Virus record (IMG/VR): IMGVR_UViG_3300020201_000020
Span: 1 to 60,060 of that record
Length of the DNA stretch: 60,060 nt
Reading direction: 5' to 3' (one strand)
Origin: a virus
In this document: piece by piece, positions 1-60,060 of the stretch
Numbering within the stretch: the first letter of the stretch is position 1
Layout: every line of letters starts with the position of its first letter
Program-made: the position numbers and the translations under genes
The notes under the pieces: model-generated
Databases searched by the model: none
Seen by the model: the letters and a program-made list of their open reading frames with translations, nothing else
What the model was told of the DNA's origin: nothing

Positions 1-39
1 GGACTACTCCGTGATGTCGGTGAAGAGTTCAAGCCTTGA
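1..39 (+). CDS. C-terminal end of a truncated upstream gene
   Basis: Frame 1 is open from the window edge and stops with TGA at 37-39, leaving only the last 12 residues, ending RDVGEEFKP. This is too short to identify. It is called because the next well-supported start lies 50 bases further on and the genes around it are tightly packed on the same strand. Confidence 0.4.
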   Translation, partial: GLLRDVGEEFKP

Positions 40-89
40 TGCACAGACGGTGTGGCGCAGAACTTTATTTTAATAACCAAGGAGAAAAA

Positions 90-356
90 ATGTTTAAGTG
101 GAATGAAAAAAATACCAAAAGCACAATCTGGAATGCCGAGATTGGGAGCAAAGAGATCAGACCGTTCTCTCCAAAAGAAATTATCATAAGCCCAAACCTT
201 CACCAGTTTGAGGGAATCATTTCTGCTCTATGTAAGACCGTTACAGAACTAATGGCACTTGAAGAAGAACGTGATCAGCGAATGATGAATATGATCAATT
301 CAAGACAGCCTTCAAAAGATCAGCTGGAATTATTTGAAACAGTAGAACAACTATAA
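90..356 (+). CDS. Small hypothetical protein upstream of dnaE
   Basis: An 88-residue protein of unknown function. The ATG at 90 is chosen because AAGGAG lies 5 bases upstream; the in-frame ATG at 39 has no comparable site. The stop overlaps the dnaE start (TAATG), so the two are probably translationally coupled. The protein is charged, has no membrane segment, and ends LELFETVEQL, which loosely resembles the C-terminal peptide shared by many small proteins further downstream. Confidence 0.65.
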   Translation: MFKWNEKNTKSTIWNAEIGSKEIRPFSPKEIIISPNLHQFEGIISALCKTVTELMALEEERDQRMMNMINSRQPSKDQLELFETVEQL

Positions 357-3300
357 TGCCTGAATCATTTATCCATTTACATGCTCACTCAGATGCATCG
401 CTTCAAGACGGCTTGTTCAGTCCCCGCAAATGGGCCGCAGCCTATAAGGAGCGTGGATTTATCGGTGCAGCACTTACTGATCACGGCTCGATGGCAAACT
501 CGATAGCATTCTATCAGGCCATGCGTGAGCAGAAGCTCATTCCAATTATGGGTTCTGAAGTCTACTACGTGGATGAACCAACTAAGAAAACAAACGACAA
601 CAGAAAGGCTTCGCACTTAATCCTTTTGGCGAAGAATTATGACGGCTTCGTTAACCTTAACAAGTTGATGAAGCTGTCTTTTACTGAAGGGTATTATTAC
701 CGCAACAGAATAGGGCTGGAATGGCTTACAAAGCATTCCGAGGGTCTAGTATGTTTAACGGCATGTCAGGGTGGAGTTTTGTCACAGGAAGTCTGGAAAG
801 ACTTTAGAGGGCAGGAATCCGATCTGGTCGGTCGTTTCAAACAATTCAGAGAAATATTTGGGAAAGATCTCTACGTAGAGTTTCAAGGACACAACACCGT
901 TTCAACATTAGACGACGGGGTTACTAAATACAATTCACAGGCAATGATTAACGAGCAGTTCTATGAAAAGCTAAGAGGCATCAAAGGCTTCCAGCCAATC
1001 ATAACGAATGACTGCCACTACATACTTCCTCAACATGCGAAAATTCAGAAGCTAATCAAAGACCTTTCATGGAAGCAAAACAACGGCGGTTCTGCCGATT
1101 CTGCGACCGTAACCAAAGACCACTTCACTGATTCGCTTTGGATGAAGAACACGAAAGAAGTCTATCAATCGTTCCGAGTCGAACACGAATATCTTCCAAA
1201 GGAATTCGTCAGAGACGGCATGATGGCCACCATGGAAGTGTTTGAGAAATGCAAAGACTTTGAAATGCCAAAGGGCAAACGCTACCTTCCAAAATTCAGA
1301 GACAAGATCGACTCGAAAGAGTTCTTTAAGCGTTACACTAAAAAGCTACTCGTTGAACTTATAGCCTCTGGTAAAATTCACGACGAAAAGAACGTCTACA
1401 TCGAGCGATATAAAAAAGAATGTCACGTTATCAGTTCTTACAACTTAGAGGACTACTTTCTAATCGTTTGGGATCTAGTTAGGTTCGCAAAGAAAGAGGG
1501 CATCCCTGTAGGCATCGGGCGGGGATCAGCTGCGGGTTGTTTGATTTCATACCTGCTTGGGGTTGTTAAAATTGACCCAATCGAACATAAGCTAATATTT
1601 GAAAGATTTTTAAATGAAAATAGATGTGTGTCAGGCGAACTTCCAGATATTGACCTAGACTTTTCATCCGAGGGACGTGGACGAATCAAACAGTATATTT
1701 TTGATACGTATGGACGTGAGAAGGTTTGCGAAATTGGAACTTACACTAGAATGATGCTCAAGACGGCACTACTAGACTTTAATAGAGCTCTCAACGTCGT
1801 TCCCCACGCAGAGCTTCTAAAGATCACCACGGGGCTTGATCTGGACAAGGATGACGTTAAGGACTTAGACAAGGCAATCGAAAGCAGCGAACGTCTGAAG
1901 ACTGTCATGGAGAAGGAAAAGGATTACGCATTCATAGTGAAAGAAATCATAGGACAAATCAAATCACAGTCTATCCACCCCGCTGGCGTTATTATTTGCT
2001 CCGAACCGATTCAAAACATTACTCCGCTTAAGACGCAGAAGAAAATATTGAAGCCAGAAGAAGTAGAAGAAGGCGGCGTTAAAGAAATACGAGTCCTCAC
2101 TACACAATCAGAAGATAAGTACGTCATTGGCCAAGGCTTAATGAAGATGGATATCCTCGGCGTGAAAGAGTACGACGTGGTTAAGTTTATTATCGACAAC
2201 GCTCCGGGGTTTCCATACACGCTAGAGAACTACGACACAGAAATAATGAACATCGAAAGAAAAAGACCAGACGCTAAGATTTGGAAAATGTTTCAGCAAG
2301 GAAAGACTCAAGCGGTTTTCCAATTTTCCTCAACAGGGATGCAAAAGCTTCTGTTCGACATGCGACCTAATAAAGTTTCAGACCTAACGGCTGCAAACGC
2401 TTTATACCGACCGGGATGTTTGCTCAACGGATGGCACACCCTTTATATCAATCGAAAGCATGGCGAAGAAGAGGTTGAATACGCTCACCCGACCGTTGAA
2501 CAGGCTACTGGCGACACTTACGGAGTTATCGTTTACCAAGAACAGGTGATGGAAGTAATTCACAAGCTAGGGAAAATTTCACTCGTAGACGCAGACACCA
2601 TTCGTTCAGCACTTGGGAAAAAAGACAGGGTTAAACTCGCCAAGTTTAAAGAGTCATTCGTTAAAGGCGCAGAGGGCGACATTGGTAAAGCGAAAGCGGA
2701 GACCCTGTGGGATCAACTAGAACAGTCGTCAGAGTATTCATTCAACAAGTGCTTGGCGGGTACGGAGAGATTCTATAGAGACGGAAATGGAAGAACTAAC
2801 TACACGATTGAAGAAATGTTCCTTATCAGGAATGATAAAGAATTCGCTTTGCTGAATGGCCATAAAAGCCTCCACCAGAAGTATAAACATAAGGGCTATG
2901 GCAAAGCTTACTCGATGGGCGACGATGAGAGGCTTCGTCCTAATGACATTATGGATATAAGATTCGAGGGAGAGAAGGACGTATGGGAGGTTCTCCTTGA
3001 GTCTGGAAAAAAAATCAGATGCACCCTGAATCATAAGTTTCCAACGGATAAAGGGATTAAAAAACTCGAAGAGTGTGAGCCGGGAGATTCTCTTTATGTC
3101 TTGGACAAATATGAAATGGCCGATAGCACATTTAGATTCGGCAAAAAAGACAATCTCCCTAGGAATGGACAGAAAGGTTTTCAAAAGCTTGAATACTCCG
3201 CAACAGAAGACTTTAGATATAAGTCTAGCGTCCTGAAGACTTCTCATGACAATTGTCAAAGCTGCGATAGCATGATGAGTAGGAAAGAGATTCATCATAA

Positions 3301-4417
3301 AAACGGAAATCATGGAGATCAAGATTGGAAAAATCTTGAAGTTCTTTGTCCATCTTGTCATAAGAAGAAGCACTATGCGATGGGAAGAGTTAGGAAAGGC
3401 GAAAAGGGTCTTTTGACGAAACTCGAAAAAATAATCGAGGTCGCTTATATAGGCAAAGAAAACGTCTACGACGTAGAAATGGCAGCTCCTTTCCATAACT
3501 TTGTAACTGACGACAAAATTGTTACCTGCAACTCCCATTCCGCTGCGTATGCCGTTCTCGCCTATATCTCCCAATGGCTCAAAGTTTATTACCCTGCCTA
3601 TTTCTGGGCAGGACAAATCTATTGGGACGTAAAGAAGGGCGACCTTAACTCGATGATGGAAAATAAACGGGCAGCTCAGGAGATGGGAATTGAATTCAGA
3701 TACCCAGACATAAATGATTCAGGATTAGATTTTAAAGTCCTAGACGTTACAGACCCACTACACGCAATCACTGGTGGGAAAAGTGTCACACAAGAAGTCC
3801 TATGGTCGCTTCGTTCGGTTAAGGGTGTGGGGCTAAAAGCAGCTCAGGAAATCGTAAAGTGTCAGCCGTTCAAAAACTTTGAAGACTTCTTTAAGAAAGT
3901 GAACAAGCGTCAGTGCAACTATAAGGTTGTCACAAATCTAATTTACGCCGGATGTTTCGATAATATTGGTGATCGCAAAGACCTACTGAAGAGGCTCGCA
4001 GTTCTTTCTAAAAAGGAAGACCCGAAGGTTACGTCAGACAAGCTACTTTCTGAATTTTACCGGTCAATGGGATTCTACGAGCAATCGTTGAAGAAGATCT
4101 ATCCGGGCTTTTCCACAGGCTGCATAACGGAACAAGACCTCGCTGAATTCTGTGACAAAGACACCGTGATTCTAGGCGGGATCATATCGGCCATAAAGCC
4201 TCACAAGACTAAGAAGGGCGACAAGATGGGCTTTCTAACGCTTGAAGACATGAATGAAAGAATAGACGTGACGGTTTTCCCCGAAGGCTGGGAGACCAAT
4301 AGAAAGCTCCTCAAAGTGGGGAACATCGTAGAGATCATGGGGAAGAAGTCAGAGTACGGCGGGAAGAACAATTCCATCAGTATGGACACCATCAAGGTCA
4401 TCAAAGAAGTTGAATAA
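356..4417 (+). CDS. dnaE: DNA polymerase III alpha subunit (DnaE type) with intein
   Basis: Replicative family C DNA polymerase. The N-terminus is a PHP domain (HLHAHSDASLQDG, then DHGSM). The palm carries GRGSAAG and PDIDLDF at residues 430-436, giving the two catalytic aspartates D433 and D435. A helix-hairpin-helix (KGVGLKAAQEIV) and an OB-fold follow near the C-terminus. The reading frame is 1353 residues, but residues 799-1059 are an intein; the spliced enzyme would be 1092 residues, slightly short for the family. The start overlaps the preceding stop. It heads a replication cluster with SSB, RecA and SbcCD. A phage encoding DnaE rather than a family A or B polymerase is uncommon but known. 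No tau or clamp gene is seen in this window. Confidence 0.96.
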   Translation: MPESFIHLHAHSDASLQDGLFSPRKWAAAYKERGFIGAALTDHGSMANSIAFYQAMREQKLIPIMGSEVYYVDEPTKKTNDNRKASHLILLAKNYDGFVNLNKLMKLSFTEGYYYRNRIGLEWLTKHSEGLVCLTACQGGVLSQEVWKDFRGQESDLVGRFKQFREIFGKDLYVEFQGHNTVSTLDDGVTKYNSQAMINEQFYEKLRGIKGFQPIITNDCHYILPQHAKIQKLIKDLSWKQNNGGSADSATVTKDHFTDSLWMKNTKEVYQSFRVEHEYLPKEFVRDGMMATMEVFEKCKDFEMPKGKRYLPKFRDKIDSKEFFKRYTKKLLVELIASGKIHDEKNVYIERYKKECHVISSYNLEDYFLIVWDLVRFAKKEGIPVGIGRGSAAGCLISYLLGVVKIDPIEHKLIFERFLNENRCVSGELPDIDLDFSSEGRGRIKQYIFDTYGREKVCEIGTYTRMMLKTALLDFNRALNVVPHAELLKITTGLDLDKDDVKDLDKAIESSERLKTVMEKEKDYAFIVKEIIGQIKSQSIHPAGVIICSEPIQNITPLKTQKKILKPEEVEEGGVKEIRVLTTQSEDKYVIGQGLMKMDILGVKEYDVVKFIIDNAPGFPYTLENYDTEIMNIERKRPDAKIWKMFQQGKTQAVFQFSSTGMQKLLFDMRPNKVSDLTAANALYRPGCLLNGWHTLYINRKHGEEEVEYAHPTVEQATGDTYGVIVYQEQVMEVIHKLGKISLVDADTIRSALGKKDRVKLAKFKESFVKGAEGDIGKAKAETLWDQLEQSSEYSFNKCLAGTERFYRDGNGRTNYTIEEMFLIRNDKEFALLNGHKSLHQKYKHKGYGKAYSMGDDERLRPNDIMDIRFEGEKDVWEVLLESGKKIRCTLNHKFPTDKGIKKLEECEPGDSLYVLDKYEMADSTFRFGKKDNLPRNGQKGFQKLEYSATEDFRYKSSVLKTSHDNCQSCDSMMSRKEIHHKNGNHGDQDWKNLEVLCPSCHKKKHYAMGRVRKGEKGLLTKLEKIIEVAYIGKENVYDVEMAAPFHNFVTDDKIVTCNSHSAAYAVLAYISQWLKVYYPAYFWAGQIYWDVKKGDLNSMMENKRAAQEMGIEFRYPDINDSGLDFKVLDVTDPLHAITGGKSVTQEVLWSLRSVKGVGLKAAQEIVKCQPFKNFEDFFKKVNKRQCNYKVVTNLIYAGCFDNIGDRKDLLKRLAVLSKKEDPKVTSDKLLSEFYRSMGFYEQSLKKIYPGFSTGCITEQDLAEFCDKDTVILGGIISAIKPHKTKKGDKMGFLTLEDMNERIDVTVFPEGWETNRKLLKVGNIVEIMGKKSEYGGKNNSISMDTIKVIKEVE
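2750..3532 (+). mobile_element. Intein in DnaE, HNH endonuclease type
   Basis: A 261-residue intein. It begins at Cys799 after SEYSFNK and ends at Asn1059 before SHSAAYAVLAY; joining the flanks restores the family motif FNKSHSAAY. Splicing block B is seen as CTLNH. The F and G blocks are FHNFVTDD and VTCN. The centre carries a zinc-bound HNH nuclease: CQSC, then IHHKNGN, then CPSCHKKKH. The penultimate residue is Cys instead of the usual His. The +1 residue is Ser. The site lies four residues downstream of the EY/CFN site used by the cyanobacterial split DnaE intein, so it is a different insertion point. Confidence 0.93.
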
Positions 4418-4451
4418 GGCGATTTAAAAAGATGAAACGTATAAGGATGGT

Positions 4452-4889
4452 ATGAAGGATTTTAAAGTTGAAATTGAAGGATTGATGCCAGAGAAGCTTT
4501 CCCTACAGGTTAGGGAGTCTTTGAAAATATCTGAAGACATTGATACCGAGGTTGACCAAGCGGCGGCAGAGTACGGGTTCTATGCGATTCTCGCTGAGAA
4601 GGCTGAGACACGTCATCAGAAGCTTAAATTCGCTCATGAGAAGTGGAAGGCTGAGTATGAGACATCAGAGAATGCTCAACGCCACAGGGACGGTTTAAAG
4701 TCCCGAACAGAAGCACAGATGAAAGCAATGGTCGCATCAAGCGAAAGAAATAAAGCATACCAGCTAAAACTTATAAAATTAGATGAAGACAGAAGAAACA
4801 TGAAAGCCCTAGCAAAAGCATTTGAATTAAAAAGTGAAATGATTAGAACTAAAGCAAGCAATAGAAGAAGTGAAAGGCCAACTAGATAA
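4452..4889 (+). CDS. Hypothetical coiled-coil protein
   Basis: A 145-residue Lys/Glu-rich, mainly helical protein with long predicted coiled-coil stretches (for example ARHQKLKFAHEKWKAEYE-like heptads from about residue 50) and no recognisable catalytic motif. AAGGA lies 4 bases before the ATG. It follows dnaE after a 34-base gap. Its place between polymerase and SSB suggests a replication accessory protein, but nothing in the sequence proves that. Confidence 0.75.
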   Translation: MKDFKVEIEGLMPEKLSLQVRESLKISEDIDTEVDQAAAEYGFYAILAEKAETRHQKLKFAHEKWKAEYETSENAQRHRDGLKSRTEAQMKAMVASSERNKAYQLKLIKLDEDRRNMKALAKAFELKSEMIRTKASNRRSERPTR

Positions 4890-4896
4890 AGGAGTA

Positions 4897-5718
4897 ATGG
4901 TGAAGAAACTTATTGTACCTATTAAAGAAGAAGAAAAGATTTTAGAGCAAGCTCGAGAATTGTTTTCGACTATGCAGAAATCATGGTGGGAGTTTGCCAA
5001 ACTAATCTATGCGATTAAGGAAGGCGAAACGTACAAGGTCAAAGGCTTTGATACGTTCAAGGATTACTGTGAGTCTGACTATGCGGAAGTGAACTATAAG
5101 ACTGTTCTTAAGTTCTGCACGATTGTTGAGTCTTGGGGAAAACATATTGAGTCTAAAATCGCAAAAGATGCTGACTATAGAATCCCTGCCTATGAGGCTT
5201 GTTATGCCGTTATCTCAGTGAAGGACGGAGCACTTCCTAAAGAAGACGTGGACAAGTTGAAGCGTGACGTTCTGGAAAGAAAGCTATCGTACCATCGGCT
5301 ACGGGAGAAGATGAAGGAGCTATTGGATTCAAAACGCAAAGAGACTAAAGACTTTGTTAAGAAATCTTCTGACGACATTAAGCGTCTTGAGGATGATCTT
5401 ACGTCACAGATTGATGACGAAGACGAAGAGGATACTACGTTCACGGATGACGGAGACAGCGATGCAGAGCCATTGTTTGATTCGTTTGAAGAGGGTGACC
5501 TTGAAGACCTTTCGCCTGAAGACTTTGAATCTAATGATGACGCTCTTGTGGCAAAAACAACTAAGCACACTAAAGACCTAACTGAAACTTTAAAACTATT
5601 AACCGACAAAGTTGAAGGAATGAAACTCAATAAGAAAATTAGATCACTAGCGGTAGACCTAGACAGCCTTAACAGCAATGTAAATGACGTTTTAACAATC
5701 ATCGAGGAGATGCAATAA
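4897..5718 (+). CDS. Hypothetical protein with acidic C-terminal half
   Basis: About 273 residues. The first 150 are helical and basic (SWWEFAKLIYAIKEG, then YKTVLKFCTIVESWG). The region around 165-215 is strongly acidic (DDEDEEDTTFTDDGD). A coiled coil ends the protein. AAAGGAG lies just upstream; the start could be ATG 4897 or GTG 4900, and an earlier in-frame GTG at 4870 lacks a good site. The gene sits directly before SSB with no gap. No family was recognised. Confidence 0.75.
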   Translation: MVKKLIVPIKEEEKILEQARELFSTMQKSWWEFAKLIYAIKEGETYKVKGFDTFKDYCESDYAEVNYKTVLKFCTIVESWGKHIESKIAKDADYRIPAYEACYAVISVKDGALPKEDVDKLKRDVLERKLSYHRLREKMKELLDSKRKETKDFVKKSSDDIKRLEDDLTSQIDDEDEEDTTFTDDGDSDAEPLFDSFEEGDLEDLSPEDFESNDDALVAKTTKHTKDLTETLKLLTDKVEGMKLNKKIRSLAVDLDSLNSNVNDVLTIIEEMQ

Positions 5719-6756
5719 ATGAAAACAGCAACAGGAACAAAGAAGCCATCAATGCTCGACAAAATCAGAGACGAGCAAGCACGAATCGCCAAGAAAAAAG
5801 AAAGCCAAGGCGGGTTTGAAAAGGTCGACTGGTATAAGCCGGAAGAGGGTGACAATTTAATTAGAATTCTCCCCGCTGCAAAAGCTGACGATCTTCCTTT
5901 CAAAGTGGTTCACCTCCATTACATCTCCATCAAGAAGCGTGACGGAGGAATCGTTAATGGAATCCCTGTCCGTTGTCATGAGGACTTTGGAGAAGAATGC
6001 CCACTATGCTCTGCAGTTCGTGAGTTATACACGGGAACAGATAAGCAGAAAGAAACAGCGAAACAAATCAGAGCTAGAGAAGTTTATCTCTACAACATCA
6101 TCAACTTTAAAGATCGTAAAGTTCAGCCGTATGCTGCTGGGATCACAGTACATGAAGAAATTCTCACTTATGCTGGCGACGTTGGGCTTGGGATCTTCGG
6201 CGAAGATGGCGGCCATAACTGGAAAGTTACGAAGAAAATTGACCCTAGAAAACCTAAGAATCTCGGGATCAAGTATTCAGTACGCATGGACATTAAAGAG
6301 TCTGACATTCCTTCTAAGTTGAAAGTGCTTCTAGAGAGCGCAACCGATCTTGACTCATTGTATGCAGACAAAGAAATGGCAAACGTGAACGCCTACTTAG
6401 AAAGCCTTGGGTTTGAAGGGTCAGAAGAAGAAGAGGACGAAGTAGACACAAAGAAAGCGGCTCCCAAAGCCAAGGCAGTAGTTGAAGAAGAAGATGATGA
6501 AGAGGAAGAAGTTAAGCCGAAGGCGAAAGCAAAAGCCAAAGCCGTAGTTGAAGAGGAAGAGGAAGAATACGAAGAATACGAAGAAGTGAAACCAAAAGCC
6601 AAAGTAAAAGCTAAAGCCAAGGTTATAGTCGAAGAAGAAGAAGTAAAACCAAAAGCTAAAGTGAAAGCCAAAGCCAAGGTTGAAGTTGAAGAAGAGGAAG
6701 AAGATGAAAGTGAAGACGATGAGTTTGAAAAAGAACTTCGTGAACTAGGGATGTAA
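5719..6756 (+). CDS. T4 gp32-like single-stranded DNA-binding protein
   Basis: Coats single-stranded DNA at replication forks. The core resembles T4 gp32: VDWYKPEEGDNLIRILP at the N-terminus, a zinc-binding cluster C86-H87 ... C94-P-L-C97, and then REVYLYNIINF. After about residue 220 comes an unusually long low-complexity tail of alternating acidic runs and K-P-K-A-K-A-K-A blocks. It ends FEKELRELGM, so the tail is not purely acidic as in gp32. The family assignment rests on motif order and position between DnaE and RecA. Start ATG 5719 follows GAGGAG and abuts the previous stop. Confidence 0.85.
   Translation: MKTATGTKKPSMLDKIRDEQARIAKKKESQGGFEKVDWYKPEEGDNLIRILPAAKADDLPFKVVHLHYISIKKRDGGIVNGIPVRCHEDFGEECPLCSAVRELYTGTDKQKETAKQIRAREVYLYNIINFKDRKVQPYAAGITVHEEILTYAGDVGLGIFGEDGGHNWKVTKKIDPRKPKNLGIKYSVRMDIKESDIPSKLKVLLESATDLDSLYADKEMANVNAYLESLGFEGSEEEEDEVDTKKAAPKAKAVVEEEDDEEEEVKPKAKAKAKAVVEEEEEEYEEYEEVKPKAKVKAKAKVIVEEEEVKPKAKVKAKAKVEVEEEEEDESEDDEFEKELRELGM
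6466..6710 (+). repeat. Degenerate tandem repeats coding the SSB tail
   Basis: Three to four imperfect copies of a unit encoding V-K-P-K-A-K-A-K-A followed by V-V-E-E-E-E. Copies differ at synonymous positions, so the protein pattern rather than the DNA appears conserved. Such repeats can change copy number between relatives. Confidence 0.8.
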
Positions 6757-6757
6757 T

Positions 6758-6973
6758 ATGGCAGATAGAATTTCTTATTCTTTTAACGCCAAGGTCAACA
6801 TAGGGAATTATGAAAGCTTGGGATTTCATCTTTCCTTTGAGACTGATGTGAAGGAGGGTGAAAATCCCTCCCAAACACTTAAACGAGTACAGTATTTTGT
6901 AGAGAAAAAAGCAGAGGAGAAGATGGATGAATTTAGAACACTCAAGCGAACCGATGGTGCAACCGAGGATTGA
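6758..6973 (+). CDS. Small hypothetical protein between SSB and RecA
   Basis: A 71-residue protein, soluble in appearance, with a beta-rich first half (ISYSFNAKVNIGNYESLGF) and a helical, Lys/Glu-rich second half. AGGG precedes the ATG by 7 bases. Its 3' end overlaps the recA start by 47 bases in another frame, which suggests coupled expression. Function unknown; its place hints at a recombination or replication accessory role. Confidence 0.7.
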   Translation: MADRISYSFNAKVNIGNYESLGFHLSFETDVKEGENPSQTLKRVQYFVEKKAEEKMDEFRTLKRTDGATED

Positions 6974-8918
6974 AAAATTTGTGAGAACTTCAAAGAAAAG
7001 AGAACCTAAAATTCTCGACGTAGAACCTGAAGCAGTAGATCCGTTAGAGTCGTTGGCACTTTCAAACGACGACATTGATGACCTAATCAGTTCGGCACGT
7101 AAAGAAATTGATGGCGTTTTTATAGCTGACTCTGAAACGGAACTTTTACAGGTTAAAGATTGGATCATAATGCCTAAGCCTATCCAGAAAGTAATTGGAG
7201 CGCAGGGTCTTCCTTGTGGCCTAATTACTATGGTCATAGGGAAGAAGGACTGCGTCGCAGGTAATACCTATATTTCCTATCACACGTTCAGAGGTGCGGA
7301 TTGTATAAATGTAAAGGGCGGGACTATTGAGAATCTCCATAGGAGATTTGCTGAAAATAATGATGGGTTGGACTTTTACATTCAATCTGCTAACGACGAC
7401 GGATTGTTGTTTAGAAACAAGGTTAAGGATGTTTTTAGTCAAGGCGAGAAGATGTGTTACAGGCTCACAACGTCTAGCGGCTTTGAGCTTGTAGCGACTA
7501 AAGACCACAAGATAATGATGGAGGACGGCTCCTATCGGATGCTTGAAGACTTAGCCGAAGGGGACAGGATTGCTGTACACAATAAGACTCGATTTAAGTA
7601 TGGAAGAAAAGACGTAAGCAGAGGGCGAGTAGAGTGGTGCGTGAAGTATCATCCTACTGAGAATCTGAAGCTTGTCGGTGGGGTTCCATATCACAGAGTT
7701 AAGAGATACAGGGCTGTGCTAGAGGCGAACTTGAACAAGATGACTCCTGGCGAATACCGTATGGCTCTAAACACTTGGTCGAAGGAGGAGATATCTTCGC
7801 TGAAGACGTTACCAGAGGGGACTTGGATTCATCACATCGACGAAGACCCAAGGAACGATCGGCTTGAAAATCTAGAGATCGTTGAAGAAAGAGAGCACAA
7901 ATCTCACCACGCCAAGGACGCTCTAAAGTTCGTTATTGGAGCAGACGAAGTTGAGTCTGTAATCGAAGAGGGTATGCGAGAAACCTTTGATATCCAAGTT
8001 GAAGGATCGCACCATAACTTCGTAGCAGACGGCATCGTCGTTCATAACTGTGGAAAGACCACGTTCGCCGTTGAGGCACTTGCCTCGGCACAGCGGGACG
8101 GCGGGATTGCCATTCTACTAGACACTGAGAACAAGTTCTCGCTTAAACGTGCAGAGCAGATGGGGTTAGATATTCGCCGCTTGATCATTATCCAAGCGAC
8201 AACTATTGAGGATGCGTTTGAAAAGTTTCAAGCCATGGTGAATTTGATCAAAAACAAGGTCAGATGCATTGATAAGAAGACAGGCGAAATTATACCTAAA
8301 GAAGCGTATGACAAGCTGGATTCAGTCAAAAAGAAAAAGTACCACCTCGATGCTATTTACGCCTCTAAGAAGGTTGTGTGTGTTTGGGATTCGCTAGGAG
8401 CAACACCGTCAGAAGCCGAAATGGATGACAGCGTGAAAGACTTCTCTATGACAGCCGCCAAGGTTATCAAAGGGCACCTACGCAAGACTGTACGCTATAT
8501 TCGTGACACTAAGCTGGCGTTCGTCATTATCAATCAGGTTTACACAAACATGAACCAGTTCGGTAAAAAGACAACGTCATACGGCGGGTCTGGCCCTGAA
8601 TACCATTCAGCTATCATTTTAGAATTCGTGAAAATGGGCGGGGTTCGTCCTAAAGCTGGGAAGGCGGGAGAAGACTTCTGCGGGATTGATACTCAGATTG
8701 AATGCGTGAAGAACCATCTTTCGCAGCCGTTTAAGAAGATCAAGGTAGCCGTGGACTTCAAAGGGTTCGTGGTAGACCGTGACCCTGAATACGCTCCTGA
8801 AGAAATAATTGAAGAATCAAAAGGGATTGCAGATGATAACGACGAGTCAAGTGTTGAGGAATTACCTAAACGAAAGAAAATTAAAAAGTCTGTCGCAGGT
8901 AAATCCGGAAAACATTGA
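6927..8918 (+). CDS. recA: RecA/UvsX-like recombinase with intein
   Basis: Strand-exchange ATPase. The Walker A motif is split by an intein: IGKKD stands before it and CGKTT after it, and splicing restores GKKDCGKTT. Downstream are a Walker B-like strand (VVCVWDSLGA) and a RecA-type segment, FVIINQVYTN then YGGSGPEYHS. The frame is 663 residues; removing the 266-residue intein (109-374) leaves 397, normal for UvsX. GAGGAG lies 7 bases before ATG 6927. The next genes are the SbcD/SbcC nuclease, so a recombination-dependent replication or repair module is likely. The ATPase cannot bind nucleotide until splicing has occurred. Confidence 0.92.
   Translation: MNLEHSSEPMVQPRIEKFVRTSKKREPKILDVEPEAVDPLESLALSNDDIDDLISSARKEIDGVFIADSETELLQVKDWIIMPKPIQKVIGAQGLPCGLITMVIGKKDCVAGNTYISYHTFRGADCINVKGGTIENLHRRFAENNDGLDFYIQSANDDGLLFRNKVKDVFSQGEKMCYRLTTSSGFELVATKDHKIMMEDGSYRMLEDLAEGDRIAVHNKTRFKYGRKDVSRGRVEWCVKYHPTENLKLVGGVPYHRVKRYRAVLEANLNKMTPGEYRMALNTWSKEEISSLKTLPEGTWIHHIDEDPRNDRLENLEIVEEREHKSHHAKDALKFVIGADEVESVIEEGMRETFDIQVEGSHHNFVADGIVVHNCGKTTFAVEALASAQRDGGIAILLDTENKFSLKRAEQMGLDIRRLIIIQATTIEDAFEKFQAMVNLIKNKVRCIDKKTGEIIPKEAYDKLDSVKKKKYHLDAIYASKKVVCVWDSLGATPSEAEMDDSVKDFSMTAAKVIKGHLRKTVRYIRDTKLAFVIINQVYTNMNQFGKKTTSYGGSGPEYHSAIILEFVKMGGVRPKAGKAGEDFCGIDTQIECVKNHLSQPFKKIKVAVDFKGFVVDRDPEYAPEEIIEESKGIADDNDESSVEELPKRKKIKKSVAGKSGKH
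7251..8048 (+). mobile_element. Intein in RecA P-loop, HNH endonuclease type
   Basis: A 266-residue intein running from Cys109 (CVAGNTYISYHTF) to Asn374 (VADGIVVHN) with Cys at +1. Block B is seen as ATKDHKIM, block F as HHNFVADG, and the canonical His-Asn end is present. Between them lies an HNH core (IHHIDEDPRNDRLENLE, then HKSHH). It interrupts the Walker A loop between D and C, a favourite intein site because the host gene cannot afford imprecise loss. Confidence 0.95.
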
Positions 8919-9090
8919 GTTTTACGAGTCAGCTACTGACTTGATCACTAAGAACATCCTGAAGCAGCACAATGACTTCGGCGTGTGGGAAGTTGAAAGA
9001 ATAAGTATGCTCTTCGCTTTAGTGGATGAGTTCGCTGAAATGCTTAGAAGTGAATCCCGATGTAAAGAAATGCAGGGAGCCTTAGCATGA
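8833..9090 (+). CDS. Hypothetical protein overlapping recA and sbcD
   Basis: About 85 residues (MITTSQVLRNYLNER...). ATG 8833 is chosen because AAGGGA sits 6 bases upstream; this makes an 86-base overlap with the end of recA in another frame. The stop overlaps the sbcD start. The second half is helical (ERISMLFALVDEFAEML). No known family was recognised. Confidence 0.6.
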   Translation: MITTSQVLRNYLNERKLKSLSQVNPENIEFYESATDLITKNILKQHNDFGVWEVERISMLFALVDEFAEMLRSESRCKEMQGALA

Positions 9091-10103
9091 GTTACCTTGT
9101 CCTGTACTCAGACCTTCATATCCGTCCAGAGCGACTAGCAGACTGTGAAACCGTTCTGACCGAGGTTAAGAATATAGCTTTGAAGTATGCGAAGAAGGGT
9201 GATGTCACCATCGTAAACGGGGGCGACACTTTCAACACACGGGGGCTAATTAGAACCGTGTGCTTTGACCGTCTATATCACCATTATTCAGAGTGGGCGA
9301 AGCTGGGGCTAAAGCAAATCATTATCGTTGGAAACCATGACCAAGAGGATAAAGAGGGCGACATTCATCCTATGAGAATCTTTTCTACGTTTAAGGGCTG
9401 GCACGTTGTCGATAGGGCCATGAATATTGATGACGTGGTTTACTTCCCTTACATTGAAAAGAAAGACGTGAGGGCTGCTATCGACTCAGTCTCTACGAAG
9501 AGAAAGAAGCCTATAGCAATCACACATTGGGGCTTTATTGGGGCGCATAGGAATGATACGAACATCGACACAGACGGAATCCCGACAGAATGGATGTCCA
9601 AGTTTCACAAAGTCTTTAGTGGGCACTACCACTTTAGGAATGCCATCGACAATGTTCAATATATTGGTTCACCATTCCAACAGAACTTCGGCGAAATGTC
9701 TCAAGAGAAGGGCGTTCTCGTTTACGACACTGAAACTGACAAGGTTGTTTTCGAGCCGATTACTACGACTCCAAGGCATCATGAAGTGGTTTTAAAGTGG
9801 GAAGACGGTAAGGAAGTTTATGAAGGCCCTATGAAGGATATTCGTGAGATTGATTTCGTTCGTCTTAAAGTGATGGGCGACGTTGAAACGGTCAGCGGCT
9901 TCTCGAAAGAGAAGGCCATGAAGAAGATCAAAGCTAAAGAAATTAAAATAGATAGGCACATCAAAGAAAAAGCGTTCACACGTTTGAATCTTGAGGGGCA
10001 TGAGAAACTGGATCTAGGAACACTCATGGTGAAGTATGTAGACTTCATCGAAACAGACCTCAGCAAAATGAAGCTGAAGAAAGTGGGAGATTTATTTTGT
10101 TAG
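9087..10103 (+). CDS. sbcD: SbcD/gp47-like nuclease subunit (metallophosphoesterase)
   Basis: Mre11/SbcD-type calcineurin-like phosphoesterase, the nuclease half of the SbcCD (T4 gp46/gp47) complex. Metal-binding motifs appear in order: SDLH (D9, H11), NGGDTF (D47), GNHD (N83, H84), THWG, and GHYH (H180, H182). The length, 338 residues, is normal. Its ATG overlaps the preceding stop. The SbcC partner begins at 11401, separated from it by four small genes, including an HNH-like gene that may have invaded the operon. Confidence 0.95.
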   Translation: MSYLVLYSDLHIRPERLADCETVLTEVKNIALKYAKKGDVTIVNGGDTFNTRGLIRTVCFDRLYHHYSEWAKLGLKQIIIVGNHDQEDKEGDIHPMRIFSTFKGWHVVDRAMNIDDVVYFPYIEKKDVRAAIDSVSTKRKKPIAITHWGFIGAHRNDTNIDTDGIPTEWMSKFHKVFSGHYHFRNAIDNVQYIGSPFQQNFGEMSQEKGVLVYDTETDKVVFEPITTTPRHHEVVLKWEDGKEVYEGPMKDIREIDFVRLKVMGDVETVSGFSKEKAMKKIKAKEIKIDRHIKEKAFTRLNLEGHEKLDLGTLMVKYVDFIETDLSKMKLKKVGDLFC

Positions 10104-10261
10104 AAAAACTTTTTATATCCGCAGTCATGATTGGTATGTTGATCTTCTCCTTTAGACAGGGGTTCAAGATTGGAGCGAAGGAAGGCATCAAGCGAGGAGC
10201 GTTCGTGATTACTTGCCAGCCAGCTTTCAATAAAATGATTGGAGCGAACGATGAGCTTTAG
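10097..10261 (+). CDS. Small membrane protein
   Basis: A 54-residue frame starting with TTG at 10097, overlapping the sbcD stop, with GGGAG 7 bases upstream. Residues 5-19 (LFISAVMIGMLIFSF) form one hydrophobic segment followed by a basic stretch (RQGFKIGAKEGIKRG). It ends 10 bases inside the next gene. ATG 10127 is a possible later start. Function unknown. Confidence 0.6.
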   Translation: MLEKLFISAVMIGMLIFSFRQGFKIGAKEGIKRGAFVITCQPAFNKMIGANDEL

Positions 10262-10604
10262 AACTTTTGATTTTGAATGTCCTGAATGCGAATACCCAGA
10301 GGAACACACCTTCGACCTGCGTGGTATGAATGAAGAAGAAAAAGAAGCCACAATAATGTCAGGAATTAAATGTCCTAATTGTGACTTTGAAAACATGAAG
10401 CGGGTCTTCAGAACTTTCCCTGCCATAGGTCATGGCGGCGGAGATCGATCACTAAGCAATATTGAACGAATGAAGAAGTCGTTCCACGAACGATTCATCA
10501 AGAAAGAACTCGACGAGGTGAGACACCGTAAGGGTCGCTTGTATGACGATTCGATTCAAAGCGCAGCCGCTCAAAAGATTGAGGTAGAGAATGGAGAGAA
10601 ATAG
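10251..10604 (+). CDS. Zinc-ribbon protein (FmdB-like)
   Basis: A 117-residue protein with two CxxC pairs, CPEC at residues 9-12 and CPNC some 35 residues later, as in FmdB-type regulatory zinc ribbons. The rest is charged and helical. ATG 10251 has GGAG 6 bases upstream. Regulatory or structural role unknown; phages often carry such proteins near packaging or recombination genes. Confidence 0.75.
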   Translation: MSFRTFDFECPECEYPEEHTFDLRGMNEEEKEATIMSGIKCPNCDFENMKRVFRTFPAIGHGGGDRSLSNIERMKKSFHERFIKKELDEVRHRKGRLYDDSIQSAAAQKIEVENGEK

Positions 10605-11091
10605 TAAGGGACAATTTGTTCTTGGCAAGTGTGATGGCCCAAAGACTCACGGGCATACAGTAGAAGGGAAATGGACAAAAACATATTCAAAATGGAACGG
10701 CATGAGGACTCGGTGCGACCGGAAAAACGCTGAAAACTATCATCTATATGGCGGTAGGGGTATTTCTTACGATGTTAGCTGGAGTAAGTTTTCAAACTTT
10801 CTTAAAGATATGGGAGACTGTCCTTCTGGATACACGCTCGAAAGAAAAGATTCAAATAAGAACTATTCAAAGTCAAACTGTCGATGGGCGACCTCCAAGG
10901 AAAATCACAGGAATAGGTCTGTCACCGTATTCGTTGAATTTGAAGGCAAGAAAAGAGTATTGGCTGAACTTGTTGAGCTATATGGGCTTAGAGATTATAA
11001 AACTACTTGGTGCAATATATTCAAGAGAGGATGGAGCGTTAAAGATGCTCTTCTGAAGCCGTTGAGGAGACGAAGTGTTAAAGATGATTAA
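10591..11091 (+). CDS. HNH-like homing endonuclease candidate
   Basis: A 166-residue protein of the phage family marked by YGGRGI, then GYTLERKDSNKNY and NCRWAT. These proteins are usually described as HNH or AP2-type homing endonucleases; the nuclease core here is inferred from those conserved blocks. The C-terminus carries one copy of a small module ending RGWSVKDALLKP, which occurs twice in the protein at 51615-52268. It lies between two overlapping genes upstream of sbcC, typical of a free-standing mobile gene in a replication operon. Start ATG 10591 follows GAGG. Confidence 0.75.
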   Translation: MERNSKGQFVLGKCDGPKTHGHTVEGKWTKTYSKWNGMRTRCDRKNAENYHLYGGRGISYDVSWSKFSNFLKDMGDCPSGYTLERKDSNKNYSKSNCRWATSKENHRNRSVTVFVEFEGKKRVLAELVELYGLRDYKTTWCNIFKRGWSVKDALLKPLRRRSVKDD

Positions 11092-11425
11092 GAAATGGGT
11101 AAAGGAAAAAGTCTACGAGCAGACCGTTGATCACGGAAACGTGCAGCCACGCCTAGACTATAGGGATTGGTCGATCTTTTTCAACTCATGCGCCGGATTG
11201 ATCCAATATAAAGCAAAAGGGGTGCAAGACCTCGCAGATTTCAGAAACAATTGGGCCAATAAATTCCATATACTTGTAGACGCTCACGGCAGGGGCTTGG
11301 ACGTTACAGACAACTTCTTTAACCTATATGGCGATATTCTTCGCTCAAACGTACAAGTGAAGTACAAAGCTAATCTCCGCACAAGACTAAGGTTGAAGAA
11401 ATGTTATTTAAAGCGATTAATCTAA
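11075..11425 (+). CDS. Hypothetical protein upstream of sbcC
   Basis: A 116-residue protein with no recognised family. GAGGAG lies 5 bases before GTG 11075 but 14 bases before the ATG at 11084, so GTG is preferred. It overlaps the previous gene by 17 bases and sbcC by 25. The centre contains an aromatic-rich segment (RDWSIFFNSCAGLIQY) and the end is strongly basic. Confidence 0.7.
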   Translation: MLKMIKKWVKEKVYEQTVDHGNVQPRLDYRDWSIFFNSCAGLIQYKAKGVQDLADFRNNWANKFHILVDAHGRGLDVTDNFFNLYGDILRSNVQVKYKANLRTRLRLKKCYLKRLI

Positions 11426-14151
11426 AAAATTTCATGTCATTCCATAAGGAAACATTTTCAGACCTCGACAGAAGGGGCTTAACTCTTATTGAGGGGAAGA
11501 ATCTTGACGACGGAGACAGTAATGGTTCTGGGAAGTGCTTCGCTAAGGGTACAAAGGTTCTCATGTTTAGTGGGTTCTCTAAAAACGTAGAGGACGTTAT
11601 TGTTGGCGACCTACTTATGGGGCCAGACTCCAAAAAGAGGACGGTTACGGATCTCGGAAGAGGGAAGTCTGTCATGTATAAGATTACCCCAACCAAGGGA
11701 GAGTCTTTTACAGTTAATTCTGAACATATTCTTTATGGATACGATGCAAGAATTAAGAAAGATTTTAAAATAAAAACAAAGGACTATTTAGATCTCCCCG
11801 AGTGGAAGAAGAAGCTTTTGATGCTTAAAACTTGTGAAGGGATTGAGTATAAGGATTCTTACACTCAGCCGATCTCTCCCTACATCCTTGGAGCGTGGCT
11901 CGGAGATGGTCACTCTGATTGCTTTGCTGTAACTACGATGGACGACGAGCTTGATCAGGCGTTTAGACAGGAGTGTTTAGAGTGGGGGCTTCTAGTCAGA
12001 AAATGTCAGAAGAAAGGCAGCAAGGCTCGGACTCTTATCGCTCACAATAATTGGAACAACACTATAAACGCCACTATTCATTCGATGTGTTTGTTTGACA
12101 ATAAGCATATCCCGTACAGATATCAGATTAGTTCTAGGGCCAATAGGTTGGAGCTGTTAGCTGGGTTAATAGACACCGACGGTCACGCTGGTAGAAAAAC
12201 TCATTACGAAATATCTTTTGTGCATGAGAGATTGGCAGAAGACACGATAAGGCTTGCGAATTCTCTTGGTTTTTTTGCTTACGCTAGAGATAAGGTGGTC
12301 AAGGGTAAGACGTATAAGAGAATATCTATCGTGGGAGACATAACAGAAATACCAGTCAGGCTTGAAAGAAAGAAGTGCAGAAAGAAGAACTACGAGAAAG
12401 ATCACAGACATGTAGGGTTTAAAGTTGAAAGCGTTGGCAGAGGGGACTATTACGGATTTACTCTTAATGGAAACAATTTGTTTCTATTAGATAGCTTTTT
12501 TATTGCTCACAACAGTAGTCTTTGGGACGCAGTCAGCTTCGCACTGTTCGGCCATACCGTTAGGGGCCTAAAAGGTGACGACGTTGTTCATTGGAAATTT
12601 AAGAAAGAATGCGAAGTCCGTGTTGAGTTTGAATTCAAGGGTCAAACATGGGCGGTCGTTAGAACTCGCAAGCCTGACAGGTTCTACGTAGAGATAGACG
12701 GCAAGACTTATGAGCTTGGAACTACGGCGATGACGCAGCAGTGGTTGATCGACGCACTCGAAATTGATTATGACCTATTCCGTTCGACCGTTGTATTCGC
12801 TCAGGGCGAAACTTTCAACTTTGTGAATTCAACCAACAAGGAACAGAAGGAAGTCCTCTCTAAGATTATGAGGATTAGCTACGAAGCACGTTTGAACAAG
12901 GCCAAGGCAAAGATCAAGGATCTGAAAGAAAAGAAGTCTGACGTAGACAGGAACCTAACCGTGTTGAACTCGCACATCATAGAAGGGGAAGACTTCTTCA
13001 GTGATGAAATTGAAGACTGGGAAGCCTCACGTACGGCCAGAATTGATAGAAAGAAGAATGAGGCTAGGGATATCAAGAAGAAGCTCGAGGGACTAAAAGA
13101 CGACGACGCTTCAGTTATGGAAAAACAAATCAAAGAGAACACAGAAAAAATTGACCAGATACGAGCTAGAGGTGCTGACTATGTTACGAAAGCGGCAGAC
13201 CTTAGAGCAGAAGTAAAACAGGCGCAGAAGTATTTAGATAGTGCTGAAGACCTAATGAAGGCTCCTGAATGTCCTACGTGTGGGCATGACATTGATGGAC
13301 TAGCTCTTGCTGACAAGCTTCGCCACGTTGAATCTGAAATGGAGATCACAAAGGTTGAGCTCTTAAAGTGGGAAGAGAAGGTCATGTTATCTAATCAGGG
13401 ACAGGACAAGCTTTCAAAGTCTAGTCATGACCTACGAAACAAAGTGATGGTCGTTAAATTGGCGACGCAGCAGAGAGTCCTTTTAACCGAATCAGTTTCA
13501 GACATTCTTGAAGAAGTTAAAGAAATAAAGGCTGAAGAGAATCCGTGGTTCAAGAAGCGTGTTGGCGAACTAATTAAGCAGAAAGACATCAGGACTAAAA
13601 TAGCAGCATTCGAGAAGACCAAGGAGTCAGTTGATGCCATGATCCCTTACGTGGACTTCTGGGTTAACGCCTTCGGGGACTCGGGAATCAAGTCTTTCGT
13701 ATTTGACCTTGTGTGTGCAACTCTAACGACTAGAACCAATTACTACCTGAACATTCTCACCAGTGGGAAAGTTATAGTGACGTTTGACACTCAAAAGAAG
13801 ACAAAGTCTGGGGAAGTCCGTGAGAAGTTTGATTGCGAAATATTGGTCGACGGGAAAACCGTTAAGTATGACGCTTATTCTGGTGGCGAGAAGCGTAGAA
13901 TATCACTAGCGGTTGATCTTGCTCTTAGCGATCTAATGTCTGATTACTACGTTCAAACTTTTAACATAGTGGTTTTTGACGAGCAGGATTTACACCTCGA
14001 CCGACAGGGACGTGTTGCATATCTGAATCTATTAAAAGAAGTGGCGAAGACTAAGCATGTTTTTGTCGTTGCTCATGACACTGAATTTAAGGCAACATTT
14101 GACGACGTATTAATTATTCAGAAACGTGACGGCATTTCCGCTGTCATTTGA
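11401..14151 (+). CDS. sbcC: SbcC/gp46-like SMC-type ATPase with intein
   Basis: Rad50/SbcC ATPase, partner of SbcD. The N-terminal P-loop (DSNGSGK) is interrupted by an intein at residue 46; after splicing it reads GSNGSGKSSLWDAV. A long coiled coil follows, with the zinc hook CPTC at about residue 624 in its middle. The C-terminus has the ABC signature (YSGGEKRRISLAVDLA) and Walker B (NIVVFDEQDLHLD). Of 916 residues, 326 are intein, leaving 590, close to T4 gp46. Expected complex: an SbcC2-SbcD2 exonuclease for recombination or host DNA breakdown. Confidence 0.95.
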   Translation: MLFKAINLKNFMSFHKETFSDLDRRGLTLIEGKNLDDGDSNGSGKCFAKGTKVLMFSGFSKNVEDVIVGDLLMGPDSKKRTVTDLGRGKSVMYKITPTKGESFTVNSEHILYGYDARIKKDFKIKTKDYLDLPEWKKKLLMLKTCEGIEYKDSYTQPISPYILGAWLGDGHSDCFAVTTMDDELDQAFRQECLEWGLLVRKCQKKGSKARTLIAHNNWNNTINATIHSMCLFDNKHIPYRYQISSRANRLELLAGLIDTDGHAGRKTHYEISFVHERLAEDTIRLANSLGFFAYARDKVVKGKTYKRISIVGDITEIPVRLERKKCRKKNYEKDHRHVGFKVESVGRGDYYGFTLNGNNLFLLDSFFIAHNSSLWDAVSFALFGHTVRGLKGDDVVHWKFKKECEVRVEFEFKGQTWAVVRTRKPDRFYVEIDGKTYELGTTAMTQQWLIDALEIDYDLFRSTVVFAQGETFNFVNSTNKEQKEVLSKIMRISYEARLNKAKAKIKDLKEKKSDVDRNLTVLNSHIIEGEDFFSDEIEDWEASRTARIDRKKNEARDIKKKLEGLKDDDASVMEKQIKENTEKIDQIRARGADYVTKAADLRAEVKQAQKYLDSAEDLMKAPECPTCGHDIDGLALADKLRHVESEMEITKVELLKWEEKVMLSNQGQDKLSKSSHDLRNKVMVVKLATQQRVLLTESVSDILEEVKEIKAEENPWFKKRVGELIKQKDIRTKIAAFEKTKESVDAMIPYVDFWVNAFGDSGIKSFVFDLVCATLTTRTNYYLNILTSGKVIVTFDTQKKTKSGEVREKFDCEILVDGKTVKYDAYSGGEKRRISLAVDLALSDLMSDYYVQTFNIVVFDEQDLHLDRQGRVAYLNLLKEVAKTKHVFVVAHDTEFKATFDDVLIIQKRDGISAVI
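11536..12513 (+). mobile_element. Intein in SbcC P-loop, LAGLIDADG type
   Basis: A 326-residue intein from Cys46 (CFAKGTKVLMFSG) to Asn371 (FFIAHN) with Ser at +1. Block B is FTVNSEHIL. Two LAGLIDADG helices are readable, ILGAWLGDGHSD and LLAGLIDTDGHAG, both with the acidic residue, so the endonuclease may be active. It splits the Walker A lysine from its serine, so ATPase activity needs splicing. Confidence 0.95.
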
Positions 14152-14155
14152 TCTA

Positions 14156-14191
14156 CTAGAAACATCTAGTAAATTTACTAGATATAACTAG
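14156..14191. promoter_or_regulatory. Symmetric CTAG array, probable operator
   Basis: Four CTAG words at 14156, 14166, 14178 and 14188 are spaced 10, 12 and 10 bases apart and are symmetric about 14173.5. The inner 20 bases (14164-14183) form a perfect palindrome. The array fills the gap between sbcC and the basic-peptide gene and ends 15 bases before that start codon. About one helical turn between words suggests binding of a dimeric or tetrameric protein on one DNA face (inference). Confidence 0.6.
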
Positions 14192-14205
14192 CAACAGGAG
14201 GGCTT

Positions 14206-14364
14206 ATGCCTACAACGAAGAAGACAGCTGGAAAGACAGCAAAGAAAGCAGCTAAGAAAACCGTTGCGAAGAAGACTATGAAGGCTTCAGCAAAGAAGAA
14301 TGTGAAGACTCCACTTGTTAATTCTAAAAACAGTGCTGTGAACACAGCTACAGCAGCAGTTTAA
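14206..14364 (+). CDS. Basic Lys/Ala-rich histone-H1-like peptide
   Basis: A 52-residue protein made mostly of K, A and T (MPTTKKTAGKTAKKAAKK...), resembling H1/Hc1-type DNA-compacting tails. AGGAGG lies 4-5 bases before the ATG. It is expected to bind DNA nonspecifically. It sits alone behind the symmetric CTAG array, so it may be separately regulated. A short lysine-rich peptide can also be a virion or host-chromatin factor; the sequence does not decide. Confidence 0.75.
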   Translation: MPTTKKTAGKTAKKAAKKTVAKKTMKASAKKNVKTPLVNSKNSAVNTATAAV

Positions 14365-14374
14365 GGAGCATCCC

Positions 14375-14854
14375 ATCAACGAAAAACAGTTCAACTCGGA
14401 AGTGGTTAAGTCTCTTAAAAGCGCAGGATTCTGGGCCTATAAGATTGCTGACTCCCCTGCTAGTTGGACTGCTTCCGTTACCCGCTTCACGCCGGAAAAA
14501 CCCGCCGACATTATCGCCTGTACCAAGTCCGGCAGGTTTATGCTGATAGAAAGTAAGCAGTTTAAGAAATGGCAGGGCTTCTATCAGACGGCGATGCGGG
14601 ACAATCAGATGAAAGCTTTAGACGACACTACTGCCATGGGCGGGAAGGGTTACGTCTTCGTGAACATACGAATCGCCAAGGAAAAAGCTAAAGGAATCGC
14701 TCTAGAGAATTGGGTTGTTATATTCAGTTGGAAACGATTCGGGCAGCGCATACGCAACGAGGGCTTCACTATTAAAGAAATGAAAGACAAGAGTTTTGGC
14801 ATTTGGATTAAAGGATCGAAGGGCGAGTTTGATCTAACGGATTGGCTCCCATGA
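14375..14854 (+). CDS. RecU-like Holliday junction resolvase (PD-(D/E)xK)
   Basis: Small nuclease of the RecU / PBP-related factor A type. The catalytic core is seen as PADIIA (D45) and LIESKQ (E59, K61). It probably resolves recombination junctions before packaging. The start is odd: AAGGAG (14363-14368) lies 6 bases before ATC 14375, and the frame between ATC and the first normal start, GTG 14402, encodes NEKQFNSEV, which looks like the family's N-terminal helix. I therefore favour an AUC start giving 159 residues. GTG 14402 would give 150 residues without a ribosome site at normal distance. Confidence 0.8.
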   Translation: MNEKQFNSEVVKSLKSAGFWAYKIADSPASWTASVTRFTPEKPADIIACTKSGRFMLIESKQFKKWQGFYQTAMRDNQMKALDDTTAMGGKGYVFVNIRIAKEKAKGIALENWVVIFSWKRFGQRIRNEGFTIKEMKDKSFGIWIKGSKGEFDLTDWLP

Positions 14855-15165
14855 ATATTCAAGACACATTGAACAACATTAGCGACGGCATAGCATCAGC
14901 AGACGACATGGTTGAAAGAATGACCTACATGATGTTCGGCTCGGTTGTCACGACAACTAAGGGCTTCGAGAACGTAGAAATCAAACTGGACGCAGACTCG
15001 CAAAGGGTCTTTATATGTATCTCCCTAAGATGGTTCGCTAAACATAAGCGGCTTGAAGGCGTTAGGAAGTACTGGTTGGCCAAAGCAGAAAGACGTGTGC
15101 AGAAGTATGTACCTCATGGCTGGAGAGTGCTTTTATATTATAAACAGGGAGAAGAACGTGAATGA
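14851..15165 (+). CDS. Hypothetical protein
   Basis: A 104-residue protein starting at ATG 14851 in an ATGA overlap with the resolvase gene. The second half is basic with aromatic residues (RRVQKYVPHGWRVLLYYK), which suggests nucleic-acid contact, but no family was recognised. Confidence 0.7.
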   Translation: MNIQDTLNNISDGIASADDMVERMTYMMFGSVVTTTKGFENVEIKLDADSQRVFICISLRWFAKHKRLEGVRKYWLAKAERRVQKYVPHGWRVLLYYKQGEERE

Positions 15166-15358
15166 AATGATCGAAGAAATTAGAAGAATGGTTCAGAAGC
15201 ATCTTAAGCTTGCGAACCCATTAGTGTTGGAAACAGTTTTGATTTTGGATGTGTTAGCGACGATGGCAGATAGGATTCAGCAGTTAGAGAACAGAATGGC
15301 AGACAAGGGAGCAGCGAATGGAAGTAAGAAAGAAGAAAGTGGTCTCAACATCGGGTGA
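15158..15358 (+). CDS. Small hypothetical protein
   Basis: A 66-residue protein. GTG 15158 is chosen since AGGGAGAAGAAC directly precedes it; it overlaps the previous stop by 8 bases. It contains a hydrophobic helix (LVLETVLILDVLATM) that may be a membrane segment or a packed coiled coil, then a Glu/Lys tail. Confidence 0.6.
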   Translation: MNEMIEEIRRMVQKHLKLANPLVLETVLILDVLATMADRIQQLENRMADKGAANGSKKEESGLNIG

Positions 15359-15713
15359 AGCTAAGAAATTCGTGGTGTTAATCATTAGAATGATCAACAG
15401 CAATGAGCGAGCGTTCTTCGCTAAGTTCATGGAAGACTTTAGAGAATTAAATGGAAAGCATCAGGGAGGACTCTTACGCTTCCTGTCAGAGCGGTGCGAT
15501 CAAAAAAAGTGGAAAGATCGTTTGGACGATACTACAATGTATAACGATGTAATACGTTCAGTCTTGTTTCACTATAGCGGCAGAGATGAATTGGGTCAGC
15601 CTTCTAAGAAAGAATTGGCCCACGCTCTCCGGGAATATATCGATTCGGCTGAGTTTAAATCAGTTGAAGATGGCGATCATGAAATATTTGGAACAGCACT
15701 TGGAACAATATAA
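15318..15713 (+). CDS. Hypothetical protein
   Basis: A 131-residue soluble, helical protein. GGGAGCAGCG precedes ATG 15318. It overlaps the previous gene by 41 bases. The N-terminus is basic (MEVRKKK), the rest mixed charge. No family recognised. Confidence 0.7.
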   Translation: MEVRKKKVVSTSGEAKKFVVLIIRMINSNERAFFAKFMEDFRELNGKHQGGLLRFLSERCDQKKWKDRLDDTTMYNDVIRSVLFHYSGRDELGQPSKKELAHALREYIDSAEFKSVEDGDHEIFGTALGTI

Positions 15714-15722
15714 GGAGTAATT

Positions 15723-15959
15723 ATGTTTGAGACACACAAGTTGAATGAAAACGGTTTTAAAGAAATGAACGCTTACAAGACTAAGATGAGCGAAGCGGTC
15801 TCGGAAGTCATGGAGCTGATGGAAGATGGCAGAGAAAAATCTATTTTCAAGACAAAGATAGAAGAGGCCGTCTTCTTTGGTGCCAAAGCTATCGCCGGAA
15901 AGGCTGAAAATTTTACAGAAATTATTAACTACCCAGAAGTTTCAAAAGGATTAATCTAA
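15723..15959 (+). CDS. Small hypothetical protein
   Basis: A 78-residue helical protein. AAGGAG stands 6 bases before ATG 15723. Its stop shares the A of the next start (TAATG), implying coupled translation. No known motif. Confidence 0.7.
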   Translation: MFETHKLNENGFKEMNAYKTKMSEAVSEVMELMEDGREKSIFKTKIEEAVFFGAKAIAGKAENFTEIINYPEVSKGLI

Positions 15960-16609
15960 TGCAACAAACCAAGTTTGACGAATTAAAAGGTGAACTCAGT
16001 GTTTTGGCAACAAAGACGGCTGCACAGCATAGACTGGCGCAATCTTCTTTAGTGCTTTTAAAGAACATCGACGCACGCATTGAAGGGATCAAAGATCTTC
16101 TAACGGCAGCGAACGTCTTCACAGAAGACCAGTATCAAGACGCTGTAGACTCTAAGCTGGGCTTGAGACGTAAAGCCGATCACGAAACAATTGAGCTTTC
16201 AGACGTGTGTTGGGTCTCTTACGAAGCCGAAATTGAGGGCGTGAAAGACATTCAGAAGGAAGGCGGTCTTCCTATCCGTGTTGGTTCAAACGCTGTGATG
16301 TTCGAGTCGGCATTGATCGGCAAGGGTGTGAACGAGAAGGGGATTGTCTACGAGGGAACTTGGAAAGAGCAGAACCCTGCAGACCTTTCAAAATCAATTG
16401 AACGTAAAATCAAATTCACTATTGACGTGAACAGAGTCAAAACGAGGAGCTTAAATGGAACAGGAAACGGAATCTCAGATGACATCGACAGAGCTGATGG
16501 AAACGGTGGAGAAAACAGCGACATCGCCATGTTTGAATCTGGCACTGACTCTGAAGGACTTGGACTCACAGATGGAGACAACGATCAAGCTCAACATTCT
16601 GAACAATGA
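15959..16609 (+). CDS. Hypothetical protein with acidic C-terminal tail
   Basis: A 216-residue protein. The first 70 residues look like a helical coiled coil, the middle (residues 75-160) is beta-rich (VCWVSYEAEIEGV, VGSNAVMFESALIGKG), and the last 55 are acidic and Gly/Asp-rich. The tail lies in the stretch that also encodes the start of the next gene in another frame, so its low complexity may reflect that double use. Confidence 0.7.
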   Translation: MQQTKFDELKGELSVLATKTAAQHRLAQSSLVLLKNIDARIEGIKDLLTAANVFTEDQYQDAVDSKLGLRRKADHETIELSDVCWVSYEAEIEGVKDIQKEGGLPIRVGSNAVMFESALIGKGVNEKGIVYEGTWKEQNPADLSKSIERKIKFTIDVNRVKTRSLNGTGNGISDDIDRADGNGGENSDIAMFESGTDSEGLGLTDGDNDQAQHSEQ

Positions 16610-16724
16610 TGAAGCCGTGGTAGCTCAAGAGGCTATTCGAGCGATCATTGCAGGGCTTCAGGACATTAAGGCCATTGACGGCAAACAACTAGAGGGTAGA
16701 AAATGGATAACGATAAAAGACTAG
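16455..16724 (+). CDS. Nested hypothetical gene, 155-base overlap
   Basis: An 89-residue protein in the +1 frame relative to the preceding gene, overlapping it by 155 bases. It is supported by a strong site, AGGAGC, 4 bases before ATG 16455. The non-overlapping part encodes a helix (VAQEAIRAIIAGLQDIKAI). Function unknown. Confidence 0.6.
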   Translation: MEQETESQMTSTELMETVEKTATSPCLNLALTLKDLDSQMETTIKLNILNNDEAVVAQEAIRAIIAGLQDIKAIDGKQLEGRKWITIKD

Positions 16725-16870
16725 AACAGGATCAGGACTTGAAACATCAGAAGCCTGAAGAGACGGACAATCTTCAAAAGTCTGAACGTCCTAACAAAGA
16801 CTATTGTAAAGATCGTGGGATCGATCAAGACACCCAAGGCAAAGAAAAGAAAGATGAAGAAAAAGTTTAA
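16703..16870 (+). CDS. Small highly charged protein
   Basis: A 55-residue frame starting at ATG 16703, preceded by AGAGGG. It is rich in D, E, K and Q, with no hydrophobic core (EEKKDEEKV end), so it is probably disordered. It overlaps genes on both sides. A strong hairpin begins 5 bases after its stop. Confidence 0.5.
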   Translation: MDNDKRLEQDQDLKHQKPEETDNLQKSERPNKDYCKDRGIDQDTQGKEKKDEEKV

Positions 16871-17120
16871 GAAGGTGCCCCTCATTAATTTGGGGGGCAA
16901 TTTTAAGTTAGGCGACAACTCTCAAATCATTATTCAGCGCATGAAGCAGGACGAATTGCTCGTGCAGAACATGGATTCGGATTTTAATATAACTCTAAGC
17001 CCATCAGAAAATAAGATCACTATTGAGATAAACAACTTCAATCTTGGAGATGCTCTCGTTTTGTTTGATGACAAGGGTATCGCAGAAAAGAAGGTTGTTC
17101 ATGGAAGAGATGGTAATTAA
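16854..17120 (+). CDS. Hypothetical basic-headed beta protein
   Basis: An 88-residue protein starting MKKKFKKVP; the body looks beta-rich (INLGGNFKLGDNSQIIIQ, SENKITIEINNFNL). The ribosome site before ATG 16854 is weak and lies inside the previous gene. A GC-rich hairpin (16876-16899) falls in codons 8-16, which could reduce its expression. Confidence 0.55.
   Translation: MKKKFKKVPLINLGGNFKLGDNSQIIIQRMKQDELLVQNMDSDFNITLSPSENKITIEINNFNLGDALVLFDDKGIAEKKVVHGRDGN
16876..16899. terminator. GC-rich hairpin, possible terminator or attenuator
   Basis: TGCCCCTC pairs with GGGGGGCA (one G-U) around an 8-base AT-rich loop and is followed by ATTTTAA. It lies just after the stop of the 16703 gene and inside the 5' part of the 16854 gene. 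The trailing T run is short, so termination may be partial. Confidence 0.4.
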
Positions 17121-17679
17121 TACATGCAAGGTCGCTAATTATGTGGCGGTCAAAAAGCTTAAGTTTCATCCGAGCAATGCCGAGCTTCGTTCAATATCTC
17201 CTGAACGCTTTAACGAGCTAAAGAACTCGCTAGTGAATAAGGGATTCTATGAGCCTATTTTAGTTTGGAAGAAGAACGGCTACGTTTTAGCTGGCAACCA
17301 AAGACTTAAAGCGGCTCAAGAACTCATAGCTGAAGGTTACACGTTCATGACTCCTGACGGGAAGAAGAACGAGCTACCCGTTGTCGTTGAAGATGTGGAT
17401 GAAAAGATGGCGATGCAAATCCTCCATCAAGCTAACAATCATCATGGTGACTGGGTCACACAAAAACTAGCTGAAGCGATTCGTGAAGCTGGAGAGATGG
17501 GCGTAGCATTCGCTGACATGGGTTACAGTCAGGAAGATCACGACCGGATAATTAAAGAAGCTCTCGCTAGTATTGAAGATAAGGATTACTCAGATAAAAA
17601 CAAAGAAGTAAGTACGGAAGATTTTGGAAGCGACTTAGAGCACCAGTGTCCAAAATGCGGGTTTGAATTCAATGATTAA
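17101..17679 (+). CDS. ParB/Srx-fold protein, copy 1
   Basis: About 192 residues. The ParB/Srx fold is marked by KLKFHPSNAELR, KNSLVNKGFYEPILVW and the box GNQRLKAAQEL. The C-terminus adds a zinc-ribbon half (CPKCGFEF). It is a close paralogue of the gene at 18643, and the two flank a cytosine methyltransferase. ParB-like domains of this kind act as CTP-binding DNA clamps or nucleases, and in phages they often sit with DNA-modification genes. Start ATG 17101 has AAGG 7-8 bases upstream; ATG 17110 is also possible. Confidence 0.85.
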   Translation: MEEMVINTCKVANYVAVKKLKFHPSNAELRSISPERFNELKNSLVNKGFYEPILVWKKNGYVLAGNQRLKAAQELIAEGYTFMTPDGKKNELPVVVEDVDEKMAMQILHQANNHHGDWVTQKLAEAIREAGEMGVAFADMGYSQEDHDRIIKEALASIEDKDYSDKNKEVSTEDFGSDLEHQCPKCGFEFND

Positions 17680-18646
17680 GTTTATCCCAACATACAGATG
17701 GAGCTTAACAGACCTAGACAAGGTCAAAAAGAATGGGCTTAAAGTCTTTTCATGCTTCGCTTGCGGAGGTGGATCAACCATGGGTTACAAGCTCGCTGGT
17801 TTTGATGTGATAGGAGCAAATGATATTGATCCAGAGATGGCATGGCATTATAAAGAGAACCATGCTCCTAAACATTATTTCCTAGAAGACATTAGAAAGT
17901 TTGCAAAAAGAAATGACCTGCCAAAAGAACTTTATGAACTAGACATATTAGACGGCTCCCCTCCATGTTCAAGCTTCTCTATGGCCGGATCAAGAGAGAA
18001 AGGATGGGGCAAAAAGAAACAATTCAGAGAGGGGCAAGCACTTCAAACTCTAGATGATTTATTCTTTGACTTCATAGAACTCGGAAGAAAGCTGCAGCCA
18101 AAAGTTATCATCGCAGAGAATGTAAAAGGTATGCTTCAAGGTAATGCTAAAGGCTACGTAAAACAAATCATTGGATTGTTTAATACCATTGGCTACGATG
18201 TTCAATTATTTCTATTAAACGCCGCATCGATGGGTGTCCCTCAAGAGAGGGAGAGGGTTTTCTTTATTGCTCGCAGAGCTGATATAGCACTTCCCAAACT
18301 TGAGCTTTTATTTAATGAGAGGCCGCTCACGGTGAAAGAAGCTACTGGACTCGAGGGGCATACTTCGAACACAGCATGGCTTCGCCATGTTTTGGCCGGA
18401 AGAAGGCCTAAGTGGCATACTCATAAACGACCAGCACCAACTATAATGGGAACGGGCGGGGTATTTTTAATTGGCAAAGACAACAAACCGGAAAAGATCG
18501 GGCCACCACATATTAATCTTTTGGGTTCTTATCCTTTGGATTACAAGTTTCGAGGGGATCTAAGCTATATGATTGGCATGAGTGTCCCACCTTTAATGAC
18601 CTACGGAGTAGCTAATCAAATTTACAAACAATGGTTTAAAAAATGA
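17672..18646 (+). CDS. DNA (cytosine-5) methyltransferase
   Basis: A 324-residue C5 DNA methyltransferase. Motif I is FSCFACGGGSTMGYKLAGF. Motif IV, GSPPCSSFS, has the catalytic Cys99. ENV (motif VI) is at 149-151, QERER (motif VIII) at 191-195, and a motif X-like end (PPLMTYGVANQI) closes the protein. It transfers methyl groups to cytosines in a recognition site that cannot be read from sequence. No partner restriction enzyme is adjacent, so protection of phage DNA from host restriction is the likely role. It overlaps both ParB-like genes (8 and 4 bases). Confidence 0.93.
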   Translation: MIKFIPTYRWSLTDLDKVKKNGLKVFSCFACGGGSTMGYKLAGFDVIGANDIDPEMAWHYKENHAPKHYFLEDIRKFAKRNDLPKELYELDILDGSPPCSSFSMAGSREKGWGKKKQFREGQALQTLDDLFFDFIELGRKLQPKVIIAENVKGMLQGNAKGYVKQIIGLFNTIGYDVQLFLLNAASMGVPQERERVFFIARRADIALPKLELLFNERPLTVKEATGLEGHTSNTAWLRHVLAGRRPKWHTHKRPAPTIMGTGGVFLIGKDNKPEKIGPPHINLLGSYPLDYKFRGDLSYMIGMSVPPLMTYGVANQIYKQWFKK

Positions 18647-19428
18647 GCAAAAACGACAACAAGATTGAACTATGCAAAGTTAAAACTTACGCAAAGATTA
18701 GCGATCTAAAAGTTCATCCACACAACCCAAGAACAATCTCTGCTGACCGATTAGAGCAATTGAAAGCTTCAATACTAAAGAAGGGATTCTATGAACCTAT
18801 TTTAGTTTGGAAGAAGGGCGGCGTGGTGTTGTCAGGAAACCATAGGCTTCAAGCTGCCCGTGAACTCGTTGAAGATGGTTACGAATTCCTTTCACATGAC
18901 GGGCAGAAAGACGTGCTTCCCGTGGTCATTGAGGACATTGACTATAAGACTGCTGAAGCGATTCTATTTGAGGCGAACAATCATTATGCTGACTGGGTCG
19001 ATGATAAGCTTAAAAAGGCGGTTCAGGAAGCTCAAGCGCATGGGTCTGACATAGCTGACTTTGGCTTCTCACAGAAGGAACTCGACAGGCTATTAAAGAC
19101 TGCGTCAAAAGATGCTGACGAGGTTCTACGTATAACCAATGAAGACATTGATAGGGAGCTTGGCCCTAAGTTTTTGCAACCTGAGATCGTAGACCCTGTA
19201 AATGTTTCAGAGTTTGAATTGAAAGAGGAGGAGTTTGGATATTTAACCCTCCCTAAGAAGAACATAGATAAATTGAAAGGTTACCTCGTTATCATAGCTA
19301 AAGAGCTCGATCCAGATTGGGACAATGGTTCCCTTTCTGACGCAGCTGATGTATTGATAGGAGCGATTGAAAAATCCGGAATAATTGACGACATCAAGGG
19401 GAACAGCGATGGAGAAGAAGACGATTAA
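18643..19428 (+). CDS. ParB/Srx-fold protein, copy 2
   Basis: A 261-residue paralogue of the 17101 protein: both share GFYEPILVWKK, the GN[QH]RL box (here GNHRLQAAREL), ANNH and DWV. It has an extra C-terminal domain of about 100 residues instead of the zinc ribbon, ending acidic (DGEEDD). ATGA overlap with the methyltransferase stop. DNA identity is highest around the GFYEPILVWKK codons, so the pair arose by duplication. Confidence 0.85.
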   Translation: MSKNDNKIELCKVKTYAKISDLKVHPHNPRTISADRLEQLKASILKKGFYEPILVWKKGGVVLSGNHRLQAARELVEDGYEFLSHDGQKDVLPVVIEDIDYKTAEAILFEANNHYADWVDDKLKKAVQEAQAHGSDIADFGFSQKELDRLLKTASKDADEVLRITNEDIDRELGPKFLQPEIVDPVNVSEFELKEEEFGYLTLPKKNIDKLKGYLVIIAKELDPDWDNGSLSDAADVLIGAIEKSGIIDDIKGNSDGEEDD

Positions 19429-19783
19429 AGCGTCTGACTTTAAGGATCACAAAGTCAGAACTGCGCCAGTGGAAGAACTCGAAGATCGAATGGTGATGGA
19501 GGAAGATCAGCAGCGTGTTAAAGCGGTCGCTGTGACGTTCTTCATGACCGCTGACAATCTAGTGAAGATGCTCAATCAAATGCCAAAGAACTCTAAAATT
19601 CAACGCCTGAGCGTTGATCCTGTTCGCAACAGGCAACTCATTATCATTCAGAGCTTGGACTTCTCGGTCGTTCTAGAGGGCGAAGAAATACCAGTAATTA
19701 AGTTTGGAACTGACAAGGCCGGGAAGGTTACTTCTACGTTCAAAGAGTCAGCTGATTTTTTTGACACGCTCAAAGACCTCTAA
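19409..19783 (+). CDS. Small protein with C-terminal FFDTLKDL peptide
   Basis: A 124-residue protein of unknown function. ATG 19409 follows AGGGG. The middle looks like a beta fold (SKIQRLSVDPVRNRQLIIIQ). It ends FFDTLKDL, the first member of the shared C-terminal F-x-x-x-[LI]-x-D-[LI] group. Here the next start is over 50 bases away, so the peptide is not explained by an embedded ribosome site. Confidence 0.7.
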   Translation: MEKKTIKASDFKDHKVRTAPVEELEDRMVMEEDQQRVKAVAVTFFMTADNLVKMLNQMPKNSKIQRLSVDPVRNRQLIIIQSLDFSVVLEGEEIPVIKFGTDKAGKVTSTFKESADFFDTLKDL

Positions 19784-19838
19784 ACCAAGCAAGGCTCAAG
19801 AAGAGCTGAAACGGTTGAGATCTGAAAAGGGTTCAACC

Positions 19839-20084
19839 ATGGGCTACATCGTGGGAGAAGAGCTACGTAGCGTGGCGTTGATCCTTCGCATCTCAGTTGC
19901 ACACATTACACACTCAGCTGATGTTTTTAAATTGATTACCAACAGCTCAAAGTTTCTCGAATTGACTGAAGCAGAGATAGTGCAACTCCCTATTAGTGGA
20001 CTTACGGAAAAGAAGCTCCTAGAAGCGCACAGGAAACATAAAGAAGTTCATTACAGTTTTATGAAAGAGATCGAGGATATATGA
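19839..20084 (+). CDS. Small protein with C-terminal FMKEIEDI peptide
   Basis: An 81-residue helical protein. ATG 19839 is preferred because AAGGG lies 7 bases upstream; the frame is open further 5' but has no good start. It ends SFMKEIEDI, nearly the same as the unrelated protein at 35181-35381 (NFMKEIEKI). Its stop overlaps the next start. Confidence 0.65.
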   Translation: MGYIVGEELRSVALILRISVAHITHSADVFKLITNSSKFLELTEAEIVQLPISGLTEKKLLEAHRKHKEVHYSFMKEIEDI

Positions 20085-20581
20085 AAATAAACACATCAGG
20101 AAAGAACGAAGCTAGACATCAAAACGCACTAGCAGGACGTTCGTACCGACCGGGCAAGGTTAGAAATCCACCCAACTCAGGACTTCCAAAGACTAGAAAG
20201 AAAGTAGATTATTTCAACGAAGAGTCTCGCAAGCGTGAAGCTCGTGAAATTGAAATTCAAACCATGGTGAACATGATGCAGTATTGGGTAGATCCTACAA
20301 TATACGCTGGGAACATTGACCGATCATGGGTCGAAGTGTTTTTGATGTTCATAAAAAATAACAAGCTTGAAGAGAAAGACCAGAAGTACATAGTCCAAGA
20401 GCTTTATGCTAAACAAGTCGCTTCACCATCGTTTAACGGCATAATCATAGACGAACTAAAGAGCAGCTCGGTCTCGGTCAAGCTTGCGAACTGGGCGAAC
20501 GAGATGGTTGAATGCTGGGAAACATGGGTCGAAGAGAACCGACAGGCGACAGAATTCAATGAAATGTTAGGCGCATTATGA
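20081..20581 (+). CDS. Hypothetical protein
   Basis: A 166-residue protein with a basic N-terminus (SGKNEARHQNALAGRSYRPGK) and a helical body rich in Trp. It ends FNEMLGAL, a weaker member of the shared C-terminal pattern. ATGA overlaps on both sides. No family recognised. Confidence 0.7.
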   Translation: MKINTSGKNEARHQNALAGRSYRPGKVRNPPNSGLPKTRKKVDYFNEESRKREAREIEIQTMVNMMQYWVDPTIYAGNIDRSWVEVFLMFIKNNKLEEKDQKYIVQELYAKQVASPSFNGIIIDELKSSSVSVKLANWANEMVECWETWVEENRQATEFNEMLGAL

Positions 20582-20901
20582 ACCTATTTCAAATGGAAGA
20601 AGGCTTTCTGTATTTCTGTTCAGCATTCAATGAATCACGGGTGTTCAGGCTCCATAGGGGAATGCTTCAAATATTGAACGCTGAAGCCTTCGAGGATCAT
20701 CCGGTCGCCGATCTTCGCTGGGTCTACGTAGAACTTCCTAATCAAAGAAACAAATGTCCATGCTGCCAAAGGTCAATGGAAGTGGTGCCTAACGGCTACA
20801 TGTTTTTAAATCGATTCTACACGGGGCTTTATTGTAAGCCTTGCAACATAACAACAGCTGGTGAGGACGTTCCTAGACTAGCAATAGGGGCCTTAGAATG
20901 A
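20578..20901 (+). CDS. Zinc-ribbon hypothetical protein
   Basis: A 107-residue protein with two cysteine pairs, CPCC near residue 61 and CKPC near residue 85, which would bind one zinc. The N-terminal half is beta-rich and aromatic. It is ATGA-coupled to both neighbours. Role unknown. Confidence 0.7.
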   Translation: MNLFQMEEGFLYFCSAFNESRVFRLHRGMLQILNAEAFEDHPVADLRWVYVELPNQRNKCPCCQRSMEVVPNGYMFLNRFYTGLYCKPCNITTAGEDVPRLAIGALE

Positions 20902-21098
20902 GCATGATGAGACAGTTTCAAGAGTTAGCTAGAAAGAATCCAAACGACATGGAGTTAGGCTCCGTGATTCGTTCGGCAATCCAGAAGTTAGACGCAGATA
21001 AACGCTTTTGTAACTTTTGCCACGCAGAAACCTATACGAAAGAAGAAGATTGTGTCGATTGTGGCTTTTCTAAGCCGTATAAGGAAAAGCTACAGTGA
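20898..21098 (+). CDS. Small zinc-ribbon protein
   Basis: A 66-residue protein with CNFC-H and CVDC pairs in its second half, consistent with a single zinc knuckle. ATGA overlap with the previous gene. Function unknown. Confidence 0.65.
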   Translation: MSMMRQFQELARKNPNDMELGSVIRSAIQKLDADKRFCNFCHAETYTKEEDCVDCGFSKPYKEKLQ

Positions 21099-21099
21099 T

Positions 21100-21387
21100 A
21101 TGTTTGCTTTAGATAAATACCATTCCAAAATCTATAAGGGCGACTTCGTCATGGTCGTATGGGCCGTTAAAAGCTCTACACGCTTCCTAGAGGTGCTTCC
21201 AAAGGGAACGACATGCGAGGTTGATGAGATAGTCCCAGAACGAAATGGCGAATTCTATATCAAAATAAAGAATCCCAAGGACGCATTCAATAACGACGTT
21301 CAAACGCCTAAAAGACCCATATATTCAGGCAGACGTTTCATGGTGACAGGGGAATGCAACATCCACGACATGATAAGGGATATATGA
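21100..21387 (+). CDS. Small protein with C-terminal IHDMIRDI peptide
   Basis: About 95 residues. The first two thirds look like a small beta barrel (KGDFVMVVWAVKS, EVLPKGTTCEVDEIV). It ends IHDMIRDI, matching the shared C-terminal pattern except Ile for Phe. ATG 21100 starts 1 base after the previous stop; AAGGA lies 14 bases upstream, so the start is less certain. Confidence 0.6.
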   Translation: MFALDKYHSKIYKGDFVMVVWAVKSSTRFLEVLPKGTTCEVDEIVPERNGEFYIKIKNPKDAFNNDVQTPKRPIYSGRRFMVTGECNIHDMIRDI

Positions 21388-21722
21388 TAGATCCAGACTC
21401 ATATCTGAAGCGAAAGCGATCCGCAACACGGGGCGAAATAAAACAGCGTGAGGCTTTAAAAGAAAAGCTTAAAGACATAGAAATCATCATGACTGGAGAA
21501 TCATTGAAAGGAATCAAACGAAAGCGAAACGAGCTGGCCCTACAGGCAGACAAAGCTCTAGAGGACGAAATCAAACGGATGGGATCGGAGTGGGTAGAGC
21601 CAAAGAAGCGAGTCATAAAGAGACAGGGAAAGAAAGCCGTCTACAAACCAATAGAAGGCGATCCATTCGGCATACTAAATGAACCACCAGTAGACATGAA
21701 AGAACTAATAAAGGATTTGTAA
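21384..21722 (+). CDS. Small protein with C-terminal MKELIKDL peptide
   Basis: A 112-residue, very basic helical protein (YLKRKRSATRGEIKQREALK). ATG 21384 is chosen for its ATGA overlap and AAGGGA 3 bases upstream; ATG 21354 is possible. It ends DMKELIKDL. The last codons contain AAGGAT, which is also the ribosome site for the next gene. Confidence 0.65.
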   Translation: MIDPDSYLKRKRSATRGEIKQREALKEKLKDIEIIMTGESLKGIKRKRNELALQADKALEDEIKRMGSEWVEPKKRVIKRQGKKAVYKPIEGDPFGILNEPPVDMKELIKDL

Positions 21723-21726
21723 TGCG
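21702..21726 (+). repeat. 25-base direct repeat at gene junction, copy 1
   Basis: The codons for ELIKDL, the stop and the next start are repeated at 21944-21968 with one mismatch (TAATG versus TGATG); weaker similarity runs on for about 14 bases. Copies are 242 bases apart and bracket one small gene. Confidence 0.8.
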
Positions 21727-21964
21727 TGAAGCTATAGAATCAGAACACAGAGAAGCAATAGTGAAGGACTATATGGAGAAGCATATGGAGAAGCATAAGT
21801 GCTCAATGGCAGCAGCGAAATTCCACTTCAGCAAAGACATAAAGAAAGAAGTAGACCGTAGAACGAACGAAGTAAACATGACACCGGAACAGGGAACAAC
21901 CAACGGTAAACTAATCGACCTAAGCTTATTCGGCTCATTCACGGAACTAATAAAGGATTTGTGA
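21722..21964 (+). CDS. Small protein with C-terminal FTELIKDL peptide
   Basis: An 80-residue helical protein. It contains a tandem MEKH-MEKH made by a 12-base direct repeat (21773-21796). It ends FTELIKDL. Start and stop both overlap neighbours (TAATG, then TGATG). Its 3' end and the following start duplicate those of the preceding gene. Confidence 0.65.
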   Translation: MREAIESEHREAIVKDYMEKHMEKHKCSMAAAKFHFSKDIKKEVDRRTNEVNMTPEQGTTNGKLIDLSLFGSFTELIKDL

Positions 21965-21968
21965 TGCG
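21944..21968 (+). repeat. 25-base direct repeat at gene junction, copy 2
   Basis: Second copy of the junction repeat at 21702-21726. The downstream frame is truncated here. Confidence 0.8.
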
Positions 21969-22014
21969 AAGCCATAGAATATTAGATGAAGTATCTAATA
22001 TTAGTAAATGTTAG
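21964..22014 (+). pseudogene. 16-codon remnant after a duplicated gene junction
   Basis: The frame starts with the same ribosome site and start context as the 21722 gene (25-base repeat) but stops after 16 codons (MRSHRILDEV...). It looks like the 5' stub of a duplicated small gene that was then cut off by a rearrangement. It could still be a leader peptide. Confidence 0.4.
21978..22002. promoter_or_regulatory. Perfect 10-bp AT-rich hairpin
   Basis: AATATTAGAT and ATCTAATATT pair perfectly around a 5-base loop. It lies in the remnant frame just before the 160-base gap. No T run follows, so an operator or RNA-stability element is more likely than a terminator. Confidence 0.45.
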
Positions 22015-22174
22015 GAAGACATCTAATAAAAGACCTATGAACGGTATGGTTACACAACCCTTGTGTCGCCACTTTATGTAATCACCCCACAACACAAACG
22101 TATTCACACGTATAACCACTACTAGACAATGTAAGCAGTTCGTAAGACACTTGTAATACAATCTCCTAACCAAA
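22015..22174. other. Non-coding gap before putative small terminase
   Basis: The longest gap in the window. It holds a second copy of the ATCTAATA word, a small hairpin (ACACAA/TTGTGT, 22052-22066), and a TTGTAATACAA palindrome near 22153 that includes a possible -10 word, TACAAT. I do not see a convincing -35. It may be the promoter region of the next operon, whose first gene also lacks a clear ribosome site. Confidence 0.4.
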
Positions 22175-23113
22175 ATGGACACAGTCATCATGACCAGCAA
22201 ACGTATAGCAAAGCCTAGAGTAGTAAGAGCACGTAAAGCAGAACATTTACACAGAATAGCAGAGGAGGCAGCTAAAATTGTTCCTCCGTCTGATACCGCT
22301 AGTAAGAATAAAAACTCTAGAGGTAACGCTAAAGCAATCCAACGTGCAAAGAAAACCTCTGAAAACCCATTAGAGGCTGAATTCGATATTAAAGATCTAG
22401 GTGGAGTTTCACGCATTGAACGTGAAGCTGAAATACTTCAATTGGACTGGGCGATTAGATTCCCACTAATGAAGCCCTACGAATACTTAACGATTGAAAA
22501 GAACTATTCAGTCAATCAGGCGAACGCCGTCTTACATGAAAGCGGCGGGACTTCAGACTGGGAAATGCGGCGGGTGGAAATCCAAAACAAAGTAACTGAA
22601 ACCGTAGTCAAACGCCACGTCGACCAGATTGCAGACTTCAATGACACGTTTATAAAGGGCGCAAAAGTTGGTATGGCCAAATCCCTAGAGATGCTCTCAA
22701 AGTTCTCCATAGAGGCGGTCAGGGACGAAGACGGCAAGCTAATGATCGACCCCAAGACCAAGAAACCAATCTATAGGGGATTCCGTTCAATTGATCTGCT
22801 TAATACTCTGAACGCTCTGAAAATTGCTCAAGAGATATGGCGTAAAGGATTGGGGATCAATAACGACGAAGGTGGAATGGCGCAAGTATTAGAACAGGTG
22901 TCTCAACTCACAGAACTTCAGAAGCGTGAAATCACCGTCAACCAAACGAATATAAATCTAACCGTAAACCCTGTGCGTCAAGAAGCACAACAGAAGCTAG
23001 AGCAGTTCGTCGGGAAGCTTTCATACGACGACATCAGAACATTCATTGATTACCACAAAGACAAAAAGAAGAGACAACAGGTTATAGAGGCTGAAATTAA
23101 AGATGAAACGTAG
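22175..23113 (+). CDS. Putative terminase small subunit
   Basis: A 312-residue protein. The N-terminal 70 residues are basic and low in complexity; then IKDLGGVSRIE (residues 72-82) starts a helical body with a helix-turn-helix-like part (KPYEYLTIEKNYSVNQANAVL) and a region typical of small terminases (SIDLLNTLNALKIAQEIWRKGLG). The role is inferred from shape, not from a certain family match; a general DNA-binding protein is the alternative. It is about 11 kb from the large terminase. No strong ribosome site precedes ATG 22175. Confidence 0.5.
   Translation: MDTVIMTSKRIAKPRVVRARKAEHLHRIAEEAAKIVPPSDTASKNKNSRGNAKAIQRAKKTSENPLEAEFDIKDLGGVSRIEREAEILQLDWAIRFPLMKPYEYLTIEKNYSVNQANAVLHESGGTSDWEMRRVEIQNKVTETVVKRHVDQIADFNDTFIKGAKVGMAKSLEMLSKFSIEAVRDEDGKLMIDPKTKKPIYRGFRSIDLLNTLNALKIAQEIWRKGLGINNDEGGMAQVLEQVSQLTELQKREITVNQTNINLTVNPVRQEAQQKLEQFVGKLSYDDIRTFIDYHKDKKKRQQVIEAEIKDET
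22388..22421 (+). repeat. 34-base exact direct repeat, copy 1
   Basis: Identical to 24852-24885. It encodes IKDLGGVSRIE in both places, inside the 22175 protein here and at the N-terminus of the 24840 protein there. Confidence 0.9.
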
Positions 23114-23135
23114 AAGGGTGTATGGACATTAATAA
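23104..23135 (+). repeat. 32-base direct repeat flanking a gene, copy 1
   Basis: This stretch spans the end of the 22175 gene, an AGAAGGG ribosome site and the first codons MDIN of the next gene. It is repeated at 23919-23950 with two mismatches. Confidence 0.85.
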
Positions 23136-23928
23136 TAAGAAGATAGTTGCATGGTTTAGTGCTGGAGTGACTTCCACAATTGCTACGAAAATGACTTTGG
23201 AAAAGTATGGCAAGGACAATGTGGAGATAATTTTCTTTGAAACAGGAAGCCATCATGCTGACAACGCCAGATTTATAAAAGAATGCGAAGAGAAGCTTTT
23301 CTTTAAGAAAATAAGAACTGAGCAGGACAAACGCTTCACCAGTGTTGTGGACTTAATTAGAAAGCTGAAAGTTATTAATTTCGTCACAGGCGCAGAATGC
23401 ACCCGCACCATGAAAAAGAGGATGCGCTTCAAGCTGGAAAAGAAAGAAAAATTTGATCACCAAGTCTTTGGCTTTGAGTATGAAAAGAAAGAAATTAATA
23501 GGGCACTAAGGTTTAGTGAGCAATATCCTGAAACTAATCCAATTTATCCGCTGATAGAAAACAAGCTGACGAAATTAGATTGCTTGAAAATGCTTAATGA
23601 TTACGGCATCGCTATCCCCGCTATGTATCGACTTGGTTATAAAAACAATAACTGCGTAGGATGCGTTAAAGGTGGCATGGGCTACTGGAACAAGATACGT
23701 GTAGACTTCCCCTTAGTGTTTGATGAGATGGCAAAGGTTGAACGTGAGATTAATCGAACGTGCTTGCTTGAGACTATTAACGGCAAGAGGGTCAATCTAT
23801 TTTTAGACACCCTAGATCCTACGAGGGGAAGAAATGAAACCCTTGATTTAGGTGATTGTGGTGTGTTATGCGAGGTAGAATTCTCGGACATTGAGCATCC
23901 AGACTTACAAAAAATAATTGAAACGTAG
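23122..23928 (+). CDS. PAPS-reductase family (adenine nucleotide alpha hydrolase) protein
   Basis: A 268-residue PP-loop protein. The nucleotide loop is FSAGVTST at residues 12-19, a variant of SGGxDS. A second block, FFETGSHHADN, fits the family, and a C-terminal cysteine group (NNCVGCVKGGMGYW, then CGVLCEV) could hold metal or a cluster. Relatives reduce PAPS or act in DNA or tRNA sulfur chemistry; the substrate here is unknown. It is bracketed by 32-base direct repeats, suggesting it arrived as a cassette. Start ATG 23122 follows AGAAGGG. Confidence 0.8.
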   Translation: MDINNKKIVAWFSAGVTSTIATKMTLEKYGKDNVEIIFFETGSHHADNARFIKECEEKLFFKKIRTEQDKRFTSVVDLIRKLKVINFVTGAECTRTMKKRMRFKLEKKEKFDHQVFGFEYEKKEINRALRFSEQYPETNPIYPLIENKLTKLDCLKMLNDYGIAIPAMYRLGYKNNNCVGCVKGGMGYWNKIRVDFPLVFDEMAKVEREINRTCLLETINGKRVNLFLDTLDPTRGRNETLDLGDCGVLCEVEFSDIEHPDLQKIIET

Positions 23929-23950
23929 AAGGGTGCATGGATATTAATAA
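23919..23950 (+). repeat. 32-base direct repeat flanking a gene, copy 2
   Basis: Second copy of the 23104-23135 repeat, at the start of the 23937 gene. The two copies exactly bracket the PAPS-reductase-like gene, the footprint expected from insertion or duplication by short-homology recombination. Confidence 0.85.
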
Positions 23951-24320
23951 AATAACTGCAGCGTTGGACATGTTAACCAGCGCAATAGCCGAAGCTGGGC
24001 ATGATGGCGATTGCGAGCTTTCCGTAAACAGGGAAGCCTTCCGTCACATTGAACACGAAATGATGAAAAGGACTTCTGGCATGAGCGGCTCTCTTGTCCC
24101 TACTGGGCTAGGCAGTGGAATGCGAACAATCGAATTCAGAACATACACTGCTCGAGTTCGTCTTTACGAACTTAGAGGGTCACCTAGTAGTCGCTACATG
24201 GACAAGCTTGAAGATCCCAGTCTCATCATCGAAGCACCAAAGTATGCCAAGAAGAAAAAGCCATATAACAAAGAATACGAAACGGCAGAGAAATTCCAAC
24301 GGGAGATTGAAAGACTATGA
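23937..24320 (+). CDS. Hypothetical protein
   Basis: A 127-residue protein whose first codons (MDINK) are duplicated at the previous gene. The end is basic (KYAKKKKPYNKEY) and finishes KFQREIERL, a weak match to the shared C-terminal pattern. The AGAAGGG site lies 4-5 bases before ATG 23937. No family recognised. Confidence 0.65.
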   Translation: MDINKITAALDMLTSAIAEAGHDGDCELSVNREAFRHIEHEMMKRTSGMSGSLVPTGLGSGMRTIEFRTYTARVRLYELRGSPSSRYMDKLEDPSLIIEAPKYAKKKKPYNKEYETAEKFQREIERL

Positions 24321-24550
24321 TCACCCCAGAGCAAATCGAAGCACGACATTCAGGACATGTTTTGAAGCGGTGGCAAACCCCACAGGGAAGACATGAGAAG
24401 ATGCGAATAGTTCAGCCAGCTAAAATGCAAACGTGTAACGATTGCTTTGAGGGCATAGAAGGCAAAGCGGTTAAAACTGAAACAGGTGGCAGCATGACAT
24501 TACATACCCAATGCCCAACGTGCGCAGCAAAGGAATTAAATGAGGATTAA
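24317..24550 (+). CDS. Small zinc-ribbon protein
   Basis: A 77-residue protein with CNDC and CPTC pairs about 27 residues apart, as in a zinc ribbon. ATGA overlap with the previous gene. Unknown role. Confidence 0.65.
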   Translation: MITPEQIEARHSGHVLKRWQTPQGRHEKMRIVQPAKMQTCNDCFEGIEGKAVKTETGGSMTLHTQCPTCAAKELNED

Positions 24551-24728
24551 ACCATGGACTATTGTGGACACAATGGACTCTATTTTAAGCTTGATGACAT
24601 TCATCCTGCTCGTTGTAACTTTTCCTATTTGGTTCATTCCGTTCGTTTCCTATAAAGGATTGAAAGATTCAATCGTGAACGAAAACCCAAAACCGACAAC
24701 GCCGAGACCAACATCGAGAGGAGTTTAA
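24540..24728 (+). CDS. Small membrane protein
   Basis: A 62-residue protein with one clear transmembrane segment (ILSLMTFILLVVTFPIWFI) and a Pro/Thr-rich hydrophilic tail. AAGGAATTAA precedes ATG 24540. It could be holin- or spanin-like, but no lysin is adjacent. Confidence 0.6.
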   Translation: MRIKPWTIVDTMDSILSLMTFILLVVTFPIWFIPFVSYKGLKDSIVNENPKPTTPRPTSRGV

Positions 24729-24729
24729 A

Positions 24730-24843
24730 ATGATGATTGAGCTGTACGCTTTAAAGCTTTTTATACTAGGTATCTTCATTACCGCTTATGTGATGAGGAA
24801 GAGAAAAAGCAAACCAAGAGCGTTTTACATAAGGGAAATATGA
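24730..24843 (+). CDS. Very small membrane protein
   Basis: A 37-residue frame with AGGAG 6 bases before ATG 24730. Residues 6-21 (ALKLFILGIFITAYVM) form a transmembrane segment followed by a basic tail. ATGA overlap with the next gene. Confidence 0.6.
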   Translation: MMIELYALKLFILGIFITAYVMRKRKSKPRAFYIREI

Positions 24844-25292
24844 GCGAAGACATTAAAGATCTAGGTGGAGTTTCACGCATTGAACTAAGCAAAATCAATA
24901 TTGATCTAGACCGGGCATTACGTGAAGCAGCTCATGATGGGACTGTTGCGCCTGACGGATTCCATGCGAAGAAATTAGAGAACATGCAACGCTTCGTCGG
25001 GGCATGGCCCAAAACATTCCCACCTATTGAACCGAACACACCGATCTATTGGTTAGTAGACATGCTAACGACCATGATCACCGAACACGAACTTGAACCG
25101 CTACAGCGTGGCGTTAAAGATTTAGTGGAAGACGTGGTCGCCAAGGAACTACATTCACCAGAAATAAAGAAACAGATGGATTACTACATAGAAACAACGG
25201 TTAGAAATAAGATCAAAGAATACTTCATCAAACATGACTTGGAAGCTAACACTATGGCGAATTCGTTCGTCGACGAACTAAAGGATTTATAA
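24840..25292 (+). CDS. Small protein with C-terminal FVDELKDL peptide
   Basis: A 150-residue protein. It starts MSEDIKDLGGVSRIE, from the exact 34-base repeat shared with the putative small terminase, and ends FVDELKDL. It thus carries a KDL word at both ends. The body is helical (YWLVDMLTTMITEHELEPL). AAGGG lies 4 bases before ATG 24840. Function unknown. Confidence 0.7.
   Translation: MSEDIKDLGGVSRIELSKINIDLDRALREAAHDGTVAPDGFHAKKLENMQRFVGAWPKTFPPIEPNTPIYWLVDMLTTMITEHELEPLQRGVKDLVEDVVAKELHSPEIKKQMDYYIETTVRNKIKEYFIKHDLEANTMANSFVDELKDL
24852..24885 (+). repeat. 34-base exact direct repeat, copy 2
   Basis: Second copy of the IKDLGGVSRIE-coding repeat of 22388-22421. Exact identity including wobble positions points to recent copying. 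Confidence 0.9.
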
Positions 25293-25520
25293 ATGAGCAC
25301 AATGGATGAAATGAATGGATTTCTAAAAGCCCAAGAAACAGCATCACACGGGTTTGAGGTTTTCCTAGAAAGAGAAAGAGCAGACGGGAAGCCTAAAGAG
25401 TTTATGGACATGCTAGAGAAGTCTGAAGTATTCAGGCAACTATTCGTCATGGGCTTCATGGCCGGTATGAGCTTCGCCGCTGAAGACATGTTTGAAACAG
25501 TTGAAAAGAACTTCCAATGA
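25293..25520 (+). CDS. Small helical protein
   Basis: A 75-residue helical protein with a hydrophobic helix (LFVMGFMAGMSFAAEDMF). The ribosome site AAGGA lies in the last codons of the preceding gene. ATGA overlap with the next gene. Function unknown. Confidence 0.6.
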   Translation: MSTMDEMNGFLKAQETASHGFEVFLERERADGKPKEFMDMLEKSEVFRQLFVMGFMAGMSFAAEDMFETVEKNFQ

Positions 25521-25600
25521 TGACCGAGTGGGAAGCTAAAATTTACGTCATGCTTACGTTTGCATTCATGATCTTTATGTTAAAGCAGTTCGCTATATGA
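25517..25600 (+). CDS. 27-residue membrane peptide
   Basis: The frame reads MMTEWEAKIY and then a hydrophobic segment (VMLTFAFMIFML). It lies between two ATGA junctions, which supports translation despite the small size. Confidence 0.5.
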   Translation: MMTEWEAKIYVMLTFAFMIFMLKQFAI

Positions 25601-26154
25601 GCTTCACACGGACAGGCGTAATCCCATTGAACGCAGAGGAAGTCCCACCGGGGCTTAAATTCATTGGCGATGTCACGATCATGAACCATCTCAATATTGG
25701 CGACTATGGACGTATGACGGAAGAATGTCACCGAGTGGACGGTAAGACGTTTAACCCCGGAGATCTTATTGCTAGAGATAGCACAGGGGGCCTGATCAAG
25801 CTCGAGTCCGTCACCACAACGTCAGCAGATCTTTTAAGCACAATCACTTCGGTTGGTCGGCCAAACAATCCAGCACAAAGGGCACTAGAGGCCCTATTCA
25901 CTAATAAGCTAACGTCAGACATTATTATGACCAATGAAGACTGGAAAGAGAAGGAAGAGCAATTCCTAGCTGACATGAACCAGCTAGGCTACGACCATAA
26001 GATTGAATACGTAGCGGGACAGCCATTCTCAAGAGTTCTAATACAACATCCGGCACAGGGTAAAGTTGCGCTCATTATCAACATTATAGAAAATTCTAAA
26101 AGCATAGACGAATGTGAAGCTGACGAGTTCACTGATGCATTAAAGGACTTATGA
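25597..26154 (+). CDS. Protein with C-terminal FTDALKDL peptide
   Basis: A 185-residue protein. The first part is beta-like (LKFIGDVTIMNHLNIGDYG, FNPGDLIARDSTGG), the second helical. It ends FTDALKDL, one of the best matches to the shared C-terminal pattern. ATGA at the start; AAGGA in its last codons serves the next frame. No family recognised. Confidence 0.7.
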   Translation: MSFTRTGVIPLNAEEVPPGLKFIGDVTIMNHLNIGDYGRMTEECHRVDGKTFNPGDLIARDSTGGLIKLESVTTTSADLLSTITSVGRPNNPAQRALEALFTNKLTSDIIMTNEDWKEKEEQFLADMNQLGYDHKIEYVAGQPFSRVLIQHPAQGKVALIINIIENSKSIDECEADEFTDALKDL

Positions 26155-26334
26155 AAAAATGTGAATGCGGTTCAACACTAGAACGACAAGAAGGCGATGT
26201 TCGTTATCCTATGTCCCGATTGTCTGTATTACGAAACAGTTGAAGAGACCGAAAGAAATAAGCAACTCCAAAGGGATTGGGCAGAAGCACAGGAGGCTGA
26301 ATATGAAGTGGTTTGTGAAAATAGTAATGAGTGA
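26151..26334 (+). pseudogene. Frameshifted zinc-ribbon gene
   Basis: ATG 26151 (ATGA overlap) reads MKKCECGSTLERQEGDVRY and then stops at 26243 in frame. Shifting +1 near 26205 reads LCPDCLYYETVEETERNK and continues to a stop at 26334. Together the two frames make a normal two-pair zinc ribbon of about 60 residues. It is a broken gene, a sequencing error or a frameshifted product; the A-run near the start is not the shift site, as the first Cys pair is in frame. Confidence 0.6.
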
Positions 26335-26401
26335 TTGGAATCCATCGTGTCAATTAAAGTGGTTAGTCCATCAAACGTGGATCGTTAGAGGTTCTCTATG
26401 A
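26303..26401 (+). CDS. 32-residue Trp-rich peptide
   Basis: The frame has a near-perfect AGGAGG site 6 bases before ATG 26303. The product (MKWFVKIVMSDWNPSC...) is short, Trp-rich and moderately hydrophobic. ATGA overlap with the next gene supports translation. Confidence 0.5.
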   Translation: MKWFVKIVMSDWNPSCQLKWLVHQTWIVRGSL

Positions 26402-26502
26402 AGTTCATGGGCGACATACTAATATCGGCAATGCTGGTCTTCCTAATTTTAGGCATAGGACTGTTTTTAGTTATAGGGGTGGGAACGAATGAATCAGACT
26501 AG
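26398..26502 (+). CDS. 34-residue membrane peptide
   Basis: One transmembrane segment (LISAMLVFLILGIGLFLVIG) with a short acidic end. It starts in an ATGA overlap and its 3' end overlaps the next gene by 14 bases. Confidence 0.55.
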   Translation: MKFMGDILISAMLVFLILGIGLFLVIGVGTNESD

Positions 26503-26773
26503 GAAATGCACGTTTGAAGGCACAGGGATCAACATAGAAGTCCCGTCAGACGCAGACCAGATACTCGTCACCTTAGACGGTAAGCTTATCGATGTATTTA
26601 GCTACACGATCAAACTTAAAACCCCAGAATTGAAAGACATCATTATCGAAGGGCTTGAATACGGCACTCATACGGTTCTATTCTCCTACAACACTAATAC
26701 GACCTATGAATTTCCTAAACTTTCCAGTTTTGAAACGGACGTAGACTTCGCTCAACTAATAACAGACCTGTAA
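26489..26773 (+). CDS. Small beta protein with C-terminal FAQLITDL peptide
   Basis: A 94-residue protein that looks like an Ig-type beta sandwich (INIEVPSDADQILVTLDG, TVLFSYNTNTTYEF) and ends FAQLITDL. GGGTGGGA precedes ATG 26489. No gene starts close behind it, so its terminal peptide is not a by-product of a ribosome site. Confidence 0.7.
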   Translation: MNQTRKCTFEGTGINIEVPSDADQILVTLDGKLIDVFSYTIKLKTPELKDIIIEGLEYGTHTVLFSYNTNTTYEFPKLSSFETDVDFAQLITDL

Positions 26774-26894
26774 ATAACTTACCGCAGCTTTCCCGCCACA
26801 TTCCACCCACATTCCGATTAGGCAGCATGAAGAAAACATGCTCAACATGAAAGGGCCAGAAATTACACTCCCAAACGTCACAACGAGGTTCCCA

Positions 26895-27257
26895 ATGAGC
26901 AAGAGTATGACGAATCAGCAGCAAGACTTAGTGGATACGACATTCGCCATGGCACAGCTTTTCTCCGACATCAAATCAATGAAACGCATCTTCCTCATTA
27001 TTGATCAAAAGACTTTGAAGATCTCAAAGACCGAAGAACTCTCCGATAAGCATTTCACCAACGCAATAGGTAATAAAACGATCATAGTGGATCTAAAATC
27101 CCAACAGGTGTTCGACTATGGAAAACGGGACTGGCAGGATATTAGCGAAGAACACAAAGCTGGCACTTCTAATAAGAAAAAGAGTGGAAGAGCTGGAAGC
27201 GGAAGTGGTGCGACAAAGAAAAAGAAACGCACACCCAGCACTAATAGAAAGGCTTGA
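26895..27257 (+). CDS. Hypothetical protein with basic tail
   Basis: About 120 residues from ATG 26895 (GAGG 6 bases upstream); the frame is open back to ATG 26838, giving 139. The body is mixed alpha/beta (RIFLIIDQKTLKISK, KTIIVDLKSQQVFDYG). The tail is Lys/Ser/Gly-rich and lies over the start of the next gene in another frame. Function unknown. Confidence 0.55.
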   Translation: MSKSMTNQQQDLVDTTFAMAQLFSDIKSMKRIFLIIDQKTLKISKTEELSDKHFTNAIGNKTIIVDLKSQQVFDYGKRDWQDISEEHKAGTSNKKKSGRAGSGSGATKKKKRTPSTNRKA

Positions 27258-27324
27258 AGAAGCACTAGCGGAGAACACACTGATGCTAATGAGACTTGAA
27301 CATAGAAAGGTGACCTATCATTAA
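27118..27324 (+). CDS. Nested coiled-coil protein
   Basis: A 68-residue Leu/Glu/Arg-rich helix (RKRVEELEAEVVRQRKR, LIERLEEALAENTLML) overlapping the previous gene by 140 bases in another frame. AGGTG lies 7 bases before ATG 27118. The regular coiled coil argues that it is coding, and the basic low-complexity tail of the other frame may be the by-product. Confidence 0.55.
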   Translation: MENGTGRILAKNTKLALLIRKRVEELEAEVVRQRKRNAHPALIERLEEALAENTLMLMRLEHRKVTYH

Positions 27325-27460
27325 TAAAGTAGTCGCCCAGATTCTAGTATGGCTTTCCATTGTTACGTTCGTGACGATCTTGGTGGTCATTTCTTTCGTC
27401 TATCGCTTTAATAGAATAGATAATAAACTAAAAGAAATCCGAGGTAAGAATGGAACATGA
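27320..27460 (+). CDS. Small membrane protein with probable AUU start
   Basis: A 46-residue frame, INKVVAQILVWLS and onward, with one strong transmembrane helix and a basic tail, ending inside the next gene. No ATG, GTG or TTG starts the full frame. AAAGGTGA lies 6 bases before ATT 27320 (3 before ATC 27317). GTG 27371 would cut the membrane helix and has no ribosome site. Confidence 0.5.
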   Translation: MNKVVAQILVWLSIVTFVTILVVISFVYRFNRIDNKLKEIRGKNGT

Positions 27461-27920
27461 TATTTACTTGATAGCCGCTGGGGCAATCGCAGCCGTCATT
27501 GGGACGGCAGTTATTAAAAGAAAGAAAAGTCTCGACGTAGAACCTGCACTGAAGAAAGATCAGCAGTTACGGGTAGTTGAGCGCAAAGACGAACCCGCAA
27601 AACAAAAAACAAGCCAACGTGCGAGCTACGGGAAACGTGAGTCAGCGGGTAAGCTGATGGACGATACGAAGCGCAAGAACCTACAGCCGGGGAACATTAA
27701 GACTATTGCCGAAGTAATCAATAAAACCATTCATGACGTTCAGAACTTCGAGCACAAGTTCTTCGGCACTGTTCTAATGGTCGAAGGAAGAATCTTAATT
27801 GATTCACTGCCAAAGAAGCTGCACTCATTTGAGGTGCTTGATGGCGTTTGCTACTGTGATGGACAGGTGGTCAAAATACACCCAGACGAAATATTAAGAC
27901 TTGCGAGAAGTATTGAATGA
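27450..27920 (+). CDS. Membrane-anchored hypothetical protein
   Basis: A 156-residue protein with an N-terminal membrane anchor (YLIAAGAIAAVIGTAVI), a long basic linker containing LDVEP, and a C-terminal folded part (FFGTVLMVEGRILIDSL). GAGGTAAGA precedes ATG 27450. It stands before the fibre genes; the function is unknown, and a role at the envelope is inferred from the anchor only. Confidence 0.7.
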   Translation: MEHDIYLIAAGAIAAVIGTAVIKRKKSLDVEPALKKDQQLRVVERKDEPAKQKTSQRASYGKRESAGKLMDDTKRKNLQPGNIKTIAEVINKTIHDVQNFEHKFFGTVLMVEGRILIDSLPKKLHSFEVLDGVCYCDGQVVKIHPDEILRLARSIE

Positions 27921-28477
27921 GTGAAATGGACGGACGGCAAGATAAAGGCTTCCCTAAATGGGATGGCAACTTAAATAAGTTGTTTGAGACATTGCAGAAT
28001 GTTGATGGCTCTTCAGTCGAAAATTACAACCACATCATATCAAAGCTATTCCAAAGCATAGTCTCTGGTAATTTTACATGGGTTAACGGTGTCCCATACA
28101 TCGACGATCCACTCAGGGGAAAAAAGCTTTCACTCACACGAGCAACACAAAGCTTTGGTTATTACGGCCCTAATCAGGACAGCCGCTATCTAAGGCTCAG
28201 TGAGGTCACAACGTCAGGTAACGGCTATATGATGATGAGGGACGCTACTATCACTGGACTTGCAACACGCTCACGATCGCCAAGCGCATATCAATTAGAA
28301 ATAAGAAAAAATGACAATCCTAACGCACTGTATTCTCTCAACGCTAACGCTGGTCAGGGAATTGCCGATACGCTCGATATTGATTTAGTTGCTGGAGATT
28401 TTGTTCAAATATATTTAAACGGATCATCTATTGATCACCCACTTGCATTTTTAGAGTTAGCTTGGCGAACCACTTAA
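27917..28477 (+). CDS. Fibre-associated virion protein
   Basis: A 186-residue protein. Its C-terminal 85 residues (MRDATITGLATRS, then IRKN and HPLAFLELAWR) match the C-terminal domain of the 28500 protein in pattern (MKDMCLVGMSVQT, VRKN, RPVIMLEFAER), so both end in the same beta domain. Glycine- and serine-rich, no enzyme motif. A tip or knob protein is likely (inference from context). ATGA overlap at the start. Confidence 0.65.
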   Translation: MSEMDGRQDKGFPKWDGNLNKLFETLQNVDGSSVENYNHIISKLFQSIVSGNFTWVNGVPYIDDPLRGKKLSLTRATQSFGYYGPNQDSRYLRLSEVTTSGNGYMMMRDATITGLATRSRSPSAYQLEIRKNDNPNALYSLNANAGQGIADTLDIDLVAGDFVQIYLNGSSIDHPLAFLELAWRTT

Positions 28478-28499
28478 CCTTTAAGACCTTGGAGGTCAC

Positions 28500-29987
28500 A
28501 TGAGTTTTTTCAGAGTATCCAATCCGGTCGCCACGGCATTTGGCCTAGACGATCTCGGTATTGTAATCGCAGCGTCAGCTTCAAACATTGTTCTATCGAA
28601 TCAGTTTTCAGTAAACGACCTATACCTAAGTGCAGACCTAGAAGCCGCCATTATCGCAGGAGACCTGACAGTTCAGATCGACTACGGCACTGGCTTTGCT
28701 TCAATCGCTTCAATCGACTATACGAACAGAGATGCACTAAGCTCATGGCTTAACGTGTATGAGATCAGCAATGAAAACAACAACGAAGACCTCGTTGACG
28801 GTTCAGAAGCTTCAGTTCTCCACAACCACGGATCGCTCTACTATACAAAAGCTCAAACGAATGCGATTACATTTGGAGCTTTGGTAGGACTAGACGGTTC
28901 AGGGTTCACAAGCCTTTCAAACCTAATTGACGATCTTCAAGAGTTCGCTAATGCGGTTGATGTAAAGTTTGGTTCATTCGATCTTGATAGTGCTTATACG
29001 AATGACGCAGACGGAATTCTAACCGTAAACGGTGCAGGGAAAGATCTAAACTTTAGATCAAACAACGTGAATGACATTATCATCTCACGCTGGAACGGCA
29101 CAGACTCACAGAGAGCTTTAATCCTAGACGTACCGGGCGACGAATTGATTTTAGGTTCACCGCTTGTTGGTGCTTTAAATCAACTCGATGTAAGAGTTCT
29201 TACAAACCTAATCGTAGACGGGAACTTAACCATCACTGGTACTTTCACAGATACGACAGTGAACGAGCTGAACGTAACGAATGCCAACATCAGACTTCGT
29301 GACGGAGCAACAGGTATCGCAGCGTCAAACGCCTACATCGAAATTGAGCGTGGAACTTCAGGCGCAGACGCACGTTTACTATGGGATGAAACATCAGCAA
29401 GATGGATGGCGGGGATTGTCGGTAACATGGCAACAATCGCTCTTCTCGAGAAGAACGAAGTCGTAACCGGTGTCTACGAAATGCAAGGCCCAGGAGTAAC
29501 TTCTCCTTCAATGTATCTAACAAACAAAGCAGCGGCACCTACGATCAACCTTGGAACATCTTTACAGATTCCAATGTCAATGATCAACAACACGCTCGCA
29601 GTATTCGACAAATCGAATTCAAGAAATAAATTCTTGTCAGTAAACAGAATGTACCTTGGATTCACTGGACGAGATAACGCTAACAACACGAACGAATATG
29701 CACGTTTTGGCGTATTCACATCGAATCAGTCATCAGCTCGTTTGATGAAAGATATGTGCTTAGTTGGAATGTCAGTTCAAACAAGTGGCGCAGAAACTTG
29801 GACAGCACGAGTTCGTAAGAATGGTGTCGTAACTAACTTAGCATCGCTTGTAGCTTCGGCAGTAGCAGGTGCTCAAGCGAACACGTACAACATCGACTTC
29901 AATGCTGGCGACAAGATTGATGTCTTCATTGACGGGGCATCAGTTGATCGTCCAGTAATTATGCTAGAGTTCGCTGAGAGGTTCTAA
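28500..29987 (+). CDS. Tail fibre-like protein
   Basis: A 495-residue repetitive beta protein: an N-terminal domain, a linker with the HNHGSLYYTKAQT fibre motif, a shaft (NLIVDGNLTITGTFTDTTVNEL), a segment with LRDGATGIAASNAYIEIERG, and a C-terminal domain shared with the 27917 protein. This architecture is common in phage fibre or head-fibre proteins. TTGGAGG lies 6 bases before ATG 28500. It is expected to be exposed on the virion and to contact the host surface. Confidence 0.8.
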   Translation: MSFFRVSNPVATAFGLDDLGIVIAASASNIVLSNQFSVNDLYLSADLEAAIIAGDLTVQIDYGTGFASIASIDYTNRDALSSWLNVYEISNENNNEDLVDGSEASVLHNHGSLYYTKAQTNAITFGALVGLDGSGFTSLSNLIDDLQEFANAVDVKFGSFDLDSAYTNDADGILTVNGAGKDLNFRSNNVNDIIISRWNGTDSQRALILDVPGDELILGSPLVGALNQLDVRVLTNLIVDGNLTITGTFTDTTVNELNVTNANIRLRDGATGIAASNAYIEIERGTSGADARLLWDETSARWMAGIVGNMATIALLEKNEVVTGVYEMQGPGVTSPSMYLTNKAAAPTINLGTSLQIPMSMINNTLAVFDKSNSRNKFLSVNRMYLGFTGRDNANNTNEYARFGVFTSNQSSARLMKDMCLVGMSVQTSGAETWTARVRKNGVVTNLASLVASAVAGAQANTYNIDFNAGDKIDVFIDGASVDRPVIMLEFAERF

Positions 29988-30520
29988 TGAGTTTATTTGT
30001 TTCTACAACGGGAACAGACGTGGAGGTGCCAGAGCTTGGCATCTCCATTATTCATCCAACGACGGATCAAGATCTTCTTGATCAGTTTAGTTCAGATGAA
30101 ATATCTAAAGCTTTTAGTTTAACCGCTGCCATTGTTAGCGGTGCTTTAGTCTGGAGAAAGATAGCGGCAGGAGTCATTCAAACGCCTTCTAGCTACGATT
30201 CAGATTGGGCAGAGGTGGCAGAATTAAACACGGGCACAGGCTCGAGCGCAGACAGGGTCGTGACGTTTAAAAACCTTATTACGACCAAGGCAGGAAGAAT
30301 TGCAGCTGGAGGATTCACAGGTAATCCACGAAAGGCAACAGTGACATTCGCAACAGCTTTCCCAAACACTAACTATACAATCACAGTTCTAGGTGCTGAC
30401 GGCAGATCATTCATTTATGAATCAAAGCTTGCAGCATCTTTTGTAATTAATACACAAGCGAACGCAGCACTTTCTGGTGAAGTTCACTGGCAAGCACAAG
30501 CTGATGGGGAATCGGTATAA
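29987..30520 (+). CDS. Fibre knob-like protein
   Basis: A 177-residue protein. The C-terminal half (RKATVTFATAFPNTNYTIT, SFVINTQANAALSGEVHW) is of the beta-sandwich type found at phage fibre tips and in H-type lectin-like domains; binding to sugars is an inference. TAATG overlap with the fibre gene and with the next gene. Confidence 0.7.
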   Translation: MSLFVSTTGTDVEVPELGISIIHPTTDQDLLDQFSSDEISKAFSLTAAIVSGALVWRKIAAGVIQTPSSYDSDWAEVAELNTGTGSSADRVVTFKNLITTKAGRIAAGGFTGNPRKATVTFATAFPNTNYTITVLGADGRSFIYESKLAASFVINTQANAALSGEVHWQAQADGESV

Positions 30521-31257
30521 TGGGTCACTTAATTGATAATATAACAGTAGAAGGAAACGGAAGTCTTGCGGGGCTTATCCTCCCTTCTACTCCTGTAGCG
30601 ACCACAGCGGCAGGGACTTTAACACTTACCGCTACGAGTGGTTCCGTCGTTTTCCTAACAGGCACAGCGGCTGGCTATTCAGTGGTTCTTCCAAACGCTA
30701 CGACTTTGGCCCAAGGGCGGCAGTATGAAATATACAATACTAGCTCCGCTCCAGTAGATATTAAGACGAACGGTGGTGCGACCCTGTTCACACTAGCGCA
30801 GTTCTCAACAGGGTATCTTTATCTTTTAAGCAATGGAACAGCAGTAGGGATATGGTCAGCATGGCAAATTTTCGCAAACCCAAGTGTTGCTACAGGTATT
30901 TTAAACTACAGGTCAACAAGTTCAGTTTCATTCACGACAGCAAGTGCGACAGACGTTATCATTACAGGTTTCACTCTCACGCCACAAGCTGGGACTTACG
31001 CTGTTTGGTATAACGCTTCAAGTGCAATAGCAACAAACAACACGAAACTGAGATCTTCGATATACAAAGGTGGGACGCTAATAGCAGATTCAACTCGACT
31101 AACACAGGCTTCAGGCGGTACATGGTCTGGTATGGCATCCACAATGACGACATCACAGTTCAACGGCTCACAGACTTGCGACATAAGGGTGAGATCATCA
31201 TCAGGTAATATTTCAGTTCTTGATAGAACATTAATCATGATCAGATTGGGGAATTAA
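30520..31257 (+). CDS. Fibre-associated virion protein
   Basis: A 245-residue Gly/Ser/Thr-rich beta protein. Its N-terminal half has a pattern often seen in fibre proteins (TLTLTATSGSVVFLTGTAAG), and the C-terminal half resembles a C1q/TNF-like jelly roll (FTLTPQAGTYAVWYNASSA). Starts in a TAATG overlap. Receptor binding is a reasonable guess only. Confidence 0.65.
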   Translation: MGHLIDNITVEGNGSLAGLILPSTPVATTAAGTLTLTATSGSVVFLTGTAAGYSVVLPNATTLAQGRQYEIYNTSSAPVDIKTNGGATLFTLAQFSTGYLYLLSNGTAVGIWSAWQIFANPSVATGILNYRSTSSVSFTTASATDVIITGFTLTPQAGTYAVWYNASSAIATNNTKLRSSIYKGGTLIADSTRLTQASGGTWSGMASTMTTSQFNGSQTCDIRVRSSSGNISVLDRTLIMIRLGN

Positions 31258-31258
31258 T

Positions 31259-31948
31259 ATGGCACTAACCAAAACGTACACTAAAACTCCATGCGCTTTA
31301 GATCGTATTATTTTCGACATACAAAGAAACGTGAACATCACGCTCGCTTTAAACTTTTCGACCACAAGTCTTTTTGGGGATCAGCTTACGGTTGGATTTC
31401 TAGCTGACCAGCCTGATTGGTCACACGTCGATTCAGTAGTCTCAGCTCATACGGGAATAGCACTTCCAAGCAATCTTACACAGGCCGTGTCAATAGCGTC
31501 GCTTCCAGAATCCGAGCCATTTGCAAGACCAGCATATAGAACTAAAAGAAATGCAACGGCAGCACTGGTTACGGTCACAGTGAATACCTCAAACACAATC
31601 GACTTCCTTATGACGGCAGAACGCTTCGTCACGGGTGGTGCATTGATCGTTAAGAACGCCGAGCTTGGCGACTACATCACGGCTTCAGTGTTTGACGGCT
31701 ACAATGGTGGGGTCATTCCTGAAGCATATAGAGCGGCCCTATGCGAAGCGTGGCCAGTGGTTGGGCTTTACATTGAGAAGGAATGGATTAAGAAAGAAGA
31801 CGGGGTTTATTCATCTCACGAGATTAATGCATACCCACTCAACGCAAAGATCTCGGCAGGTCTTTTACTTCGTGTGACCTATTTCGCAACAGCGGAAGGC
31901 TTAGATAGGGTTGTCGCACTAAACTACAACTTAACAAAGAAGCTATAG
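31259..31948 (+). CDS. Hypothetical virion protein
   Basis: A 229-residue beta-rich protein at the end of the fibre group; no family recognised. It begins 2 bases after the previous stop with a weak GGGGAATTA site. Confidence 0.6.
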   Translation: MALTKTYTKTPCALDRIIFDIQRNVNITLALNFSTTSLFGDQLTVGFLADQPDWSHVDSVVSAHTGIALPSNLTQAVSIASLPESEPFARPAYRTKRNATAALVTVTVNTSNTIDFLMTAERFVTGGALIVKNAELGDYITASVFDGYNGGVIPEAYRAALCEAWPVVGLYIEKEWIKKEDGVYSSHEINAYPLNAKISAGLLLRVTYFATAEGLDRVVALNYNLTKKL

Positions 31949-31949
31949 C

Positions 31950-32090
31950 ATGAAAGGTTTTCTTCAGAGATCGTTGCTTAAGATTGTTGGGATTTGTTCA
32001 AAAGCAATGTCCCAGATTCACGCTCCGTTCACTCGTAAGAAAATATCAGCAAAACATTATCATGCAATTAATAAATGTCAGCTAAAGTAG
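31950..32090 (+). pseudogene. N-terminal fragment of papain-like NlpC/P60 (YiiX-type) hydrolase
   Basis: The first 42 or so residues (MKGFLQRSLLKIVGICSK, then HAPFTRKKISAKHY) match the start of YiiX/YebB-like permuted NlpC/P60 cysteine hydrolases as found in phages. The next expected block, with the catalytic His, is missing; the frame runs into foreign sequence and stops at 32090. The C-terminal part reappears at 33401. The intact enzyme would probably cut peptidoglycan or amide bonds. Confidence 0.65.
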
Positions 32091-32416
32091 AATTAGATTA
32101 TGTTAAGCTAGATGCTCTCTTGCAATTTAAGGCAACAAAAAGATTTTGTGCTGAATATATTGGTGTCTCAGAAGATGCTATCGACAGGCGATTGAGAGAA
32201 GAGCATAACATGACATTCACTGAATATCATGCAATGAGATTAGAACGTACTGCGGTAAAACTACAACAAAAGGCTATCGAAATGGCGTTGGCTGGCAATA
32301 CGGTTATGATGATATTTTCATTAAAGAATCTTGCTGGTTGGTCTGACAAGCTAGAGACAAGAGTGGATTCAACTCTGATTCAAATAAATATCGACAATGA
32401 TGATAATGAGCTTTAA
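32075..32416 (+). CDS. Terminase small subunit (foreign segment)
   Basis: A 113-residue protein. Helix-turn-helix: LQFKATKRFCAEYIGVSED, then RRLREEHNMTFTEY; the C-terminal oligomerisation part is MALAGNTVMMIFSLKNLAGW. This is the usual look of small terminases that lie next to a large terminase of the LFGGSRSGKT type, as here. It would recognise pac/cos DNA of its original phage. Stop and next start overlap (TAATG-like), so the gene pair was imported together. Confidence 0.7.
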   Translation: MSAKVELDYVKLDALLQFKATKRFCAEYIGVSEDAIDRRLREEHNMTFTEYHAMRLERTAVKLQQKAIEMALAGNTVMMIFSLKNLAGWSDKLETRVDSTLIQINIDNDDNEL

Positions 32417-33189
32417 TGATTAATTTACTACATGGTGATTGCTTAGAGCTTATGAAATCTATTCCCGATAAATCAATTGATATGATTTTAACCGATCCAC
32501 CTTATGGAACTACAGCTTGTAAATGGGATGTAGTAATTCCATTTGAACCAATGTGGATTGAGTTAAAAAGAGTGATTAAAGATAATGGTGCTATCTGTTT
32601 ATTTGGGAGTGAACCTTTTAGTAGTCACCTTAGATTAAGTAATTTAAAGATGTTTAAGTATGACTTAGTTTGGGACAAAATGAGATCGGGAGCAATAGGT
32701 GTTGCGAAGTATCGGCCAATGCCAAGCTTTGAAAACATTATGGTGTTCGGAAAGAGTAAGACTACTTACAATCCTCAAATGAGAATAGGGAAGGCGTATA
32801 TTGACAAGAGGGGTGATGATACTGTCATCGAGAATCTATATGAAAATGCGCATAAGTATGGATTCAATAGTAAAAAAAGCCAGCACAATGAAGGTGTCAG
32901 ATACCCATTAAGTATATTACCTTTCGTTAAGTTTAATACTAAAGGTAATCACCCCACTCAAAAACCCGTTCCATTATTAGAATACCTTATCAAAACATAT
33001 ACATTAGAAAATGAAACAGTATTAGATTTCACAATGGGAAGTGGTTCAACAGGCGTTGCCTGTATTAATTTAAATAGAAACTTTATTGGAATTGAAAAAG
33101 ATGACAAATACTTTGAAATTGGATCAAAAAGAATTAAGGATTGCCTAGATTCAAAGACAGAGATAGCCAGAGAGCGAATAGGTGTTTAA
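32416..33189 (+). CDS. DNA adenine-N6 (or cytosine-N4) methyltransferase
   Basis: A 257-residue amino-methyltransferase. Motif IV is DPPY at residues 27-30; motif I is near the C-terminus (VLDFTMGSGSTG, from residue 203), an order typical of the beta class. NHPTQKPVPLLEYLI is also seen. It looks complete. Phages often keep such enzymes between terminase genes. The target sequence is unknown. It is AT-richer in feel than the flanking late genes, which fits import. Confidence 0.9.
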   Translation: MINLLHGDCLELMKSIPDKSIDMILTDPPYGTTACKWDVVIPFEPMWIELKRVIKDNGAICLFGSEPFSSHLRLSNLKMFKYDLVWDKMRSGAIGVAKYRPMPSFENIMVFGKSKTTYNPQMRIGKAYIDKRGDDTVIENLYENAHKYGFNSKKSQHNEGVRYPLSILPFVKFNTKGNHPTQKPVPLLEYLIKTYTLENETVLDFTMGSGSTGVACINLNRNFIGIEKDDKYFEIGSKRIKDCLDSKTEIARERIGV

Positions 33190-33400
33190 GAAGACAGCGG
33201 CCCAGGTTAAAGCGACTATCATTCTAGGATCAAGGGCCATTCACATAATGCTATTTGGTGGATCTCGCTCGGGAAAAACCTTTAAGATATGCAGGGCAAT
33301 CATCGTACGTGCTTCAAAAACTCAATCAAGACATGCTATTTTAAGACTTAACTTTAATCATTGCAAGACATCGATCTGGATGGACACTCTCCCTAAGGTG
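33182..33400 (+). pseudogene. Large terminase, N-terminal fragment only
   Basis: About 73 residues from GTG 33182. It contains the terminase Walker A region (IMLFGGSRSGKTFKI) and a following block (TSIWMDTLPKV), then breaks off; the frame continues to 33451 through out-of-frame hydrolase sequence. Walker B and nuclease domain are absent, so it cannot package DNA. It is a different terminase family from the complete one at 33715. Confidence 0.75.
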
Positions 33401-33597
33401 ACTTTGAGCTTATGCAATCAGACATTGAAAAGTTCTATTGCAGCGAGTTAGTGTATTTCGCCTACGACAAAGCAGTTCAACACTCTCCATTCAAACTACG
33501 AACCACACTCGGCAGAGAAACAGTTACTCCACAAGACTTCTATAATGCTAAAAAGAAATTCAAACAAATTTGGCATAGTGATGAAATGTCTGCTTAA
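33401..33597 (+). pseudogene. C-terminal fragment of the NlpC/P60-like hydrolase
   Basis: The frame containing ATG 33412 reads FELMQSDIEKFYCSELVYFAY, which holds the catalytic Cys block FYCSEL, then SPFKLRTTLGRETVTPQDF and KKKFKQIWHS, the usual end of YiiX-type enzymes. The catalytic His block is missing. It may be translated from ATG 33412 but should be inactive. Confidence 0.65.
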
Positions 33598-33714
33598 ATT
33601 AAAGAAACGTAGTTCTTTCAGGGCTATGTATTAGGGGTCTTGCAGGTTCTACGTCTTAGGGGTGCAGATGCTTATGAGTCTTCATCCCTAAATTATTAGA
33701 TTGGAATTATTATA
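33598..33714. other. Non-coding gap before large terminase
   Basis: 117 bases with two TTAGGGGT words, a GGTTCTACGTC copy of the dispersed half-site, and TTAGGG ... CCCTAA inverted arms at about 33657-33692. It probably holds the promoter or an operator for the packaging operon; I see no clear -35/-10 pair at normal spacing. Confidence 0.4.
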
Positions 33715-35184
33715 ATGATTGAAGAGATTGAAGACCTTGATGGCATAGAATTTTTAGGTGAGATGGTCGACGACGATATGCTCATGAAGTACGACCTCGC
33801 CCACTTCGCAGAAACCATGTTGAACATGGAAATTTCACAACATCATATTATTTGGGCAAAGATGGTAGCGGAGAATCCGAAGCTAGGAATCAACGCCCCA
33901 CGAGATCACGGTAAATCATTCCTATTCTCATTCGCCTATGTAATCTGGAGAGTCTATTACAATTGGCTCCCCACACAGCTTATGAGTCTGGAAAACTTCA
34001 AGTCAGTCCCGAGAATCTCTATTGGATATATCTTTTCAAACACCGTCGATCAGGCCGTCTTACTTCTCGACCTCGTGAAGCAGGAGGTGGAATCTAACCC
34101 AAGACTTCAGCATCTAGTACCTGCACGTAAAGATGTTTGGTCTAAAACAGCGGTTAAGTTTTCAAACGGTTCTCAAGTTCGAGCAAGAGGTTGGAATCAA
34201 TCTGTGCGAGGAGCCCACCCAGTCTGGATTGTTTGTGACGATGTTTTAAAAGATGAGATTATCTATTCAGAGGTTCAAAGAAAGAAGTACAACGACTATT
34301 TCTTTTCAGCAGTGACACCCATGCTAGTACCATGCGGTCAGCTCATCGTTGTCGGGACACCTATGCATCAAGATGATTTGTATGCACAAATCCAAAAGAC
34401 GGACATCTACGAGTTTAAGAAGTTCAAGGCAATGGAGAACGGAATCGCATTATGGCCTACACGCTATAACCGTCAGATGCTTGAAGCTAGGAAGCGTGAG
34501 GTTGGATCCACACGTTTCGCCCGTGAGTATATGTGTGAGCCAATCACGGATGACACATCGCTATTCACGGAAAGAATTATAAGTCAGTGCTGTGATAATT
34601 TATATGAAATGCCTATTGAGCTTGATGCTGACGATAGGAAAGAACTCAGAATATTTACCGGCGTGGATTTAGCTATCTCGTCAACAGTGGGAGCGGATTA
34701 TACCGTCATTCTAACGATAGGGGTTGATTCAAGGCAGCAAAGATATATTTTAGATATCGTACGAAAGAAGGGACTTCAGATGACCGAGCAGCTGATGCTC
34801 ATTCAAGATGTTTACAAAAGATTCAGACCGCAGAAAATAAAGATCGAGTCTAACGGCTTCCAAAGAGTATTCACGGATCAGCTTACACGAAACACTGACA
34901 TGCCTGTGGAAGCGCACATCACCACACGTATTAATAAGAACTCCCTAGCTGAAGGCGTTCCTTCACTTCAGATTCAATTCGAGAATAGGAAGTTTATCAT
35001 TCCAAGAAAGACGGCACGATGCAGAGAGAAGACCCAGCCTATCATCGACGAGCTTAAAGCCTTCACGTTCACAGATGGAAAGCTACAAGGTCTCGGAACT
35101 CACGACGACTGTGTAATGGCCCTCTGGATAGCTAACTCATGCGTAGGCGAATCAGAATTCTCATTCTCTATGGTAGGCGAGTGA
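33715..35184 (+). CDS. terL: Terminase large subunit
   Basis: A 489-residue packaging motor. ATPase: a deviant Walker A (APRDHGKS, residues 61-68) and Walker B (VWIVCDD, D175, D176), then the coupling motif IVVGTPM. Nuclease: GVDLAIS (D318) and a C-terminal HDDCVMALW. The length is complete. It is the phage's own enzyme and is unrelated to the truncated one just upstream. The weak TTGGA site precedes ATG 33715; the next gene overlaps its stop. Confidence 0.93.
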   Translation: MIEEIEDLDGIEFLGEMVDDDMLMKYDLAHFAETMLNMEISQHHIIWAKMVAENPKLGINAPRDHGKSFLFSFAYVIWRVYYNWLPTQLMSLENFKSVPRISIGYIFSNTVDQAVLLLDLVKQEVESNPRLQHLVPARKDVWSKTAVKFSNGSQVRARGWNQSVRGAHPVWIVCDDVLKDEIIYSEVQRKKYNDYFFSAVTPMLVPCGQLIVVGTPMHQDDLYAQIQKTDIYEFKKFKAMENGIALWPTRYNRQMLEARKREVGSTRFAREYMCEPITDDTSLFTERIISQCCDNLYEMPIELDADDRKELRIFTGVDLAISSTVGADYTVILTIGVDSRQQRYILDIVRKKGLQMTEQLMLIQDVYKRFRPQKIKIESNGFQRVFTDQLTRNTDMPVEAHITTRINKNSLAEGVPSLQIQFENRKFIIPRKTARCREKTQPIIDELKAFTFTDGKLQGLGTHDDCVMALWIANSCVGESEFSFSMVGE

Positions 35185-35381
35185 CGAAGCTTCAGGTTGA
35201 GTTGATGAACTTTCTAACCCTAAATTTAAGCAAGCCACTGAGGGATAAAATATTATCATCAGAGGCAAAAGAAATTGTGAAAGCAGTTGAGCTATTCATT
35301 GTGGCCAACGAATTTAAAAGAACAGAGAAGCAAGAAGACGTTCTGCATCACAACTTCATGAAAGAGATCGAAAAGATTTAA
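35181..35381 (+). CDS. Small protein with C-terminal FMKEIEKI peptide
   Basis: A 66-residue helical protein starting at GTG 35181 over the terminase stop. It ends NFMKEIEKI, the same peptide as the unrelated protein at 19839-20084, although it lies 15 kb away. No start follows within 50 bases, so translation coupling does not explain the ending. Confidence 0.65.
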   Translation: MTKLQVELMNFLTLNLSKPLRDKILSSEAKEIVKAVELFIVANEFKRTEKQEDVLHHNFMKEIEKI

Positions 35382-35439
35382 TTTGCCAAAATTCAGATGA
35401 CAATCCAGACTAGAGTTATAACTAAGCTTGTGGGTGAAA

Positions 35440-35703
35440 ATGATTGGACGATGTATCTGGTTCGATATCAAAAAAGGTTTTGGGTTTATTCGTGGTGAAG
35501 ATCGAATAGACTACTTTGCCCACTACTCAAAAATCCAAGCTAAAGACGGTGAATTCAGAACTCTCGAAGAGAATGAGCAAGTTTCATTTGAGCCATTTAT
35601 GACATTACGACCTGACGGGACAGACAAACCGCAGGCAAAAAATATAACTAGCTTGGAGAGTAAAGATGAGATTGTCAGAGAAGAGTTTCGCAGCTCTATC
35701 TGA
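35440..35703 (+). CDS. Cold-shock domain protein
   Basis: An 87-residue CSD protein that should bind single-stranded RNA or DNA. The RNP-1-like block reads KKGFGFIRG, followed by FAHYSKIQ (in place of the usual FVH), FRTLEENEQVSFEP and a C-terminal strand. GGGTGAAA precedes ATG 35440. Cold-shock proteins act as RNA chaperones; next to a sigma factor it may help switch expression to late genes (inference). Confidence 0.85.
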   Translation: MIGRCIWFDIKKGFGFIRGEDRIDYFAHYSKIQAKDGEFRTLEENEQVSFEPFMTLRPDGTDKPQAKNITSLESKDEIVREEFRSSI

Positions 35704-35727
35704 GGATAGGCCTTTACTTCCATTCAA

Positions 35728-36399
35728 TTGAGTAATGATAAAATAACCCGTTGGGTCAAGATCGTAGTTATGAGACTATTGAGGGAAAAGAATCTCTTCC
35801 ATCTCGATGTGTCCATGCTCGTCTCGGCCGGACTATTCGGCTATTCACAAGCACTCCAAAGATTTGAACCTTCCCGTAAAGTAAAACTAAAGACATTCGC
35901 AGAGTATAGAATTCGTGGCGCAGTCTTGGATGAGGTTAGGAAGATGATTGGAGATGAGCGAGTAAAAAATAAACGTCCGTACCTGGTTAGCACCCATGAC
36001 TTTGAATTTCTCCTTTCAGACGATGGTGAACAGGAAGAACAATTAGGGGTTGAGCTTTTCTTAGAATCACTTCCTTTGGAAACGAGAGACCTGCATATTC
36101 TAAAACTTAAATATATGGGTTACAATCTTAGAGAGATTGCTCAGATCATTGGTGTCTCTAATTCACGAGCTTCCCAGTTAATGGCAAGAGTGAAAAAGAT
36201 AGTTTATGATCACCATGAAGGAACTTTAAAGTTCAAGCTGAAGAAATTTATATGTCCAGCTTGCGGCTCAGAGAACCACTATTCCGATGAAGTTGATAAT
36301 TTTAGATGTGATGTTTGCGACACCGTTGTAGGGATAATAGATGGGTTTCCGATAATTGTTGCAGATTCAATGGGAGAGTTTGATGCCAATGTTTTGTGA
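35728..36399 (+). CDS. Sigma-28 (FliA/WhiG)-like sigma factor with zinc-ribbon tail
   Basis: A 223-residue sigma-70 family protein. Region 2: LVSAGLFGYSQALQRFEPS, then FAEYRIRGAVLDEVRK, typical of the FliA/SigB group. Region 4 helix-turn-helix: LREIAQIIGVSNSRASQL. It is followed by a zinc ribbon (C176, C179, C194, C197) not normal for sigma factors. It would direct host RNA polymerase to phage promoters, probably the late genes that surround it. TTG 35728 is the first usual start; GAGGATAGG lies 10 bases before an ATT at 35722, which is a possible alternative start. Confidence 0.88.
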   Translation: MSNDKITRWVKIVVMRLLREKNLFHLDVSMLVSAGLFGYSQALQRFEPSRKVKLKTFAEYRIRGAVLDEVRKMIGDERVKNKRPYLVSTHDFEFLLSDDGEQEEQLGVELFLESLPLETRDLHILKLKYMGYNLREIAQIIGVSNSRASQLMARVKKIVYDHHEGTLKFKLKKFICPACGSENHYSDEVDNFRCDVCDTVVGIIDGFPIIVADSMGEFDANVL

Positions 36400-37348
36400 T
36401 ATAACCGAAATTGCAGATACGCTTGATGACATGATCGAAAAAGGTCTAGCTATCAAGACAAACCAACAGGAAGACCTTCGTAAAGGTTTGACCTTCGATC
36501 CGTTCAATCCTTCAACCATGCACGAGCAGTCAACCATCTATAACCCTTACAAGTGGGTCGATGATGGTTACATGCCTTACACGGTGGATCATTGGAGAGC
36601 TTTAGGAAAATGCCCAGACAAGGAGAGCTATGCTGAAGTGGTGAAGCTCTACGACATGATCAACTTCAGGGTGTCGGCGTTCAAGTCATTCTCTAAGACA
36701 TTAGACACTGACCTGATCAAAGCTGGCGTTGTTCCCATTGGAACAGTTCACACCTATTCAAACGGTGTTAAATATAAAAAGATGCAGGAAGGTAAATGGG
36801 CACCGGTCAAAGACCTAAGCAAGCCCATGACTGGCCACGACGATATCGAGTCTCATGCTTCAGGCGTGAACAAGATCCAAGATCAAATCAAGTCACGAAC
36901 TAAAGACGATGCGCTCAGTGGCACTATTAAAGAAGAAGCTAAAAGAGAAGCACAGAAGCAAGTCCAAGAAGCCCTCAAGCAGGTGTTTGGTGGCGAGATG
37001 CCGGATGCCCTCAAAAAATACTTTGGAAAGGTCACCCAAGAGAACGACATGAAGGATCAAGAGAACGGAAAAGATGCTCCGACTAAATTGAAGGAAGCAG
37101 AAGAAGGACTCAAGCCTAAGAAGCACCACGTAGCGGTAGACTTCACGCATAACGGCAAAGCCTACAAGCATGAATTCCCGGCCGTCCATGGACATAGCAA
37201 AGAAGACGTTCAGGGTCGTGTAGTCGATATGATCAAAAAGAAACTTCCGGGTGCAGTCATTGGAAAAATTGCTGCCACATCGAAAGACGATGAAAAAGTT
37301 AAAGGACTAAGTCCTAAACAAGTTTGGAAAGATAAAAAGAAAGATTAA
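36383..37348 (+). CDS. Hypothetical portal-neighbour protein
   Basis: About 321 residues. GGAG lies 6 bases before ATG 36383. The C-terminal part (KHHVAVDFTHNGKAYKHEF, then VVDMIKKKLPGAVIGKIAA) looks like a small folded domain; the middle contains GTVHTYSNGVKYKKMQEGKW, related in pattern to HKYI...YVYV-type segments in the 40828 and 44510 proteins. Lys/Glu/Asp-rich. Possibly a minor virion or scaffold component. Confidence 0.65.
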   Translation: MPMFCDITEIADTLDDMIEKGLAIKTNQQEDLRKGLTFDPFNPSTMHEQSTIYNPYKWVDDGYMPYTVDHWRALGKCPDKESYAEVVKLYDMINFRVSAFKSFSKTLDTDLIKAGVVPIGTVHTYSNGVKYKKMQEGKWAPVKDLSKPMTGHDDIESHASGVNKIQDQIKSRTKDDALSGTIKEEAKREAQKQVQEALKQVFGGEMPDALKKYFGKVTQENDMKDQENGKDAPTKLKEAEEGLKPKKHHVAVDFTHNGKAYKHEFPAVHGHSKEDVQGRVVDMIKKKLPGAVIGKIAATSKDDEKVKGLSPKQVWKDKKKD

Positions 37349-37364
37349 AATTTAAGGAGACTAT

Positions 37365-38801
37365 ATGAACCAGCTCGAGAAGTTAGGCATCAAGATCGGC
37401 ACTCAAAAAACCATCGTAGACAACAGGATCCAAAAGTCTGAAGAGAACTATGACGTGTCACTTCAGGTTGTCCGTAAGGGTAACGGGATGTCACCTAGAG
37501 ACATGCTGGACAGACAGCTTTCTAAGGGAAGCAGCCTAGTCTACAAAGAGCCTAAACTAGTTCGCATGAGCAACCACGCAGACGATCAGTTAGACGCTGA
37601 CGATAGCTGGCAGAAGAAACGCCTTGAACAGCAAAACAAAGCTGACGCAGAGTTTGAATACGAGAAAGACTTTAATTATGCCCGTGGATCACACGGCGAA
37701 GAGTTTCATTCAGACGCTTCACTTCCAGACTATGCCATTCATGAAGTGGACAGGGAGTTCGGTGCCGAGTCACGCCCAGCCAAATCTAAAGCACGTCGTG
37801 ATGATTACGTAGGAGATGACCAAGGTGAAAAGCAGTACACCTATAAATCTGAAAACAATCTATTCCTTAAAGCCATTGATGCTTTAGATGATCTAGTCAA
37901 AGCGATTGACCCTTCTGAGAAGATGGCGAAGGACGCAGTTAATATTAAGAAAGAAAAGATGTCTAAGAAGCAGATGAACCTTGTTGCCAACATGCACGAG
38001 AATTCACCAGCGTTCACAGAGAAAAAGAAATCTTATTCAGACGTTGAAAAGGCTAATCCACTATTCCCCATCAAGCCTTCTAAGACGGTTAAAAAAGAGC
38101 CAAAAGATCCTGAAGAAAAGAATATAGAAAGAGAAGAAAGAGGCGAAGCTGAAAAGAGCTGCATGACCAAGTCAGACATTGACGAGCTTTATGATCTAAT
38201 CAAAGGCGGTTCAGTTCAGGAGATTGCCAAGGAAGAGGCGGCAGTTCGAGCTGCCCCAATCGCCAAGTCAGGAAAGTCTGAATATCTTAGACGTTCTCAT
38301 ATTCGTTCAGCCGGACAAGGTGGGCTCGTCTTCGACTTCGGCCCACTAACAGGGAATCCTATCGCCGACAATGCTACGGCCCTATTGAACGCCCATGGCG
38401 ACCAAGTACAGATGAACAATGCCAAGTATCAGTCTTCTGAATATAACAAGGCAATTGACTCATACGTAGAGAAAGGTGACGCAGCTTTTAGTTCTACTAA
38501 TTCTCCATTCAGCAATCTGAGCGGAGCTGCAGACCTAGATAAACCAATGGATCAGCAAGTGGCTGAAGCATTCGCCAAGGGTCTCTTAGATAATGACAAA
38601 TCAACTCCGGCGGTTAAGAATCATCATAACGAAAAACAAATGACCGTTGGTGGCGAAATCGTCAAAGCGACTTCTGAAACAGATGCCGCCTTAATCGAAA
38701 TGATGAAGGCTCAAGGCATGGACTTGTCTGACATGGCAGGGCATGGAGCGGTTGATGCGACAGGTGGTGGAGCTACTAAGGTGATTGCAGGATTGGATTA
38801 A
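37365..38801 (+). CDS. Hypothetical protein upstream of portal
   Basis: A 478-residue, hydrophilic and mostly disordered-looking protein rich in K, E, D and S, with glycine-rich ends (DATGGGATKVIAGLD). AAGGAG precedes ATG 37365. Its place and charge fit an internal head or scaffold protein, but no family was recognised. Confidence 0.65.
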   Translation: MNQLEKLGIKIGTQKTIVDNRIQKSEENYDVSLQVVRKGNGMSPRDMLDRQLSKGSSLVYKEPKLVRMSNHADDQLDADDSWQKKRLEQQNKADAEFEYEKDFNYARGSHGEEFHSDASLPDYAIHEVDREFGAESRPAKSKARRDDYVGDDQGEKQYTYKSENNLFLKAIDALDDLVKAIDPSEKMAKDAVNIKKEKMSKKQMNLVANMHENSPAFTEKKKSYSDVEKANPLFPIKPSKTVKKEPKDPEEKNIEREERGEAEKSCMTKSDIDELYDLIKGGSVQEIAKEEAAVRAAPIAKSGKSEYLRRSHIRSAGQGGLVFDFGPLTGNPIADNATALLNAHGDQVQMNNAKYQSSEYNKAIDSYVEKGDAAFSSTNSPFSNLSGAADLDKPMDQQVAEAFAKGLLDNDKSTPAVKNHHNEKQMTVGGEIVKATSETDAALIEMMKAQGMDLSDMAGHGAVDATGGGATKVIAGLD

Positions 38802-38805
38802 TACT

Positions 38806-40635
38806 ATGGGTTTTGTAAATGAGTTCCTATCTAAGTCGATAGAGTTCTATAAGGAAGAGATTGGCCCATTAAGGTACGATCTTGTTAAGGCTGGGATTCT
38901 AGCACCGGACAAATCGGCGTATGAACCTAAGTCCTCCCTCGTAGACCCTTTTTCTTATGGCCAAGTAAACCAAGGCTACAAAGAGAAATACGGAATCATC
39001 GACTATCAGAAATGTAGACAGATCACATACGCAGACCCAATAGTCGCTTCCATTGTCCAGACACGCTTGAACCAGCTTGCAGCTTTTTCAAAGCCACAGT
39101 CAGACAAGTACAAAGTTGGATACAAGATATCCCTACGTGACAAGGAGAAGACTCCCACGGATGCTGAGAAGAAAAGATGTAAAGAACTCGAGCAGTTCAT
39201 TTATAACTGCGGCGTTCCAGAAAACTTCGAGGACACTCCAGACCTAAGACGTAGAGATAGCTTTGAAACTTTCATGCGTAAGATTGGCCGTGACTCTTTG
39301 ACGTTTGATCAGATCAACTTCGAGGTCATTCCAAGAAACGACGGGAAGCCGTACCAGTTTCAAGCTGTAGACGGTTCAACCATTCGTGTGATCCCAGACA
39401 AGAAGGAACACGCAGAACGATCGTCAGGAAACTATAACGAAAAAAACAACAGGGTCTTCTCCAATGACTTCGGCACGGCCAAGATCTTTAAAGAATTTGA
39501 GCCTAAGAATCCAAAGTTCGCACAAGTAATCAACGGCATCATTCGTCATACATACGACGAGTGGGAGATGGCGTTTGGTGTAAGAAATCCTAGAACAGAT
39601 ATTTTAAGCGCAGGTTACGGCTATTCAGAAATTGAGATGCTTGTCACAACAATCACCTCTCACATGAATGCTGAAACATATAACAGAAAATTCTTCTCGC
39701 AGGGATCTACCATTAAGGGTGTTATGACCTTTGAAGGGAACGTCCCGCCAGATCAATTGGAAGCTTTCCGTAGACAGTGGTATCAGCAAGTGACGGGAGT
39801 GAACAACTCTTGGAGAACGCCGATCATGGCACTTGGGAAAGACTCTAAGCTTAACTGGACTTCACTCCATTCTACTAACAGAGAAATGGAATTTGGTAAG
39901 TGGCTTGAGTATTGTATCAAGACTATTTGCGGTGTGTTTCAAATTGACCCTATTGAAATTGGTTTCGATATTTCAAAGCAAGGCTCTGGAGCTTCAGGTG
40001 GCTCTGGCGGTCTAGGGAACGGGAACCAAGCTGAACGAATGAACTTTTCAAAAGACAAAGGGCTTCTGCCTTTGCTTACGTTTATCGCTTCGCTACTCAA
40101 TGACTACATCGTTTTTAGACTCGATCCAAACTTCGTCCTAGAGTTTGTCGGCCTGAATGGATCAACAGAGAAAGACGACCTCGACAGGGCAGTTCAACAA
40201 GTAAAATCATATAAAACAATTAATGAGATAAGAGCCGAACATGACCTTGAGCCTTTGCCGTCGTTTGAAGAAATTAAAAATCCGGGCGACGTTGTCCTTG
40301 ATCCTTCTCTTCTTAACTTTATCACCAGTCAGATCGCAGCAGCACAAGCTCCTGAAGGTGGAGAACTCGGGCCAGACGGACAACCCCTTGATCCGCAAGC
40401 CGAAGATTCGCCACCAGATATGCAAGAGCCTCAAGACGAAGGCGAACAGGAAGAAGAGCCTGACTACGAATCAATGTCTACTGAAGAGCTGCAAGCTGAG
40501 TTAGATAAGCTTCAAACACCACAAGCTGGCGGTGGAAAACCTCCTGCTAAAGGCAAACAGCCACAGCAGAAGCAACCACAGCCAACTAGAAAGAGCATGA
40601 AGGAATTTAAGAAATCACTGGAGCTAGAACTTTGA
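38806..40635 (+). CDS. Portal protein
   Basis: A 609-residue portal. It shows the sequence order of the family: ADPIVASIVQTRLNQLAAF near residue 80, QINFEVIPRNDGKPYQFQAV, GYGYSEIEMLVTTI, GVMTFEGNVPPDQLEAFR, and the C-terminal Gln/Pro-rich tail. It forms the dodecameric ring through which DNA enters the head and to which terminase docks. Its location after terL and before MuF supports this. ATG 38806; an upstream in-frame TTG is less likely. Confidence 0.9.
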   Translation: MGFVNEFLSKSIEFYKEEIGPLRYDLVKAGILAPDKSAYEPKSSLVDPFSYGQVNQGYKEKYGIIDYQKCRQITYADPIVASIVQTRLNQLAAFSKPQSDKYKVGYKISLRDKEKTPTDAEKKRCKELEQFIYNCGVPENFEDTPDLRRRDSFETFMRKIGRDSLTFDQINFEVIPRNDGKPYQFQAVDGSTIRVIPDKKEHAERSSGNYNEKNNRVFSNDFGTAKIFKEFEPKNPKFAQVINGIIRHTYDEWEMAFGVRNPRTDILSAGYGYSEIEMLVTTITSHMNAETYNRKFFSQGSTIKGVMTFEGNVPPDQLEAFRRQWYQQVTGVNNSWRTPIMALGKDSKLNWTSLHSTNREMEFGKWLEYCIKTICGVFQIDPIEIGFDISKQGSGASGGSGGLGNGNQAERMNFSKDKGLLPLLTFIASLLNDYIVFRLDPNFVLEFVGLNGSTEKDDLDRAVQQVKSYKTINEIRAEHDLEPLPSFEEIKNPGDVVLDPSLLNFITSQIAAAQAPEGGELGPDGQPLDPQAEDSPPDMQEPQDEGEQEEEPDYESMSTEELQAELDKLQTPQAGGGKPPAKGKQPQQKQPQPTRKSMKEFKKSLELEL

Positions 40636-40850
40636 AAGTTAGAATAGAAGCGACTCAAAAAGAATTCGACGCTAAGAGGAAAGCCCTTGGGGAACTTCTT
40701 AGCAAGTCGTCTTCTGAAGTGAAGTTCACAACTCCACGAAGAGGACGCTTCAAGGCCCAGCAAGAAATGCTTAAATATTATGATGATGAATTCAAGAAGT
40801 TACTCGTCGCAATAAAGGCAGACATAGATGAAATCATTAAACAAAACTAG
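40632..40850 (+). CDS. Small hypothetical protein
   Basis: A 72-residue basic helical protein from TTG 40632 (overlapping the portal stop), with GGAG 7 bases upstream. It overlaps the next gene by 23 bases. Function unknown. Confidence 0.6.
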   Translation: MKVRIEATQKEFDAKRKALGELLSKSSSEVKFTTPRRGRFKAQQEMLKYYDDEFKKLLVAIKADIDEIIKQN

Positions 40851-43368
40851 GTTCTATGTAGAACCTGATGTGATAAAAGCTGACGTTGCTTCAGTCGCCG
40901 TTGTGCATGACGATAAAATTCTAATGATGCAAAGACGGGACAACTCTCGGTGGACATTGCCCGGTGGGCATCTTGATGACGGAGAAGATCCTTCTGAAGG
41001 TGCCAAGCGTGAACTAAAAGAAGAAGCAGGGATCATAGCTAACAAAGTTAGAAGCCTTGGCTCAGAAAAATTAACATCGTTCACTGGTAAGAAGATGACC
41101 ATTCATGCGTTCATCTATGAGCCAAAACAAAAACCAACATTCAATTCTAAAAACGATCCAGACAAAGAAGCTGGTGTTCACAAGTGGGTTAGTATCAAAG
41201 ATTTTCCACAAGACATAAAAGACAATCTTCATTCTCCTAGAAATACAGTCCTTAGAAAAATAGGTATTCTCAAAAGTCTTATGGACTCTGGAATTGACCT
41301 GCTAATGAAGGGTGTGAAGGGAGCGTCAGCAGCGAATCATAAATACATTCGCAAGTATAAGCGTGGGTCTAAGTGGGTCTATGTTTACGTTGAGCCTAAC
41401 GGGAAATCAAGAACGCTCCCAGATGAATGGATCAAAGCTGTTGAAAAGTTAGCAGCAGATGGCAGCGAAGTTGCTATGAAAATGCTTGAAGATGTCGTGG
41501 AATACGCTCCCGGTAAAATAGAAGAACTTAGGAAGCTTCACTCTCTTGGAAGTGAGCTGGCATCGAGACACTTGAAAGAAATGGGAATCGATCCAGCTAT
41601 TGAAGAAGTTGTTGAATCAATGAAGCCAGCCGACTCAGTACGTGCAAACTTAAGCGCAGAAGATAAGACTAAGGTTTTTAGTTCTATGGATTCTGCACTC
41701 AGTACGAATCTTTTTGACCGTTTAAATTCTCACAGAACAGGCCCTATTGGTTTAGCTCTTACTGCGCTTGTAGGTTCAGATTGGAATATTGCTCGTCGTA
41801 AAATAATGGATGCGGTAAACAAGAAGAAAACGACAGAAGAAATGCTTCAAGAGTTTCATAGACAGTTAAACGTGATCGACAGTCTTCCGGCCTCTGCCCG
41901 TCATGAGGTGACCTCGGCTGGAGGCGCAGGTAACTTTACCTACAATAAAGCAATTGAGCTCATGACGACCAAAGGAATTCTTCCTGAAGGGTATGGCACT
42001 GTTCACAAGAGGACTCCTGGATCTCCTGAACACGAAGTTCAAGGTGTCGATGACATTAGAGAAAGAGTCAAACGTGCTAAAGCAGAAAGAGCTAAAGCGG
42101 AAAGAGTTGAAGCAGAAAGAGAACAGAGAGAGCTTGGAGAATATATTCCTAAAGCAGAAGCAGTGCTTTCTTATTACGGAAAAACTGTCAACGATGCTGC
42201 AAAGATCACTATAGCTAAAAACATAAGAAAGTTTTTTGGTGCTAATTTTGACATGGTAAAATTTGATAAATTTTTAAACCCTGACAGTAGAAACTCTACA
42301 GTGATCAAAATAAGTGACGGATTCCTAAGTGGACTAGAAGGGAACTCAGGAAGGGAAAGAGAAATTTCTTTTTCATTTGACATAAAAGATAGCAGAACAG
42401 GTGCTCAAGTAACGGGTGCTTCTAGAAGGATTATAAAGAACTCTGACAATTCTATCCATTTCCATAATGACCACTTCCGCAGACCCGGAAATGATAAGCT
42501 TGAAAAGTATGAAGGCATGTCTAAAGGTATGTATGCCGGTGTTGAAAATTTCATGAAAGAAGTAACAAAAGACTATCCAGAAGCTGCTAAGAATAACTCG
42601 ACAATAGAAATGGGTGCGGCAAATCACGGATTTGGAGATTCATTTAAAGGGTCTCTATTGTGGGCAAAGCATTACTTTGATTTTAAAAACAGCAGTGATC
42701 TTTCAAAGTGGAAGTCTACATTTACAGCGGCAATAGATCAGGCAAAAATAGATATACCATCTATGGCCTCAGACCTTGAGGCTGTGAAGAAGAAAATATC
42801 CTCATTTAAGCATCCATATCAGTTTGTCAATCTAGGTATAAAGGTGAACAGGGTTCAAGCTGGCAAACTGGCGAAATACAGAGGGTCAGCAGTTGTCGCA
42901 GGAGTAACCCATAGCAACGGTCTTGATTTTGATTTTAACAGAATATTTAATGCCAAGGAAGCTGTCCGTAATGGAATAGCTGGTGATGGGAAAATCGACA
43001 TTGGAGAAGTCCTTCTGATAAAGGGTCAGGATAGTTTTTATGGTATAAATTATTTCAACAAAAAGACTCCTCCTCCTAGCGTCTTGAATGATTTTAGAAC
43101 AGCCTATTACAATAGAGAAGGCGGGGCGACTGCAGGTGCAGCTCCCGCTAGTGCAGCTCCCGCCGGACGCTTTACTTCTCCAAGAGTAAAAGAGACTGTA
43201 GAAAGAACTTGGAAACCGAAAGGAAAGTCTATCGTTATGAACGCAGATAGGCTTAGGCAGATAGGCTCTTGGAGCAAAGAAGAGATCCATGAGTTTTACC
43301 AAAAAGCTCCGCTCACAAGAGATGCTAAGGAAAGAGTTAAGCAGATAATGAACAGTATTGGAGGATGA
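40828..43368 (+). CDS. Nudix hydrolase fused to large virion-type protein
   Basis: An 846-residue protein. Residues 20-130 are a Nudix domain with a complete box (G47, E53, then RELKEEAGI at 61-69), able to hydrolyse a nucleoside diphosphate derivative. Next is HKYIRKYKRGSKWVYVYVE (about 172-192), a helical region, a coiled coil of KAERAKAERVEAERE, and a C-terminal region of unknown fold (SIHFHNDHFRRPG, then TIEMGAANHGF, LLWAKHYFDF), which faintly recalls GNAT acetyltransferases. An Ala/Pro linker leads to a short tail. It lies between portal and MuF, where virion-packaged proteins are common, so delivery into the host is possible (inference). Confidence 0.85.
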   Translation: MKSLNKTRFYVEPDVIKADVASVAVVHDDKILMMQRRDNSRWTLPGGHLDDGEDPSEGAKRELKEEAGIIANKVRSLGSEKLTSFTGKKMTIHAFIYEPKQKPTFNSKNDPDKEAGVHKWVSIKDFPQDIKDNLHSPRNTVLRKIGILKSLMDSGIDLLMKGVKGASAANHKYIRKYKRGSKWVYVYVEPNGKSRTLPDEWIKAVEKLAADGSEVAMKMLEDVVEYAPGKIEELRKLHSLGSELASRHLKEMGIDPAIEEVVESMKPADSVRANLSAEDKTKVFSSMDSALSTNLFDRLNSHRTGPIGLALTALVGSDWNIARRKIMDAVNKKKTTEEMLQEFHRQLNVIDSLPASARHEVTSAGGAGNFTYNKAIELMTTKGILPEGYGTVHKRTPGSPEHEVQGVDDIRERVKRAKAERAKAERVEAEREQRELGEYIPKAEAVLSYYGKTVNDAAKITIAKNIRKFFGANFDMVKFDKFLNPDSRNSTVIKISDGFLSGLEGNSGREREISFSFDIKDSRTGAQVTGASRRIIKNSDNSIHFHNDHFRRPGNDKLEKYEGMSKGMYAGVENFMKEVTKDYPEAAKNNSTIEMGAANHGFGDSFKGSLLWAKHYFDFKNSSDLSKWKSTFTAAIDQAKIDIPSMASDLEAVKKKISSFKHPYQFVNLGIKVNRVQAGKLAKYRGSAVVAGVTHSNGLDFDFNRIFNAKEAVRNGIAGDGKIDIGEVLLIKGQDSFYGINYFNKKTPPPSVLNDFRTAYYNREGGATAGAAPASAAPAGRFTSPRVKETVERTWKPKGKSIVMNADRLRQIGSWSKEEIHEFYQKAPLTRDAKERVKQIMNSIGG
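40850..40865. promoter_or_regulatory. 16-base inverted repeat, copy in coding DNA
   Basis: GGTTCTATGTAGAACC, two 7-base inverted arms around two bases. The same sequence in reverse complement stands in the gap at 58739-58754. Here it falls in codons 8-13 of the Nudix-fusion gene. Confidence 0.4.
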
Positions 43369-43369
43369 T

Positions 43370-43570
43370 GTGGACATAGAAGAGTATATGATGGTCGATT
43401 CTATTGAGGGAGACTTTGAGCACCTCGTAGAGGCTGAATATGAAAAAGAAATGTTCCACAGGCTAGTCGAAGATTTGCTTGGTTCTGACTATTACCAGCT
43501 TGGAATGCAAATTTGCGAAGACAATCCAGCGTTGAAAGTTAAATTTGAATCATATTTTAGAGGCCCATAA
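43370..43570 (+). CDS. Small acidic protein
   Basis: A 66-residue acidic protein from GTG 43370, with GGAGG 5 bases upstream. No known motif. It stands 2 bases before the MuF-like gene. Confidence 0.6.
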   Translation: MDIEEYMMVDSIEGDFEHLVEAEYEKEMFHRLVEDLLGSDYYQLGMQICEDNPALKVKFESYFRGP

Positions 43571-43572
43571 TA

Positions 43573-44496
43573 GTGCTGACTAAAAAAGAGTTGAAAGAAA
43601 TTGAAGAAGTAATCAAGAACCGCTTTATAGCTTTTCGATATGAGCATCTAGCAGATCGAAGCTTGACCCCTGCAGATCTTGAACAGCTTAAACGAGCAGG
43701 AATCCTACGGGAGTCTGTTCGTAATTTCTCAGGCGATGCATTCGCTCTCGGCAAGATAGTCGGTGCCGTTGGTGAAAAAGAATCACTCTCGATGGGCTTT
43801 GATGAGCTCCAAAAGATGGTTCTAAAAATGCCACGAACCACAGTTGAAAAGAAAGCTATAGAATTCGCTAACGACCATGCTGGGGAATACATCCAAGGCA
43901 TAGGCGACCTGATAATTAAAGATGTCAGGACAGGCTCTGTTAGAGCGACAGGGGAAGCCTTACGTTCCGTTCAGGATGGAGTGAAGAACGCCATCAAGGA
44001 TCGTAAAACTATTTCAGAACTTAGAACAGATTTGTTTCACCGCATTGATGACCGTTTCAAGGACTGGCAAAGAGTCGCTCACACAGAGATGGCCAGCTCA
44101 ATTCAAAACGGGATATACAACGACATAAGAGAAAATTCAAAACACGGATCAGACCAGTTGGTATTTAAAAGACCTTCTCCTGATGCGTGTAGTCACTGTA
44201 AAAGAATGTATCTTGAATCTGACGGGATCACTCCTCTCATATTTAAGATGAGCGAACTTTCAGCTTCCAACATTGGAAAAAAAGCAGCTGATTGGGAGCC
44301 AACTATAGGGCCTGTTCACCCGTGGTGCCAGTGTCAGCTTCAAATGGTTCCAGATGGTTTCGAGTTCAAGACGAGCAAAGATGGTAATGCAGAGCTTGTC
44401 TATACGGGCAGATCGGCTACAATTTCATTAAAGAAGAGTTTTAACAATGACATGCTTTCCGATGAAGAGTCTGAATGCGTATGTAAGTATGAATGA
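43573..44496 (+). CDS. MuF-like minor head protein
   Basis: A 307-residue head morphogenesis protein of the Mu gpF/SPP1 gp7 type. The diagnostic block is RVAHTEMASSIQNGIYNDI, followed by CSHCKRMYLESDG and PVHPWCQCQL, with Cys and His residues likely binding metal. Such proteins attach to the portal and enter the virion in low copy. Start GTG 43573 follows AGAGG at a long spacing. Confidence 0.88.
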   Translation: MLTKKELKEIEEVIKNRFIAFRYEHLADRSLTPADLEQLKRAGILRESVRNFSGDAFALGKIVGAVGEKESLSMGFDELQKMVLKMPRTTVEKKAIEFANDHAGEYIQGIGDLIIKDVRTGSVRATGEALRSVQDGVKNAIKDRKTISELRTDLFHRIDDRFKDWQRVAHTEMASSIQNGIYNDIRENSKHGSDQLVFKRPSPDACSHCKRMYLESDGITPLIFKMSELSASNIGKKAADWEPTIGPVHPWCQCQLQMVPDGFEFKTSKDGNAELVYTGRSATISLKKSFNNDMLSDEESECVCKYE

Positions 44497-44509
44497 AAAA
44501 AGGCAGAGT

Positions 44510-46807
44510 ATGGAAAAGTTTGTAATTAGTAATGATCTGATTAAATCCTCTAGATATCATAAATACATTAAGCGAACGGGCAGCCCCGGTCACTACAAAT
44601 ATTGGTACAAAGACGCATCAGGCAGACTGGTTTCTCACGAAGACGATGCCCATGATGGCGCAAAACACGAGCACGTAAAAAGACTCTTTGTTGGAAAGAA
44701 GGCTGGTCATCATTCTATGACGAATGCTGAAATATCAGCACTAACCGGTGTCAACGCTAAGAAGGTCAGAGACATTGGAACAGCGGTCAGACCAGGGCCA
44801 ACACCTGCATCTCAAACTTATCACGAACATGAATTGCATGAAGCAAAACATAGCGATGTGGGGTCTGATGAATACACTCGAAAAATTGAAAGTATTAAGA
44901 ACGAAATTGAATCAAGAGGAACAGCAGGCTCAAGACCCGCAGCAGCAAGAGCGAGTAGATCAAGAGCAACACCGGCAGCAGCTCCAGCTCGACCAGCTAC
45001 AACAACTCCTTCAAGAGCGAGTGCTCCAGCAGCCGCCGCAACTCCAGCAGCACCCACGGAGACTCCTGCCGCCAAAAAAGAAAGAGAAAAAAAAGAAGCA
45101 ATAGAAGCAGGATTAGCAAGACTAAAAGCAGTGTATGGCACTGATCTAGTGGCCATGTATGGGAAACCAGCAGCCGCTCCAGCCGCTCCAGCCGCTCCAG
45201 CCGCTCCAGCTCCCGCTGGGCTTGGACCAAATATGGCATCACTGTTCGGGACAGACGCTGGCGAAGCTACTAGCTCAAGTCGAAATATTGCCAAAGTTCA
45301 ACAAATTGAGCAAGCAAGGGCTGCATTGACGAATTTGTCTTTAAGAGACGAAGCAAGAAAAGACGCTGTTGAAGAACATTCTGATGGATCTATTTCTAGG
45401 TCGTACAGGGTCTATCATTATTTCACTGCTAGAGATGGCGAGGAAGACGATGATCAGCCAAACTTCACAGGAGGGGTAGAAGCCCTTGCAGAAGTTAAAA
45501 GCAAACTTCCCGCTTCAATATTAGAAAAATTCAATGTTACGGTAGAAGACAATAGCGAAAAGTCTTGGATGGATGTTGTATTACGGCCTAAAGCACCGAC
45601 TGCTGCAAGACCGGCAGCTCCCACTGCCACAGCCGCACAAACCCAAGCCCGTGAAGCAACCGCTGCCGCTAGGGCAGAACTAGCTTCTCCTGAAACGGCG
45701 GAACTACATGTTGGCGATCCAGAGCTTGCAAGGCTTGATGCATCCATTAATAAGATGGTTGAAGATCAGACTGCTGGGAAAAATCCATACGTTATAAGAG
45801 CGAAAGAGTTCTATGAAAAAGTGAAGAATGACATAACAAATACTCAGGTCTCTCCAGAAAGAAGCACTACTGTTAAAAACTTTCTTGCTGCGATTGCTCA
45901 GGCAGGTCATGGTGCCAATGAAGCCTCGGTGAAAGCTGCCTATGTAGGAATAAGAACAAGTACAGGTAAAGGATCAGCATGGGCACAGGCTCAAAAAGAT
46001 GTTTTTGATACTGTCTTCCATACGGCCAAAGAGCTGATAGGCAACGAGCCAGTGAATGTGGACATGGAACGTATGAAGCGTGGATTTGGTAGAATGCAGT
46101 TTGAAAGACTGAAGCCCTTCTTGAAACCGGAGTTTGCTGCTGGACTAACAAATGGTGCTCCACCTCCATATCCAACATACAACGATCTTCAAGACTGGCC
46201 TTCTGATGAAGCGGGTCGTCCTGCTTGGTCAAAAGAACCAAGAAAGATAAATAAGAAAGTCCCTAAAGAGTTCTTTGATTCAATGCCGAAAGACGCAGAC
46301 GGGAAGGTGTCAATGCCTCCTAAAGACTTTCCTCTTCATTTAACTCCTGTCTGGAATTATTATGCCAAAGATATGGCCACTCCATACGGGGAAAGACTAG
46401 ACGCTAACGATATGGGTTCTGATCAAAAGTTTAGAATGCCTAGTGCAGGAGACCTAAGAAGCAAGCTTAGAAACACTGTTAGAAAATTTATCCAAGTCAG
46501 GGGTGAAAACAGCTTTGCTGACATACCTGCATCCGAAGCTCAAAGGAAGGGAGTCAGGCTAGAAGACCTATACAAGTCTGACGACAGCTTTAAGAGAGTT
46601 ATGGCCACTAAGGTTATTCCTATGGGAGATCTTGTTAGGTTTATAAAAGAGCAGTCACAGACCAAGAAGTCCTTCTCCCTATGCGTGGATGAGAATCTCG
46701 GTGCCGCAACCTTTAAAAAGGCTTTCACTATTGAAGACGATATGAAAAAATCTGATCTAATTAGTAAGATTAAAAAATTAAAAAAATCGATTGGGAATAA
46801 AGCATGA
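44510..46807 (+). CDS. Large Ala/Pro-linker virion-type protein
   Basis: A 765-residue protein. It starts with a module HKYIKRTGSPGHYKYWYKD related in pattern to one in the Nudix-fusion protein. Then come Ala/Pro/Arg-rich linkers (including AAPAAPAAPAAP), helical segments and a C-terminal region (FIQVRGENSFADIPASEAQR). No enzyme motif is certain. It sits directly after MuF, so it may be an internal or injected head protein. AAGG precedes ATG 44510; ATG 44489 is possible. Confidence 0.7.
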   Translation: MEKFVISNDLIKSSRYHKYIKRTGSPGHYKYWYKDASGRLVSHEDDAHDGAKHEHVKRLFVGKKAGHHSMTNAEISALTGVNAKKVRDIGTAVRPGPTPASQTYHEHELHEAKHSDVGSDEYTRKIESIKNEIESRGTAGSRPAAARASRSRATPAAAPARPATTTPSRASAPAAAATPAAPTETPAAKKEREKKEAIEAGLARLKAVYGTDLVAMYGKPAAAPAAPAAPAAPAPAGLGPNMASLFGTDAGEATSSSRNIAKVQQIEQARAALTNLSLRDEARKDAVEEHSDGSISRSYRVYHYFTARDGEEDDDQPNFTGGVEALAEVKSKLPASILEKFNVTVEDNSEKSWMDVVLRPKAPTAARPAAPTATAAQTQAREATAAARAELASPETAELHVGDPELARLDASINKMVEDQTAGKNPYVIRAKEFYEKVKNDITNTQVSPERSTTVKNFLAAIAQAGHGANEASVKAAYVGIRTSTGKGSAWAQAQKDVFDTVFHTAKELIGNEPVNVDMERMKRGFGRMQFERLKPFLKPEFAAGLTNGAPPPYPTYNDLQDWPSDEAGRPAWSKEPRKINKKVPKEFFDSMPKDADGKVSMPPKDFPLHLTPVWNYYAKDMATPYGERLDANDMGSDQKFRMPSAGDLRSKLRNTVRKFIQVRGENSFADIPASEAQRKGVRLEDLYKSDDSFKRVMATKVIPMGDLVRFIKEQSQTKKSFSLCVDENLGAATFKKAFTIEDDMKKSDLISKIKKLKKSIGNKA
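45173..45208 (+). repeat. 9-base tandem repeat (4 copies)
   Basis: Four perfect copies of GCCGCTCCA encoding Ala-Ala-Pro units of a flexible linker in the 44510 protein. Perfect copies suggest recent slippage expansion. Confidence 0.9.
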
Positions 46808-47022
46808 TTGAAAAATCTCACAACCTCGACTGTCCTAAGTGTGGCTCGAGCGTGATCAAGTCCTATGCCGACGAAGCCAAGCTCAGAATGAAGGTAATCA
46901 TTTGGAACAGAGATGGTATGTATGCGGTCTGCAAGAGCTGTGATCATGAGATTAAGATCGAAATGGATCTCCTAAAGTCCATGCAGACCAAGTTTTCTTA
47001 CGAGGTGGATAAAAATTCCTAG
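46804..47022 (+). CDS. Small zinc-ribbon protein
   Basis: A 72-residue protein with CPKC at about residues 10-13 and CKSC at about 45-48, a zinc ribbon. ATGA overlap with the previous gene. It is the last gene before a terminator. Confidence 0.7.
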   Translation: MIEKSHNLDCPKCGSSVIKSYADEAKLRMKVIIWNRDGMYAVCKSCDHEIKIEMDLLKSMQTKFSYEVDKNS

Positions 47023-47042
47023 CACTTTTTTGTTGCATCGCT

Positions 47043-47065
47043 AGTATTACGATGTAATACTTTTT
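47043..47065 (+). terminator. Rho-independent terminator
   Basis: AGTATTAC and GTAATACT pair perfectly (8 bp) around GAT, followed by TTTTT. It ends the portal-MuF gene group, 21 bases after the last stop. Confidence 0.75.
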
Positions 47066-47091
47066 AAATATCAGCATTTTTAGACTCAAGT

Positions 47092-47120
47092 TTGACGGAG
47101 TAGCTGAACGAAAATTAACT
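47092..47120 (+). promoter_or_regulatory. Possible promoter for the capsid operon
   Basis: TTGACG lies 17 bases before TTAACT, a sigma-70-like pair with a poor -10, between a terminator and the protease gene. The overlapping word TCAAGTTT (47086-47093) matches the -35 of FliA promoters in 7 of 8 positions, but the matching -10 is not at the normal distance. Either factor is possible. Confidence 0.4.
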
Positions 47121-47141
47121 ATTTTTGTTTACTGAGGCTAC

Positions 47142-47969
47142 ATGTCTAAAGATTTTTACATCAACGAATCTTCGTTTAAGGTTTGGCTCCCAGATGTGGA
47201 GTTCATCAAATCTTCAGACGCAGACAACGAGAAACATAATTCACGAAAAATTTCAGGCGTTATGACCACTCAACGGAAAGACCGTCAGGGTGAGGTTTTG
47301 GTAGCTAAGGGATTAGACTTCTCAGACTTCCTTTCCCATGGCCACTTCAACGACAACCATTCTCAGGGAACTGCAGACATCGTTGGTTACCCAGAAAAAG
47401 CAGACTTCCATTCAAACTTAAAATCATATAGTCAAAAACTTGACGACGTGCAAGGTTGGACTTGCGAAGGCTACGTTCTGAAAGGAACTAAAAAAGCTGA
47501 CGCTATTTGGGAGCTTGCTCTCGCCCTTCAAAACGTACCAAACAGAAGCCTAGGATTCTCGGTCGAAGGCAAAGTCGAAAGACGTGAGGATAAAACTATC
47601 GCTCGTGCTCGCATCAGAAATGTAGCTATCACGAATTGTCCGGTTAATACGGACTGCGACTGGTCGATCCTAGAGAAGTCTTTCTACGAGCCTGAATACG
47701 CCATGAAGTCCATGATGGCCGGTCATGCTACTGGCATCGACGCTTCCGGTGGTGGAGCAATCCGTGGTGAGTCTCTGGACGCAAAACTTAAAGATCTATC
47801 AGATTCAGATAAGAAGAAAAAAGCAAAATACGAAGCACTAAAGAGAGCATTGGAGTTCGATGATCTCATGAAGGCCGTTGATATTGTTTTAGAACGTAAA
47901 CCAACATGGGATGTAGACGCAGCAACGCTTCTCATCGCACATCTTTTCAAGAAGGGAGGCAAGCTATGA
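47142..47969 (+). CDS. Prohead maturation protease
   Basis: A 275-residue HK97-type prohead serine protease. Likely catalytic elements: HGHFNDNH (H66, H68, H73) and RSLGFSVEG (Ser136 or Ser140), followed by the conserved VAITNCPVNT. It cleaves scaffold and capsid N-terminal parts during head maturation. Position directly before scaffold and capsid agrees. GAGG lies 4 bases before ATG 47142. Confidence 0.9.
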   Translation: MSKDFYINESSFKVWLPDVEFIKSSDADNEKHNSRKISGVMTTQRKDRQGEVLVAKGLDFSDFLSHGHFNDNHSQGTADIVGYPEKADFHSNLKSYSQKLDDVQGWTCEGYVLKGTKKADAIWELALALQNVPNRSLGFSVEGKVERREDKTIARARIRNVAITNCPVNTDCDWSILEKSFYEPEYAMKSMMAGHATGIDASGGGAIRGESLDAKLKDLSDSDKKKKAKYEALKRALEFDDLMKAVDIVLERKPTWDVDAATLLIAHLFKKGGKL

Positions 47970-48199
47970 GTACACCAGAGCTAGGAAGACTTCCAGCAGC
48001 CGAGGCTAAAGAGCCTTTGCTATTGGACGAACCATCTAAGGTATCACAAGCAGTGCTGACGAAGTTAGACGAGGTCATCGACCGATTGAATGCTATCGCT
48101 GTTGCGATTGAAGTTTCAACCGACGGTGCTACTCTTCAGACTCAGTTAGATACTGCGGCGATTAAAGCAGAAATTAGTAAACTAAAATTCTTCATATAA
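47966..48199 (+). CDS. Small hypothetical protein
   Basis: A 77-residue protein with a C-terminal helix (LTKLDEVIDRLNAIAVAIEV) that could form a trimeric coiled coil. AAGGGAGG precedes ATG 47966 (ATGA overlap). Perhaps a head accessory protein. Confidence 0.65.
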   Translation: MSTPELGRLPAAEAKEPLLLDEPSKVSQAVLTKLDEVIDRLNAIAVAIEVSTDGATLQTQLDTAAIKAEISKLKFFI

Positions 48200-48209
48200 G
48201 GAGGAAGCC

Positions 48210-49007
48210 ATGAGCAAAAAAGTAACAGAAGATGCTGTCCTCAAAGCACTCGCATCTTTGGATGCAGAACTAGGGGAAGACGTAGTCAAGGCATCAGACG
48301 ATGATCTTGATCAGCCAGAAGGTGCCGATCTCGGTAATCCCGCTAAAGACAAAATGTCAGCTGCTGCTAAGTCGAAAGACAGCAAGGAAGATGACAAACC
48401 TGCCTTTATGAAAGGTGACGAAGACGGCGAAGAGGAAGACGAAGACGAAAAACCAAACCCGTTTGAGAAAGGAAAGAAGATGAAAAAATCTTTCACGGAA
48501 GATATGCCGGAAGAAATTGAAACTAAGATCGACGTGTCTGAGTTTCTTAAATCATTGGTGAAGCATACAGGCGAAACAATTGACTCTTTAACAGAGTACG
48601 TTGTTAAGAGTGACAAGCATCATTCTGGCCGTTATGGGGAACTTGTTGGACAAGTTGAAGAGATCCAAAAATCTCAAGCTAAGATTGGTCTTGTTCTGAA
48701 AGCAATCTGCGAACAGATCGGCGTGGTAAAGTCAGCTCCTGCTCGTTCTACAAAGAGCGAAACAGTAGCTAAGTCTGCCCCAGTCGCTGAACGTAAGTTC
48801 AATTCAGGGTTAGAAAGCGAAGCTGCAGAAGAGAAAATGTTTAAGTCACTATCAGAAGACCCACGTATTGCTAAGTCACAAATGAGCGAAACTCTTTGCG
48901 ACCTAGTTAAATCAGGTCACGCTACCGATATGGACGTAATCACTTTCGAGTCTAACGGTTTCATCCGTCCAGAGCTTGTTGGTAAACTAAAAGAAAAACT
49001 TAACTAA
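48210..49007 (+). CDS. Scaffold-like protein
   Basis: A 265-residue, highly charged protein: an acidic middle (DEDGEEEDEDEKPN), helical coiled coil around 100-170, and Lys/Ser-rich linkers. Location between prohead protease and major capsid gene is the usual one for scaffold. AAGGAGGAAGCC precedes ATG 48210. Assigned by position and composition only. Confidence 0.65.
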   Translation: MSKKVTEDAVLKALASLDAELGEDVVKASDDDLDQPEGADLGNPAKDKMSAAAKSKDSKEDDKPAFMKGDEDGEEEDEDEKPNPFEKGKKMKKSFTEDMPEEIETKIDVSEFLKSLVKHTGETIDSLTEYVVKSDKHHSGRYGELVGQVEEIQKSQAKIGLVLKAICEQIGVVKSAPARSTKSETVAKSAPVAERKFNSGLESEAAEEKMFKSLSEDPRIAKSQMSETLCDLVKSGHATDMDVITFESNGFIRPELVGKLKEKLN

Positions 49008-49021
49008 TAAAGGAGTCCTAA

Positions 49022-50482
49022 ATGACGTATCCAATGGTTGATACTAAGAGCTTTGAAGGCCACGGCGAAGGCTTCGGTACTTCTTCTGCTCAAGATGTTC
49101 AAGATTTAAACAAAGCCTTAACTGCAGGTTACGCAGTTGATCCGGGAACACAAGCTGGTGGTGGTGCTCTTAGAGTTGAATCTCTAGATGCAACATTGAA
49201 GATTGTTTCTTTCCTTGAGAAGAACATTGTATTTTACAATGATATTCCAAAGACAAAAGCCTACAACACTGTTGAAGAGTATAACCTACTCAGCAAGTAC
49301 GGTGGACGTGGTGGTTTCTTTATTGAAGAGGGTGGACTACCCCGCACTGAAGATTCTAACTATCAACGTAAAGCAGCTTTCGTGAAGTTCATGGGTACTA
49401 CTCGTGAAATCTCTCACCCAATGTTGCTCGTTCGTCCAGCTCACGGAAACGTAGTAGCTCTTGAGACGAAGAACGGTGCTAAATGGATGCTTCAACGGAT
49501 GGAAGAGTCTCTTTTCTCTGCTGATAGCTCAATCATTTCTCAGTCGTTTGATGGTATCCACAAGCAATTGATTGATGGTTATTCAGATGTGAACACTGCT
49601 GGCGATGGAAAAGATGCCGTTTCTAACGAGCATGTTATCGATCTTCGTGGAAAGATTCTTTCTGAAGCTGTGTTTGAAGAAGTTGCTCGTATCCTTCTTG
49701 ATAACTACATGTACCCTACTCACTGTTATATGAGTAACGTGAACTCAACTGACTTCAACAAGTCATTCTTCTCTAAAGGAAGATACCAGATTCCTGTAGG
49801 AGCTGATGCTTCTGTTGGTTTCGTTGTTGATAAAGTTAAGACTTCTGGTGGTCTTGTTCAGTTACGCCCTGACGTGTTCTTGCGTGTAAACGTAACGGCT
49901 CCAATCAGTGCTGACAACGCTCTTGCTCCAACGGCTCCAGCTTCTGCTGTGATCCTTGCTCAAGCAGCAACGACTTCTCGTGGCTTCAAAGCTGCTGAAG
50001 TTGGAACATACATTTACGAAGTTACTGCGATTTCTAAATCAGGTGAGTCACAAGCGACTCCGGGTTCTGCCGCTGCAGTGGTTACTACTGGTAACAACGA
50101 AGTTAAAATCACGATTAGTCGTGGTGCTGTCTCTGGTAACGAGCTTACTCAGGGTTACAACATCTACCGTACTCGTCTTGAAGACGGCGTTGCTGGCAAG
50201 AGGTATCTTGTTCAAAAGATCGCTTCTGCGGGTGTGTCTACTATCTTCCTTGATGGTAACGAAAACCTTCCGGGCCATGGTGTTGCTTATATGGGTCAGC
50301 TTGATGAATCGGTTCTTACTCTTCGTGAGTTGTCACCGATGCTTAAGTTCCCTCTTGCGACCGTTGCTTCTTCAATCCGTTGGATGCAGTTGTACTACAA
50401 CACTCCAATCGTGTTCCGTCCTCGTGGATGGGTAATCATTAAGAACATCGGTTTCTTAAAGCAGCCTGACCTTAGCATCTAA
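49022..50482 (+). CDS. Major capsid protein with inserted beta domain
   Basis: A 486-residue HK97-fold capsid protein candidate: GALRVESLDATLKIVSF and IEEGGLPRTEDSNYQRK in the N-terminal half, IRWMQLYYNTPIVFRPRGW near the end. Between about residues 305 and 415 lies an insertion resembling a fibronectin/Ig domain (GTYIYEVTAISKSGESQAT, GYNIYRTRL), likely exposed on the capsid. Codons favour GCT, GTT and CGT far more than neighbouring genes, as expected for the most abundant protein. AAGGAG precedes ATG 49022; a terminator follows. Confidence 0.88.
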   Translation: MTYPMVDTKSFEGHGEGFGTSSAQDVQDLNKALTAGYAVDPGTQAGGGALRVESLDATLKIVSFLEKNIVFYNDIPKTKAYNTVEEYNLLSKYGGRGGFFIEEGGLPRTEDSNYQRKAAFVKFMGTTREISHPMLLVRPAHGNVVALETKNGAKWMLQRMEESLFSADSSIISQSFDGIHKQLIDGYSDVNTAGDGKDAVSNEHVIDLRGKILSEAVFEEVARILLDNYMYPTHCYMSNVNSTDFNKSFFSKGRYQIPVGADASVGFVVDKVKTSGGLVQLRPDVFLRVNVTAPISADNALAPTAPASAVILAQAATTSRGFKAAEVGTYIYEVTAISKSGESQATPGSAAAVVTTGNNEVKITISRGAVSGNELTQGYNIYRTRLEDGVAGKRYLVQKIASAGVSTIFLDGNENLPGHGVAYMGQLDESVLTLRELSPMLKFPLATVASSIRWMQLYYNTPIVFRPRGWVIIKNIGFLKQPDLSI

Positions 50483-50496
50483 TTTTTAAAACTGGT

Positions 50497-50518
50497 GGGG
50501 GAGGAGAAATCCTCCCTC
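50497..50518 (+). terminator. Rho-independent terminator, GAAA tetraloop
   Basis: A 9-bp stem (GGGGGAGGA with TCCTCCCTC, one G-U) closed by a GAAA loop, followed by ATTTAATTA. It lies right after the major capsid gene and may be a partial terminator setting capsid/downstream ratio. Confidence 0.75.
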
Positions 50519-50540
50519 ATTTAATTAGCTTGGAGACCTC

Positions 50541-50930
50541 ATGAAACTTATCAACGTAGAATTGAAAGGCCTAAACTTCAACATTGGTGGACAAGACCAT
50601 CAAGCTGACGAGAAGGGCATCATAGAACTTGAAGACAAAGAAGCTGCAAAAGTTCTTTGTGAAACTGCCGGATTCAAACTTATTAGAAGTGGAAAGCCCG
50701 GTCTCGACGTAGAACCACCGAAAGACATTGCTCCTATCGTTCCAGAAGACGGCGACGAGTTGACCGAAGAAGAACTAGCTGACCTTGAGGCTGAAGCTGA
50801 ACTAGGCAAGCTCCCAGAGTCAGAAGTTACAGAAGAAGAAATCCCTGAACCAGAAATTAAACCAGAAGCAAAGCCAGAACCTAAACCTACTGGCAAATGG
50901 CTTCCGGGTAAAAACAATAAGCAAAAATAG
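50541..50930 (+). CDS. Hypothetical protein after capsid
   Basis: A 129-residue protein: an N-terminal beta domain of about 55 residues, then LDVEPPKD and a long Glu/Pro-rich tail (PEPEIKPEAKPEPKP). TTGGAG precedes ATG 50541. It may be a head decoration or connector-associated protein. Confidence 0.65.
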   Translation: MKLINVELKGLNFNIGGQDHQADEKGIIELEDKEAAKVLCETAGFKLIRSGKPGLDVEPPKDIAPIVPEDGDELTEEELADLEAEAELGKLPESEVTEEEIPEPEIKPEAKPEPKPTGKWLPGKNNKQK

Positions 50931-50940
50931 AAGGTAGATC

Positions 50941-51321
50941 ATGACGCAAGAATATAATGACTTTGTAGGTTACCAGAACCCTGAGTCCTCAGAACATTCC
51001 GCTCCTGCGAAGTCTAAGAAAGTAATTTCTGGGCCTATGATCGTTCCCGCTGGTGCTGCTCCTGACGACAATAGAACTATTAATCCAATTCAAGCTGCCA
51101 CAGGGACGGAACTAGATCTTGTCCGTGGTAAGGCTTACAGACTAATTGCTTCGGTAGCTATTTACTTTAGACAGTCTGCTCAGGATGGTTCTGTCGCCGC
51201 TATTGGTGATATTTATTTACCGGCCAACACTCCTGTCATCATCAGTTCGTCAGAGTTTCCATTCGTGGCAACTTTAGCTTTCGCTGCTGCAGGGATCGTT
51301 CAGGCCGTTGAAGTGAGGTAG
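50941..51321 (+). CDS. Hypothetical head protein
   Basis: A 126-residue protein with a disordered start and a beta body (LVRGKAYRLIASVAIYF, LPANTPVIISSSEFPFVAT). Its position after the capsid gene suggests a decoration protein; there is no direct proof. AAGGTAGATC precedes ATG 50941. Confidence 0.65.
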   Translation: MTQEYNDFVGYQNPESSEHSAPAKSKKVISGPMIVPAGAAPDDNRTINPIQAATGTELDLVRGKAYRLIASVAIYFRQSAQDGSVAAIGDIYLPANTPVIISSSEFPFVATLAFAAAGIVQAVEVR

Positions 51322-51322
51322 T

Positions 51323-51547
51323 ATGGATTCTTTTTTCACAGTTAATTATCTTTTTGCATCATATTTGCAAACAAGAGAAGCTGGTGGACATAAGATCGTC
51401 AAGGTTGAAAAGGTTAAGCCCGGAAAGGCTAAGTTCTATTTTAACATTTCAGAGGATGAGGCTAAGACCCATCAGCTAAATTTTCACAATTCTCTCTGCT
51501 CTGAATTTGAACAAATAAGAAAACTCACCATCGACCTCGCCTACTAA
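51323..51547 (+). CDS. Small hypothetical protein
   Basis: A 74-residue protein with GAGGTAGT before ATG 51323. It contains an N-terminal hydrophobic patch (FFTVNYLFASYL) and a mixed alpha/beta rest. Unknown function. Confidence 0.65.
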   Translation: MDSFFTVNYLFASYLQTREAGGHKIVKVEKVKPGKAKFYFNISEDEAKTHQLNFHNSLCSEFEQIRKLTIDLAY

Positions 51548-51614
51548 GTTACTATTACCTAGACATATTGAAGAGTGAAATGTATCTTTTGTAATCACAA
51601 CAAAGGAGCATTTC

Positions 51615-52268
51615 ATGGGTAGAGCATTTAGCGGATCAGAGCCGGTAGGGAAAACAAAGCTTTATAAAGTTTGGACAAGCATGAAGCAGAGATGTGTGAA
51701 TCCTTCAGACGAGGCTTATGAGAACTACGGAGGTAGAGGGATAACAGTCTGTGAATCATGGGCTAATGACTTCCACAGATTCAGAGTGTGGGCCGAGGAT
51801 CACGGTTACAGAGTAGGTCTCACGATAGACAGGGTTGATAATGATGCTGGCTACTGTCCTGAAAATTGCAGATGGACAGATCGACAGACTCAAAACGTGA
51901 ACAAACGTCAACGTGAAAGAATCCTCGAATTTAATGGAAAATCTGGAAACTATTCTTTCTGGGAAAACGACCTAAGAGATCTCGGCATCACACGCAACAC
52001 AATCAAGTCGAGACTGTGCTTTGGGTGGTCAATCGAGGACACGCTTACGAAGCCGATGCTAGGGCATGGCAAGGCTTCTAAGAAAGGTATTGGTTCTAAG
52101 AAATACACATTTAAAGGAGAGACGGGGACGGCTACCTTTTGGGCAAATAAAATTGGATGCAAATCGAGCGTTATTAACAGAAGATTAAGTGATGGATGGA
52201 GTGTCGAAAAGGCTCTAACGCACCCTTGGCGCAAGACCGTTTACGGTGAATCTTCCGACAAGGAGTAA
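51615..52268 (+). CDS. HNH-like homing endonuclease candidate
   Basis: A 217-residue relative of the 10591 protein: YGGRGITVCESW, GLTIDRVDNDAGYCPENCRW. The C-terminus has two copies of a DNA-binding-like module (TRNTIKSRLCFGWSIEDTL, then KSSVINRRLSDGWSVEKAL), one more than the relative. It stands alone among structural genes, with its own AAGGAG site, as expected for an inserted mobile gene. Enzyme activity is inferred. Confidence 0.75.
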   Translation: MGRAFSGSEPVGKTKLYKVWTSMKQRCVNPSDEAYENYGGRGITVCESWANDFHRFRVWAEDHGYRVGLTIDRVDNDAGYCPENCRWTDRQTQNVNKRQRERILEFNGKSGNYSFWENDLRDLGITRNTIKSRLCFGWSIEDTLTKPMLGHGKASKKGIGSKKYTFKGETGTATFWANKIGCKSSVINRRLSDGWSVEKALTHPWRKTVYGESSDKE

Positions 52269-52278
52269 AGAGGTAACT

Positions 52279-52392
52279 ATGATTGAAGCAGTGGCCATCG
52301 AAAACACATCCATTCAAGCTGTCAGCATCACGTCCGATAAGTCTGATGCAATCTCAATTGAAAACACTAAGATAGAAGCCGTGGAGGAATAA
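52279..52392 (+). CDS. 37-residue repeat peptide
   Basis: The frame has AAGAGGTAACT before ATG 52279 and a TAATG overlap with the next gene. It contains two related halves (AIENTSIQAVSIT and ISIENTKIEAVE). Probably translated; role unknown. Confidence 0.5.
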   Translation: MIEAVAIENTSIQAVSITSDKSDAISIENTKIEAVEE

Positions 52393-52733
52393 TGTCTTGT
52401 AAATCAACCTCATTCCAATTTTACGCTGGCGAAGATAAGACCCTTGAGCTTTCCCTTGTTACAAAAAACAACGGCTGCTCTGAGATATACCCATTGGTCT
52501 CTACGGACATAATTCAGGTTACCTTGGTTGCCCGTCCTGCTGACTTGGTCTTCACACAGCCTAGAGTCACGATAACGTCTGAGCCATACGGCTCGATAGC
52601 GATCGAACTAACGGCAGCAGAGACATTGCAGCTTCTAAGCGGTGCCATCATTGTGGAAGTGACTAGGGCTTCTAAGAAGAAAATTTTCGTAGTTGATGGT
52701 GGAGTTGAGAAGCTTACCATTTCAAACTGCTAA
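52392..52733 (+). CDS. Hypothetical head-tail region protein
   Basis: A 113-residue beta-rich protein (FQFYAGEDKTLELSLVTK, GSIAIELTAAETLQLLSG) like small immunoglobulin-type phage proteins near neck genes. GGAGG precedes ATG 52392 by 4 bases. No certain family. Confidence 0.65.
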   Translation: MSCKSTSFQFYAGEDKTLELSLVTKNNGCSEIYPLVSTDIIQVTLVARPADLVFTQPRVTITSEPYGSIAIELTAAETLQLLSGAIIVEVTRASKKKIFVVDGGVEKLTISNC

Positions 52734-52742
52734 GGAATATTT

Positions 52743-53510
52743 ATGACGGAAGCAGTAAACCAGAAGCCATACGACGACGGACTAATCATAACCGTCAAGC
52801 AGCTTAAGTCTGTTTATCTTTTTGGAGTAAACCTTCAGGACGATGACGGGAATGAAATGCCGGATGAGCTTTTCAAGTTCTACATTCGTTCAGCACAGGA
52901 CTGGCTTGAGAAAGAGCTAGGCGGCGTTTTGCTTTGTGAAAAAGAAATCACAGAGTCCCATGACTACCACATGGCAGACTACCAATCGTTCGGACTTTTA
53001 AAGCTGTACAGAACCCCTGTTCAGGAAGTGTCAGAGTGTGGCTTCCAATTCCCATTGTCTGAGAACGCAACCAACTTCGATCCAAGCTGGTACCGTGTTG
53101 AGGGGTCGCTAATCAACCTCGTCCCAACACAGGGAACATTCTCCGCAATTGCTCTTTCACAAGGTGGAAACTTTCTACCTCTCCTTTCAGGGATGGGTTA
53201 TATCCCTCACTTTTGGAGAGTCAAATACAAGGCCGGATTTAAGAAGGGACAAGTCCCTGCGTCCATTCTGGACATCATAGGAATGAAAGCCGCCATGGGG
53301 CCACTTAACATCGCAGGGGATTTAATTGCTGGAGCGGGTATCGCTTCGAAGTCAATTTCTCTAGACGGACTTTCACAGTCAATCAGCACAACATCTTCGG
53401 CAACGAATGCTGGTTACGGTTCAAGAATTATTCAATACACAAAACAGATCGATAACCTTTTAGAAGGGTTACGTGAAAGATATCAGGGTATTAATTTTGT
53501 AACGGCTTAG
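52743..53510 (+). CDS. Head-tail connector (adaptor) protein
   Basis: A 255-residue protein of the gp6/gp15-type connector class, inferred from an N-terminal helical bundle (LFKFYIRSAQDWLEKELGG) with a following beta region and location after the capsid. It would form a ring under the portal. Weak AAGGA precedes ATG 52743. Confidence 0.7.
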   Translation: MTEAVNQKPYDDGLIITVKQLKSVYLFGVNLQDDDGNEMPDELFKFYIRSAQDWLEKELGGVLLCEKEITESHDYHMADYQSFGLLKLYRTPVQEVSECGFQFPLSENATNFDPSWYRVEGSLINLVPTQGTFSAIALSQGGNFLPLLSGMGYIPHFWRVKYKAGFKKGQVPASILDIIGMKAAMGPLNIAGDLIAGAGIASKSISLDGLSQSISTTSSATNAGYGSRIIQYTKQIDNLLEGLRERYQGINFVTA

Positions 53511-53518
53511 GGAGTTTC

Positions 53519-54283
53519 ATGACCGAGAGTTTAAAGTTATCGTCAAACAAGACCTATCCAAAAAGAAAGAACGCCAAGCTCGGTACTGTTGACTTAATTC
53601 CACAAGAGTTTGAAAACCTAATCGAAGATCAAGGTATCAGAGTCCGTGTGACTGCTGCTGCCGTTTGTCCTAATAGAACAGAAGTCGAAGACACCAACCA
53701 TGCTCTAGATTGTCCTATATGTTTTGGCTCACAAGTCTTGGACATGCCTGAAACATGCTACGAGGATTGGGCCTTCGTTCAATCGGTCACGCTTGATAAG
53801 AAGATGGACGTTCAGGGCATTTGGGATATGAAAGATGCTCGCATCACATTCAAGCAGGGAATCCGTGTTAGCTACTGGTACAAAATTGAGATCTTGGATT
53901 TCGCTTCCGTGTTCAATGAAGTCATCAAAAGAAAATCCGGAAACATAGACAAGCTTCGTTATGAAGCCGCCAAGATGTGCGACACCCCTTATTACCTAGT
54001 AGACAAGCTTGGGAACAGATACGCTTTAAACGAGAACTATCGCATCGACGGTCGTGACCTTATTTGGATCACGCCAGCACGTCCTGCTGTGGGAACTCTT
54101 TACACTTTAATTTATCCAATTCTCCCGACGTTTAGAGTCCTAGAATTGATGCATGAGAATAGATATTATTACAGGTCGTTTAAGAGAGCTGCGAAAGAGC
54201 CTATCCAACTTCCACAGCAAGCACACCTTAGACTTGATTACCTAGCGAACAAAGCTGGGACAAACATACTGGTGGGCGAATGA
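53519..54283 (+). CDS. Neck protein (head-tail joining candidate)
   Basis: A 254-residue protein with a Cys pair (CPICFGSQVLDMPETC) that could bind zinc and a beta-rich middle. GGGAG precedes ATG 53519. Placed between connector and tail completion genes, so a stopper or neck component is likely. Confidence 0.65.
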   Translation: MTESLKLSSNKTYPKRKNAKLGTVDLIPQEFENLIEDQGIRVRVTAAAVCPNRTEVEDTNHALDCPICFGSQVLDMPETCYEDWAFVQSVTLDKKMDVQGIWDMKDARITFKQGIRVSYWYKIEILDFASVFNEVIKRKSGNIDKLRYEAAKMCDTPYYLVDKLGNRYALNENYRIDGRDLIWITPARPAVGTLYTLIYPILPTFRVLELMHENRYYYRSFKRAAKEPIQLPQQAHLRLDYLANKAGTNILVGE

Positions 54284-55050
54284 GTGTTTTTAACATCTCG
54301 ACCAGAGTAGAGCAGGATTACGGAATAGACTTCGACACGCTCTCGGCAGGGATGATAGCGTCTTTTAGTATGGCAATAGCTGGGCTTGCAGTCGCTGCCC
54401 AAGACCATTGGATCTCGCTCGCACAGTCACGCTTGAAGACTTCAAGAGCAGATTATATTAACGGCTTAAGACAGGCAGAAAGTTATAAGCGAACGACTAG
54501 TGCAACATCCGAGACGTTTACACTTACGCTTGTGGGACGGATGCCCAACAATTACGAGTTTGGAATGCCTTCTTTCGATATGAAGAGTGTTCGACCAGGA
54601 TGGTTGGGTGGTGCGAAAGCCCTGCGGGCCAAGGATGGCTCTTCTTATGTTGTGATTCCTATTCGACATTCAACGTCGAGTGAAACCAATATGGCCTACA
54701 CAGGGAAAGCTAAATCTGTTGGTGATCTCAAATCCCAATTAAGAAAAGCAGTTAAAGATTACGGATTAGACCGCATGATTAAAACAGCAACCGGACAAGT
54801 CGCCACGGGTGCCGTTTCTCGTATTCCAAAGACCGCTCCAGTTCATCCATATCTTAAAGGGCTTACAAGAATGCAGACCAAGAAAAAAGGCGGTGGGTCA
54901 TCTCAGTTGATTCGCTTTGCTATCATGTCTGAAAATTCGGATCCTTCATCTTGGATTCATCCGGGATTGAAGCCAGCGAACCTGTTGCCAGAAGTTGAGA
55001 CTTGGGTGGATAATCAATTAAATAATGTAATGGAGACTATACTAGGATGA
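54280..55050 (+). CDS. Tail completion / neck protein
   Basis: A 256-residue protein. Elements such as SRLKTSRADYINGLR, MPNNYEFGMPSFDMK and SWIHPGLKPANLLPEVE occur in tail-completion proteins of the HK97 gp10 kind in other phages. ATGA overlaps on both sides. The exact role is inferred from order. Confidence 0.7.
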   Translation: MSVFNISTRVEQDYGIDFDTLSAGMIASFSMAIAGLAVAAQDHWISLAQSRLKTSRADYINGLRQAESYKRTTSATSETFTLTLVGRMPNNYEFGMPSFDMKSVRPGWLGGAKALRAKDGSSYVVIPIRHSTSSETNMAYTGKAKSVGDLKSQLRKAVKDYGLDRMIKTATGQVATGAVSRIPKTAPVHPYLKGLTRMQTKKKGGGSSQLIRFAIMSENSDPSSWIHPGLKPANLLPEVETWVDNQLNNVMETILG

Positions 55051-55856
55051 GTACTTTTATTGGTGGTGGGGCCTACGAATACCCACCAATTGAACCAGTC
55101 GTTGAAGAGTTTTACGGGATCTATCCTGTAGACTTTCTTTTGGAAACTATTCTGAAAGCAGGGCTTGAATGGTTTAGAACAGACCCAGCAGCTCCAAACT
55201 ATGTCTTTGGACATCTTAACTCTCCCTATCTTGCAAAATACGGACAGCCTAAAATTGATGAAATCGCTGCCTACATAAGAAAATACGACATCAAGATTGT
55301 TCAGTCATGGGCACTAATCGCCACAGCAGTTCCATGTATTTCTATCCAGCTTTTAGATGCTGGAGAGATGACGGAGCGAGCTGGGCTTGCTGACTTTGAA
55401 AGAATGGCAGACACAAAGAACCTAGACGGGGAAGTTATTGGCCGAAGAGAAGTGAGCTACTCACCGATCTCGGACAACATCCATTTAGGAATTCACTGCC
55501 AAGACTCTCCCGACCTAGCGAAGTACCTGTACTATCTGGTCGTGTACGTCCTTCACTCTTTCAAGCCCCAGCTTGAAACTCGTGGAATGATGCTAGGTAC
55601 TTTCAGGGCGACTGACCTTTCTCGCATGAACGAGTATCTCCCTGAAAACCTGTATTCAAGATTCATCAACTTTACGATATTCACCATCGCCTCTTTTGAT
55701 AAGGGTGTCGTTCCGATAATTGAGCAGTTCATGGGAATCAACGTCGCACCATCCTCCGCAGGAGATGCAGGTCTAAGTAAAGACCCAGACATTGATCCAG
55801 ATGAAGTGGTCGACGAGGATGGATTATTTATCTGTATTGGAGATAAAAATGAGTAA
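55047..55856 (+). CDS. Probable tail terminator-region protein
   Basis: A 269-residue protein between the tail completion and sheath genes. It has a folded beta/alpha body (CISIQLLDAGEMTERAGLADF, LYYLVVYVLHSFKPQLETRGM) and an acidic tail. Position fits a tail terminator or neck component. ATGA overlap upstream. Confidence 0.6.
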   Translation: MSTFIGGGAYEYPPIEPVVEEFYGIYPVDFLLETILKAGLEWFRTDPAAPNYVFGHLNSPYLAKYGQPKIDEIAAYIRKYDIKIVQSWALIATAVPCISIQLLDAGEMTERAGLADFERMADTKNLDGEVIGRREVSYSPISDNIHLGIHCQDSPDLAKYLYYLVVYVLHSFKPQLETRGMMLGTFRATDLSRMNEYLPENLYSRFINFTIFTIASFDKGVVPIIEQFMGINVAPSSAGDAGLSKDPDIDPDEVVDEDGLFICIGDKNE

Positions 55857-56130
55857 AGAAGAAGAAAAAGTTGAAAAGTTTGAACGTAAGAAGCCAAGCA
55901 AGGTAGAAGTCATCAAGGCTTCAAAAATGCCTGACTGGCAGAAAAAACAGTTGATTGATAAACTTGAGGACAAAGCTGAGGACTTGGAAGGTAAAATCCC
56001 TTTCAATGTCTACGCCAAAATCAAGAAGCTTGGCGGGACTATGCAGAAAGCAATGACGGCATATCCAGAAGCTAAAAAAATTAGTTTGGCCACTATCGAA
56101 GAGTGGGATTTAATCTTTAAGAATTTTTAA
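55849..56130 (+). CDS. Small charged protein before tail sheath
   Basis: A 93-residue Lys/Glu-rich protein with GGAG 7 bases before ATG 55849. It contains two helices (PDWQKKQLIDKLEDKAEDL). Unknown role. Confidence 0.65.
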   Translation: MSKEEEKVEKFERKKPSKVEVIKASKMPDWQKKQLIDKLEDKAEDLEGKIPFNVYAKIKKLGGTMQKAMTAYPEAKKISLATIEEWDLIFKNF

Positions 56131-56147
56131 CCCTCAAGGAGTAAACA

Positions 56148-58268
56148 ATGGCCATTAAAAAGACATTCAATGGTGCTGCGATCTTCAAGCCGGGAGCCTA
56201 CACTAAGATAGTCGTCGAGAATTTAACTGGGTTTCCTTTACAGGATACAGGCACAGTTGGAATCATCGGTGAAGCTGTCGGTGGTGAGCCTCACGTTCTT
56301 GATGTTGTAAGCAAAGAACAAATCCAAGCAGCTAAGACTCGTTATAAGTCAGGCCCTATTGCTGACGCTCTCGAGCTTTTAGTGAATGGATCAAAAGACC
56401 CTCGTATCGCAAACGGTGCGAGCAAGATCGTTATTTACAAAGTAAACAGCTCACTCCAGTCAGCTCTGATCCTTCAGAACGACAGCGCAGCAAGCATGTT
56501 GAACCTTGAATCTAAGAATTACGGTGCCGACGAGAATCAAGTTTCAGCACTTGTGTCTCAGGGAACTATTGCTGATTCTCAAGCTAAAATTGAAGGAACA
56601 ATTGACGGCCCATTCGTGGTTGCTGTCACTGATACTTTAAAGCTTTTAGTCAACGGTGCTCTTTACACTTATACCTGTTCACTAACTGGTTCTCAGTCTG
56701 CGGCTTTGTTGCTCGCTAACTTGAACACAGCTGGCAACTGGGCTCCTTCTAAGCCTGTAACATCTTCTCTTGTAGGTAACAGAATCAAGATTGAACTTGA
56801 TTCTGCAATCGCTAAGAAAGACTACGGCTACATTGAAGTGGATGTGACTTCTACTCTTGACACTATTCTTGGTATTTCTGGAGAACATCGTGGAGTCAAA
56901 GGCTCACGAATCTTCACATTCAAGAAAGGTCTTTCAGAAGAAATCCTTCCTGAAGCTGGCGGTCTTGGTGTTCTTGGCATCAAGTATGTTGGAGCTGGAA
57001 CGGCTGCGACTTTGACCATCCAGAGCACTCTAGGGGAACTAAGACTTCAGACGACTTGCACAGGTGCAGCGGCTGACGACCTTGACATTCTTCTAGTAGG
57101 AACGGACGGTCGGAACTATCACACAATCTCAAGCCTTAAAGATTTGATTGCTTCAAGCGCAAGCTACGAAGTTTCAGTTCTTAACGGTTCTGGAAGCAAC
57201 AACGCTTCTCAGTTGGATTTTTATTCAGCTATTGGGATCAAAGATGTTGCTCTCGCAGTTCACAGAGATCTTTCACTTTTTGAAAGCACAATTGATTCTC
57301 TTTCACAATTCGCTCAGGCGACCATTGTGTCTAACGCTTCTGGAGCCTTGGCTTCTTATGCGAACAGCAAGTTCTTTGCAGGAGCCTCTGACGGTTCTGC
57401 TTCTAACTTGGACTTCGTGAATGGCTTTGAAGCCTTCAAGGAAGAAAGACTCAATGTTGTGGTTCCTTTGATCTCTAAAGACATTGGTGCTCTGACAATT
57501 GATTCGATCAACGCTGCTTGTGTTGATCACGCTGCTTGGGGATGGTCAACGACTGGACGTTCAGAACGTCACGCTTTCCCTTCTAAGCTTGGAACTAAAG
57601 ATCAATTCAAAGCCGCATGTCGCTCTTTGAACTCTGGCTATGCTTCAGCAGTAGGTCAGCAAGTTCAGGTTCGTAACAATGTCGGTGATTTTGAGTGGAA
57701 AGATCCTTGGGCGTTCGCTTGTATTCTTGCTGGTATGAGATGTGGAGCCGAAGTAGGCGAGCCTCTTACTGCTAAGTTTATCAACGTGAACGGTCTTCGT
57801 GTTCTTGACGGTTCATGGAACCCTAGAAAAGACTTCAACGAAATGATCGAAGCAGGTTGTACTTTCGCTGAGCCAGTAGACGGCGGTGGATTTAAGGTCG
57901 TTGTTGGTAACACAACTTACGGGATCGACCCAAGCTTTGTATGGAACAGAGAATCAACAGTTCAGGCTGCTGGTTACGTTGCATACGATCTTCGGTTCAA
58001 TCTTGAATTGGAATTTACAGGACGTAAGGCAAGAACAGGTACAGCAGAAGCTATGGCGAACTTTATCAAGGCCAGAATGTCTCAGTACCTCGCTGCTGAA
58101 GTAATCGTTGGTGATGATCTGAACGGCGGTCTTGGCTACAGAGCTAAAGAGCTAAGAATTTCTGTTCAAGGAAACACGGCTTCGATTAACGTCTGTATCA
58201 CGCCGGTACAAGGAGTCGATTTCATTTTACCAACCATCTACCTTGCTGACATTCAGCAGTCAGCATAA
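56148..58268 (+). CDS. Tail sheath protein
   Basis: A 706-residue contractile sheath protein. N-terminal FKPGAYTKIVVENLTGFPL and GTVGIIGEAVGGEPHV, and the C-terminal sheath domain (FNLELEFTGRKARTGTAEAMANF, then ISVQGNTASINVCITPVQGVD) are typical of myovirus sheaths. Middle domains are variable insertions. It identifies the phage as contractile-tailed. AAGGAG precedes ATG 56148, and codons again prefer GCT/GTT, a sign of high expression. Confidence 0.92.
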   Translation: MAIKKTFNGAAIFKPGAYTKIVVENLTGFPLQDTGTVGIIGEAVGGEPHVLDVVSKEQIQAAKTRYKSGPIADALELLVNGSKDPRIANGASKIVIYKVNSSLQSALILQNDSAASMLNLESKNYGADENQVSALVSQGTIADSQAKIEGTIDGPFVVAVTDTLKLLVNGALYTYTCSLTGSQSAALLLANLNTAGNWAPSKPVTSSLVGNRIKIELDSAIAKKDYGYIEVDVTSTLDTILGISGEHRGVKGSRIFTFKKGLSEEILPEAGGLGVLGIKYVGAGTAATLTIQSTLGELRLQTTCTGAAADDLDILLVGTDGRNYHTISSLKDLIASSASYEVSVLNGSGSNNASQLDFYSAIGIKDVALAVHRDLSLFESTIDSLSQFAQATIVSNASGALASYANSKFFAGASDGSASNLDFVNGFEAFKEERLNVVVPLISKDIGALTIDSINAACVDHAAWGWSTTGRSERHAFPSKLGTKDQFKAACRSLNSGYASAVGQQVQVRNNVGDFEWKDPWAFACILAGMRCGAEVGEPLTAKFINVNGLRVLDGSWNPRKDFNEMIEAGCTFAEPVDGGGFKVVVGNTTYGIDPSFVWNRESTVQAAGYVAYDLRFNLELEFTGRKARTGTAEAMANFIKARMSQYLAAEVIVGDDLNGGLGYRAKELRISVQGNTASINVCITPVQGVDFILPTIYLADIQQSA

Positions 58269-58278
58269 GGAGTAATTT

Positions 58279-58692
58279 ATGAGTCAGGTATTTACCGGTG
58301 CAAAGGCCATATTCAGAATAAACGGAATCCAGATTGCCTACGCTTCAAGCTGTAGCTTCAACGAAAATATCCAATTAGAAGAGATTAACGTCTTGGATAA
58401 TTTGGCAGTTCTTGAACACGCTGAAGTTGGTTATCGAGTTGATATGAGCTGTCAGAGTTTCCGTGTGCAGAACCAATCTGTTAAGCAGTTGGGGATCATG
58501 CAGAAGCTTGGATCTATCCTTACTCAAGGTGTGATGACGGCAGAAATCATTGACCGGGTTTCCGGTTCAGTGATTCTTCTCATGGAAGGCGTAAAGTTAG
58601 AAGCTCGTCAAACCCAGCTTGATGCTCGTGGTGTGGCAAGTGAGACTTGGTCATTCAAGGGAATCAAGTCTTCGGATGAAGCTGGACAGTGA
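58279..58692 (+). CDS. Tail tube protein
   Basis: A 137-residue tube protein directly after the sheath. It has the usual compact beta barrel signs (FRINGIQIAYASSCSFNEN, VDMSCQSFRVQNQSVKQLG, EARQTQLDARGVASETWSF). Stacked rings form the inner tail channel. AAGGAG precedes ATG 58279. A terminator follows. Confidence 0.88.
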   Translation: MSQVFTGAKAIFRINGIQIAYASSCSFNENIQLEEINVLDNLAVLEHAEVGYRVDMSCQSFRVQNQSVKQLGIMQKLGSILTQGVMTAEIIDRVSGSVILLMEGVKLEARQTQLDARGVASETWSFKGIKSSDEAGQ

Positions 58693-58708
58693 CAGTAAGC
58701 GTTAAATA

Positions 58709-58733
58709 GGGAGGGCGAAAGCTCTCCCTTTAT
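58709..58733 (+). terminator. Rho-independent terminator, GAAA tetraloop
   Basis: GGGAGGGC pairs with GCTCTCCC (one G-U) around GAAA and is followed by TTTATTATT. It is similar in stem and loop to the one after the capsid gene. Confidence 0.8.
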
Positions 58734-58738
58734 TATTA

Positions 58739-58754
58739 GGTTCTACATAGAACC
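58739..58754. promoter_or_regulatory. 16-base inverted repeat upstream of tail chaperone gene
   Basis: GGTTCTACATAGAACC lies between the tube terminator and the next gene, 19 bases before ATG 58773. It is the exact reverse complement of 40850-40865, and half-sites GTAGAACC/GGTTCTAC occur elsewhere. Likely a protein-binding site (inference). Confidence 0.45.
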
Positions 58755-58772
58755 AATTAGATTGGAGACATT

Positions 58773-59189
58773 ATGAATAGCAGTTACAAGCTCCCTAACA
58801 TGGAGCACAAGTTTAAAATCCAAGTTCTAGGCGAAGAGTCTAGGATTAACTGGGCAGGAGACTTCGTCTACCGTCGCCCTACCCTCTCAGAACGTGCCAT
58901 GATCGACGTAATGCGCTCGAAGCTTAATGGCGACCTACGAACTATAGACCCCGACACAAACGCCTACAACGAAGCCCTGTCACACCTACGCTTCACGTTA
59001 AAGGAATATCCTACGTGGTGGAAAGAATGTGACCTTGGTGGATCTCTTTATGATGGAAACGTCATCCTAGATATCTACGAGAAAGTTATGACGTTTGAGG
59101 CTTCTTGGAGAGAGAAGACTTTTGGAGAACCCAAGGGAGTGTCGGATGAGCTTCAGTCTACAGTCGCAGAAGCTTCTACGCCTATTTAG
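58773..59189 (+). CDS. Tail assembly chaperone, first frame
   Basis: A 138-residue protein between the tube and tape measure genes, the normal place of the gpG-type chaperone. It contains RRPTLSERAMIDVMRSKLNGD, typical of such proteins. TTGGAG precedes ATG 58773. The 3' end overlaps the next gene by 44 bases. Confidence 0.75.
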   Translation: MNSSYKLPNMEHKFKIQVLGEESRINWAGDFVYRRPTLSERAMIDVMRSKLNGDLRTIDPDTNAYNEALSHLRFTLKEYPTWWKECDLGGSLYDGNVILDIYEKVMTFEASWREKTFGEPKGVSDELQSTVAEASTPI

Positions 59190-59655
59190 TGGCCAAGATC
59201 TTTCTAATGCGAACCTTCACTTAATAGCGATCTCAAACCTTCAAAGTCATGAAAGAAAAATGATGCGTTGGTGGTGCAAAAAATACCACCAACCATTAAA
59301 GCCTTTGATGGATCATACGATGGAGGAACTCATGATTGAATATCTTGAGGACTATTACGAAAAGAACCCAAGTGAAATTGGGAAAATTATGCTTGCCCAC
59401 AATGACGAGCCGGAGTGGGACGGTCGGATGTCGGTTGATCATGAAGTTGGAATGCAGAAAATATTCTCCAAGAAGAAACAAATCGATCTATCTAATTTCA
59501 AATCCGATGAAGAGCTAACACCGGAACAAGAAGAAGACATACTCATGAGCCTTGGAAGAAATCTCCCACCTCGTCAGATTGTGCTTGAAAAGAAAGATGG
59601 TGTTAATGTTTTAGGTGATGAAGAGTTTGACGAAGCATTTGGAGATGATAAATGA
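59146..59655 (+). CDS. Tail assembly chaperone, second frame
   Basis: A 169-residue protein in the overlapping frame, just before the tape measure gene. In many phages this part is made as a fusion by frameshifting. Here the frame relation would need +1 or -2, and AAGGGAG lies 5-6 bases before ATG 59146, so independent initiation is at least as likely. Confidence 0.7.
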   Translation: MSFSLQSQKLLRLFSGQDLSNANLHLIAISNLQSHERKMMRWWCKKYHQPLKPLMDHTMEELMIEYLEDYYEKNPSEIGKIMLAHNDEPEWDGRMSVDHEVGMQKIFSKKKQIDLSNFKSDEELTPEQEEDILMSLGRNLPPRQIVLEKKDGVNVLGDEEFDEAFGDDK

Positions 59656-60060
59656 AGCAAGCTAAGATTCAACTAACCGCAGACACTCGTGGCTTTAAAA
59701 AGCAGATCGACGATGCGAAGGCGATGCTTAAAACGATTGGAGATGCAAACATCTCCACAGTAGCAGGCGACAAGCTAAAGAAAATTTACGGCGTTCAGCT
59801 TGGTGGAGCTTTAAAACAACTCAATAAAGAAATTAAAAATACTCAAAAAACCTTAGAGACTATGTCGAATGCTAGTTCTAAAAGTTTTGATGCTGCAAAA
59901 ATTGTTACCTATACCAATAAGCTCGATGGTCTTTTAAAGAAGGCCAAAGAAGTAAAAGCGGTTCAGGAACAAATCGCTAGTGGTAAAGCTCCTGAAATGC
60001 CTGACGCTGGCGGTGGCGGTGGTCGTGGGATGCTTGGTGGGGCAGGACGTATTCTCGCAG
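59652..60060 (+). CDS. Tape measure protein, N-terminal part
   Basis: The first 136 residues of a long helical protein cut by the window end. The start KQAKIQLTADTRGFKKQIDD is typical of tape measure proteins, and a Gly-rich segment (DAGGGGGRGMLGGAG) follows. It sets tail length and enters the host on infection. ATGA overlap with the chaperone gene. Confidence 0.85.
   Translation, partial: MKQAKIQLTADTRGFKKQIDDAKAMLKTIGDANISTVAGDKLKKIYGVQLGGALKQLNKEIKNTQKTLETMSNASSKSFDAAKIVTYTNKLDGLLKKAKEVKAVQEQIASGKAPEMPDAGGGGGRGMLGGAGRILA

Follow-up and report, generated by a model that had tools for sequence, protein, structure and literature searches.

A conserved sigma factor with a predicted C-terminal zinc ribbon in phages related to SPO1

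The gp36 protein of phage phiEco32 is a sigma factor that reprograms the RNA polymerase of its host. The same work is done by gp28 and gp34 of SPO1 and by gp55 of T4 (PMC9429907), and phage sigmas are in this sense a known means of transcription takeover. For the sporulation-like phage sigmas SPO1 gp2.21 and SP10 g120, which are non-essential, a host-manipulating role has been proposed (PMC9429907). Among bacterial sigma factors of the ECF type, CorE (PMC8999054) and OrbS (PMC9023288) possess C-terminal cysteine modules and sense metals. The literature searched, which covered subscription journals thinly, contained no description of a sigma factor bearing a zinc ribbon at its C terminus. Here we describe a phage protein in which the novelty is a conserved zinc ribbon placed on a FliA-derived core devoid of domain 3. 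It is a real, conserved and novel form of phage sigma factor, the function of which we infer. The DNA analysed (hereafter the window) makes up an entire IMG/VR record, 60,060 bases long, and represents a fragment of the genome of an uncultured myophage. Genes for PolIII alpha, a recombinase and SbcCD are followed on its + strand by those for terminase, portal, capsid and tail sheath.

A two-domain sigma protein related to FliA

The sigma gene occupies positions 35728–36399 of the + strand and encodes 223 amino acids from a TTG start, which is supported because relatives begin at the equivalent residue. Region 2 (residues 3–74, positions 35734–35949) is FliA-like and is the part best conserved in the family. 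Behind it come a short acidic linker that replaces sigma domain 3 and roughly corresponds to region 3.2 (residues 75–99, 35950–36024), region 4 with its helix-turn-helix (residues 100–160, 36025–36207) and the zinc ribbon (residues 171–205, 36238–36342), all on the + strand. Sigma regions 2 and 4 had already been recognised in a preliminary description of this DNA, and profile searches agree with it: the protein exceeded the cut-offs of Sigma70_r2 (Pfam PF04542, 26.6 bits against 24) and of the general sigma-70 model TIGR02937 (56.4 bits against 42.9, residues 9–157), and taken alone fell slightly below that of Sigma70_r4 (PF04545, 22.3 bits against 24.1). Both Pfam regions were matched in all 12 members of the family tested, with 9e-7 as the best E-value for region 4. 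The presence of these two domains assigns the protein to the sigma-70 superfamily, with presumable binding to core polymerase, and the restriction to regions 2 and 4 gives it the content of ECF (group 4) factors.

The same description regarded the protein as a factor of the FliA/WhiG type, which proved correct for region 2 but not for the protein as a whole. FliA_WhiG (TIGR02479) was indeed the top NCBI family, and specific ECF-type models scored far below it (the tree considered below was built without ECF references). However, the 73.5 bits obtained are far from the cut-off of 189.6 bits, and domain 3 is absent. Alignment with FliA proteins, suggested as a check, confirmed a shared region 2 and the loss of both domain 3 and the DWxPR segment: about 15 residues separate region 2 from the linker versus well over 60 in the aligned FliA proteins, only short helices were predicted where domain 3 would be, and at the place behind region 2.4 where FliA has DWxPR the family shows a conserved segment of IGDER type. 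The aspartate opening region 2.2 in FliA (DL) is also substituted across the family, while FKTFAEYRIKGAVLDEVRK in region 2 is nearly invariant and includes the aromatic residues of region 2.3. In sigma-70 aromatic residues at these positions act in promoter melting.

Sigma-28 was the best structural match of the full model (9wsf, Z 10.4, 1.9 Å over 72 residues by VIA-align), and a second sigma-28 match (9wsm) spans residues 1–168. Region 2 of the model is closest to sigma-28 of P. aeruginosa (Z 10.4, rows within 1 Z being tied). VIA-align served here as a second look at the full-length Foldseek search, which also returned sigma matches, with TM-scores that are low because the two domains are placed differently in the model. 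In the phylogenetic tree the ribbon-bearing family forms one clade among FliA-type sigmas, sister to FliA of Acidobacteriota (SH-aLRT 82), although its long stem makes the exact branch uncertain. Outside this clade, L026 is joined by SPO1 gp2.21 and the sigma of Adastra, and orthology to gp2.21 was rejected on that ground. Judged by sequence, the family shares common ancestry with FliA proteins, and the window protein belongs to a FliA-derived, ECF-sized zinc-ribbon sigma family rather than to FliA/WhiG.

A scan of IMG/VR with the single protein gave zero matches, and relatives were recovered by alignment queries, using an alignment with FliA proteins and later alignments of the relatives themselves. 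They comprise 13 further distinct phage members with 38–55% identity, 14 with the window protein (L031–L040, L042, L099 and L100; L038–L040 were first seen as L018–L020 and L042 as L022, while L037 and L043 share the same gene). By mean pairwise identity across the family, region 2 (0.79) is ahead of region 4 (0.53) and the ribbon (0.45). Among 84,980 bacterial and archaeal species genomes no ribbon-bearing member was found, only ordinary FliA-type proteins. Four tblastn matches from a gut phage collection (H3–H6) show no ribbon in any case and were rejected; open reading frames were read out for three of them, which proved to be ordinary FliA sigmas possessing domain 3 and probably represent bacterial DNA.

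The C-terminal zinc ribbon

The cysteines C176-x2-C179-x14-C194-x2-C197 stand at the C terminus exactly where the preliminary description put them, and 13 of the 14 distinct members retain the full set. Such a ribbon is lacking in all ordinary FliA proteins examined, in line with the statement that it is not seen in ordinary members. The only exception within the family is L042, encoded in the apparently complete genome G013, which retains regions 2 and 4; no frameshift restoring the ribbon was found in any of the three frames. In regions 2 and 4 as well as the ribbon, nonsynonymous changes are few while synonymous ones approach saturation (pN 0.12–0.37 and pS 0.86–0.97 for the ribbon), as is expected under purifying selection, and the ribbon is therefore a selected part of the sigma protein. 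Modelled alone by AlphaFold, it folded into a five-stranded beta ribbon (strands 6–10, 17–21, 26–28, 35–39 and 42–45 of the AF2 construct) with block-mean pLDDT of 81–96 outside the tail. Its conservation in 13 of 14 members, purifying selection and this predicted fold together argue that the four-cysteine module is not a product of chance.

With a pair of CxxC knuckles set on a compact beta ribbon, the modelled module has the zinc ribbon fold, and zinc binding is predicted. The best structural match was LysW (Z 5.5), and the S27e ribbon was also resembled with a modest Z. All Pfam matches of the ribbon were below curated cut-offs. This includes the TFIIB-type family PF08271, which is among the families matching most members (7 of 11, best E-value 4e-4, below cut-off) and which gave 17.0 bits against a threshold of 29 for the ribbon of the window. 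Thus the predicted ribbon fold is well supported by sequence and model.

Genomic surroundings and candidate regulatory sites

The sigma family belongs to SPO1-related myophages; portal and major capsid proteins of the window are about 39% identical to those of SPO1-like Herelleviridae. As had been noted before, the sigma gene lies at the entrance to the morphogenesis genes, between the large terminase subunit (33715–35184, +) and the SPO1-like portal protein (38785–40635, +), which bound a conserved cluster upstream and downstream, respectively, and directly after a gene for a cold-shock-domain protein (35440–35703, +). The conserved gene that follows (36383–37348, +) overlaps the end of the sigma reading frame. 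The order of terminase, cold-shock protein, sigma, two conserved genes and portal was found in every relative with enough flanking sequence, and in seven members the cold-shock and sigma genes are separated by all or the end of an extra gene of about 120 codons.

Three contigs of 108–115 kb (G008, G014 and G013) are probably complete, since they have terminal direct repeats, and each contains one family member. In G003, which belongs to the same clade (major capsid 70% identical), the cold-shock and 120-residue genes are present and sigma is absent: the two genes flanking its slot overlap and leave no space for it. Hence sigma is not indispensable within the clade, being either dispensable or replaceable, so that its gene may be dispensable for the phage, and the cold-shock gene is independent of it. 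A second sigma-like gene (phrog_1740), outside the ribbon family, was registered in G008 (23711–24301, −) and G014 (68463–69005, −), in both cases adjoining helicase and primase genes, with 32% identity between the two products; none was found in G013. It could be the main regulator in these two phages. An unsystematic look at the PHROG matches examined and at the overview of G014 reading frames revealed no phage RNA polymerase, which fits dependence on the host enzyme.

The FliA-type promoter motif GCCGATAA does not occur on either strand of the window, and together with the loss of DWxPR this leaves the suggestion that the protein takes over host motility promoters without support. Takeover of sporulation promoters, proposed along with it, is disfavoured by the tree, which separates the window sigma from sporulation-like gp2.21 of SPO1. 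No common promoter motif for the window sigma was established. CGATAA words, enriched in late gaps, were discarded as promoters, being scattered and mostly located in coding DNA. A weak lead is the promoter-like TTGC-N20-ANACT, which emerged from a comparison of orthologous upstream regions and occurs on the + strand of the window just twice, upstream of the cold-shock and sigma genes (35383–35411) and of the prohead protease operon (47033–47061). It is a post hoc lead only, because it was defined on one site and fails in some relatives.

Some other elements were observed as well. The sequence TTCTACGT occurs 14 times on the two strands of the window (at 3471, 7018, 9383, 12682, 14972, 19124, 19732, 20726, 23108, 23923, 27535, 33647, 50554 and 50707) versus about 0.4 per strand in shuffled sequence. 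In relatives it takes the form of dispersed palindromes, GTTTCTACGTAGAAAC-like in G014 (six) and G013 (five, within a late part of 39 kb) and AACTTCTACGTCGAAGTT in G008; the copies are possible protein-binding sites. The element AG[AG]CTCAAGTTTGACGGAGT upstream of the prohead protease (window 47082–47101) is conserved in 7 of 7 genomes, including the sigma-less G003, and in G014 an A-T to G-C change affects both sides of its 4-bp stem, the folding energy of which is not better than that of shuffles. No Rfam family was found in the window. In-frame inserts, likely inteins, interrupt PolIII alpha (with an intein N-terminal motif and HNH), the UvsX-like recombinase and SbcC (356–4417, 6927–8918 and 11401–14151 of the window) and also the portal gene of L043 (5896–8994); the prohead protease of G014 (17256–18896) probably carries one too. 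A low-GC stretch (35%) with a DNA methyltransferase spans positions 31950–33715; in the near-identical contig L002 the genes flanking it are intact and their order is different, and the two records therefore differ by rearrangement. In G014 a by-eye reading of the list of reading frames pointed to a small protein (96364–96660) resembling an RNA-recognition motif (LFVGNLNW ... GFGFVAFSD), unusual for a phage.

Possible function and comparison with known systems

The reading that we hold to be the likeliest, with fair though far from full confidence, is that of a phage alternative sigma factor that steers the host core polymerase to phage promoters and uses the ribbon as an extra contact; most simply, it probably points host RNA polymerase at phage genes. 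Region 2 would bind host core polymerase and melt the −10 element, region 4 would contact the −35 element, and the C-terminal ribbon would provide an additional docking or regulatory contact with the polymerase, promoter DNA or a phage cofactor. Polymerase would in this way be brought to a set of phage promoters, most probably ones that serve the middle or late genes around the sigma gene. In this scheme binding to core, the choice of promoters, the timing and the part played by the ribbon are presumed.

The absence of sigma from G003, together with the second sigma-like gene in two complete genomes, suits an auxiliary factor that switches host genes on and is unneeded for phage gene expression. 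So do the FliA type of the nearest bacterial relatives and the same post-terminase place of SPO1 gp2.21, which is reported as non-essential (PMC9429907). We nevertheless consider such a role unlikely: the tree sets the ribbon family apart from gp2.21, the DWxPR segment and domain 3 of FliA are lost, and the ribbon with the 79% identical region 2 suggests a specificity of its own. A decoy or anti-sigma, occupying the sigma-binding site on core polymerase and shutting host transcription off, could be imagined from the absence of domain 3 and the replaced aspartate of region 2.2, but it would hardly need the DNA-facing segment of regions 2.3/2.4 and the helix-turn-helix of region 4, both of which are conserved, and this makes it highly improbable.

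Two further ideas concern the ribbon itself, and we give either of them only a small chance. The sigma may be inactive until the ribbon, as an on-board metal or redox switch, binds or loses its metal. Cysteine-based C-terminal sensors of ECF sigmas OrbS (PMC9023288) and CorE (PMC8999054) provide a precedent, and the ribbon, present in 13 of 14 members, was lost in one that retains regions 2 and 4; yet a CxxC-x14-CxxC beta ribbon predicted with block-mean pLDDT of 81–96 outside its tail is more suggestive of zinc in a structural role than of a labile sensor, and the neighbourhood of sigma showed neither a metal gene nor a sensing partner. The other, just as doubtful, is that the ribbon docks on RNA polymerase as that of TFIIB does and replaces domain 3, which would make a third architecture between sigma and TFIIB: an initiation factor of a bacterial virus with the helix-turn-helix domains of a sigma and a zinc ribbon that docks on polymerase. 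If the alternative sigma that we favour is active, it would show how a sigma can lose domain 3 while gaining a new contact, identify a factor of promoter specificity in uncultured myophages related to SPO1 and make the comparison of sigma with TFIIB testable in a small protein.

The protein resembles FliA/WhiG factors (TIGR02479) in the RIRGA-LDEVRK segment of region 2, tree placement and sigma-28 as top structural matches, but differs from them in having neither domain 3 nor DWxPR, in scoring below the cut-off and in adding the ribbon. With SPO1 gp2.21 and the Adastra sigma it shares SPO1-related phages as carriers, a post-terminase gene (the SPO1 order being TerL, ParB-like nuclease, gp2.21) and an incomplete or absent domain 3 between regions 2 and 4; those terminase-adjacent sigmas, however, have no zinc ribbon. 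SPO1 gp28 and gp34, T4 gp55 and phiEco32 gp36 exemplify the work model proposed here; no ribbon is reported for them, and the likeness is limited to that model. Like CorE and OrbS, the window sigma is built of regions 2 and 4 and has a cysteine module at its C-terminal end, but those are bacterial ECF factors with metal-sensing modules, while the phage protein has a FliA-like region 2 and, as its module, a beta ribbon of CxxC-x14-CxxC type. A four-cysteine ribbon fold is common to the window sigma, TFIIB-type ribbons (PF08271), LysW and ribosomal S27e, with the difference that the ribbon of TFIIB is N-terminal and that of the phage sigma C-terminal.
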